DNA from: Phycisphaeraceae bacterium
GTDB lineage: Bacteria; Planctomycetota; Phycisphaerae; Phycisphaerales; UBA1924
Length of the DNA stretch: 39,252 nt
Assembly: GCA_019636795.1 (NCBI GenBank)
Contig: JAHBWW010000006.1
Coordinates: forward strand, 1 to 39,252
Direction: 5' to 3'
How positions within the stretch are numbered: position 1 is the stretch's first letter; each line of letters opens with the position of its first letter. The position numbers and the translations under genes are program-made. Shown piece by piece: positions 1-39,252 of the stretch. The notes beneath the pieces are model-generated. The model ran no database searches and had not been told where the DNA came from. It was given only the letters and a program-made list of their open reading frames with translations.

Positions 1-69
1 GGCAGACGCAGCGGACTTAAAATCCGCGTCCCTGAAAGGGGAGTGTGGGTTCGAGTCCCACCTGGCCCA
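1..69 (+). tRNA. tRNA-Leu(UAA), 5' end missing
   Basis: The window opens inside a tRNA gene. The anticodon arm is GCGGA-CTTAAAA-TCCGC, which places UAA as the anticodon (leucine). It is followed by a long variable arm (GTCCC-TGAA-AGGGGA-like), as expected of a class II leucine tRNA, then a T arm GTGGG-TTCGAGT-CCCAC and the 3' acceptor strand CTGGCCC with discriminator A at 69. The 5' acceptor strand and most of the D arm lie outside the window. CCA is not encoded in the visible 3' end. Confidence 0.93.
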
Positions 70-169
70 TTGGCTGAGCATCAGGCACGGCAAAAACAGA
101 ACGCCGGTTCAGGAGCAATCTGGTACACTCCGCGCAGGGCTTTGCTCAAGCCTCGGGGAGGACGTTGCG

Positions 170-1441
170 ATGATGCGAAACTGGATGCGGCTAATTCTTA
201 CCGCTGCCTTGGGGTTGGCGATCGGTCTGCCAAGCGATGCGGGTTCTGCCACAGGCGATGGCGAGGCGCTGGCGGGGCGATGGATCGATCCGAGTCACAT
301 CTGGAAGCCTTTGTTTGACGGCCAGAGCCTCAAAGGCTGGGTGCAGGTGGGCGAGGAAGGAGCCTGGGCGGTGCAGGACGGGGAGATCGTCGTGGCCAAG
401 CCCGGCAAGGGCTGGTGGCTGCGGACGGCCAAGATGTACCGCGATGTGGATCTGAGGCTGGAGTTCTGGCTGCCTCCGGGTGCGAACAGCGGGGTGGGGA
501 TTCGGGGTTCGAGTGTGGGCGATCCGGCGTTTACGGGGTTCGAGGTTCAGGTATTTGATTCGTTTGGCAAAGAGCCGACGGTGCAACATTGCGGCGCGGT
601 GTACAACGCGATCGCGCCGACGAAGCAGGCGGTCAAGCCGGCGGGCGAATGGAACTCGATGCGGATTCGGGTGGTGCGCGACACGCTGGATGTGTGGCTC
701 AATGGCGAGCAGATTCACACTGCCCAGAAACTCGATGAGCGCGGGCATCATCATCGGGTTGAGGACGCGATGCCGCTGAAGGATCGCCTGACGACGGGGT
801 ATATTGCGCTTCAGGATCACGGGCACGCGGTGCGGTATCGGAAGATCGAGGTGCGGGATCTGTCGCCGGACCCGGAACCGGAAGGGCTCGATGGCGGGGG
901 CTATGAGTCATTGTTCAACGGGCGCGACACGAGCGGGTGGTTCAAGACGGGGATTGCACGGTGGGAAGTGGTGGAGGGGACGCTGGTGGGGCGTGACGGC
1001 CCGGGGCACCTGTTCAGCGAACGGGAGTTTGGCGATTTCGAGTTGCGGGCGCTGGTGAAGGTGAACAGGCGGGGCAACAGCGGGATCTACTTCAGAACGG
1101 TGCCGAACGCGCAGAACCGCGATTCGTGGCCGACGGGCTATGAGGCGCAGGTGGATAACCACGACCCGAGGAATTTTACGGGGAGTGTGTACAACAAGGC
1201 GTGGCCTAAGGCAACGTTGCCGGTCACGCGCGATGACGCGTGGTTTGACTACCGGATTTTAGCGATAGGGAATCGGATTCAGACGTGGATCAACGGCGTG
1301 GCGATGGTGGATGCGGAGTTGGAAGAGTTCTCGCGTGGGCATATTGCGCTGCAGGGCCACCACCCGGGGAACGAAATCATGTATCGTGATGTGCGGATTC
1401 GGGAGATAGTGCCTGCGAGCGCAGAGCCGAAGGCCGAATGA
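170..1441 (+). CDS. Exported protein with two DUF1080 (3-keto-disaccharide hydrolase) domains
   Basis: 423 residues with an N-terminal signal peptide (charged start, hydrophobic stretch about residues 7-20, small residues near 25). Two tandem DUF1080 (PF06439, concanavalin-like fold) domains can be read: about 45-230, with FDGQSLKGW and NSGVGIRG, and about 245-415, with FNGRDTSGW and NSGIYFRT. Each ends in GYIALQ or GHIALQ followed by YRxxxIR-like strands. Members of the family hydrolyse 3-keto-glycosides or bind glycans; which of these applies here is inference. The start is fixed by GGGGAGGA eight bases upstream of the first ATG. It heads a plus-strand run with an MFS carrier and two Gfo/Idh/MocA oxidoreductases, which fits a role in sugar oxidation and cleavage outside the cytoplasm. 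Confidence 0.9.
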   Translation: MMRNWMRLILTAALGLAIGLPSDAGSATGDGEALAGRWIDPSHIWKPLFDGQSLKGWVQVGEEGAWAVQDGEIVVAKPGKGWWLRTAKMYRDVDLRLEFWLPPGANSGVGIRGSSVGDPAFTGFEVQVFDSFGKEPTVQHCGAVYNAIAPTKQAVKPAGEWNSMRIRVVRDTLDVWLNGEQIHTAQKLDERGHHHRVEDAMPLKDRLTTGYIALQDHGHAVRYRKIEVRDLSPDPEPEGLDGGGYESLFNGRDTSGWFKTGIARWEVVEGTLVGRDGPGHLFSEREFGDFELRALVKVNRRGNSGIYFRTVPNAQNRDSWPTGYEAQVDNHDPRNFTGSVYNKAWPKATLPVTRDDAWFDYRILAIGNRIQTWINGVAMVDAELEEFSRGHIALQGHHPGNEIMYRDVRIREIVPASAEPKAE

Positions 1442-1453
1442 GCGATCAATAGG

Positions 1454-1469
1454 GCGCACGGGCGTGCGC
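1454..1469 (+). repeat. Short GC inverted repeat between DUF1080 gene and MFS gene
   Basis: GCGCACG and CGTGCGC face each other with two bases between them (effectively a six-pair stem with a GGGC loop). No T run follows, so it is not a standard intrinsic terminator; it could be an mRNA processing or stability hairpin in the 53-base spacer. Confidence 0.4.
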
Positions 1470-1494
1470 TGAGCAGAAGAAGGGTACGTCAGGC

Positions 1495-2847
1495 ATGAGT
1501 GAACCAGCGTTGGGCAAGGGCGGTCTGATCGGGATGCGGCTGAGCATCATGATGTTTCTGCAGTTTTTTCTGTGGGGGGCGTGGTATGTGACGATGGGGC
1601 CTTACTTGGCCAACTTGAAGATGGAAGGATCGTTCATCGGTTCGGCGTATTCGCTGGGACCGATTGCGGCGATCTTCAGCCCGTTTTTCCTGGGCATGAT
1701 TGCGGACCGGTTCTTTCCGACAGAGCGTGTGCTGGGTGTGATGCACGTGCTGGGCGGGGTGCTGCTGATGGCGGCACCACTGGCGATGGAGCGGAGCCCA
1801 AACTTGTTTCTTGCGGCGGTTCTGCTGCACATGCTGTGCTACATGCCGACGCTGGGGCTTACCAATACGCTGGCGTTTCACAACATGACGAATCAGGAGA
1901 AGCAGTTCCCGCTGATTCGGGTGTGGGGGACGATTGGATGGATTGTGGCGGGGCTGACAATCTCGCGGCTTGGGTTCGACACCGATGCGCGGATGTTCTA
2001 TGTGGCGGGTGGTTCGGGCGTGTTGCTGGGGCTGTACAGTTTTTCGTTGCCTCATACGCCACCACCGGCCAAGGGGACGGCGTTTTCGGTGCGCGATGCG
2101 TTGGGGCTTGATGCATTGTCGATGCTCAAGGATCGTTCGTTTGCGGTGTTTGTCTTGTGCTCGTTTCTGATCTGCATTCCGCTGGCGGCGTACTACGCAT
2201 TTGCGGGGCAGTATGTGGGGGAAACGGGTTTCAGGCAGATCGCGACGACAATGACGCTGGGGCAGATGTCCGAGATTTTCTTCATGATTGTGATGCCGCT
2301 GTTCTTTGTGCGGCTTGGTGTGAAATGGATGCTGCTGGTGGGCATGGGTGCGTGGGTATTGCGGTATGTGTTCTTTGCCCAGGCGGCGGATGAGCAGGTG
2401 CGGTGGATGGTGTTGGCGGGCATTATTCTGCACGGGATCTGCTATGACTTCTTCTTTGTGACCGGGCAGATCTATGTGGATAAGCGGGCGAGCAAGAAGA
2501 TCCGCGGAGCTGCGCAGGGGTTCCTGGTACTCATCACACAGGGTCTCGGGATGCTGATCGGTGCGAAGGCATCGGGCCGATTGGTTGACCTGTATAAGGC
2601 CGACGATTTTGACCTGCTGGTGACGCAGGCCAAGGCGTTGCGTGAACAGGCCACGGAACTCGCCAAGGGCGGGAATGTGCCGGAGGTGGATCGGTTGTGG
2701 GCGGAATCGTCGCGGTTGTATATGCAGGCGACAGATTGGCAGAGTGTGTGGATGGCCCCTGCGATCTTTGCGGGGGTTGTGATGGTGGTGTTCTTCCTGT
2801 TTTTCAGTGGAAAGCCTTTGAAGGAGGGATCTGGTGGAGAGGGGTAG
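1495..2847 (+). CDS. MFS transporter, nucleoside:H+ symporter (NupG)-like
   Basis: 450 residues with about 12 hydrophobic membrane segments. The N-terminus, RLSIMMFLQFFLWGAWYVT followed by MGPYL, is the hallmark of the nucleoside permease NupG/XapB-like branch of the major facilitator superfamily (PF03825), which is widespread in planctomycetes next to sugar genes. The loop after TM2 has the expected DRFFPTERVLG. A cytoplasmic segment near residues 355-400 (KADDFDLLV...ALREQATELAKG) is an insertion before the last helices. The substrate cannot be read from the sequence; the neighbours suggest a sugar or nucleoside-like glycoside. It starts 53 bases after the DUF1080 stop, with GAAGAAGG upstream. 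Confidence 0.88.
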   Translation: MSEPALGKGGLIGMRLSIMMFLQFFLWGAWYVTMGPYLANLKMEGSFIGSAYSLGPIAAIFSPFFLGMIADRFFPTERVLGVMHVLGGVLLMAAPLAMERSPNLFLAAVLLHMLCYMPTLGLTNTLAFHNMTNQEKQFPLIRVWGTIGWIVAGLTISRLGFDTDARMFYVAGGSGVLLGLYSFSLPHTPPPAKGTAFSVRDALGLDALSMLKDRSFAVFVLCSFLICIPLAAYYAFAGQYVGETGFRQIATTMTLGQMSEIFFMIVMPLFFVRLGVKWMLLVGMGAWVLRYVFFAQAADEQVRWMVLAGIILHGICYDFFFVTGQIYVDKRASKKIRGAAQGFLVLITQGLGMLIGAKASGRLVDLYKADDFDLLVTQAKALREQATELAKGGNVPEVDRLWAESSRLYMQATDWQSVWMAPAIFAGVVMVVFFLFFSGKPLKEGSGGEG

Positions 2848-2961
2848 TCTCCCGGGTGGTGTGATTCGACAGCCTGGAGCAGAGATTTGGGTTGAGCGGG
2901 GCTGAGAATCGGATATGCTGGTGTTTGGCTGCGGGTCGAAGCCGCAGGAACCTATGGGATC

Positions 2962-2979
2962 TCGTGCCAGCAGGCACGA
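2962..2979 (+). repeat. Hairpin directly before the ribosome binding site of the first Gfo/Idh gene
   Basis: TCGTGCC-AGCA-GGCACGA forms a perfect seven-pair stem with a four-base loop. It ends three bases before the GGAG that serves the ATG at 2996. Its position supports the downstream start and could affect translation or mRNA stability. Confidence 0.55.
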
Positions 2980-2995
2980 TGCGGAGTGCATGAGA

Positions 2996-4324
2996 ATGTC
3001 TGAGCAACGAGTGTCTGAGCAGTCGAGAAGAAGTTTCCTTGGTCAAGCCGTCGCGGTTGCGGGGGTTGCAGCGATCGCGGGTTCGGCTGCTGCGAGCAAC
3101 CGTGCGGGCAAGCCGGCGTTCGTGGCGGAGCGGTCGAAGAAGAAGGCTGTGAGGCTGGCGCCGGGCGAGACGATTCGCATGGCGGTCATCGGCACGGGCG
3201 GCATGGGCACGGGGCATTGCCAGAGCACGATGGCGATGGCCAAGCGTGGCGAAGAGAACGTGCAGATTGTCGCGCTTGCGGATGTGAACCAGGTGCGCAT
3301 GGCCGACGCACACCGTCGGTGCGAGAGCGAACAGGGCATTACGGTCGATCAGTACACGGACTATCGCAAACTGCTGGAACGCGATGACATTCATGGTGTG
3401 CTGGTGGCCAGCCCCGAGCATTGGCACGGCAAGCACTGCACCGACGCGCTGATGGCGGGCAAGGATGTCTACTGCGAGAAGCCGATGACGCTGCGTCTTG
3501 AAGAGGGTCTGGCGCTGCGCGAAGTGGTGCTGAAGAATCCGGACCGGATCTTCTGCGTCGGCACACAGAAGATCATCCTGCCCAAGTACATCGAAGCGCG
3601 TCGCCTGATCAAGGAAGGTGCGATCGGCAAGCCGACGATGAGCCAGACGAGTTATTGCCGCAACTCGAAAGACGGGGAGTGGTTGTACTACGGGCTGGAT
3701 CCAAAGTGGCAGCCCGGGGTGAACATGGACTGGGAAGCGTGGCTGGGCGATTTGCCCAAGCGGCCCTGGAGCCCCGAGATCTACGCCCGGTGGCGCCGGT
3801 ACAAGGACTTCTCGACCGGCATCGTGGGCGATCTGCTGGTGCACGAGATCACGCCTCTGATCATGGCGCTTGATTCGGGCTGGCCGACGCGGGTGTGCGC
3901 TTCGGGCGGGCACTACGTCGACAAGAAGATGGAGAATCACGACACGGTGAATCTGAACGTGGAGTTCGAGGACGGGCACACGATGATCATCGCGGGTTCG
4001 ACTGCCAATGAGGTCGGGCTTGAGACGCTGATTCGCGGGCACAAGGGGAATATGTTCCTCAACAGCCGGCATGTCGTGATTCGCCCCGAGCGGCTGTATG
4101 TCGATGACATCGATGCGCGGACGGTCGAATGCGCGGACATCGGCAACGATCAGGAGAAACTGCGTCTGAACTGGTGGCAGTGCATGCGCAACCGCGAGCC
4201 GGCCATCAGCAACGTGGAACTGGCCACCAAGGTCATGGTCGCGGTGGATCTTGCGACACGGTCGATGTGGGATGGTGCGGCATACGGATTCGACCCTGAG
4301 ACGATGCGCGCTCGCAAGCTCTGA
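2996..4324 (+). CDS. Tat-exported Gfo/Idh/MocA family oxidoreductase
   Basis: 442 residues from the chosen ATG. The frame is open back to 2915, but a twin-arginine signal (SRRSFLGQ then an Ala-rich hydrophobic stretch, residues about 10-34) should be near the N-terminus, and GGAG at 2983-2986 sits nine bases before ATG 2996; ATG 2990 is an alternative. The Rossmann motif is IGTGGMG (about 65-71). The family EKP motif is intact (CEKPMT, about 140-145), and so is the GDLLVHE segment with catalytic-type Asp259 and His263. These NAD(P)-dependent enzymes oxidise or epimerise sugars; Tat export with a pre-bound cofactor is typical of planctomycete members. It probably acts with the DUF1080 protein and the MFS carrier upstream. 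Confidence 0.92.
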   Translation: MSEQRVSEQSRRSFLGQAVAVAGVAAIAGSAAASNRAGKPAFVAERSKKKAVRLAPGETIRMAVIGTGGMGTGHCQSTMAMAKRGEENVQIVALADVNQVRMADAHRRCESEQGITVDQYTDYRKLLERDDIHGVLVASPEHWHGKHCTDALMAGKDVYCEKPMTLRLEEGLALREVVLKNPDRIFCVGTQKIILPKYIEARRLIKEGAIGKPTMSQTSYCRNSKDGEWLYYGLDPKWQPGVNMDWEAWLGDLPKRPWSPEIYARWRRYKDFSTGIVGDLLVHEITPLIMALDSGWPTRVCASGGHYVDKKMENHDTVNLNVEFEDGHTMIIAGSTANEVGLETLIRGHKGNMFLNSRHVVIRPERLYVDDIDARTVECADIGNDQEKLRLNWWQCMRNREPAISNVELATKVMVAVDLATRSMWDGAAYGFDPETMRARKL

Positions 4325-4334
4325 GATCGACCCT

Positions 4335-5249
4335 ATGGAGAGCGTGAACGTCCGTCTGGCGACGCACGCGATGGGGACCCGCTTTGAACTCGTCCTGAAC
4401 GGTCAGGACGAGTCTTTTTTGCGCGCGGTCGGTGAAGAGGCGATTGCGGAGATTCAAGAGCAGCATGCGAGGCTGAGTGTTTTCGATCGGGGCAGTCTGC
4501 TGTCGCGGGTCAATGCACTCGGGGCGGAGCGGTGGGTCGAGATTGATCGCGATCTGCTGGAGTTGCTGATGCTGTGCCGACGGGTGTGGGAGGAGTCGGA
4601 TGGGGCGTTTGATCCGGCTGTCGGAGGGCTGATGCGACGGTGGGGGTTTCGGGGAGAAGTGGGGCCAGCGGCTGGGGCAGTGGCTGGTGGGTTCGAGTCG
4701 GTCGAGATCGACGAGGCGAACAGCAGCGTGAAGCTCGGAGCGGGGGTGGAGCTGGACCTTGGGGGCGTGGCCAAGGGGTATGCGCTCGATCGGGTGTGGG
4801 AGCGGATGCGGGCGCTGGGGGTGGAGCGGGGGATCATTCACGGGGGGACGAGCACGGTGGTCGCGATCGGGTCGCCTCCGGGGGTGGGGGCGTGGCGAGT
4901 GCAGGTGCCTTCTGGAGCGAGCGAGGCGGGGTTGCTGGATGTGCATTTGCGGGATGGTGCGTTGTCAGTGTCGTCGCCGAGCGGGCGGGAGAGAGTTGAG
5001 GATGGGTTGATGGTCGGGCATGTGATGGATGTCCGTTGCGGGAAGCCTGCGCGAGGGGCACGGGCGGCGGCGGTGGCAGGGGCATCGGCAGCCGAGGCCG
5101 ACGCCTGGGCGACGGCATTGGTGGTTCTCGGGCAGAGGCCGCATAGGATGCCCGTAAATCTGTCGAGCGCGATCGCGGGAGATGGTTGCTGGAAGGTCGA
5201 GCAGCAAGACGCAGTGTTCGTGACGAATGGGACTCAAGACGGAAGGTGA
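4335..5249 (+). CDS. apbE: ApbE-like FAD:protein FMN transferase
   Basis: 304 residues from ATG 4335, 10 bases after the preceding stop. The frame extends further upstream into the previous gene, but homology begins at MESVNVRLATHAMGTRFEL. Family signatures are HAMGTRFE near residue 12, a region with LSVFDRGS and SRVNA, LDLGGVAKGYALD near 140, GIIHGG and the C-terminal EADAWATALVVLG. ApbE attaches FMN to Thr or Ser of exported or membrane redox proteins. Unlike many family members it shows no signal peptide or lipobox. The usual HxxDPRTG segment reads HVMDVRCGKP here, a small departure. No protein with a clear flavinylation motif was seen nearby, so its target is unknown. A terminator-like hairpin lies within codons 18-29. 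Confidence 0.87.
   Translation: MESVNVRLATHAMGTRFELVLNGQDESFLRAVGEEAIAEIQEQHARLSVFDRGSLLSRVNALGAERWVEIDRDLLELLMLCRRVWEESDGAFDPAVGGLMRRWGFRGEVGPAAGAVAGGFESVEIDEANSSVKLGAGVELDLGGVAKGYALDRVWERMRALGVERGIIHGGTSTVVAIGSPPGVGAWRVQVPSGASEAGLLDVHLRDGALSVSSPSGRERVEDGLMVGHVMDVRCGKPARGARAAAVAGASAAEADAWATALVVLGQRPHRMPVNLSSAIAGDGCWKVEQQDAVFVTNGTQDGR
4388..4420 (+). terminator. Intrinsic-terminator-like hairpin inside the 5' end of apbE
   Basis: ACTCGTCCTGA (4388-4398) and TCAGGACGAGT (4403-4413) form a perfect 11-pair stem with loop ACGG, followed directly by CTTTTTT. This is the best intrinsic terminator shape in the window. It lies 64 bases after the stop of the first Gfo/Idh gene and 53 bases inside apbE, so it may end transcripts of the upstream genes or attenuate apbE. 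Confidence 0.72.
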
Positions 5250-5254
5250 ACGGC

Positions 5255-6487
5255 ATGTTTGAATCGGATCGTCGGACATTTCTTGGTCAGACCGCCGGCC
5301 TGGCAGCTTTTGCGCTGATGCCTAAGAGTCTGTATGCGTTTGGATTTTCGGGTGCGGCGGTGCGTGTGGCGATCATCGGTGCGGGGCGGCAGGGCCGGGC
5401 CATCATCGGTGAACTTGCGAAGATTGATGGGGTGGAGATCGCGGCGCTGTGTGACGTGGATTCAACGCGACTCGATGCGGGTCTGAGGCGGACGCGCGGC
5501 GCCATCGGCTACGCGGCGCACGAGGCACTGCTCGACAAGGCTGATACCTTTGACGCGGTGTTCATCGCGACGCCGACGCATCTGCATCGCAAGCCAGTTG
5601 AGGATTGCATCGCGGCGGGCAAGCATGTGTATTGCGATGGGCCTCTGGCCTCGACGATCGAAGATGCGGCTGCGATCGCGCGTGCGGCGCGGTCGGCGGG
5701 GACGGTGTTTCAGTCGGGCATGCAGGGGCGGTCGAATCCGGTGTACACGCTGGCGCGATCGTTCTTCCGGTCCGATTCGGTGCGCGATCTGGTGAGCATT
5801 CACGCGCAGCAGAACCGCAAGGCGTCGTGGCGCGTGCCGGCCGACAGCCCGGATCGCGACCGCGCGCTCAACTGGCGGCTCGACCCTGACGTGACGCTCG
5901 GTCTGGCTGGCGAACTGGGCACGCAGCAGATCGATACGGTGTGCTGGTTCACGGGGAAGTATCCGGTGTCGGTGCGCGGGCTCGGTTCGGTGCGGCTGCA
6001 CCGCGACGGGCGCGAAGTCGCGGACACGATCAGTTGCCAACTGGCGTTCGAGGATGGCGCTGTGATGACGTATGACGCGACGCTGGCCAACTCGTATGGC
6101 GGGACGTTCGAGACGCTGTTCGGGACCAATGCTGCGATCAAGCTTGCGGGAACGCACGCGTGGATGTTCAAGGAGGCCGACGCCCCGACACAGGGGTGGG
6201 AGGTTTATGCGAATCGCCAGCAGTTCCACAATGATGAGGGCATCACGCTGATCGCGGGCGCTACGCAGTTGGCGTCGCAGGGCAAGTTGCAGGAAGGCAT
6301 CGGTCTGCCGCACGCTCCGCTGTATTATGCGGTGGGCGACTTTCTCAAGAGTGTGGCGAGCGGGGCGAATGTCGCGTGCTCGGCTGAGGAAGGCTATCGC
6401 GCGACGGTTGTGGGCATCAAGGCGGCGCAGGCGGTCGCGACCGGGCAGACGGTTTCGATTGCCGAGAGCGATCTGCGGGTGAGCTAA
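5255..6487 (+). CDS. Gfo/Idh/MocA family protein with Tat signal and altered catalytic motifs
   Basis: 410 residues. GGAAGG at 5241-5246, eight bases upstream, fixes ATG 5255; the stop of apbE is only five bases before. The N-terminus has a twin-arginine motif (DRRTFLGQ) and a hydrophobic stretch. The Rossmann loop IGAGRQG (about 41-47) and the core fold are intact. Two family landmarks are not: the EKP motif is DGP at 128-130, and the GxxGxHxxD segment reads GELGTQQID, with Gln224 where His is expected. It may be a pseudo-enzyme, a partner subunit of the oxidoreductase upstream, or an enzyme with different chemistry. About 380 residues beyond the signal is normal for the family. Confidence 0.88.
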   Translation: MFESDRRTFLGQTAGLAAFALMPKSLYAFGFSGAAVRVAIIGAGRQGRAIIGELAKIDGVEIAALCDVDSTRLDAGLRRTRGAIGYAAHEALLDKADTFDAVFIATPTHLHRKPVEDCIAAGKHVYCDGPLASTIEDAAAIARAARSAGTVFQSGMQGRSNPVYTLARSFFRSDSVRDLVSIHAQQNRKASWRVPADSPDRDRALNWRLDPDVTLGLAGELGTQQIDTVCWFTGKYPVSVRGLGSVRLHRDGREVADTISCQLAFEDGAVMTYDATLANSYGGTFETLFGTNAAIKLAGTHAWMFKEADAPTQGWEVYANRQQFHNDEGITLIAGATQLASQGKLQEGIGLPHAPLYYAVGDFLKSVASGANVACSAEEGYRATVVGIKAAQAVATGQTVSIAESDLRVS

Positions 6488-6514
6488 TCGGTTTGGGAAT
6501 GCAAGGGGACGCGG

Positions 6515-7285
6515 ATGGCCAAGCCGGCGTTGCGACTGAGGGATTTCGGGGTTGGCGTGCGTTTGGCGCTGACGCTGCTGGCACTGCTGGTGGTGTTCGG
6601 GTGCGCGGCGTCGGGCCTGTACATGAAGAAGTTTCAGGAGAATCGCGACGAGAGGCCTGGATTTACGTTCGATGACATTCGAGCGCACTATCACGGCCTG
6701 ACGACGTATCCACCGATGCTCAAGGCGCTCGAGAGCGGGCACCCGCCGGAGTTGCCCCAGCGCGAGCGCGACGCCTTGATCTCCTGGCTCAAGAGTGACA
6801 GGCTTGCACAGGATTACGACAACTTTGACCTGGGCGATCTGGCGCCCGAAGAGATCATCGTCGGTAACTGTGTGTCGTGTCATGCGCGCAGCGCGACCGG
6901 ACCGGATGCGATGCCGAAGATGTCGCTTGAGTATTTCGACGATGTGCGGGCGCTGTCGATCTCGCGCACGATCAAGCCGGTCGATGAGAAGATTCTGTAT
7001 GCGAGTCTGCACACGCATGTGCTGGGGCTGGCGTCATTGACGATTGTGGTGCTTGGTTTGCTGGCGCTGACGCGGTTGCCGGGCGTGATCGTGGGTTTGG
7101 TGAGTGTGGTGACGGCAGTGGGGCTGTGTGCAGATCTGGGGGCGTGGGTGCCGGCGCGGCAGCACGCGGTGCTGGTCGAGGTGATTCTTGTTGGCGGGAT
7201 TGCGTATCAGATCGGGCTGGTGGCGGCACTGGTGCTGGTGGTGTGCGATCTGTGGTGGCCCAAGGCGCGTGCGAGTCAGGCCTGA
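6515..7285 (+). CDS. Membrane protein with a single c-type heme motif
   Basis: 256 residues, with AAGGGGA upstream of ATG 6515. One membrane helix lies near residues 15-37, followed by a soluble segment of about 130 residues, then three or four more helices (about 168-250). The soluble part has a CVSCH motif near residue 119, the covalent heme c attachment site, so this segment should face the periplasm. No typical cytochrome c fold motif was recognised beyond CxxCH; a methionine-containing segment (AMPKMS) shortly after could supply the sixth ligand. As the last gene of the plus-strand cluster it is a plausible electron acceptor or conduit for the exported oxidoreductases. Its last ten bases overlap the end of the convergent cinA. 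Confidence 0.8.
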   Translation: MAKPALRLRDFGVGVRLALTLLALLVVFGCAASGLYMKKFQENRDERPGFTFDDIRAHYHGLTTYPPMLKALESGHPPELPQRERDALISWLKSDRLAQDYDNFDLGDLAPEEIIVGNCVSCHARSATGPDAMPKMSLEYFDDVRALSISRTIKPVDEKILYASLHTHVLGLASLTIVVLGLLALTRLPGVIVGLVSVVTAVGLCADLGAWVPARQHAVLVEVILVGGIAYQIGLVAALVLVVCDLWWPKARASQA

Positions 7286-8547
7286 GTCTGTTCAAAGAGC
7301 ATCGGCGTCGCCACGTCATCGAGGCGCAGCCGCACGATCGCCAGTGCCGTTGCAGCGGCCCAGGTTCGCACACTTGTGCGGTCGCCGGGGAACCTGAATC
7401 GGCGCACGTCGGTTGGCAAGTTTTCTGAGGCCAGCGCGAACCATACGGTGCCGACGGGTTTTGCTTCGCTGCCGCCTTCGGGTCCGGCGATGCCGGTGAC
7501 GGCGACGGCGTGGGTTGCGCCAAGTCGCGAGCGGGTGCCTTCGGCCATGGCGATGGCGCACGCGCAGCTGACGGCGCCGTGCTCGGCGATGATGGCGGGC
7601 TCGACACCGGCCAGTGCGGTCTTGAGCTCGTTGGTGTAGGTCACGAGTCCGCCGAGGTATGTTGCGCTTGCGCCTGCGATGTCGGTCAGCGCGCTGCCGA
7701 CGAGTCCGCCCGTGCAGCTCTCGACCGTCGCGAGAGTTTCACTGCGTTTGCGCAGGCGCGTAACGATGTGTTCGGCCAGCGAGACGTCGCGCGCGAAGAC
7801 GAAATCGCCCAGCGCGCTGCGTACGAGCTGCTCAGTCTGGTCGAGCGCGGCCTCATCGAGTCCGGTCGCCCGCAGGCGCACGCTCACGACGCCCTGGCTT
7901 GCGGTGGTGCCGACCAGCGGGTTGCGGGTGCGGTCCATGAGGCTTGCGAGTTGCTCGGCCACGGCGCTTTCCCCCAGCCCAAAGGTCGAGAGCACGCGGC
8001 ACCTGATTGTGCCGATGCCGGCGGCCAGCGGCGTGAGGACCCGCTCGAACATCGGCTTCATCTCGCGCGGCGGGCCGGGCAGGCAGGAGATGCGGCAATC
8101 GCCGATCGTGGCGGCCAGTCCGGGCGCTGTGCCGTGTGGGTTGTCGATCATGGCGGCGCCGGCGGGCCTCAGGGCCTGCACGCGGTTGGTGGCGGGCATG
8201 CGTCGGCCGCGCCCGGTGTACCAGGCTTCGATCGCGGCGAGTGCGGCGTCGTCGGTGATAAGTGTTTGGCCCATCGCGTCGGCCAGTGCGTGCCGCGTGA
8301 GATCATCGGCGGTGGGGCCGAGCCCCCCGGTGACGATCAGCAGGCTCGCGTCGCGTGTCAGGCGTGTGATGGCGGCGGCGATGGTCGCTTGATCGTCAGC
8401 CAGCGTCACATGCTCGCGCACTATGAAACCGAGTTCAGTCAGGCGGGCTGCGATCCACTGCGTGTTGGTGTCGAGGGTCTGGCCCAGGATCAGTTCGTCG
8501 CCGATGGCCAGAACAGCAGCGGTTTGCGTGGCGCTGGGGTGATGCAT
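7276..8547 (-). CDS. cinA: CinA-like protein (competence/damage-inducible CinA, NMN amidohydrolase)
   Basis: About 423 residues from ATG 8547; a TTG at 8556 is in frame. The N-terminal MoCF/COG1058 domain (about 8-175) has AIGDELILGQTLDTN and VTGGLGPTADD. The C-terminal CinA domain (PF02464, about 265-415) has ATVESCTGGL, SATYLGG, AVTGIAGPEGG and KPVGTVWF. The two-domain form hydrolyses ADP-ribose or deamidates NMN in pyridine nucleotide recycling. It starts 12 bases after the stop of the small membrane protein gene, in one apparent transcript with gap. Confidence 0.95.
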   Translation of the reverse strand: MHHPSATQTAAVLAIGDELILGQTLDTNTQWIAARLTELGFIVREHVTLADDQATIAAAITRLTRDASLLIVTGGLGPTADDLTRHALADAMGQTLITDDAALAAIEAWYTGRGRRMPATNRVQALRPAGAAMIDNPHGTAPGLAATIGDCRISCLPGPPREMKPMFERVLTPLAAGIGTIRCRVLSTFGLGESAVAEQLASLMDRTRNPLVGTTASQGVVSVRLRATGLDEAALDQTEQLVRSALGDFVFARDVSLAEHIVTRLRKRSETLATVESCTGGLVGSALTDIAGASATYLGGLVTYTNELKTALAGVEPAIIAEHGAVSCACAIAMAEGTRSRLGATHAVAVTGIAGPEGGSEAKPVGTVWFALASENLPTDVRRFRFPGDRTSVRTWAAATALAIVRLRLDDVATPMLFEQTQA

Positions 8548-8559
8548 GGCGGGCAACGG

Positions 8560-8994
8560 CTACCCTGCGACCTCGACTTCGACGGACACGTTGTCGCGTT
8601 TACCGACCTCGACGAACTTGCCCAGAAGTGCCATGCGTTCGGTCATGCTCGCGACGCGGCCGCGCACGCGGATGATGGCCGCGCCGTCTTCGGTGGCGCC
8701 CGATTCGATGACGACGTTTGCGAAGCGAGGGTCATTTGCGATGGCGGCGTTGGCCTTGTCGATCCATTGCTGATCGGTGCCGCGATGCTCGGCGATGCGG
8801 ACCGCCTCGCTGGGGCCGCTACCGCCTGTGAGCCGGGGTAGCCAGACCAGCAAGAAGACGACGAGGAGCACGAGGCCGATGCCGCCGCCGAGGATGATCG
8901 TCTTGCCCTTGCCTGAGCCCTTGACATCGTCCATCTTGTATTTCAGGTTCGTTCCGACATCGCCGAGTTTGTACTTCAGGTCATTCAGGCCCAT
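8560..8994 (-). CDS. Small single-pass membrane protein of unknown function
   Basis: 144 residues. GGAG lies seven bases before ATG 8994. The N-terminus carries two similar short amphipathic stretches (DLKYKLGDVG and NLKYKMDDVKG). One strong membrane helix follows (about 35-53), then a soluble domain of about 85 residues with alternating hydrophobic positions and IRVRGRVASM and VSVEVEV strands, which recalls BON-like or secretin-associated small folds, though that is a guess. It lies between gap and cinA with short spacers and is probably co-transcribed with them. Confidence 0.7.
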   Translation of the reverse strand: MGLNDLKYKLGDVGTNLKYKMDDVKGSGKGKTIILGGGIGLVLLVVFLLVWLPRLTGGSGPSEAVRIAEHRGTDQQWIDKANAAIANDPRFANVVIESGATEDGAAIIRVRGRVASMTERMALLGKFVEVGKRDNVSVEVEVAG

Positions 8995-9012
8995 CGCGCT
9001 GCTCCGTGCTGT

Positions 9013-9041
9013 GCAGGCCCGGCGCGTGCCGTCGGGCCTGC
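9013..9041. repeat. Nine-pair inverted repeat between gap and the small membrane protein gene
   Basis: GCAGGCCCG (9013-9021) and CGGGCCTGC (9033-9041) with 11 bases between. On the minus-strand transcript it sits 26 bases after the gap stop, with no U run. It could stabilise the 3' end of the gap message or set the ratio of gap to downstream genes. Confidence 0.55.
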
Positions 9042-9066
9042 GTCGGGTGAGTGAGTCGATCGGAAT

Positions 9067-10122
9067 TTACGCGTCCTTGCCCGCCATGAAGCGCAGCATG
9101 TCGAGGCAGCGGTGGGCGTAGCCCGCTTCGTTGTCGTACCACGAGACGATCTTGAAGAATCGGTCGTTGAGTTCGATGCCGGCCTTGGCGTCGTAGATGC
9201 TGCTGTGGGCATCGCCGATGAAATCGCTCGACACGACTTCTTCTTCGGTGTAGGCCAGCACGCCCTTCATCGGCCCGCTGGCGGCGGCCTTCATGGCGGC
9301 GTTGATGTCGGTCATGCTCGTCGGTCGGCTGGTGCGGAAGGTCAGATCGACGCACGAAACATCGGCGGTGGGCACGCGGAAACTCATGCCCGTCAGTTTG
9401 CCCTTGACCGGCGGGATGCACAGGCCCACGGCTTTGGCGGCGCCGGTGCTGGCGGGGATGATGTTCATGTAGGCGTTGCGACCGCCGCGCCAGTCCTTCT
9501 TCGATGGTCCATCCTGCGTGGGCTGGGTCGCGGTGGCGGCGTGGACGGTGGTCATCAGGCCTTCCTCGAAGCCGAAGGTGTCGAGGATGACTTTGGTGAT
9601 GGGTGCCAGGCAGTTGGTGGTGCAGCTGGCGTTGGAGACGATCACATCGGTCTTGGGGTCGTACTGCTCGTGATTAACCTTGTAGCACAGGGTCTTGACG
9701 GTGTCGGTGCTCTTGGTCGGGGCGCTGATGAGCACACGCTTGGCGCCCTTGCCCGCGGGGCCTGAGGCGATGTGCTTGGCCGCGCCGTCGTAGTCGGTGA
9801 AGAGACCGGTTGATTCAAGGACGTAATCGACGCCCATGTCGCCCCAGGGGATGTTGGTCGGGTCGCGCTCGGCGAGCGTGCGCGTGGTGCGGCCGTTGAC
9901 GGTGAACGAGCCTTCGGCGGCCTCGACGCTGGCGGGTTTGCCGCCGATGGTGAAGCGGCCGTGCATGGTGTCGTACTTGAGCAGATACGCCAGGTTGTCG
10001 GAGGGGACTAGATCGTTGACAGCGACGACTTCGACATCGCCCTGCTGGCAGGCGGCGCGATAGACGAGGCGACCGATGCGACCGAAGCCATTGATTCCGA
10101 TGCGGGTGGGCATGAGAGACAT
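9067..10122 (-). CDS. gap: Type I glyceraldehyde-3-phosphate dehydrogenase
   Basis: 351 residues from ATG 10122 (348 if ATG 10113 is used; AAAGG at 10126-10130 is rather close to the first). The frame is open further upstream but homology begins at [18 protein letters not shown]. Motifs are NDL after the first fold, [11 protein letters not shown], the active-site [34 protein letters not shown] and the C-terminal [12 protein letters not shown]. This is the glycolytic NAD-dependent, phosphorylating enzyme of the cytoplasm. It is the first gene of a three-gene minus-strand group with the small membrane protein gene and cinA. Confidence 0.98.
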
Positions 10123-10610
10123 TGACCTTTCGTTATGGCCGCGGGCGGCGGCACAGGGCGGTGCGAGCAAAGCGGGCCGAACCCCCGGCCCGGGCGTGAT
10201 TGTAGGGGCGGTTCGTTCGTGCCACCAAGATGACCTGTCCCCATCAAACCGGTCCAGGTTCGGGTGCTGTTTCTGAATCTGGGCTACGGAGGATACATTG
10301 TTGGAAACGCAGAGTTCGAGTGCGGAGCAGATCGTTCCAAAGGTGCGTGCTACCGACGTGGCGAGTTTCAAGAGGCTGCCGAGCGATGCGACGATGGCCT
10401 AAAGGCTGGCACTCGAGAATCAGCGGCTCAATTGCCAACGGCTCGATATTCACGAGACGCTCAGTTTGATAAATCACCGCTCGTCGACCACCCACGTCAC
10501 CCTTGTGCTTTGCATCGCGTAGCGCCAAGCGATGGCTGGGTGTATACGCTCCAGATCGCCTGGTTCGCACTCTTTCCGGTCTAGACCTCGACCCTGCCTT
10601 GCGACACCGA
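10123..10610. other. Intergenic region between gap and the receiver gene
   Basis: This 488-base stretch lacks a convincing full gene. On the minus strand its left edge is the gap leader, including a GC hairpin (GGGCCG and CGGCCC, about 10174-10191). The middle holds a short plus-strand frame described separately. The right part is downstream of the kinase-receiver operon and shows no hairpin with a T run that would end that operon. Confidence 0.5.
10301..10402 (+). CDS. Possible 33-codon frame with strong ribosome binding site, or decayed gene
   Basis: GGAGG at 10288-10292 is followed eight bases later by TTG 10301 and a frame of 33 codons ending in TAA 10400-10402. After that stop the same frame runs on for 39 sense codons to TAG at 10520-10522, with codon third positions rich in G and C as in real genes, so the TAA could be a nonsense mutation in a gene of about 73 codons. 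The product ([19 protein letters not shown] at its start) is not recognised. It has no neighbours on its strand. This is a weak call. Confidence 0.25.
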
Positions 10611-11000
10611 TCACAAAGCCGGGCATGGTCTCGGCGCATCGAGGGCCGCACCGATGGTCGAGAGCAGTTCGCTTGTGTCGAACGGCTTGTAGATCAGCGC
10701 GAAGGCCTGGTGCGCTCGCGCGATCTGTGCAACGCGTTCCGAGCGTTCACCTGTCAGGTAGATCACCGGAACACCTTTGAGGTGGACCATTTTCTCCACG
10801 CGGTCCTGGACTGTGAAGCCGTCGCCCGCAGGCATGTTGATATCGAGAATCATAACATCCGGCCACTTGCGGCGAGCCTGATCCACGGCCTGATACGAAT
10901 CCTGCACACACAAAACCTCAAATCCCTCGGCCCGCAAACGAACAGCGAGTGAGTGAAGAAAACTCTGGTCGTCATCTGCCAGCAGAATTTTATGTGCCAT
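10611..11000 (-). CDS. Stand-alone response regulator receiver protein
   Basis: 129 residues, a single receiver domain with no output domain. Acidic pocket residues are at LADDD (about 7-11), the phosphorylation site is Asp53 (MILDINMP), Thr83 (YLTGE) and Lys105 (YKPFD) are conserved. AGGAGG lies upstream of ATG 11000. It is the last gene of the kinase operon, 26 bases after the preceding receiver. Its partner is probably the kinase at 11819-13918; with no DNA-binding domain it should act through protein contact or phosphotransfer. Confidence 0.93.
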   Translation of the reverse strand: MAHKILLADDDQSFLHSLAVRLRAEGFEVLCVQDSYQAVDQARRKWPDVMILDINMPAGDGFTVQDRVEKMVHLKGVPVIYLTGERSERVAQIARAHQAFALIYKPFDTSELLSTIGAALDAPRPCPAL

Positions 11001-11026
11001 AGCATGGTCCTCCTGTTCAATAATTG

Positions 11027-11434
11027 TTAATCACTTGTGCGACTCGATGCTGCAACAGCAAGTTCTGTGTCTGCAATCGCAGATGCCACAAGCCTTACAA
11101 GTTCTTCGGTCACAAATGGCTTGTGCAGAAACAAGATGTCGCGCACATGCCGCAGTTGCTTACGATACGCGTCCTTGAAGCCACTGATGAGAATGATCGG
11201 AATCACCGAAACGCGCCGAATGCTCTCAGCCAGCGCAACGCCATCACCCTGAGGCATGTTCAGATCAGAAATGATGAGATCCGGGGGGTCGGCATCAAAT
11301 CGAGCGAGCGCTTGCGAGCCGCAGTTGGCCGTCGTGCAGCGATAACCGTTTGCGCTGAGCCGTGCTGCCAGTGCAGTTACAACCGCTGGGTCATTGTCGA
11401 CGATGAGAATGTGTTTCGAGTTCAATGTGCTCAT
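11027..11434 (-). CDS. Stand-alone response regulator receiver protein
   Basis: 135 residues, receiver domain only. Conserved positions: IVDNDP (acidic pocket, with Asn at one place often held by Asp), phospho-acceptor Asp57 (IISDLNMP), Ser84 (LISGF) in the switch position and Lys105 (HKPF). GGAGA lies before ATG 11434, which overlaps the stop of the preceding receiver gene by four bases (ATGA), so translation is probably coupled. A tail of about 15 residues, Ala- and Ser-rich, follows the domain. Confidence 0.93.
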   Translation of the reverse strand: MSTLNSKHILIVDNDPAVVTALAARLSANGYRCTTANCGSQALARFDADPPDLIISDLNMPQGDGVALAESIRRVSVIPIILISGFKDAYRKQLRHVRDILFLHKPFVTEELVRLVASAIADTELAVAASSRTSD

Positions 11435-11829
11435 GATGATTCTCCATATGAAAGTACGCTCTTCCTGCTGATGGCTCTCTTCAAACAGGCAATGAGAAGT
11501 TCGGGGTCATATGGCTTGCAGAAGAAGCCGGCAGTTCCGAGCACTCGCGCCTCCTGCCGCACGGTGTCTTGCACATTTGCGGTCAGAATGATGACAGGTA
11601 TGATGCCAAGGCTTGGTTCGAGACGCATTCGACGCAGGACTTCAAATCCGTCAATGTCCGGCATACGCAAGTCGAGCAGGATTGCGTCCGGAAGCAACTT
11701 GCGTGCAGCCTCGATGCCACTGAACCCATCGGACGCAGTGTGCATTTCGAAGCCCGCAGCACCGAGCCGGGCAGAGAGTGCCCTCGCAATCATCCATTCA
11801 TCATCGATGATGAGAACTTTATGAGACAT
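11431..11829 (-). CDS. Stand-alone response regulator receiver protein
   Basis: 132 residues, receiver domain only. Acidic pocket IIDDE, phospho-acceptor Asp53 (LLDLRMP), Thr83 (ILTAN) and Lys105 (CKPYD) are all present. GGGGAG is placed seven bases before ATG 11829 and lies within the end of the kinase gene; the two frames overlap by 11 bases. The LRMPDIDGFEVLRRMR segment is close to the Spo0F/CheY-like standard. It is the first of three receivers behind one kinase. Confidence 0.94.
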   Translation of the reverse strand: MSHKVLIIDDEWMIARALSARLGAAGFEMHTASDGFSGIEAARKLLPDAILLDLRMPDIDGFEVLRRMRLEPSLGIIPVIILTANVQDTVRQEARVLGTAGFFCKPYDPELLIACLKRAISRKSVLSYGESS

Positions 11830-13918
11830 GAATCTGCTCCCCGATAATCATGTTCTTGACATCCTCAAACCCGCGCTCGAGCTGATATTTGAAACTCCAA
11901 TGCCCCAGCATTTCAATTCTGAGTGGAGCCAGGTCGATCTGGTTCTCGCTCATGAGTTGAGATCGTGTTCGGCGGAGTCTGTCGGTCCACGCCTCGGCAG
12001 ACTTCGTGCGCCCAATGATCCAGAATGCCGTCGGAGGCTGCTCTGTGCTGGCGTCGCATTGATCGAGCACAATCGGATAGATCAAGTCGGTAGCGTACGT
12101 GACTGACGCAAGAAATGACTGAGGCTCATCGGGCTCGCTGTTGCCGATTGGGCACTCGACTTCAGCCCTGAGCACCGCAATTTCTTCTCCCGTGTTCTCA
12201 CTTGTCCGAATGGTCCTGAGGTAGTGTTCGAGCACCGACTCGGGCTGATTGATTGGAAGCGTGAAGTAGAATGTTGCTCCCTCGCCCTTCTCGCTTCGGA
12301 CGGATAGTGAACCCAAATTCAGCCAGGCGAGTTCCTGTGCGATGCTAAGCCCCAGGCCAAAGCCTTTTGCAGCAACTGTTCGCGATGTGGACACCTGCTG
12401 GAATCGACCGAACAATCGATCCATCTCTTCGGGCGTCAGACCGGGGCCGTGATCGGTTACCGAAATCATGACTTCATCAGGTTGCTCAGAGCACGATGCC
12501 CCCAGAATGATCGACGCTCGTTCGGGCGAGAACTTGATCGCATTGGTCATGAGATTCCCGACCACACGGCGAATTTTCTCCTCATCTGCAAAGACGAGAG
12601 GCAGACAAGGATCGATGCGCTCTTCGATTACGATCGACCGTGCTGAAGCCTTGTTAGAAAGGACAGATCGGCCTGACGTCAGTATTTTTGCGACATCATG
12701 AGCCCTTCTATCCACGCGAAGACGGCCGGCCCGCAACTTGCTCGAATCCAGCAGGTCCTCGACCATGTGATTCAAATCCATCACCGCGCCGTCCATGATC
12801 TTCAGATACGACGCCTGCTCCGGAGTGACGGGGCCGGCGAGTCCATCGGCAATGATCGAAGCGAACTCCTTGATGACCGACAGCGGTGTACGAAACTCGT
12901 GCGAGACGTCGTCCACCACGCGGTGCGCTCGCTCGGCCATGACCGACAGTTCCACGTTTTGCCGTTCGATGATTGCCAGCGAATTCTTGAGACGTGCCTG
13001 CGACTCTCGTTCAATTGTGATGTCGCGATTAACTCCGACGACAGAAGTGGGTCTGCCGCGGTCATTGAGTCGAACCAGGTCAGCAGCCTGAATGACCCGC
13101 GTCGTGCCGTCGGGTCGGCGAATACGAAACTCACGTTCGCTTCGTCCGCCTCGCGCAATTGTGTCGTGCAGTATCGCTTCCTGCGTGGCCAGATCATCAG
13201 GATCCAAAGTAGCAGTCCAGGTCGCATACTCGACTAATCCGTCGGGCGACGGCGCGAGGCCATAGATCTCGAACATCTTCGTATCCCAGTGCACCAGCCC
13301 AGAGTTCAAGTCCCAGTCCCAGACGCCAAGGTTTCCAATCTGCACGGCCTGACTCAGTCGGCTGGAGGTTTCGTGCAGCGAGAGTTCTCCACGTTTGCGG
13401 GGGGTGATGTCATTACGAATCGACACGATCGATTCAAGTTTTCCATCCGCGTCCGAGAATGGGGCAATGATGCTGTCAACCCAGTAGAGAGAACCATCCT
13501 TGGCTCGATTGCAGACTTCTCCGCGCCAAGGCTTGCCCGCCATGATTGTGCGCCACATCGTCGACCAGAACTTCTTGTCGTGATATCCGGAGTTGATCAA
13601 GCGATGATCTTGCCCGATGAGTTCCTTGCGTGAGTATCCACTGATCGCGCAGAACGCGTTGTTGACTTTGATAATCTTGCCTTTTGCATCAGTCACCGAA
13701 ACAATCGAGTGTTTCTCAAGTGACTTGCTCAACGCTTCGAAGTCGCGCTGAGCGTGTTCGAACTTGGCATGCTCGCTTGCCGCCTTCACAGCGCAGCTTG
13801 TTTCGTAGCTCTCCGACTCAGTCGCAGGGGCAGTTTGGTCGTGTGAAGTGTGCTCGGTGTGCGTGTTGCGAGTCTTGCGGATTCCAGAGTTCATGAACAA
13901 GTGCTTGGGGGTACTCAT
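11819..13918 (-). CDS. Cytoplasmic PAS-PAS sensor histidine kinase with extra C-terminal domain
   Basis: 699 residues without a membrane segment or signal peptide. Domains in order: a charged N-terminal segment, PAS 1 (about 65-175, with NNAFCAISGYSRKELIGQ), PAS 2 (about 185-305, with GVWDWDLNSG and VVGVNRDIT), a short coiled link, HisKA with His340 in DDVSHEFRTPLS, HATPase_c with N box NLMTNAIKFS (about 455-464), G1 DHGPGL and G2 GFGLGLS, ending near 555. About 140 residues follow that I do not recognise; they contain no receiver or HPt motif. GGAGA lies about ten bases before ATG 13918. The three receivers behind it form an operon with it. Signal: unknown, sensed in the cytoplasm. Confidence 0.93.
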   Translation of the reverse strand: MSTPKHLFMNSGIRKTRNTHTEHTSHDQTAPATESESYETSCAVKAASEHAKFEHAQRDFEALSKSLEKHSIVSVTDAKGKIIKVNNAFCAISGYSRKELIGQDHRLINSGYHDKKFWSTMWRTIMAGKPWRGEVCNRAKDGSLYWVDSIIAPFSDADGKLESIVSIRNDITPRKRGELSLHETSSRLSQAVQIGNLGVWDWDLNSGLVHWDTKMFEIYGLAPSPDGLVEYATWTATLDPDDLATQEAILHDTIARGGRSEREFRIRRPDGTTRVIQAADLVRLNDRGRPTSVVGVNRDITIERESQARLKNSLAIIERQNVELSVMAERAHRVVDDVSHEFRTPLSVIKEFASIIADGLAGPVTPEQASYLKIMDGAVMDLNHMVEDLLDSSKLRAGRLRVDRRAHDVAKILTSGRSVLSNKASARSIVIEERIDPCLPLVFADEEKIRRVVGNLMTNAIKFSPERASIILGASCSEQPDEVMISVTDHGPGLTPEEMDRLFGRFQQVSTSRTVAAKGFGLGLSIAQELAWLNLGSLSVRSEKGEGATFYFTLPINQPESVLEHYLRTIRTSENTGEEIAVLRAEVECPIGNSEPDEPQSFLASVTYATDLIYPIVLDQCDASTEQPPTAFWIIGRTKSAEAWTDRLRRTRSQLMSENQIDLAPLRIEMLGHWSFKYQLERGFEDVKNMIIGEQIHVS

Positions 13919-13949
13919 GGCCTATGTTCTCCAGCAGGCAACATTGCCT

Positions 13950-13969
13950 TGCCGATCCGGGTATCGGCA
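13950..13969. repeat. Inverted repeat in the leader of the kinase operon
   Basis: TGCCGAT (13950-13956) and ATCGGCA (13963-13969) with six bases between, about 30 bases upstream of the kinase start codon. It could be an operator or a leader hairpin. Confidence 0.5.
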
Positions 13970-14013
13970 CGCGTGGATGCAGGCTTGAATCAACCCGAGT
14001 CTTCATTTTCGAA

Positions 14014-14027
14014 GTGTGATTGCACAC
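14014..14027. repeat. Short palindrome GTGTG-ATTG-CACAC
   Basis: A five-base half-site repeated in inverted order around ATTG, in the A+T-richer part of the divergent region. It has the size of a regulator binding site; no known regulator can be named. Confidence 0.35.
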
Positions 14028-14059
14028 AACCCCCAAAAATCATGACAAACCACTACATT

Positions 14060-14078
14060 CGCTTGCGTAGTGCAAGCG
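14060..14078. repeat. Inverted repeat CGCTTGC-GTAGT-GCAAGCG
   Basis: A perfect seven-pair inverted repeat with a five-base centre, about 140 bases upstream of the kinase start. No T run follows on either strand. A dyad operator is the simplest reading. Confidence 0.45.
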
Positions 14079-14333
14079 TCTAATTGGACGGTTGTGTCCG
14101 CATCGAACGCGCGTCACTCTTCAATTTCGCGGGCACACAGTGATCCGACTTGCGTGAAACCACCAGACACCTTGGCATCGCGTGCCCCCGCCACCGGTGC
14201 CGGAGATCTTCGCCCATGCAATCGAACAAATCGTACTAATTGGACTTCCAGACTCGCCGAACCTATTCTTCCAGCGAATCCGTGGATGATCGGGGCCACC
14301 CACACAGCAGATTCACTACCGGCGGCTTGTTGG

Positions 14334-14350
14334 GGACGCGATGTGCGTCC
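14334..14350. repeat. Inverted repeat GGACGC-GATGT-GCGTCC
   Basis: A six-pair dyad 69 bases upstream of the helicase start, probably within its leader RNA. Leader structures are common in cold-responsive helicase genes, but a regulatory role here is inference. Confidence 0.35.
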
Positions 14351-14418
14351 AGAGGCACTCCGGCAACTTCCACACACGCCGGAACGCCCGATCCATCCGG
14401 ATATCAAGGTTCAAAAGC

Positions 14419-15822
<1,404 letters not shown>

Positions 15823-15970
15823 CACATTCGCCGCAATGTGCGGCTCACTGGACTTCAACGCGGGGCCGGCTTTCGAAAGAAAGGCGGCCCTGTTCGTTCT
15901 CACTGCTCCCGAGCCGTACCAACTGCACTTTGTCTACACTCGGATCATCCCGCTCTCTCGGAGGTTGCTC

Positions 15971-16288
15971 ATGCTCGCACGTCGGCTGCTTGCAATGGCC
16001 TGTCTGTTGATCGTCCTCGCAGCCGCTGCATGGCTTGTTGCCGGATGGAGTAATCTCTTCGGCTGGCCTGCCAATCGCGATCTTGTGGTCATCGCCATCT
16101 CGCCCGACACAGTGCTGCATTACGCCGACGGCATGCCTCAGTCCCTGGGCGGCTCATACATGTGGGCTGGTCCACACACCGGCCAATGGCTCGTTCGATA
16201 CGGCATCCCGCTCGCCTTGATCGTCGGATTCGCCCTTGTTCCGGTGTGGCAGTTGTTCAAAAGTCCGCCGACGCGCGACTCTCGCTGA
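15971..16288 (+). CDS. Small membrane protein of unknown function
   Basis: 105 residues. The open frame extends back to 15836, but GGAGG at 15960-15964 stands six bases before ATG 15971, and the protein then begins with a strong membrane segment (about 4-25). A second helix lies near 80-97. The loop between them (about 55 residues, with SPDTVLHYADGMPQSLGG) should lie on the outer face. No family was recognised. It follows the helicase by 148 bases, possibly with its own promoter. Confidence 0.65.
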   Translation: MLARRLLAMACLLIVLAAAAWLVAGWSNLFGWPANRDLVVIAISPDTVLHYADGMPQSLGGSYMWAGPHTGQWLVRYGIPLALIVGFALVPVWQLFKSPPTRDSR

Positions 16289-16360
16289 GTGTGGATCGTC
16301 TGCTCGGCTTCGTCCTTGCTCAGCTCTGTTTTCGTGCTTCTCAACGTACTTGTTGCGAAA

Positions 16361-17236
16361 TCATGACACCGGAGGGTTCTGGGTCGTGGAATTGACAATC
16401 ACATGAGAATCTGCGCTGCTTGTCTGTGATTTAGCTGCGGTGTTATGCGCAATTAACTCGAGCACCTTTTCCGGATTGATGCTCGCGGTGATCCACTTGT
16501 TTTCGCCAGCTGTCGTCATCGCGTTGCGCAGCGTAATGCCATCAACATCAAGGTTGGTGAGCATGCGAGCCAGATATTTGTGGACGCGCCCTGTCGAAAG
16601 TCGGCGGTGCAGATGTGTTGACGAGTCGCGACAAAACCCGCGGATGTGCCAACCAATCTGGTATAACCAGATACACAGCACTGCAGTTGACAGAATATTG
16701 ACTGAGATCGTCGAAGCAGGGGTGGGAAGGCTTGCGGCCGCAATCCCGATCACCACTCCGCCGACCAATCCACTCAACGCAAGGGAAATTCCAAGAACCA
16801 TTAGTCGACTCACCCATGATTGGGGCAACGGCGACCCATCTGTCGGGACATGCTGCCGATAGTTCGCATGTCGAAATGCGTTGAGAATCATGTGCCAACG
16901 AGATTCACTCGACATCAGGTCCACATGCGCATTGCGATAAGCATCGGCCAGAGCGACTTCGACGTTGTCTTGACCGACCATACGAACCAACGCGTCATAC
17001 GCGTCCTCGTGCTCGTGGGGTTGAAAACCTTGGCCAAAACCACGCTCAACAAGTAACTGATGATTGCACTTCGGGCACTGAAGCATGTCCGAATACGGCA
17101 GATCCACGGACTTGCCCAGAAGTCGCTTGACTTCGATGACGACGCGATACCGCTCATGCAGGACAGCATCCCGGCACACTGGACACGTAAATGGGCAGGA
17201 GCCCAGATATCGCCATCTGAATCGTTGCACGGGCAC
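16361..17236 (-). CDS. Membrane protein with N-terminal zinc ribbon
   Basis: 291 residues with a GTG start at 17236 and no strong ribosome binding site. The N-terminal 60 residues hold CPFTCPVC (Cys 14, 18, 21) and CPKC (about 54-57), a zinc-ribbon layout. A helical cytoplasmic segment follows, then two membrane helices at about 145-165 and 180-198, and a C-terminal soluble domain with a Ser/Thr-rich tail. No family is recognised. It lies 45 bases after aspS and may be read from the aspS promoter. Third codon positions are less GC-rich than in aspS, so it may be a recent or poorly conserved gene. Confidence 0.68.
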   Translation of the reverse strand: MPVQRFRWRYLGSCPFTCPVCRDAVLHERYRVVIEVKRLLGKSVDLPYSDMLQCPKCNHQLLVERGFGQGFQPHEHEDAYDALVRMVGQDNVEVALADAYRNAHVDLMSSESRWHMILNAFRHANYRQHVPTDGSPLPQSWVSRLMVLGISLALSGLVGGVVIGIAAASLPTPASTISVNILSTAVLCIWLYQIGWHIRGFCRDSSTHLHRRLSTGRVHKYLARMLTNLDVDGITLRNAMTTAGENKWITASINPEKVLELIAHNTAAKSQTSSADSHVIVNSTTQNPPVS

Positions 17237-17281
17237 ATCATAGGGTACCAGCCCATGGGCCGGTTACACCTGTTCGCCTGC

Positions 17282-19105
17282 TCAGCCTGTCGGATCCCAC
17301 GTCGAAACGACGTGCAGTTCCTTCAGCTGCGCAATATCCACAGCGTTCGGAGCCTGGCTCATCAGGTCCGCACCTGTCTGGGTCTTCGGGAATGCAATCA
17401 CGTCGCGAATGTTGTCCGTCCCGCACAGGTGCATGACAATGCGATCGAGCCCGAACGCGATCCCGCCGTGTGGCGGAGCACCGAAACTCAGCGCATCGAG
17501 CAGAAAACTGAACTTCTGCTTGGCTTCGTCCTTGCTCAGACCCAGCAGGCTGAAGACCTGGCTTTGCACGTCCTGCCGATGAATACGAATGCTCCCGCCC
17601 CCGATCTCCGACCCGTTGCAGATCATGTCATAACCGTCCGACACGATCGACTCGACCAGATCGATATTGGCCTGGCTGTGATCCTCAGGATCAAGAGCCA
17701 TCAACTTCTCAACCTGATCGGCCCGCGGCGCGGTAAAGGGGTGATGCAGCGCATAAAAACGCCCGCTCTTCTCGTCGAACTCGAACATCGGGAAGTCGAC
17801 AACCCACAGAAAATTCCACTGCCCTTCAGGGATCAGCCCAAGATCGCGTGCGATTTTCTGTCGCAACTCCCCGAGCACCTTCGAGCACACCGCATAGGTG
17901 TCCGCTCCGAAGAGGAGCATATCGCCGGGCTGCGCGCCCGTGCGTTCGATCAGCGCACCCGCAATCGGCTCGATGAACTTACCGATACCCGCTTCAAGTC
18001 CCGTCGCAGTCACTTTCGTGATCGGCACACCCCCGGCACCAAACTGCTTGACCCATTCGCTGTAGCCATCGGTGAGCTTGCGGGTCAGCTTCTCCGCCCC
18101 GCCCGGCACTCGAATGACCTTGACCACGCCGCGATGCTTGGCCAGCGCGCCCGTAAAAACCTTGAAGTCCGTTGTTCCCGCAAGGTCCGAGACATCCACC
18201 AGTTCAAGCCCGAATCGTGTGTCCGGGCGATCGATGCCATACCTGTCCATCGCATCGCGATAGGTCATGCGCTGCATCGTCGGCAACTTGACTCCCGCAG
18301 CCGTCTCCCACAGCCTCTTGGCAAATCCTTCCATCGTCTCCAGAACCAGATCACGATCGATGAACGACATCTCAAGGTCGATCTGCGTGAACTCCGCCTG
18401 CCGGTCGGCTCGCGGGTCTTCATCGCGAAAGCACCGCACAATCTGCAGATACCGGTCACATCCCGCCACCATCAGAATCTGCTTGAACAACTGTGGCGAC
18501 TGCGGCAACGCATACCACTGCCCCGGCTGCAAACGCGACGGCACAAGAAAGTCACGCGCGCCCTCCGGCGTCGAACGACACAGCATCGGAGTCTCGATCT
18601 CCAGAAAACCCTGCTCGTCGAAGTAGTCGCGCGTCACCTTCGCCACTCGATGCCGCGTCGCAAGAATCTGCTGCATCCGAGGCCGCCGAAGATCGATGAA
18701 CCGATTGCGCAGACGAATCTCCTCACCCGGAAGTTCGCCCTTGTCATCGTGCGGCAGAAATGGCGGATTGACAGTCTTCGAAAGAATCTGCACCTCCGCA
18801 ACCACAACCTCAACGCGCCCCGTCGCAAGTTTCAGGTTCGGACCGCCGTCGCGCATGCGCACAACCCCGCGCGCTGCAACCACGTCCTCATTGCGCAGCT
18901 TGTCCGCGATGTCGAGAATGCTCTGGCTCGCGTCCTCGGTGTCGAACACCAGTTGCGTCAGGCCGTATCGGTCACGCAGATCGACGAAGATCAGCCCCAG
19001 GCCGTGATCTCGATAGGCGTTCACCCAGCCGGTGAGGGTGACGGTCTGCCCGACGTGTTCGTCGCGCAGCTGGCCGCAGGTGTGGGTGCGTCTCCACGTA
19101 GTCAT
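17282..19105 (-). CDS. aspS: Aspartate--tRNA ligase, probably non-discriminating
   Basis: 607 residues, the full bacterial length. Order: OB-fold anticodon-binding domain (about 5-110, GWVNAYRDHG and LIFVDLRDR), class II core with motif 2 (FRDEDPRADRQAEFTQ), the bacterial GAD insertion (about 310-430) and motif 3 (GGIAFGLDRIVMHL). It loads Asp on tRNA-Asp in the cytoplasm. His34, in RDHG, is at the place where a His marks enzymes that also charge tRNA-Asn and a Leu marks strict ones, so Asn-tRNA may be made by GatCAB in this organism; this is inference. A promoter candidate lies just upstream, before the SRPBCC gene. Confidence 0.97.
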   Translation of the reverse strand: MTTWRRTHTCGQLRDEHVGQTVTLTGWVNAYRDHGLGLIFVDLRDRYGLTQLVFDTEDASQSILDIADKLRNEDVVAARGVVRMRDGGPNLKLATGRVEVVVAEVQILSKTVNPPFLPHDDKGELPGEEIRLRNRFIDLRRPRMQQILATRHRVAKVTRDYFDEQGFLEIETPMLCRSTPEGARDFLVPSRLQPGQWYALPQSPQLFKQILMVAGCDRYLQIVRCFRDEDPRADRQAEFTQIDLEMSFIDRDLVLETMEGFAKRLWETAAGVKLPTMQRMTYRDAMDRYGIDRPDTRFGLELVDVSDLAGTTDFKVFTGALAKHRGVVKVIRVPGGAEKLTRKLTDGYSEWVKQFGAGGVPITKVTATGLEAGIGKFIEPIAGALIERTGAQPGDMLLFGADTYAVCSKVLGELRQKIARDLGLIPEGQWNFLWVVDFPMFEFDEKSGRFYALHHPFTAPRADQVEKLMALDPEDHSQANIDLVESIVSDGYDMICNGSEIGGGSIRIHRQDVQSQVFSLLGLSKDEAKQKFSFLLDALSFGAPPHGGIAFGLDRIVMHLCGTDNIRDVIAFPKTQTGADLMSQAPNAVDIAQLKELHVVSTWDPTG

Positions 19106-19152
19106 GGTCGATCAATCCTTGGTGCTCGATGACTGCAGAAATTGGGCCGGTG

Positions 19153-19179
19153 AGTATAGCGGGCGCATCCGGGCGTCAA
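19153..19179 (-). promoter_or_regulatory. Candidate sigma-70 promoter of aspS
   Basis: On the minus strand TTGACG (19174-19179) is followed after 15 bases by TATACT (19153-19158), in the 97-base spacer before aspS. The -10 box has five of six consensus bases and the -35 box five of six; the spacer is two bases shorter than ideal. The -10 box ends about 48 bases before the start codon. Confidence 0.5.
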
Positions 19180-19202
19180 AACGTCCCACGCTTCAAAGGT
19201 TA

Positions 19203-20735
19203 TCAGTCGCGCACACGCTCAAATTCCAGTTCAAGCAAGGGCTCCTCGTTGCCCGTTGCCGGCGACACCAGAATCATCCGGTACCGTTCCGCAGACAACA
19301 GAACCTGCCGCACGACAAAGTGCTGCTCTTCACCCCCAGCCGTGCGCACACGCCAATCCCATGTGAACACCTCTCCCGAGAGTGTAATCGTCCCGCGAGC
19401 AACGTCCCCGAGTTCATCGATCGTGATGAACCGCGCTTCCTCAGTTCCCGGTTCCAGAAAAACCATCGACACCTGATGGTCTTTCAGCCGCAGCCCCCCA
19501 GTCCCCATCGCCGAACGACCAATCAGCGAAAACCCGTCAGGCCCGCGCTCCACCACGTTGCGAATCCGAACCGACTCGCCCTCAGGCCCGGTTGTCACGG
19601 CCTCCCAGACTCCGATGAACGACCGCATGCGCGTAAGGAGCGCCCGACCCGTCAAGGTCGGTTCTGTCGAGGGTGCCACCACTCGCTCCTCAGGCCTCGC
19701 TGTAGTTGTCGTCGCCGGGTCTCTGCGCACCGCCGCCGGTGCTGTCACAGGCTGCTGCTCCTCTCCAAGCAAGCGCGACATCGACCGCAACTGCTCCCGA
19801 CCCTGCCCCTCAAAGAAGCGATATGTGCGGTCCCACTCTTCGCCTTCTCCCCAGCCAAAAGTGGTGCGCACCACGCGCGTCCTTCGCCCGCCATCAACAG
19901 CCTCAAGGCGCGTCACCGTCCAGGTGCGCTCCACCAGCCCGATGATGCGTTTGAGTTCGGGCGAGAGTTCGAGCCGAGTCGCAAGCATCTGATCAGGCTC
20001 GTACGCCATGACAAATTCCGTCCGCCTGTCACTTCCCGATGACTCCGCCCCGTACACAAACGACCCCCCAAACCGCAACTCACCCCTCACGGCTCCTCCC
20101 AGCCATCGAGCGATCCCATCGCGCGTCGTGAGCATCGGCCACACCTGCGCAGGTGTGGCATTCACCTCCACACTCTGGCTCAGCACCCGTCCCAAACCGG
20201 GCCCGGTCGCGATCAACTCATGCTCGCCCGCAAAACGCCGACGGAGCATCTCCAGCACATACCGATTCGCGCTATTGAAGAAAAACCACGCTTCCTCCCA
20301 CTCCGCCCCTTCGCCCCAGCCAAGGGCAGCATGATGCACACGTGTCGTCGTCGCATCCAGTGGCTCAAGTCGCAGCACGGCCCAGGTGTTCGTCGCCGCT
20401 GCCACAGTCGGAAAGTCCGCCGGTGCCGTCGTCGTATACGCCAGCACCCGCTCGGGCTCGAACGCGATCACCGAGAGTTCGATCGTCCCCGCTTCACCGA
20501 TCGCGCCTTGTGCGTTGGTTGCGAATCGCCCGCCCGGCTTGAGGTCGATCAGTGCCGACCGCGCCAGCCACGATTCGAGCCCCGCCTTCGTCGTCCACGC
20601 TGCCCACACCTCCGCAGCCGAGGCATCCACGACAATCTCGTGTCGAAGCACGCGTTCCTGCGCCAAGGCATTTGACGCACACACCACGAGCACACACGCA
20701 AAGGCCACAATTCGGAGCAGGGGATTGAGATTCAT
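19203..20735 (-). CDS. Secreted protein with two SRPBCC (AHSA1-like) domains
   Basis: 510 residues. A clear signal peptide (hydrophobic about 7-20, cleavage after ALA near 25) precedes two Bet v1/SRPBCC domains: about 27-170 (VDASAAEVWAAWTTKAGLESW) and about 180-335 (VNATPAQVWPMLTTRDGIARW). Each ends with the same GWGEGxEW element and a helix. A Thr/Pro-rich link (about 340-375) leads to a third, beta-rich domain (about 380-510, FIGVWEAV), perhaps of lipocalin-like type. AHSA1-like domains are normally cytoplasmic ligand binders or Hsp90 co-factors; export of a tandem form is unusual. Ligand unknown. Confidence 0.83.
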   Translation of the reverse strand: MNLNPLLRIVAFACVLVVCASNALAQERVLRHEIVVDASAAEVWAAWTTKAGLESWLARSALIDLKPGGRFATNAQGAIGEAGTIELSVIAFEPERVLAYTTTAPADFPTVAAATNTWAVLRLEPLDATTTRVHHAALGWGEGAEWEEAWFFFNSANRYVLEMLRRRFAGEHELIATGPGLGRVLSQSVEVNATPAQVWPMLTTRDGIARWLGGAVRGELRFGGSFVYGAESSGSDRRTEFVMAYEPDQMLATRLELSPELKRIIGLVERTWTVTRLEAVDGGRRTRVVRTTFGWGEGEEWDRTYRFFEGQGREQLRSMSRLLGEEQQPVTAPAAVRRDPATTTTARPEERVVAPSTEPTLTGRALLTRMRSFIGVWEAVTTGPEGESVRIRNVVERGPDGFSLIGRSAMGTGGLRLKDHQVSMVFLEPGTEEARFITIDELGDVARGTITLSGEVFTWDWRVRTAGGEEQHFVVRQVLLSAERYRMILVSPATGNEEPLLELEFERVRD

Positions 20736-20743
20736 GCCAGATT

Positions 20744-20941
20744 CTACGAGCCGCCCGAACTCGTCGCACGCGTGTCGTCAGACTCCCGCGTCCAGTAAAC
20801 GACCTCGGCGCCAATGCCCTCGCCTGCATTCCGCTGCTTCGAAACCTCGTCGCGACGCAGCATCATCAGAAAAACCACGCGCAGCAACAGCAATCCTACA
20901 AAGGCAACCGCCAGCAAGAACACGCCACCAGAAAAGGGCAT
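20744..20941 (-). CDS. Small single-pass membrane protein (hypothetical)
   Basis: 65 residues: a membrane helix from about 5 to 27, then a charged tail (RRDEVSKQRNAGEGIG). It fits exactly between pdhA (17 bases upstream) and the SRPBCC gene (8 bases downstream) on the same strand, which supports it as a real gene. The ribosome binding site is weak (AGGCGG about 12 bases before ATG). No family is recognised. Confidence 0.5.
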   Translation of the reverse strand: MPFSGGVFLLAVAFVGLLLLRVVFLMMLRRDEVSKQRNAGEGIGAEVVYWTRESDDTRATSSGGS

Positions 20942-20957
20942 GACCGAACCGCCTGAC

Positions 20958-22055
20958 TCACATCAACGGATTCCGCACTCCGTGCCCAAACTCAGTATTC
21001 GGGCTCAGATTCTTCATCGGCAGGGCGTACACGTCGCTCGCCAGTTCCGCGTCAACATCCGGCACCGCCGATTCTTCCGCAAATACCAGCGACGCCTTCA
21101 CACGCTCGCGGATCTCGTCCTGCATCGCGTTCCACTGGCTTTCGCTCAGGCATTCACGCGCGTTCATCAGATGGTCGGCCAGACTCGCAATCGAGTCGCG
21201 CCCCTTCCAATCCTCGACCTCTTCTTTCGTCCGGTACTTCTGCGGGTCCGACATCGAGTGGCCCTGATACCGATACGTCTTGAGATCCACAAATGCCGGC
21301 CTCTGAAGATCCCGACATTCATCCACAAGAGGCTTGAACTCGTTGTACACGTTGAGCACATCAAACCCGTCAATCTGCACACTCTTGATGCCATACGCCT
21401 GTCCGCGCGCCAGCAGGTTTCCCGAGTTCGCCGAGTGCCTGTGGATCGCCGTACCCATCGAGTATCCGTTATTCTCGATCACATAAATGACCGGGAGCGA
21501 GTACAAAGCCGCAAGATTCAACGCTTCATGAAACGCGCCTTGATCGATCGCCCCGTCCCCCAGATAGCACAGGCACACCTTCTTGGGTCCCGTTCCGAGC
21601 ACTTCCCACTCATACCGCGCACCAAATGCCAGCCCGGCCCCGAGCGGCGTCTGCGCGCCCACGATCCCGTGCCCGCCAAACAAGTTGTTCGGTCGATCAA
21701 ACATGTGCATCGACCCGCCCTTGCCCTTGGCGCACCCTGTGATCTTGCCGAACATCTCCGCCATGCAAGCCTCAGGGCTCATCCCGCGTGCCAGCGCGTG
21801 GCCGTGGTCCCGATACGCCGTCACGATCGGGTCCATCAGATCGGTACATGCGATCGTTCCGACTGCGCACGCTTCCTGTCCCGAATAAATGTGGCAGAAC
21901 CCGCCGATTTTCGCCTGCTGATACGCCTGTGCCGTCCGGTTCTCAAACTCCCGAATTAACTGCATGTCGTACAGCCACTTGAGCAGCACAGCATGGTCCA
22001 GGCGGTCGGTCAGGCGATTACTCATGGGTTTGGAACTGGCAGTGGCGGTTGACAT
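20958..22055 (-). CDS. pdhA: Pyruvate dehydrogenase E1 component, alpha subunit
   Basis: 365 residues. Motifs: YRDHGHALARG, KGGSMHMF, the thiamine diphosphate motif GDGAIDQGAFHEALN ending in ENNGYSMGT, and the phosphorylation-loop-like YRYQGHSMSDP. It is the alpha half of the heterotetrameric E1 that decarboxylates pyruvate and passes the acetyl group to E2. The E1 beta, E2 and E3 genes that normally follow are not in the window: the next genes are a small membrane protein and an SRPBCC protein. GAAGGA lies about 11 bases before ATG 22055; an internal ATG at 22025 is possible. Confidence 0.94.
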   Translation of the reverse strand: MSTATASSKPMSNRLTDRLDHAVLLKWLYDMQLIREFENRTAQAYQQAKIGGFCHIYSGQEACAVGTIACTDLMDPIVTAYRDHGHALARGMSPEACMAEMFGKITGCAKGKGGSMHMFDRPNNLFGGHGIVGAQTPLGAGLAFGARYEWEVLGTGPKKVCLCYLGDGAIDQGAFHEALNLAALYSLPVIYVIENNGYSMGTAIHRHSANSGNLLARGQAYGIKSVQIDGFDVLNVYNEFKPLVDECRDLQRPAFVDLKTYRYQGHSMSDPQKYRTKEEVEDWKGRDSIASLADHLMNARECLSESQWNAMQDEIRERVKASLVFAEESAVPDVDAELASDVYALPMKNLSPNTEFGHGVRNPLM

Positions 22056-22195
22056 GCGATCGTCATTCCTTCATCGGTCAAAACCGGGGCCAACGCCGAC
22101 GCACAGTCTGCGCAACAATAACCCCGCGGATTCCGAATTCGCACGGAGTGTAGGTGACCTCCTCCGTATCCGCCAACGGCCAGGAAAGAGAGGAA

Positions 22196-24415
22196 TCAAC
22201 CCCCGATTCGGCTCATTTTCGCCACGATCGCCGGTGCCTGCTGGCTTTGCAACAGCACCACCGCCGCCTCCAATTGCAGGTCCAGCCCCTCCGAGATCAG
22301 TCGATCCGGGTTTGGCATTTCCGCCGTCTCGATAATCTTCCCGTTCTCGTCCAGAGGCAGCACGTCCGCATCACGCCGAAGCACCAGCGCGTCGATGCTC
22401 TGCTGAGGCAACATCTCGATCGCCAGATCAGGCTTGATCCCATACTCCGACGCGCCCGGGCGGCGATGAATCATCTGGTTCCCACGCAACTTGTAATACT
22501 GCGTCGTCAACTTCATCAGCGTGTTGTCGTCGCCCTGGATCGGGAACACGTTCTGCACGCTTCCCTTGCCGAAACTCCGCTGCCCGACCACCAGCGCCCG
22601 GATCTTCCCCTCGCGGGCGTGCGCCTGAATCGCTCCAGACACGATCTCGCTCGCCGACGCCGACCCTTCATTGATCAACACGATCACCGGTATTTCTGAA
22701 AGATTCACTGCATTGGGCACGGCCCGTGCAACCTGCTCGTCGCGCGTCCGGTCCGTCCCGTCAACAGTCCTCACAATCAGCCCGTCATTGACGAACCGAC
22801 TCGAAATACTCACCGCCTGCTCCAGCAGCCCGCCCGGATTGAACCTCAGGTCCAGAATCAGCCCCTGCAGGCCCTGCCGCTTCATCTCGCGCACCGCGCG
22901 GTCAAACTCCGTCGTCGTCTTCTCGCTGAACCCGGTCAGCCGCAAGTACCCCACACCGGCCTCGCGATCCACAAACCAGTCCCACGCGTCATCGCTCGCG
23001 CCCGTCTTCTTCCATCCCTTGACCGTCGGAAGGTCAATCACCTGGCGTACCAGTGGCACATCAATCGAAACCGCATCCCCCTCGGGCACTTGCCGTTCGA
23101 TCGTCAGCGAGACCTTGGTCCCGCGTGGGCCCGTGATCACGTCCACCGCCTGGTCAAGCGTGAATCCAACCGTAGAGTTCCCGTTGACCTTCTTGATCAG
23201 ATCGCCCGCTCTGATTCCCGCACGCTGCGCCGGAGATCCTTCCAGAGGCGTCACAACCTTGATGTTCTGCAGCTCGTCGAGCTGTATCGAGATACCCACC
23301 CCGACGAACTCGCCACGCGTCGAACGCTCGAACCGCGCCAACTCGTCCGGCCAGATGATGCCGCTGTACTGATCCAGAGCCTTCATCGCACCATTCCCGA
23401 ACTCGTGCGCGATGGCAGCTGCAGGCAATCCGATCGTGTTCGTGTTGGCAACCATCATCGCCTCGACCGATTCGTACGCGTCGCGACGTGTGACTGTCCC
23501 GGCCTTGTTCGCAATGTTGTTCCGAGACGCTTTCACCCCAGTCAGAAACGCCTCGCGCTTGGCATCATCAGCAAGCGACGTGAACGCCCCATACAGCTCC
23601 GGCGTCGTCACGAACGCGATCACCGCGTCAAAACCCTTGACCAGCACCTCACGCATCGCCACGCCGTCAACATGGCTGTACGTCCGCGTCACCGCAGCAA
23701 GCACCGTCTGCATCCGAACGTTCGCAATCTTGTCATTCCACTGATCGCCCGTCGGGTTGTAATCCGGAAACGCCTCCTCGCCCGCCGCCAGCCGACGGTC
23801 GTTGCGCAACTGCCAGAACCGATCAGGCGCATACATCCGAATCATCGTCAGCCGTTGTTCGAGCGTGTCGCGCTCGTTCTTGTACCGCTCCTCGTTTTCG
23901 TACAGCAGCGACAGTCGAGCGAACAACTCATTGGCAATCAGCCAGTCGCTTTGTTCGAGCGCACGTTGCCCCGCAATTTCCGAAATCCTGATCAACTCTT
24001 CAATGCGAGGCTGCGCAAAGAACTCGTCCTTATTCGGCATCAGCAACTGCAACTCATTGGCCGCACGCAACGCTTCACTCAGTTTGACCGGATTCTCAGC
24101 CATCGCCATGTGCTCGTCGAGTTCCGCGCTCACTTTGGCAATCTGTTCGACTCGGGTCTGCTCCCGCTTGGCAAGGTTCGACTTGAACACTTCAATCGAT
24201 GACCGCAGCCAATCGATCGACTCAATGTCACCTGTCACCACCGGGGCAAGGCGGGCCAGCAGTTCGCTCTCCCCGTCCTTCTCCGCTGCTCGCCACACCT
24301 GGCTTGACCACGCCTCGATGGCAACCGGTTCGCTCTGAGCCTGCGCAAACCCACCCACACCAGTCGACAAAAACACGATTCCCGCACTCAACCACCGATG
24401 TGTCACTCGCTTCAT
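22196..24415 (-). CDS. S41 family C-terminal processing protease with PDZ domain
   Basis: 739 residues, with GGGAG five bases before ATG 24415. A signal peptide (residues 1-26) sends it out of the cytoplasm. An alpha-helical region of about 320 residues comes first, then a PDZ domain (about 370-440, VGVGISIQ and AGIRAGDLIKKVNG) and the S41 protease domain (about 485-690). The catalytic Ser/Lys pair is visible: SASASE (Ser587) and FGKGSVQ (Lys617), with LDLRFNPGG before them. It is longer than CtpA and nearer to Tsp/Prc in size. Family members trim or degrade exported proteins from their C-terminus. Confidence 0.94.
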   Translation of the reverse strand: MKRVTHRWLSAGIVFLSTGVGGFAQAQSEPVAIEAWSSQVWRAAEKDGESELLARLAPVVTGDIESIDWLRSSIEVFKSNLAKREQTRVEQIAKVSAELDEHMAMAENPVKLSEALRAANELQLLMPNKDEFFAQPRIEELIRISEIAGQRALEQSDWLIANELFARLSLLYENEERYKNERDTLEQRLTMIRMYAPDRFWQLRNDRRLAAGEEAFPDYNPTGDQWNDKIANVRMQTVLAAVTRTYSHVDGVAMREVLVKGFDAVIAFVTTPELYGAFTSLADDAKREAFLTGVKASRNNIANKAGTVTRRDAYESVEAMMVANTNTIGLPAAAIAHEFGNGAMKALDQYSGIIWPDELARFERSTRGEFVGVGISIQLDELQNIKVVTPLEGSPAQRAGIRAGDLIKKVNGNSTVGFTLDQAVDVITGPRGTKVSLTIERQVPEGDAVSIDVPLVRQVIDLPTVKGWKKTGASDDAWDWFVDREAGVGYLRLTGFSEKTTTEFDRAVREMKRQGLQGLILDLRFNPGGLLEQAVSISSRFVNDGLIVRTVDGTDRTRDEQVARAVPNAVNLSEIPVIVLINEGSASASEIVSGAIQAHAREGKIRALVVGQRSFGKGSVQNVFPIQGDDNTLMKLTTQYYKLRGNQMIHRRPGASEYGIKPDLAIEMLPQQSIDALVLRRDADVLPLDENGKIIETAEMPNPDRLISEGLDLQLEAAVVLLQSQQAPAIVAKMSRIGG

Positions 24416-24630
24416 CTGTACTCCCGTCGGGTTGCAGCCTGCCGAACACTCAAGGCACGACCCATCTCTCTACGGACCAGACTCCCGAAAAGATCGACCC
24501 CCTCTACCGAGGGTGTTGAATCAGGTTCCGTACGAAGCCTCTCTTCGCATCATATCGGATCATCCTATTCGTGCGCTCATTTTCCGAACCAAACTCCGCC
24601 AGAAGAGACTCAACACTGACCTCTTCCAGC

Positions 24631-25887
24631 TTATTCGATCGTTTCTCCCCGCACAGCCCGACGAGAACGGAGAGCAACCACAAGTCCTAGAACGACCGCC
24701 ACCAGCGCAACTGGGCCAACTATCGCCACAATGGCCAAGTCCAGATCCGGTGAATCCCTCCCAACAATCGACGCAGCGACCAGTCCGAATGCCGGACCAC
24801 CCGCATACCCAAGTCCGATAAACGCTTCGTGTTTTCCACCATCATCGACACTCGCACCGCCGACCTCCATGCCGTAGTACAGCGAAGCCACATAAATCAT
24901 CACTACACATATGCCGAACACCCCCAGTCCTGCAAAGAGCGTCACCAACCCAAGCGACCCAAATCGAGGCGAAAGCACTGCACACGCAAACCCCACGATC
25001 ATCCCGACCCCGCCAACCAGAGGCAGCCACCACCGCCCATGCCAACCGTGCCAGCGTTCGAGTCCGATAAATGCCGCCAACCGCGCCACCAGCCAGGCCG
25101 AGAACACCGGTGCTTTCCACACCAGCGGCACACCAAGGTGCCCCAGAACTGCCGGGATCGCCGGGCCGATTGCTGAGATCAGCATGTACGCGGCTGGGAG
25201 AAGCACTCGTGTTGTGCGCAGAAGATCGGCGAAGTGAGGCGGCACCGCATGCGGGCTGTCGTCAAGGTGCTTGGGAGGCTCAGGCGGCAAGGGCCTAAGC
25301 AACAGGGCTGCCAGACCATGCGCAAGCCCAACCCAGAGAAGAACCGCCATCGGGCGTTCTGCGACAAACGGCGCGATCAGCCACATGGCTGCAATCACCG
25401 ATGACGCCCACACAATGTTGAACCAACCTACAGCACTTCGGAGGCGCGCATTGCGCCGACCGCCACTGATATACCCCTCGACAATCGGCCAGAACGCTCC
25501 GGTCAGGACTCCAAAGACCAGCACCAGCACCCACAGGCTCCACGCAGGCGGGGGGTTTTTGATCCCGCCGCCCGCTACCGCCGGGATTGTGCATGCCGCG
25601 CCGATCACGACCAGCAGCCAACTCGCCACCTCCCGCGTCGTGAGTTTGGATCGGGCTGTGCGACGCCGAAGCATTGGCCCAACTCCCGCAGCCCCCGCGA
25701 TGTACGCAACCCCCATCAGCAGGGCGACGAGCATATTGCCCGCCTTGCCATAGCCAAGTGCCGATTCGGTCAAGAAGAAAATACCATTAGTGACGGCTCC
25801 CGTACCAAGACTGGCCAGAAATGTCAGGCCAAGCCCCAGAGCGAGAGTTTTGTCAAGTCGGGCGGAAAGGGAGGGTGAGTTTGCCAT
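24631..25887 (-). CDS. MFS-like transporter of unknown substrate
   Basis: About 418 residues from ATG 25887; a TTG at 25893 is in frame. About 12 hydrophobic segments in two sets of six are visible, with a charged middle loop (PPEPPKHLDDSPH, near 205). MLRRRTARSKLTTREV after TM2 sits where the MFS A-motif loop is expected but is not a standard A motif. A stretch near the end (YYGMEVGGASVDDGGKHEAFIG) recalls carriers of the 'MFS_1' type. The ribosome binding site is not visible. It is divergent from tRNA-Arg; the tRNA promoter candidate overlaps its start codon. Confidence 0.75.
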   Translation of the reverse strand: MANSPSLSARLDKTLALGLGLTFLASLGTGAVTNGIFFLTESALGYGKAGNMLVALLMGVAYIAGAAGVGPMLRRRTARSKLTTREVASWLLVVIGAACTIPAVAGGGIKNPPPAWSLWVLVLVFGVLTGAFWPIVEGYISGGRRNARLRSAVGWFNIVWASSVIAAMWLIAPFVAERPMAVLLWVGLAHGLAALLLRPLPPEPPKHLDDSPHAVPPHFADLLRTTRVLLPAAYMLISAIGPAIPAVLGHLGVPLVWKAPVFSAWLVARLAAFIGLERWHGWHGRWWLPLVGGVGMIVGFACAVLSPRFGSLGLVTLFAGLGVFGICVVMIYVASLYYGMEVGGASVDDGGKHEAFIGLGYAGGPAFGLVAASIVGRDSPDLDLAIVAIVGPVALVAVVLGLVVALRSRRAVRGETIE

Positions 25888-25909
25888 AGCCAAGCAGCGA
25901 TCGTAGAGT
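25881..25909 (+). promoter_or_regulatory. Candidate promoter of tRNA-Arg
   Basis: TTGCCA (25881-25886) and TAGAGT (25904-25909) are separated by 17 bases, and the -10 box ends nine bases before the mature tRNA. The -35 box lies over the start codon of the divergent MFS gene. Confidence 0.45.
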
Positions 25910-25918
25910 CACTCTTGA

Positions 25919-25992
25919 GCGCCCGTAGCTCAACTGGATAGAGCGTTGGCCTCCGAAGCCAAAGGTTCCGCGTTCGAATCGCGGCGGGCGTA
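25919..25992 (+). tRNA. tRNA-Arg(CCG)
   Basis: 74 bases. Acceptor GCGCCCG pairs with CGGGCGT (one G-U pair), the discriminator is A, the anticodon arm is TTGGC-CTCCGAA-GCCAA with anticodon CCG (arginine), and the T arm is CCGCG-TTCGAAT-CGCGG. CCA is not encoded. The D arm is GCTC-AACTGGATA-GAGC. Confidence 0.96.
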
Positions 25993-26165
25993 TTGTGGGC
26001 ATCTTCGGGCCGTCGGCCCAGTCTCTCGGATCGACCCCACCGAATGATCGGACGTTGATCGACTGTGACCAGAGAGTTTCATTGGCTGCGGACCCGATGA
26101 ACTTCGTATTCGTGTACCATGTAGGTATGTCCGACGCGCCAGGCGTCGCAGCGGGAGGTTGAGCC

Positions 26166-27011
26166 ATGGGTCTGTTCGTCGCGGCTTGTGTAGTGGCATC
26201 GATCACAGTGGGGGGGAACTTCGTCAACGAGTGGCCTGAGCTCGCGCCAACCTCACTGGGCGTTCAGGATTCCGAGCCTCCGGCTACAGATCCGACCCCG
26301 GTTGACGCCGCAAACCTTCCTAAGCCCGTAGATCTCTTCGAGCGGTACATCAAGGTCATCGGTGGTCGCGAAAAGATGAAAGAGATCACGTCGCGCCGCA
26401 TCGACGGACGATACATCGGCCGCCCCTTCACATTCCCCGCACGCCTGACCATCTGGCAGGAAATGCCCAACAAGTTCCACCTCAAGATCCAGCAACCAGC
26501 CGGAGAAACCATCGAAATCGGTTTCGATGGTGAGATCGGATGGGAACGCCAGCCCGGCATCGGCCTGCGATTGGTCGAGGGGCAGAGGCTCATCGAGTTG
26601 CGTGATTCCTCCGATTTCTGGGGTGAAGTCAACTACGAGAGCAAGTACCTCGATATGCAGACTCTCGGGCAGTTCAAGTTCGGCGATGAGACCGCCATCG
26701 GAGTGCACGTCAAGGCTGTTTCTGGACGCGAAAAAGTGCTCGTGTTCTCGCGAGATTCAGGTCTGTATCTCGGCACCCGCACCCTGACCGTTCACCCCGA
26801 AACCGGTAAGCCCGAACAGTTCGAGACCGTCCTCAAGGCTTATCAGGATGTCGGGGGCGTGCTTACAACAATGGGTCAGATCCAGCGCTTCAAGGACGAC
26901 CCCAAGGCGACCGAGTTCGACTACGTCAAGGTTCAGGTGAACCTCGAAGAAAAGCACGACTTCACGGTGCCACCCGAACTCAAGGCCAAAATCGAGAGAA
27001 AGACCGACTAA
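26166..27011 (+). CDS. Exported protein of unknown function, LolA-like
   Basis: 281 residues. GGGAGG at 26154-26159 lies six bases before ATG 26166. The N-terminus is a short hydrophobic segment (about 3-17), either a signal peptide or an anchor, then a Pro-rich link and a beta-rich domain from about 55 (FERYIKVIGGREKMKEITSR). That opening, followed by strands such as RLTIWQEMPNKFHLKI and GFDGEIGWE, resembles outer-membrane lipoprotein-sorting-like folds seen in many planctomycete proteins. Function not known. Its 3' end faces nth 19 bases away. Confidence 0.75.
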   Translation: MGLFVAACVVASITVGGNFVNEWPELAPTSLGVQDSEPPATDPTPVDAANLPKPVDLFERYIKVIGGREKMKEITSRRIDGRYIGRPFTFPARLTIWQEMPNKFHLKIQQPAGETIEIGFDGEIGWERQPGIGLRLVEGQRLIELRDSSDFWGEVNYESKYLDMQTLGQFKFGDETAIGVHVKAVSGREKVLVFSRDSGLYLGTRTLTVHPETGKPEQFETVLKAYQDVGGVLTTMGQIQRFKDDPKATEFDYVKVQVNLEEKHDFTVPPELKAKIERKTD

Positions 27012-27030
27012 ACGACGTGCCCGCGCGTGG

Positions 27031-27759
27031 TCACGACCGCCTTGCTTCGCAACACTTGCCGAACTGCTCGCAGACAGGATGCGCTGCACACCTGCGCACG
27101 CGGGCAATACACGCACGTCGGCCATGCCAGATGAATTGATGACTGAGCGTGCACCACTTCTCTCGAGGCATCAGAGCCATCAACTGCTTCTCCGTTGCCA
27201 GCGGCGTCGCGCCCTCTTCGACCATTCCAAACCGAACGCTCAGCCTCAAAATGTGCGTATCGACCACAAATCCGACGTTGATGCCAAAGGCATTGCCCAG
27301 CACGACGTTCGCTGTCTTGCGTGCCACGCCACGCAGTGATAGCAGTTCATCCATTGTCTGTGGGACCTGGCCCCCAAAACGCTCGACAACCGCGAGCATG
27401 GCTTCGTGCACCGATCTTGCCTTGTTGCGGTACAGCCCGATGCGCTTGATATATGGCTCGATCTGTTCGGGTGTGGCCAGCGCATACTCGCGCGGCGTTG
27501 GAAACGCTGTGAACAGGCCGGGCGTGGCTTTGTTTACTCCAGCATCGGTTGACTGCGCCGAGAGGATCGTGGCGATCAGCAATTCGTGCGGTGTTGTGTA
27601 GTTTAACTCACAGTGGGCGTCGGGATAGGCAAGTGCCAGCGCGTCTGCCAAGGCGTGCGCACGGCGCTTCTGCGCAGCTGTTACTTTCGGCAGTTCAAAC
27701 GGCAGATCACGAAGCCCCGGCGGATTCGCAGGCGTGAGTATCGGTCGATCGACACTCAC
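27031..27759 (-). CDS. nth: Endonuclease III-like DNA glycosylase/AP lyase with unusual iron-sulfur loop
   Basis: 242 residues, GTG start at 27759 overlapping the stop of the upstream gene by four bases (GTGA). It carries the HhH-GPD fold: LLIATILSAQSTDAGVNK, the helix-hairpin-helix LRGVARKTANVVL with Lys148, and VDTHILRL with Asp167. It removes oxidised pyrimidines and cuts the abasic site. The C-terminal iron-sulfur ligands are at Cys 217, 224, 230, 236 and 237; the usual spacing is C-6-C-2-C-5-C, whereas here it is C-6-C-5-C-5-CC. The N-terminus is about 25 residues longer than in E. coli Nth. Confidence 0.93.
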   Translation of the reverse strand: MSVDRPILTPANPPGLRDLPFELPKVTAAQKRRAHALADALALAYPDAHCELNYTTPHELLIATILSAQSTDAGVNKATPGLFTAFPTPREYALATPEQIEPYIKRIGLYRNKARSVHEAMLAVVERFGGQVPQTMDELLSLRGVARKTANVVLGNAFGINVGFVVDTHILRLSVRFGMVEEGATPLATEKQLMALMPREKWCTLSHQFIWHGRRACIARVRRCAAHPVCEQFGKCCEARRS

Positions 27760-28343
27760 AGCCGGCTGCCCTCACCGCGACGTTTTGCAGCACGCTCGCC
27801 GCTCAGTGACCACGTGGAAGCGAACAGCGTGCCCGCGACGAACACGCCCAGGAACATCATCGTCCGCGTCGCGGCCGGGTGATCGCGCATGAAAGCCTCG
27901 TGGGATTCGTGGGCTCGATCACTTTCTCCCGCAGCGGCCGCCTCCCAGTAAACTCGTGCGTTGGAATCCATGCGCGGCGCGAGAATAAAGAGGTGATACG
28001 ACAGCATCGCCACCGCACACGCCAGCAGCACGCACCGGATCATTGTCCACATCGACTTGAGGTTCCGTTGCAGCACCATCGCCCCGGTCAGGTTGAGCAT
28101 CGCGAGAAGCGCCGCGGCGAACTGCACCATGTCCGCAGCCGCAAACACGCGCGCCTGAATAAACCCAGCACCAAGATCGGCGTGCGCGCCTTCGTACCGT
28201 GAGAATTGCCCAAACGCTGGTTCCAGCGAGCGCATGGCAGGGAAAATGATGGCTGCAACTGCCGCCGTCATCCCTAGCACCCCAAACCAGACTCCGAGCA
28301 CGATAACATGTACTGTTTCAAGAACGCGAACGCCGGTAGTCAT
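27756..28343 (-). CDS. Four-helix membrane protein (DUF4149-like)
   Basis: 195 residues with four hydrophobic segments (about 8-35, 62-88, 100-122 and 160-178). The start ETVHVIVLGVWFGVLGM and the following FPAM are like those of DUF4149/CopD-type small membrane proteins. A charged loop of about 35 residues (MDSNARVYWEAA and following) lies before the last helix. No active-site residue stands out. It is translationally coupled to nth (four-base overlap), which may only reflect compact packing. Confidence 0.7.
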   Translation of the reverse strand: MTTGVRVLETVHVIVLGVWFGVLGMTAAVAAIIFPAMRSLEPAFGQFSRYEGAHADLGAGFIQARVFAAADMVQFAAALLAMLNLTGAMVLQRNLKSMWTMIRCVLLACAVAMLSYHLFILAPRMDSNARVYWEAAAAGESDRAHESHEAFMRDHPAATRTMMFLGVFVAGTLFASTWSLSGERAAKRRGEGSRL

Positions 28344-28394
28344 GTCGAATCGTAGAAGCCCCGGCGCGCTTCGGTCCGCGAGCAGCCTACAACG

Positions 28395-29144
28395 ATGGTC
28401 AAGATGACTGCACCTTCACTCAGTCTGGCTTTGGCAGGCCTCGATGATTCGGGTCGGCCTCGCGAGCAGCTCGCAGCAATCGCTGCAGCCGGATATCGCT
28501 GGGTTCAGATCAACGCGGCACAGGCAGGGTTTCGACCACGCGAGCTGGATGCCTCGGCCAGGCGCGACCTGGCAGCCTCCCTCTCACGCAGCGGACTCCG
28601 CCTCTCGGGGCTCGACCTCTTCATCGCGAGAGAAGACTTTGAGAATGCAGCAAAGATTGATCGTGCCATGGCGGCAGCAGTGGGGGCCGCAGAACTGCTG
28701 CGCGACATGATGGCGCTGCGTGCTGCCGAGCCGGGTGCAGCGGTCAGCGTCATCATCGGAGTTGGTATGGCTGAGACTGCGAGTCTGGCGCAGTGCGCAG
28801 ATCAAGTCGGAGTGCAATTCGCCGACCATGCCGCCGCTCCAGACGATCGACTGAGTCTGGGCGTCGATCCCGCTCTCCTGCTCTCGGCCGGCGCCGATCC
28901 AGCAAAGGCTGTGTTCGAGCGGCAAACTCGACTCGTTGCTGCGAGGCTTGGCGATGCCAATCTTGTCGGACGTTGCGAACTCGGCGCGGGACGTCTCGAC
29001 ATTCTCGGCTACGCCATGGCGCTCGCAGCTGTTGGTTTTCATAATCCTGTTGTTGCAGATATGCGCGGGCTCCCCCAGCCTTACGAGAGCGCCACGCGAG
29101 CACTCCAACTCTGGCAGCGAGTGACCGCACTTCCTGCAACCTGA
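28395..29144 (+). CDS. TIM-barrel protein of the sugar phosphate isomerase/epimerase type, ligands degenerate
   Basis: 249 residues. The start SLALAGLDDSGRPREQLAAI then AAGYRWVQINA, and a strand-by-strand barrel layout with SRSGLRLSGLDLF, suggest an AP_endonuc_2/xylose isomerase-like barrel. The second half has LGVDPALLLSAGADP, then RLVAARLGDAN and GAGRLDILGYAMAL, positions where active members have Glu, Asp and His metal ligands; the LGVDP Asp is kept but the usual HxxD is RLGDAN. It may be a degenerate or cofactor-free member. The ATG at 28404 is an alternative start. It ends nine bases from the end of the convergent permease gene. Confidence 0.65.
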   Translation: MVKMTAPSLSLALAGLDDSGRPREQLAAIAAAGYRWVQINAAQAGFRPRELDASARRDLAASLSRSGLRLSGLDLFIAREDFENAAKIDRAMAAAVGAAELLRDMMALRAAEPGAAVSVIIGVGMAETASLAQCADQVGVQFADHAAAPDDRLSLGVDPALLLSAGADPAKAVFERQTRLVAARLGDANLVGRCELGAGRLDILGYAMALAAVGFHNPVVADMRGLPQPYESATRALQLWQRVTALPAT

Positions 29145-29153
29145 ATCGGCACC

Positions 29154-30980
29154 TCAACTCGCGCGACCGTGGCGAACGGGCAACGCCCTCATCGCCCAGG
29201 CCAGAGCCCCCGCTGCAGCAACCAGTTGAACCAGCGCACCGATCACGACAATGGTCAGAAACGCTGCGAATGACACTGATCGGTAAGGAAACGAGAACTC
29301 CAGGCTACTTAAACTGATGGCCCGGCCATAGAACTCCCCGGTGCCTTCGATCGCAATTGCAATCATGACGAATGGATTTGGAGCAATCGCTCCAGTGAAG
29401 AAAAACTGCGCATTGCCGCGATGCATTCCTCCAGAAAAGTTTTCAATCATCACGATCGATATCGGCAAAACCATGTACAGACCGACCGCCAGACCCACAT
29501 TGGTCATCGCGGCCGCAATGTTGCGCATGTATACCCCGCAGAGCATGCCGGTCGCTGTGAAGAGCAATATCGGTGGCACGACGATGATCGGCATGAGAAT
29601 GAGAATTGACCAGTGAATGTATGTCGTCGATCCGATGATATAGAGCACATAGAGTGCTAACGGAATCCCGATCATTTTGCGCAGCGCACCCACATACTTG
29701 CCAAGTACAATAGCCGAAGGCTTGATCGGCGTGGTCAGAAGGACATCGAGTGTGCGTGTCTCACGCTCGCTCGAAATACTGCCCGTCGTGCCATAGCAGG
29801 CGTGAAAAATCGCCGACCCAAGCCCGATCATGGTGAGTGCGTAATACGTCGCGGGCTCAGAAAAACCATCGTTGACGGCAAGCAGTGCGACCAATGCGAC
29901 AATTGCGAGAATTGCCGTAGCAAACATCACTTTCGTGCGAAAGAGCGGCTGGCGCAACTCGCGCCAGAGCACCGGGTGATCTCCGACCGTGCGCGACTTG
30001 CGTGTGACATCAGCAACAACCGCGGCGGGCTGTTCAGTCGCCTGTCCCTTGCGAACGCGCGAACGTTTGGGCTTGGCGTAGGCCTTCGGGTCGCCTTCCG
30101 GATCGCGCTGCATCGTCCGACGCATACGAGCCCCCGCGACCAGCAGCGTGAGCATCGAGATCGACAGACCAAGGATGACGCTCCATCCCCATGTCTGCAT
30201 CGACGACAGCCCGGTTGGACTTCCGACAAAGTGTTCAAACGACACCAGGCCCAGCGAGAGTGGGAGGGATGAAGCATTAATCCAGTGCACCGGAATCGGA
30301 CTCAGCCCGGCCATCGGATAGTTTGGCAGAAACCAGAAGTTGTAGATCGCCGCAACGATCGAAGGCCCAAACGAAATCGTCAGAAACAGGCTGAAGCCCT
30401 GTGCCGAGGCCGAAGTTGGCTTGCGAGCGCTGATGGACGCTGCGAGCGTGAGCGAGGCCATAAGCAGGACGCTCGTAAATGTAACCGCCGCCGCCGCGAA
30501 AATTCCTTCGATGCTCAGCCCGCCAAGCATGCGCGACGCCAGCAACAGCGGCAGCGATACCGCAGCCAGAATCAAAATTTGCGTCATGCGCCCCGTCAGT
30601 TTGCTCAGCAGTATTTCCCACGCGCTCAGCGGCGTTGTCAGCAAAGCAGCAAGTGTTCGGCTGCGACGCTCGCCACAGATTGCCGAGCCCAACATAATCG
30701 GGGTCAAGAGCAGCAGCCCGACATACTGCGTCCACAAGACAGTCGTGCCAAGTTGCGGTGCGATCTTCTGAAACCGCTGCAGATCGGCGACTGTGCCACC
30801 ATGTGATCGGTTCGATTCGGCCCACGTGACAAGCAGCACAACTGCAAAAAAACCAATTACCACCGTAGAAAACAGAAATCGCAGCACATATGTACTGATG
30901 TGCCGCCCACCGATACGCATCTCTGTCGTGAAGATCGGCCCCGCGAGCAGTCGAACGGGATTCAGCGTCGTGCGCTTCAC
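29154..30980 (-). CDS. ABC-2 type permease made of two fused half-transporters
   Basis: 608 residues, GTG start overlapping the ATPase stop by four bases. About 12 membrane segments occur in two homologous halves. Each half has the ABC-2 element after its second helix: ERRSRTLAALLTTPLSAWEI (about 105) and SERETRTLDVLLTTPIKPS (about 402). A long charged cytoplasmic link (about 292-340, rich in Arg and Lys) joins the halves. ABC-2 permeases normally work as two copies; here one chain supplies both. It is the last gene of the MoxR operon and pairs with the ATPase just upstream. Confidence 0.9.
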   Translation of the reverse strand: MKRTTLNPVRLLAGPIFTTEMRIGGRHISTYVLRFLFSTVVIGFFAVVLLVTWAESNRSHGGTVADLQRFQKIAPQLGTTVLWTQYVGLLLLTPIMLGSAICGERRSRTLAALLTTPLSAWEILLSKLTGRMTQILILAAVSLPLLLASRMLGGLSIEGIFAAAAVTFTSVLLMASLTLAASISARKPTSASAQGFSLFLTISFGPSIVAAIYNFWFLPNYPMAGLSPIPVHWINASSLPLSLGLVSFEHFVGSPTGLSSMQTWGWSVILGLSISMLTLLVAGARMRRTMQRDPEGDPKAYAKPKRSRVRKGQATEQPAAVVADVTRKSRTVGDHPVLWRELRQPLFRTKVMFATAILAIVALVALLAVNDGFSEPATYYALTMIGLGSAIFHACYGTTGSISSERETRTLDVLLTTPIKPSAIVLGKYVGALRKMIGIPLALYVLYIIGSTTYIHWSILILMPIIVVPPILLFTATGMLCGVYMRNIAAAMTNVGLAVGLYMVLPISIVMIENFSGGMHRGNAQFFFTGAIAPNPFVMIAIAIEGTGEFYGRAISLSSLEFSFPYRSVSFAAFLTIVVIGALVQLVAAAGALAWAMRALPVRHGRAS

Positions 30981-31909
30981 TGCACAGCCCCCTTCGTCAG
31001 CTTCAGGAAGGCATCTTCGAGCTTGATCTCGCGCGGCTCGAATGCTGCGATGCGCCCCCCAGCCGCGATGACACGCTCGATCACGAAGTGATGCCCCATG
31101 CCGACTTGTATCAGTTCGACATCCAGTGCATCGTCCTTGTGTTCAACCTTGCGCACTCGTTCGTCTTGTGTCAGACTGCTCGCCACAGCCGCTGATGCAT
31201 CCGCATTCTCAAGCCGAACACGCACGACCTCTCCGGCCTGCACACTTCGGTACGCTTCCTGAATCGAGCCTGAAAAGAGCAACTTTCCTCGCTCAATAAT
31301 GCCCACCGACGAACACATCTCGGCCAGTTCGGTCAGAATATGGCTCGAAACCATGAGCACTTTGCCCATTCGCCCAAGCTCGGTCAGCAGCGAGCGCATC
31401 TCGATACGCGCACGTGGGTCAAGCCCGCTTGCAGGTTCATCAAGCAGCAGCACTTTCGGGTCGTGAATCAGCACCCGCGCGATCCCCAGACGCTGCTGCA
31501 TGCCTCGCGAAAGCCCGCTGACCATTGCGTTCTTCTTATCCGTCAGATCTGTCAGTGCCAGCACGCTATCGACAATCGCACGCCGCTTGCGTCGCTCAAT
31601 GCGGAACGCCGACGCAAAGAAGTGCAGATATTCATCGACCGTCAGATCTTCGTATACCCCAAGAAAGTCCGGCATATACCCAAGTATCCGTCTGATCGCT
31701 TCGCCGTCAGTCATGACATTGAAGCCATCAACTTTCGCGACTCCGCGATCGGGGCGCAGAAGACACGCGAGGATCTTCATCGTTGTGCTCTTCCCAGCGC
31801 CGTTTGGGCCAATAAACCCGAAGATCTCGCCAGGCCCGATGTTCAGTGAAAGGTCATCGACAGCTGTCAACGCACCGTACGTCTTGGTGATGTTCTTCAG
31901 TTCGATCAT
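30977..31909 (-). CDS. ABC transporter ATP-binding protein (ABC-2 exporter type)
   Basis: 310 residues. Walker A GPNGAGKST (near 34), Q loop MPDFLGVYEDLTV, signature LSRGMQQRLGIARVL, Walker B VLLLDEPASGLDPRA and the H-loop SSH are complete. A C-terminal region of about 90 residues follows the nucleotide-binding domain, as in exporter ATPases of the CcmA/NatA type. It powers the permease encoded next, overlapping it by GTGA, and itself overlaps the gene before by ATGA. Substrate unknown. Confidence 0.95.
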   Translation of the reverse strand: MIELKNITKTYGALTAVDDLSLNIGPGEIFGFIGPNGAGKSTTMKILACLLRPDRGVAKVDGFNVMTDGEAIRRILGYMPDFLGVYEDLTVDEYLHFFASAFRIERRKRRAIVDSVLALTDLTDKKNAMVSGLSRGMQQRLGIARVLIHDPKVLLLDEPASGLDPRARIEMRSLLTELGRMGKVLMVSSHILTELAEMCSSVGIIERGKLLFSGSIQEAYRSVQAGEVVRVRLENADASAAVASSLTQDERVRKVEHKDDALDVELIQVGMGHHFVIERVIAAGGRIAAFEPREIKLEDAFLKLTKGAVQ

Positions 31910-34140
31910 GGGTTGTTCCCGGAATTCATGTCGCGCACTGGCACAACGAGTCGTGCAACTGCATGTCCCTCAAACTCAGTCGCACCAATCAGCGCTATCT
32001 CACTCGAAGCTGGGCGATACGTCACGATCACCACAGCGTACGAACTCGATGTGCCGTACTGCATCACGATGTCCGTTCGTCGCGACGCGCCAGGGAGATC
32101 GGCCGATACCACCGCATTGAGTCCAGTGTCCCTCCGGACATGCGTCCAAGGTGCCGACAAGAAAGTCGCCTCTTCTGCATCACTCACAACGATGCCTGCC
32201 ACAGGCGCCATCGATGCAAACGTCAGCGGCACACCGAACGTGGCGTCCGTCGCCCGGCGACGCTCGCCCTTGTGAACCACCACAACTTCGAGCAGCTCAG
32301 CACTCGCGTCCAGCGAGCGGATTTCAACAGCAATGGCTCCGTCGTCCCGCGATGCTCGGGCAGCAACACGCGGCGACGCCGGTGCCACATCGAGCAGCGC
32401 ACGCACAGTCCAGACACGCTGCGTCGGTGTGCGTGCATGGGTGCCGAGCACCGCCCCGCCCGGCCCAGACTGCGCGAACTGCTGCAACTGCACCGGGCGC
32501 AGCGCCAGCTTCGTCCCGTCGCTGCCCATGCCCCATGACTCGAGTGGCGAGACCCCTCTCCACCACGCGCCAGGTCGATCATCCGCCGGACCGATCGGTC
32601 CGCTCTCGCTCGCGTAACTCACAGTCACGCCTGTCGTCCACGACAGCACCGCCTCGCCGCGTTCGTCAAGAATCGCATCTGCAATCGTCGCACGCCCTGC
32701 TTGGCTCGATCCGTCTCGTCCAAAGATCGGCACCGCAATCGCCAGCAGCGATGTCAGCGCGATCCAACCACACGCCGTCGCCCACGACCAGTGCCTCGCT
32801 CGAAACTTCCGCAGCACCAGCGCATCAACTGGCCCAATTCCGACAACCAACAGACCGAGAATCAGAATCAACGCCGCGATAATTCTACCGCCAATCCCGC
32901 GAACAGAGATGAGGCAATCTACCGTCGAAGCGATCGCGTCCACTTCCAATCGGGTTCCTCCCGAACCAGGCGAGTAATACGCCCAGACATTGGACGATCC
33001 ATCGGCCTGCGGCTTCAGCGAGCGTGCCAGCAAAGCCGCCCATGCAGCCGAAGACCCCGAACGCGATCGAATCGCGACCGCAGCAGCCGGATCAAACCCG
33101 ATGATCGTCGCACGCCCAAACCCCGCAGGTCCGCTCGCGACAAGTGCGACATTCGCATCGTCATCGAGCGCATAAATCGCCTTCCATCCAATCGCTGCTC
33201 CAGACGGGCGGATCGAGATCGAACGCGCCCGAAGTTGTGAGGCTGGCTCGCTCGCCTCGACGTTGTAGTTCTTCGACGAGCTCGCGTGCTCGCGAATCTC
33301 CGAAAAGTTGCTCGGCGCCGGGTGTGTGCGCAGCTCAAGCACATCGATCACATCCCCGATCGGTCCTGCAGGCAGCCACGATCTCCACACGTTCGATGCG
33401 TCATCGATCACCAGCACCAGTTCGCCCCCGCCATGAACCCAATCGAGCAGCGCACGCCGCGAACGCTCCGAGAGTGTCGAGATCGAGGAGGCACTGGCGA
33501 TCACGGCCTTGATGCCGTCGTACGCAGCCCACGAGGCCGGTGCCTGATCCCGCGGCAGTACATGCAACTTGTATTGTTGCTCAACCGTGCGAGATTCCGG
33601 CTTGGTTGTTGTTGTGGTGTAATAATCCGTCTCACCCGGCATCCACAATCGATTCCAATCGCGCGCGATCTCGGCCATCTGATCCAGCCCCAATGCGAGG
33701 ATCACCACACGATCTGACGCGATGGTTGGCATCTGGAATGGAATTCGGCGAGAGTCCGAACGCTGAAAGTGCAGATAATCACTCACTATGATTCGCCCGG
33801 TCGTCATGTCACGCAGTTCAACCGAAATGCCCGGCAACGAGTGAGGCAAATTGAGGATCACTTCCGATGTCACTGTTTGCCCCGGCAGCACCGACACAGG
33901 CACCGAAACATTCACATCCTGCGAACCATCCTGCTTGTGACTCAGGCTCAGCACGCCCGCGATCGTGCGCGTCTCCGACGTGATCTGCACACGCACCGGG
34001 CACCAGCGTTCCGCAACGATGGTGTCTCCATACCCGAAGCTCACGCTCATGCTGACACCGGCATCGCGTTGCGCATACGCCACCGAACCAAACGCGACGC
34101 ACACCATCACCGCGATCAGCAACCGCACGACTCGATTCAC
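31906..34140 (-). CDS. Large exported membrane protein of the MoxR operon
   Basis: 744 residues from GTG 34140, chosen because AAAGG lies seven bases before it, the GTGA overlaps the upstream stop, and a signal peptide begins right there (RVVRLLIAVMVCVAF, cleavage after AYA). The frame is open to an ATG at 34170. Beta-rich N-terminal part (about 25-145), a region with ALLDWVHGGGELVLVIDD (about 230-250) similar to amidotransferase-like folds of the DUF4350 group, two membrane helices near 435-490 (ALILILGLLVVGIGPVDALV, LRKFRARHWSWAT between them) and a C-terminal exposed domain. No enzyme motif is seen. It sits between the vWA and ABC genes. Confidence 0.8.
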   Translation of the reverse strand: MNRVVRLLIAVMVCVAFGSVAYAQRDAGVSMSVSFGYGDTIVAERWCPVRVQITSETRTIAGVLSLSHKQDGSQDVNVSVPVSVLPGQTVTSEVILNLPHSLPGISVELRDMTTGRIIVSDYLHFQRSDSRRIPFQMPTIASDRVVILALGLDQMAEIARDWNRLWMPGETDYYTTTTTKPESRTVEQQYKLHVLPRDQAPASWAAYDGIKAVIASASSISTLSERSRRALLDWVHGGGELVLVIDDASNVWRSWLPAGPIGDVIDVLELRTHPAPSNFSEIREHASSSKNYNVEASEPASQLRARSISIRPSGAAIGWKAIYALDDDANVALVASGPAGFGRATIIGFDPAAAVAIRSRSGSSAAWAALLARSLKPQADGSSNVWAYYSPGSGGTRLEVDAIASTVDCLISVRGIGGRIIAALILILGLLVVGIGPVDALVLRKFRARHWSWATACGWIALTSLLAIAVPIFGRDGSSQAGRATIADAILDERGEAVLSWTTGVTVSYASESGPIGPADDRPGAWWRGVSPLESWGMGSDGTKLALRPVQLQQFAQSGPGGAVLGTHARTPTQRVWTVRALLDVAPASPRVAARASRDDGAIAVEIRSLDASAELLEVVVVHKGERRRATDATFGVPLTFASMAPVAGIVVSDAEEATFLSAPWTHVRRDTGLNAVVSADLPGASRRTDIVMQYGTSSSYAVVIVTYRPASSEIALIGATEFEGHAVARLVVPVRDMNSGNNP

Positions 34141-36278
34141 ACGTAGACCTTTCGGTTGTAGATGAACCACTCGAGCATGATGATGCCCAGCCCGATGAGC
34201 ACCAGGTAAGGCCAGAGCCTGCGCACTTCTGTCTGCCTCTCCGAATCCGTCGCGGCAAGAGTCTGCGAAGCCAGAAACAGCGATTCGGCCGTACGCACAT
34301 CCGTTTCTTCCGGGCTCGCCAGGTTGGCAGCGTAAAACCGACTCACGCGACCATCCTCACGCACATCAGTCGCGCCAGACGAGCCGCTCCATCGCACGCG
34401 ATACACCCCGATGCTGGTCAGCGGGCCATGCGTGATGCGCCCGTCACCAGTTGGCGTTGTGGTCATCGGCCTCCCGCCAGGCATCAATGTCACATCCACC
34501 TCGCGCGCATCGAGCGGCAGACGATCCGCCAGAATGTCTCCAGGTCTGAACAGACGACTCGCACCGCCGGCCTCCGCTTCGCTTGCACGGCTCGCCGAAA
34601 GATAGTCGATCCCGCTCGCCAGAAACAGCACAAACCCCACCTGGAAAGGCCAGTTCGACTGCTCGATTTCCCAGGGCACAACCAACGCACGAAACTCCAC
34701 GCCCGAAAGTTCCACAATCGCCGGACCTTCCGCAGCATCCGCCAGCACCAGCGCATTGCTCGTCTCCGGCAGCGAAACCCTGCGGAAGCGCCCAATCACC
34801 AGCGGATCGAGCGTCACCGGACGCAAAGCAGGATGTTCCGTGCGCCAATCGAGAATCGTCGTAACCCCACCGACGCCTCCATCCACAAGTCCATCGACGC
34901 CGCCAGGCACCGCCCCCAGCACAATCCACCTTCCACGTGGCAGCGTCTCATTGCCAACCGTCGGCAACCACCGATCGAGCAGCACCACGTCATACTCCGC
35001 CGCTCTGCTGTCGGCAAGCATCGCTGTAAACTCGCTCGGCGTGTACCTGCTCAAACGTGAGAGCCGCAACCCGCTGAGCGCTTCGAGCAGAAAAATGTCA
35101 TCGGCTGAAACGACCGCCACCGCGGTCTGCTCGGCTGGCGGCACGATCAGCCACGCACGATCATCGCGATCAAGCACATCATCATCGCCGTCTCCGATCA
35201 GCCTGACTTCGACCAGTGCTCCGCGCGCCAGCGTCAGCGGAAACGCAATCCCACCCGCGCCCGACGCAGGCCTGGCCGCTCGCGCGCTGCCAGTGCCGTC
35301 CGCTGTTACGCTTGCCCCCTGGCTCGCCGAACCCGGAATCGTCACGCGCCGTGTCGCGACTGGAGTTCCGTCCACACGCAACTCCACATCCACTTCGCGC
35401 GCGGTGCTCGCGGTGTTCTCGATCGCTGCGAACACTGTCAACTGCTCCGGCTGCTGATAACTCCGCTCGGCACGCACAGATGTCAGCCCAAGATTCACCG
35501 CATCCGATGTTCCAATCGCATGAAACAGCACCGTATCGCCCTGATCAGGCAGCACGCGCGCCGAATCCACAAGCTGCCCATCCGTATACAAATGAATCAA
35601 CTGAGGCGGGCCCGATGTCAGCCCCTCGATCGAAATGTTCTCAACCACCTCCCCATCCTCGCCTACCCGCGTATCTGTCAGCACGCGCGGCGGTTTGCGG
35701 CTCTTGGCAAGCGACATCGCTTCGTCCAATCGGCTCGGGCCGTCCGTCTGCTCGATCGACCGAATCGCAGCCTTGAGCATCTCCTTGTCGCTCGTGAACT
35801 GCTGCACCACCACGGCAGTCCCATCGAACGCAATCACCATGCCCTGGTCAGGCTCTTCGCCCTTGAACAGACCGGCCTCTCGCATCGCTTCAACCTCGCG
35901 GATCGCCAGTCGCTTGGCCTGATCCAGCCTCGACAGTCGCGTCCCGCCCGTTGTGTCGCCATCCATCGAGGCCATGCTCGCCGAACGATCGATCATGAAA
36001 ATCTTCAGTTCACCCGTCGCATGATCGCTCATCATCTGAGGCTGCGCGATCGCAAGCAACACCGCCCCCAGCACCAGCAACTGTAAAAACAACAGCAGAT
36101 TCCGCCGCAATCGCTGAAACGGCGCATTCGCCTGCAAGTCCTGAATCGCCTTCTTCCACAGCAGCGTCGATGAAATCTCCACATTCCGCCGCCGCAATTT
36201 CAGAAAATACAAAATCAGCAGCGTCGGAACCGCCACCGCTCCCGCAAGTGCCGCAAGCCCAGGTGTCGCCCAGTTCAT
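34137..36278 (-). CDS. BatA-like membrane protein with vWA domain
   Basis: 713 residues. The N-terminal BatA segment (PF07584) has a helix and LKLRRRNVEISSTLLWKKAI, a second helix near 60-80 (LLLFLQLLVLGAVLLAIAQP), then a vWA domain from about 92 with MIDAS residues DRSAS (Asp97, Ser99, Ser101) and TRLDEAMSLA-like downstream sequence. A long beta-rich part follows, and a last helix near 690-708 (WPYLVLIGLGIIMLEWFIYN). Such proteins bind a metal and partner proteins through vWA and work with MoxR ATPases. Overlaps its neighbours by four bases on both sides. Confidence 0.9.
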   Translation of the reverse strand: MNWATPGLAALAGAVAVPTLLILYFLKLRRRNVEISSTLLWKKAIQDLQANAPFQRLRRNLLLFLQLLVLGAVLLAIAQPQMMSDHATGELKIFMIDRSASMASMDGDTTGGTRLSRLDQAKRLAIREVEAMREAGLFKGEEPDQGMVIAFDGTAVVVQQFTSDKEMLKAAIRSIEQTDGPSRLDEAMSLAKSRKPPRVLTDTRVGEDGEVVENISIEGLTSGPPQLIHLYTDGQLVDSARVLPDQGDTVLFHAIGTSDAVNLGLTSVRAERSYQQPEQLTVFAAIENTASTAREVDVELRVDGTPVATRRVTIPGSASQGASVTADGTGSARAARPASGAGGIAFPLTLARGALVEVRLIGDGDDDVLDRDDRAWLIVPPAEQTAVAVVSADDIFLLEALSGLRLSRLSRYTPSEFTAMLADSRAAEYDVVLLDRWLPTVGNETLPRGRWIVLGAVPGGVDGLVDGGVGGVTTILDWRTEHPALRPVTLDPLVIGRFRRVSLPETSNALVLADAAEGPAIVELSGVEFRALVVPWEIEQSNWPFQVGFVLFLASGIDYLSASRASEAEAGGASRLFRPGDILADRLPLDAREVDVTLMPGGRPMTTTPTGDGRITHGPLTSIGVYRVRWSGSSGATDVREDGRVSRFYAANLASPEETDVRTAESLFLASQTLAATDSERQTEVRRLWPYLVLIGLGIIMLEWFIYNRKVYV

Positions 36279-37249
36279 CGCAGCAGCCCCCTTCGACGCA
36301 GATAATCGAGCATCAGCGAATCGATCGGTGTGTCAGACCTGATCGTGAAACTCGTGATCTCTCGCCGCGCACAAAAATCGCGCAGTTCCGTGCAGTACGC
36401 CGCGAGAATCTGCTTGTACTTCTTGAGCAGCGGTGCTGAAATCGTCACCTCCGCCATATCCCCGTCCTCGACATCGCGCAGTCGAAGATCCCCCTTGATG
36501 TCAGGCTCCACCTCTTGCGGGCTCAGCGTCTGAATCGCAAACACGTCATACCCCCGACCCACCAGCAGCCGCAGGCCCGTTTCGTACCCTTCCTTCATGA
36601 AAAAATCGCTCAGCACAACCATCACGCCGCGCCCACGCCGCGAAAGCGCGATGCGCTTGGCAACCTCCGAAAAATCACTCCGGCCGCCAGGCTCGAGCGC
36701 ACAAAGAAATCGCCCAAGATCCGCAAGCCGCCGACTCCCGCGCAGATCGCGGATCGAGTGCATCACCGGCCCATCCAGATCCCCCGCGACAGTGCGCGAC
36801 TCAGCGTCCTCCTCGCCCGTTCTGACCGTTCCGCCGATCGTCGTCACGGCAACACGATTCAGGTTCACCAGCCCGATGTATCCCAGCGCCAGCGCAACCT
36901 GTTGCATATAGAAAAACTTGTTGGGAGTGCCACAGTCGCTGCTCTCGCTCGCATCAATCACAATGTGCAGCGACAGATCCTCTTCCTCCACGAACAGTTT
37001 CATGAAGAACCGATCGAGTCTCCCGTAAATGTTCCAGTCGATGTGCCGCAGGTCGTCACCGATCGTGTACTGCCTGTGGTCGGCAAACTCGACGCTCTCG
37101 CCGCGCTTCTTGCTCCGACGTTCGCCCTTGAGTTTCCCCGCAAACATCTTGCGGCTCGTCAGATCAAGCTGCCCAAGTCTGGACATGAGCTGCCCATCGA
37201 TCAGCTGATCGATCGAACGAGGCCGAGTTGGATTGGTCGTTCGCAGCAT
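36275..37249 (-). CDS. DUF58 domain protein
   Basis: 324 residues. The DUF58 hallmark is complete: EFADHRQYTIGDDLRHIDWN, IYGRLDRFFMKLFVEEEDL and HIVIDASESSD, followed by a vWA-like half with GRGVMVVLSDFF. No membrane helix. DUF58 proteins nearly always accompany MoxR AAA ATPases and are thought to present a vWA-like surface to them. It begins 13 bases after moxR and overlaps the BatA gene by ATGA. Confidence 0.94.
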   Translation of the reverse strand: MLRTTNPTRPRSIDQLIDGQLMSRLGQLDLTSRKMFAGKLKGERRSKKRGESVEFADHRQYTIGDDLRHIDWNIYGRLDRFFMKLFVEEEDLSLHIVIDASESSDCGTPNKFFYMQQVALALGYIGLVNLNRVAVTTIGGTVRTGEEDAESRTVAGDLDGPVMHSIRDLRGSRRLADLGRFLCALEPGGRSDFSEVAKRIALSRRGRGVMVVLSDFFMKEGYETGLRLLVGRGYDVFAIQTLSPQEVEPDIKGDLRLRDVEDGDMAEVTISAPLLKKYKQILAAYCTELRDFCARREITSFTIRSDTPIDSLMLDYLRRRGLLR

Positions 37250-37262
37250 CGCTCGCTGTCCT

Positions 37263-38318
37263 CTAGGCCTTCAACGCTGCCGGCATGCCCACCGGCTGCG
37301 TCGGCGTCATCTCCAGAATCTGTCCCACCAGCACATCCGCATCCACTCGATCCGCCTCGGCCTCAAAGTTGAGCAGCACACGATGCCGCAGACACGCCAG
37401 TGCCACTTCCTTGATGTCCTGATTGCCAACGTGGTAGCGCCCATCCGTCACCGCCTTAACCTTTGCCGCCAGCACCAGCGCCTGTGCACCACGCGGGCTT
37501 GCCCCGCATCGCACATACCGATTCACAGGCCCCGATTCACCACCCGCCATGAACCGCCCGCCAGGATGCGTCGCAAGCACCAGCCTCGCCGCATACTCCT
37601 TGACATGCGGCGCAATCACAACTCCGCGAATCAACTTCTGTGCTGCCAGAATCCCGGGCCCATCCAGCACCGCACTCACCGTCGGCGTCGCCGCGCCTGT
37701 CGTCCGATCCAGTATCACCATCAGATCATCCAACTGGCTGTATCCCACATTGATCTTCATCAGGAACCGGTCCATCTGCGCTTCGGGCAGCGGATACGTT
37801 CCTTCCTGCTCGATCGGGTTCTGCGTTGCAAGCACCAGAAACGGCTGCGCGAGCCTGTACGTCTCTCCGCCAACCGTGACACTCCGCTCCTGCATCGCTT
37901 CGAGCAGCGCCGACTGCGTCTTGGGCGTCGCGCGGTTGATCTCGTCGGCCAGCACCACCTGCGCAAAGATCGGTCCACGCTGAAACTCGAACCGACGCCG
38001 ACCCGTTTCCGGATCTTCCGAGACAATGTTCGTTCCCACAACGTCCGCGGGCATCAGGTCCGGCGTGAACTGAATGCGGCTGAACGGCAGGTGCAATGAA
38101 TCGGCCAGCGTTCGCACCAGCAGCGTCTTGCCCAGCCCAGGCACGCCCTCAAGCAGGACGTTCCCGCCCGCAAAAAGCGTCGTCAGCACGCCATCGACCA
38201 CCTCGTCCTGCCCGACCATCACTTTGCCGATCTCGCTCTTGAGTTTGGCAAAAGTCTCTCGAAACGCAGCGCATTCTGCCCGTACTTCCGCGCTCTCAAC
38301 CATTTCCGCACCTGCCAT
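37263..38318 (-). CDS. MoxR family AAA ATPase
   Basis: 351 residues from ATG 38318, which is eight bases after AAGGAG; a GTG at 38327 also lies in frame but overlaps that site. Walker A GVPGLGKT, Walker B VVLADEINRA, sensor 1 ATQNP, ALLEAMQE and DRFLMKI are present, the full AAA_3 pattern (PF07726) with C-terminal lid. MoxR ATPases act as chaperones that activate or insert metal into partner complexes, usually the DUF58 and vWA proteins encoded with them, as is the case here. Confidence 0.97.
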   Translation of the reverse strand: MAGAEMVESAEVRAECAAFRETFAKLKSEIGKVMVGQDEVVDGVLTTLFAGGNVLLEGVPGLGKTLLVRTLADSLHLPFSRIQFTPDLMPADVVGTNIVSEDPETGRRRFEFQRGPIFAQVVLADEINRATPKTQSALLEAMQERSVTVGGETYRLAQPFLVLATQNPIEQEGTYPLPEAQMDRFLMKINVGYSQLDDLMVILDRTTGAATPTVSAVLDGPGILAAQKLIRGVVIAPHVKEYAARLVLATHPGGRFMAGGESGPVNRYVRCGASPRGAQALVLAAKVKAVTDGRYHVGNQDIKEVALACLRHRVLLNFEAEADRVDADVLVGQILEMTPTQPVGMPAALKA

Positions 38319-38330
38319 CACGCACACTCC

Positions 38331-39252
38331 TTACTGCTGCTTGTCGTCTTTTCCGTATTCGTCCTGCGCCCGCTTCTTGGCCTGCATCAGTCGTGACATA
38401 CCCTCTTCCTCGGGCTGCGACTCCTTCGATTTCGGCTTGACAACTTCAGCCTTCGGCCTTTGCAGCGCATCCGTCGGCGCGCCGCTCAACACCGATTGCT
38501 CGCCAGCCGCCTTCGCAGCCTCCTCCGACATCTCAAACTTCCTCGCAGCAACCTGCCGCGATTCTTCCGCTCCGCCCTCGCCGATCCGAGCCTTCGCCTT
38601 GGCTCGTGCAGCATGCAGCGTGTCCATCTGCTTGCCCGCCCCCGACTCCGGCCCGCGACGCACAGAACGCAACACCGCCGCCGCCATCGCGCGAAGATCA
38701 ATCCGCACACGCCGAATCCCGACATCAATCAGAAACAGCCCTACTCCAGCCATCGCAACCCACAACCAGATCGACCGCGTCGAGACCGGCATCGTCAACC
38801 CCTCACGCCGCCACAACTCGTCGGCCTGCGGGTTCCACGTCAGCACACGCCCGCCCGTCAACGCCGCAACATCACGCAGCAGCGGCATGTTGTCCGTCAA
38901 TGTCCGAAACTCATCGGCAAACGGTTTCGTAATCGCCGCCTGCACCGTTCCTTCGATCGGAGACTGCCCCTCAGCCCCAGGCGCCCTGTACGCCATGCTC
39001 ACCACATACGACCCCGGCAACGTGGTCGTCGCGCGCCCCTGATACAACCCCGGTCCAATCTGCCGAATCGAAACATCCTCGCCGCTCCCATCCGGAGCCG
39101 CAATCCGCGCACGAAACGCAGCAAAGTTCAGCCTCTCTCCATCCGGATCCAGCGCCTCGATCTCGATGATCGTCTCTTCGCCTTCCTGTCGTGTATTGAC
39201 CCGCATCGTCGCATCGCCCGAGGGCCTCATCACCCACCGAACCTGCTGCTCC
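38331..39252 (-). CDS. C-terminal part of a large membrane protein of the MoxR operon (partial)
   Basis: About 307 residues are visible; the frame is open to the window edge (its first readable codons give EQQVRWVMRPSGD), so the true start lies beyond. The visible part has an extracytoplasmic beta-rich region (about 1-145, with PGSYVVSMAYRAPG), one membrane helix (near 165-180, IWLWVAMAGVGLFLIDVGI) and a long charged cytoplasmic tail rich in Lys, Ala and Glu. The layout matches the C-terminal end of large vWA/glutamine-amidotransferase-like proteins that open such operons in planctomycetes. It ends 12 bases before moxR. Confidence 0.75.
   Translation of the reverse strand, partial: EQQVRWVMRPSGDATMRVNTRQEGEETIIEIEALDPDGERLNFAAFRARIAAPDGSGEDVSIRQIGPGLYQGRATTTLPGSYVVSMAYRAPGAEGQSPIEGTVQAAITKPFADEFRTLTDNMPLLRDVAALTGGRVLTWNPQADELWRREGLTMPVSTRSIWLWVAMAGVGLFLIDVGIRRVRIDLRAMAAAVLRSVRRGPESGAGKQMDTLHAARAKAKARIGEGGAEESRQVAARKFEMSEEAAKAAGEQSVLSGAPTDALQRPKAEVVKPKSKESQPEEEGMSRLMQAKKRAQDEYGKDDKQQ

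Follow-up and report, generated by a model that had tools for sequence, protein, structure and literature searches.

Within the window, i.e., the whole stretch of 39,252 nucleotides of Phycisphaeraceae DNA that was analyzed, the early coding part of apbE carries a hairpin followed by a T run. All 11 of its base pairs (G-U pairs counted) recur in the same codon register in 6 of 71 distinct segments, namely our own and those of five relatives (G024, G079, G033, G137, and G138). The pairing is kept by two-sided changes inside codons despite protein identities of 47–69% among these carriers, which points to selection, and the comparison favors an element at the nucleotide level over an accident of the protein sequence. 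Given the conservation and the T run, an element of the terminator type is likely. The explanation that we prefer, at slightly better than an even chance, is a partial intrinsic terminator (attenuator) within the first 30 codons of apbE that would be gated by apbE translation.

The hairpin, its host gene, and the operon

The stem (4388–4413) is formed by the arms ACTCGTCCTGA and TCAGGACGAGT around the four-base loop ACGG, and is followed by C4414 and then by TTTTTT at 4415–4420 (Table 1). Its 11 pairs are all Watson-Crick, six of them G-C, with an energy of −17.8 kcal/mol. The T run is the sole run of at least five T in the organism's own gfo1, apbE, and gfo2, and no T run lies beyond the stem on the minus strand. 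Two features expected of an intrinsic terminator are therefore present: a G+C-containing stem with a short loop, and a T-rich tract on the sense strand adjoining the stem. The earlier note on this DNA had described a perfect terminator shape; its 11-pair stem, four-base loop, and T run were all found, but the run does not come directly after the stem, since C4414 intervenes. The note had also placed the stem 53 bases inside a reading frame, which agrees with the apbE ATG at 4335 and with the assignment of the frame to ApbE (PF02424, E = 1.3e-48), and had called it the best terminator candidate in the window. Two window scans bear this out, as the site has the most pairs (11, against 9 for the runner-up). 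The window overall is not clearly rich in terminator-like sites, with 11 found versus 14.8 expected in 1–20000 and 21 versus 15.6 in 19800–39252. The 151-nt context of the hairpin folds no better than shuffled sequences (z = −0.45), but its minimum-energy structure contains the hairpin, as does its centroid structure.

Table 1. Coordinates of the apbE element and of the neighboring genes in the window.
Feature	Position	Strand	Remarks
gfo1, Gfo/Idh/MocA oxidoreductase	2915–4324	+	PF01408, E = 5.9e-19; upstream of the element
apbE, FAD:protein FMN transferase family	4335–5249	+	PF02424, E = 1.3e-48; host frame of the element
5′ arm	4388–4398	+	third base of the E codon, whole L-V-L codons, first base of the N codon
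Loop ACGG	4399–4402	+	
3′ arm	4403–4413	+	third base of the G codon, whole Q-D-E codons, first base of the S codon
Six-T run	4415–4420	+	inside codons TCT TTT TTG
gfo2, second Gfo/Idh/MocA oxidoreductase	5255–6487	+	PF01408, E = 1.7e-20; 5 bases past apbE
Membrane protein with one CVSCH (heme c type) motif	6515–7285	+	from the translation; PF13442, E = 0.095, below cut-off

The genes between 170 and 7285 run in one direction and encode a 3-keto-disaccharide hydrolase, an MFS nucleoside/sugar permease, Gfo1 (with a TAT-region match below cut-off), ApbE, Gfo2, and the CVSCH membrane protein; together, they perhaps form an extracytosolic keto-sugar redox system. The order of the last four genes is kept in relatives. 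All of the 14 relatives listed have gfo1 ahead of apbE, 13 have gfo2 behind it (the remaining locus, L047 of G138, is truncated where its contig stops), and 12 have the CVSCH protein downstream. Over the full set of homologous segments, gfo1 was recognized in 61 of 71. The spacing between gfo1 and apbE is 10 bases in our genome, about 93 in G137, and about 296 in G138. Our genome also encodes Rho and has two ApbE-like genes, the second at C6:315007–315804. No match to FMN_bind (PF04205) or DUF2271 (PF10029) was found in it, two families that the cited part of one study includes among those serving as flavinylation markers (PMC8238504).

Conservation of the pairing among relatives

Homologs of ApbE were sought in 163 genomes of the family, 400 of the order, 181 of a second family, and 397 of the class; the organism's own genus is represented by its genome only. 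In the family, 52 genomes had a match at E ≤ 1e-40, of which G153 and G161 were left out, and G086 and G113 were dropped for lack of the motif. The 99 loci were reduced to 71 distinct segments by setting aside 10 without a recognizable motif, as well as identical, cut, and unmatched ones. The segments were anchored at a conserved ApbE motif and are a mix of orthologs and distant homologs (~30% identity). Further carriers were not found among the loci inspected from the order, the second family, and the class, and a contig scan gave one distant ApbE.

The carriers stand apart from the other segments in both the stem and the tail. In the five carriers other than our own, the stem extends to 13 pairs, and the 12 bases counted from the last base of the stem contain six to eight T in all six carriers, whereas the 65 non-carrier segments have at most nine pairs and at most five T. 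The stem begins after about 42–53 coding bases in the carriers. In an ApbE tree of 60 rows, each with at least 38% identity and with the bootstrap not settled, the six carriers and G078 form one clade (support 100/95), and the carrier label requires two changes. G078 has 7 of the 11 pairs and five T in the tail, one below the weakest carrier. Therefore, one basal gain and one loss in G078 would suffice as the simplest history. The earlier note had asked whether the stem is kept in relatives although other codons change, and this is the case: five of the six clade-mates retain the full set of 11 pairs, with compensatory changes at the two inner pairs. The note had named loss of the pairing in near relatives with an unchanged protein as evidence against its reading; among the clade-mates, the stem is lost in G078 alone, and this check did not refute the reading.

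The loop-proximal pairs vary on both sides, as C-G/G-C/U-A at one and C-G/A-U/G-C/U-A at the other. Of all alignment cells, 98.7% are paired, and the covariation score was matched by none of 500 shuffles; two pairs have changes on both sides, a count reached by 79 of the 500. When 17,931 stem placements (position by loop size) were scanned in the gfo1, apbE, and gfo2 alignments of seven species, at least 10 of 11 pairs in six species were found at this site alone (three overlapping placements), and non-overlapping sites reached at most two species. When the three genes were recoded 60 times, the maximum was three of seven species for this site and five for any site. It is worth noting that the gfo2 row of G138 in the placement, recoding, and T-run scans is a cross-match to gfo1 caused by the contig end. 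A single consensus fold of the seven leaders, which does not search alternatives, includes the stem, with no competing partner for either arm.

The variation in the arms also bears on a palindromic DNA operator for a regulator. The palindrome is perfect with a 4-bp spacer, and its core occurs once without mismatch in the 3.49-Mb genome, as an operator might. However, the inner arm letters differ across species while complementarity stays, which a protein reading the bases would not need, and the T run is one-sided; we regard an operator as very improbable. A repeat or uptake-type sequence was also rejected, as the core is unique without mismatch and, with up to two mismatches, occurs at 19 places versus 12 for a reversed control.

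The tests above do not by themselves weigh the contribution of the protein, and codon-level nulls were used because the peptide RFELVLxGxDExFL favors complementarity. The codon counts behind the stem and T-count probabilities and the synonymous recoding exclude the element itself. Given the protein and local codon usage, our own stem has P = 0.001 (12 of 13 pairs) or 0.004 (11 of 11 pairs). Per carrier, the values range from 0.001 to 0.029 (0.009–0.029 without our own), versus 0.31 for G078. Each relative taken singly is only mildly unusual, since the peptide ELVLxGxDE favors pairing. One rival reading is a coincidence, in which hydrophobic (CTC GTC CTG) and polar (CAG GAC GAG) codons happen to be complementary in a G+C-rich genome and the ELVLxGxDE peptide is prone to palindromes; the peptide does lift the odds, as recoding alone gives at least 10 of 11 pairs in 10–19% of draws in five of the six relatives. 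By contrast, the joint pattern is rare. The own genome was omitted from the joint recoding test because it had been chosen for its stem. At least 10 pairs in at least five of the six other clade members occurred in 27 of 400,000 synonymous draws (P = 6.75e-5, with sister species taken as independent), and all 11 pairs in at least five of the six in none of 400,000. With three lineages represented by one member each, the probability that every one of them has at least 10 pairs is 0.0026. Fisher's method, applied to G024, G078, and whichever member of each sister pair fared worse, gives 8e-4.

Codon choice also speaks against coincidence. In G137, where GC3 is 0.95 (codon usage including the element's own codons), a sample of 1,150 operon codons contains 68 Glu codons, one of them GAA, and 35 Phe codons, three of them TTT; the sole GAA and two of the three TTT fall inside the element. 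Synonymous sites among the carriers are close to saturated. The mean excess of shared codons among the carriers is 0.02 over 266 windows, of which the element's window ranks third, such that codon identity is otherwise near expectation and the shared codons do not reflect mere descent. Together with the compensatory inner pairs, these results make coincidence improbable.

Small inserts in ApbE are present between the FELVL strand and the next helix in eight relatives (L023, L026, L027, L052, L057, L061, L063, and L064), at the position that the hairpin occupies in the carriers.

The T tract and terminator-like signals elsewhere

The evidence for the T tract is less uniform than that for the stem. 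Three of the six carriers have more T than their codons would predict, i.e., our own (P = 0.0065), G033, and G137, whereas the count is as predicted in G024 (P = 0.83), G079 (P = 0.55), and G138 (P = 0.49). An 8-base window at the end of the stem contains five to seven T in the six carriers. In gfo1, apbE, and gfo2 of the seven species (G138 gfo2 left out), there are five runs of at least five T, four of them exactly after the stem, and these four are the only runs of at least six T in those genes. The d'Aubenton-Carafa score, as computed here, is −4.8 for our own element, 12th among 38 hairpins with at least nine pairs in a genome sample; it is −19.3 for G024 and 2.7, 12.0, 35.7, and 39.7 for the other four carriers. 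The scores below zero, the three carriers with ordinary T counts, and the stem loss in G078 count against a terminator.

This difference between a stem that is constant in all six carriers and a T tract that goes beyond codon expectation in three, along with the five T remaining in G078 where the stem is missing, would suit a stem acting post-transcriptionally. It might slow ribosomes early in apbE or serve as a site for an RNA-binding protein or a nuclease, with the T run a by-product of Phe-Phe-Leu. We consider such a role rather unlikely, because the runs of at least six T occur only right after the stem, in four of the six carriers, and because Rfam 15 gave no match in 2500–7500 at E up to 1, so that no known element of this kind was recognized. 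The lack of an Rfam match also led us to reject a known RNA family. In the loci of the six relatives, Rfam gave three hits to microRNA models, all far below cut-off, in the gfo1-apbE gap of G138, and these were judged to be due to chance. They fall, on both strands, in a self-complementary stretch at L047 1160–1240, which is perhaps a bacterial interspersed repeat. GGA is the motif of CsrA sites, and a CsrA site was rejected since GGA is missing from the loop of our own element.

A programmed frameshift at TCT TTT TTG was likewise rejected, as neither frame has a conserved product. The −1 frame runs for 6 codons in our own genome, G024, G033, and G138, 41 in G079, and 235 in G137; the +1 frame runs for 19 codons in our own genome, G024, G079, and G138, 31 in G137, and 72 in G033.

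In a 439-kb sample of the genome, where ORFs were called by a simple longest-ORF rule and ~9% was called intergenic, 12 of 24 hairpins with at least 11 pairs and a T tail were intergenic, and 9 of these 12 lay within 150 bases of the end of a gene on the same strand. This concentration between genes suggests that the organism probably uses such signals. At the gfo1-apbE junction itself, no terminator-like site was found in 64 of the 71 segments (54 of the 61 with gfo1 recognized), which suggests that the operon usually manages without one. In the gfo1-apbE gap of G146 (L053), a hairpin of 13 pairs is followed by TTTTTT. It is the sole intergenic terminator-like site that the scan found in the 71 segments, and it suggests that this operon can benefit from a transcript that stops behind gfo1. 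None of the five sigma-70-like matches of 1–20000 falls between gfo1 and apbE, and a promoter there was rejected.

The intergenic hairpin of G146, which takes the place of the intragenic one, and the gap of just 10 bases in our genome raise the possibility that gfo1 has a plain 3′ terminator, which extends into apbE because the genes are tightly packed. Such a terminator would set a fixed ratio of gfo1 to the downstream genes and protect the end of the gfo1 mRNA, with no control by translation. However, the gaps of G138 and G137 are roomy and have no intergenic terminator-like site by the scan, and both genomes keep the intragenic one. In G138 in particular, the element is not merely squeezed in for want of space. 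We therefore consider a plain terminator unlikely, and prefer the translation-gated attenuator.

A possible attenuator and its known counterparts

In the proposed attenuator, the hairpin probably sets the transcription level of the remaining operon. RNA polymerase moving past gfo1 would transcribe the hairpin and the U-rich tract, and a fraction would stop there, leaving gfo1 mRNA that ends in a stable hairpin; the fraction reading through would continue into apbE, gfo2, and the cytochrome-like gene, which would be lowered relative to gfo1. Termination and its efficiency are predicted steps, as is the effect of the ribosome. If a ribosome on apbE trailed the polymerase closely, it would disrupt the stem and favor read-through, such that expression of the rest of the operon might follow the translation of apbE, as the earlier note had suggested. 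With the stem 42–53 coding bases into apbE, the masking ribosome would be an elongating and not an initiating one. Termination would also produce mRNA with the apbE start and without a stop codon, and a need for ribosome rescue is thus predicted.

A broader reading, which we put forward as possible though tentative, is a dual-coded attenuator, in which one stretch would encode both an ApbE motif and a terminator, with compensatory codon changes across four genera, with the demands of the RNA shaping DEFFL and its codons, and with downstream redox genes that depend on apbE translation. The apbE element would offer a compact case of RNA structure constraining protein sequence.

Terminators inside ORFs are known mainly from 3′-end mapping, and in our judgment, it is often unclear whether they represent regulation or noise. 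Such terminators are thus already known as a class, and the apbE hairpin, as a candidate identified by sequence comparison, is a new conserved member. In the open-license literature, no paper describing a terminator or hairpin within apbE was found. In Escherichia coli, RNA 3′ ends were found inside reading frames, part of which were attributed to intrinsic termination in the cited part of that work (Adams et al., 2021, PMC7815308). The apbE element resembles these ends in its intragenic position, although those of E. coli were mapped experimentally and the evidence for apbE is comparative (PMC7815308). In Borrelia burgdorferi, internal 3′ ends include one located 148 nt into the potB ORF of potABCD, which the portion of the study cited here links to spermidine (PMC10319736). 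In both potB and apbE, transcription may end prematurely near the start of a gene that lies downstream in its operon, with the potB case being the one linked to spermidine (PMC10319736). The proposed masking by ribosomes at apbE builds on known transcription-translation coupling: in a study of the pyr leader and EF-P reporters, as described in the cited part, an advancing ribosome prevents formation of the terminator hairpin and allows read-through (PMC5021804). The pyr and EF-P cases are leader or reporter constructs, whereas in the putative apbE case, the host frame would be the enzyme gene itself (PMC5021804).
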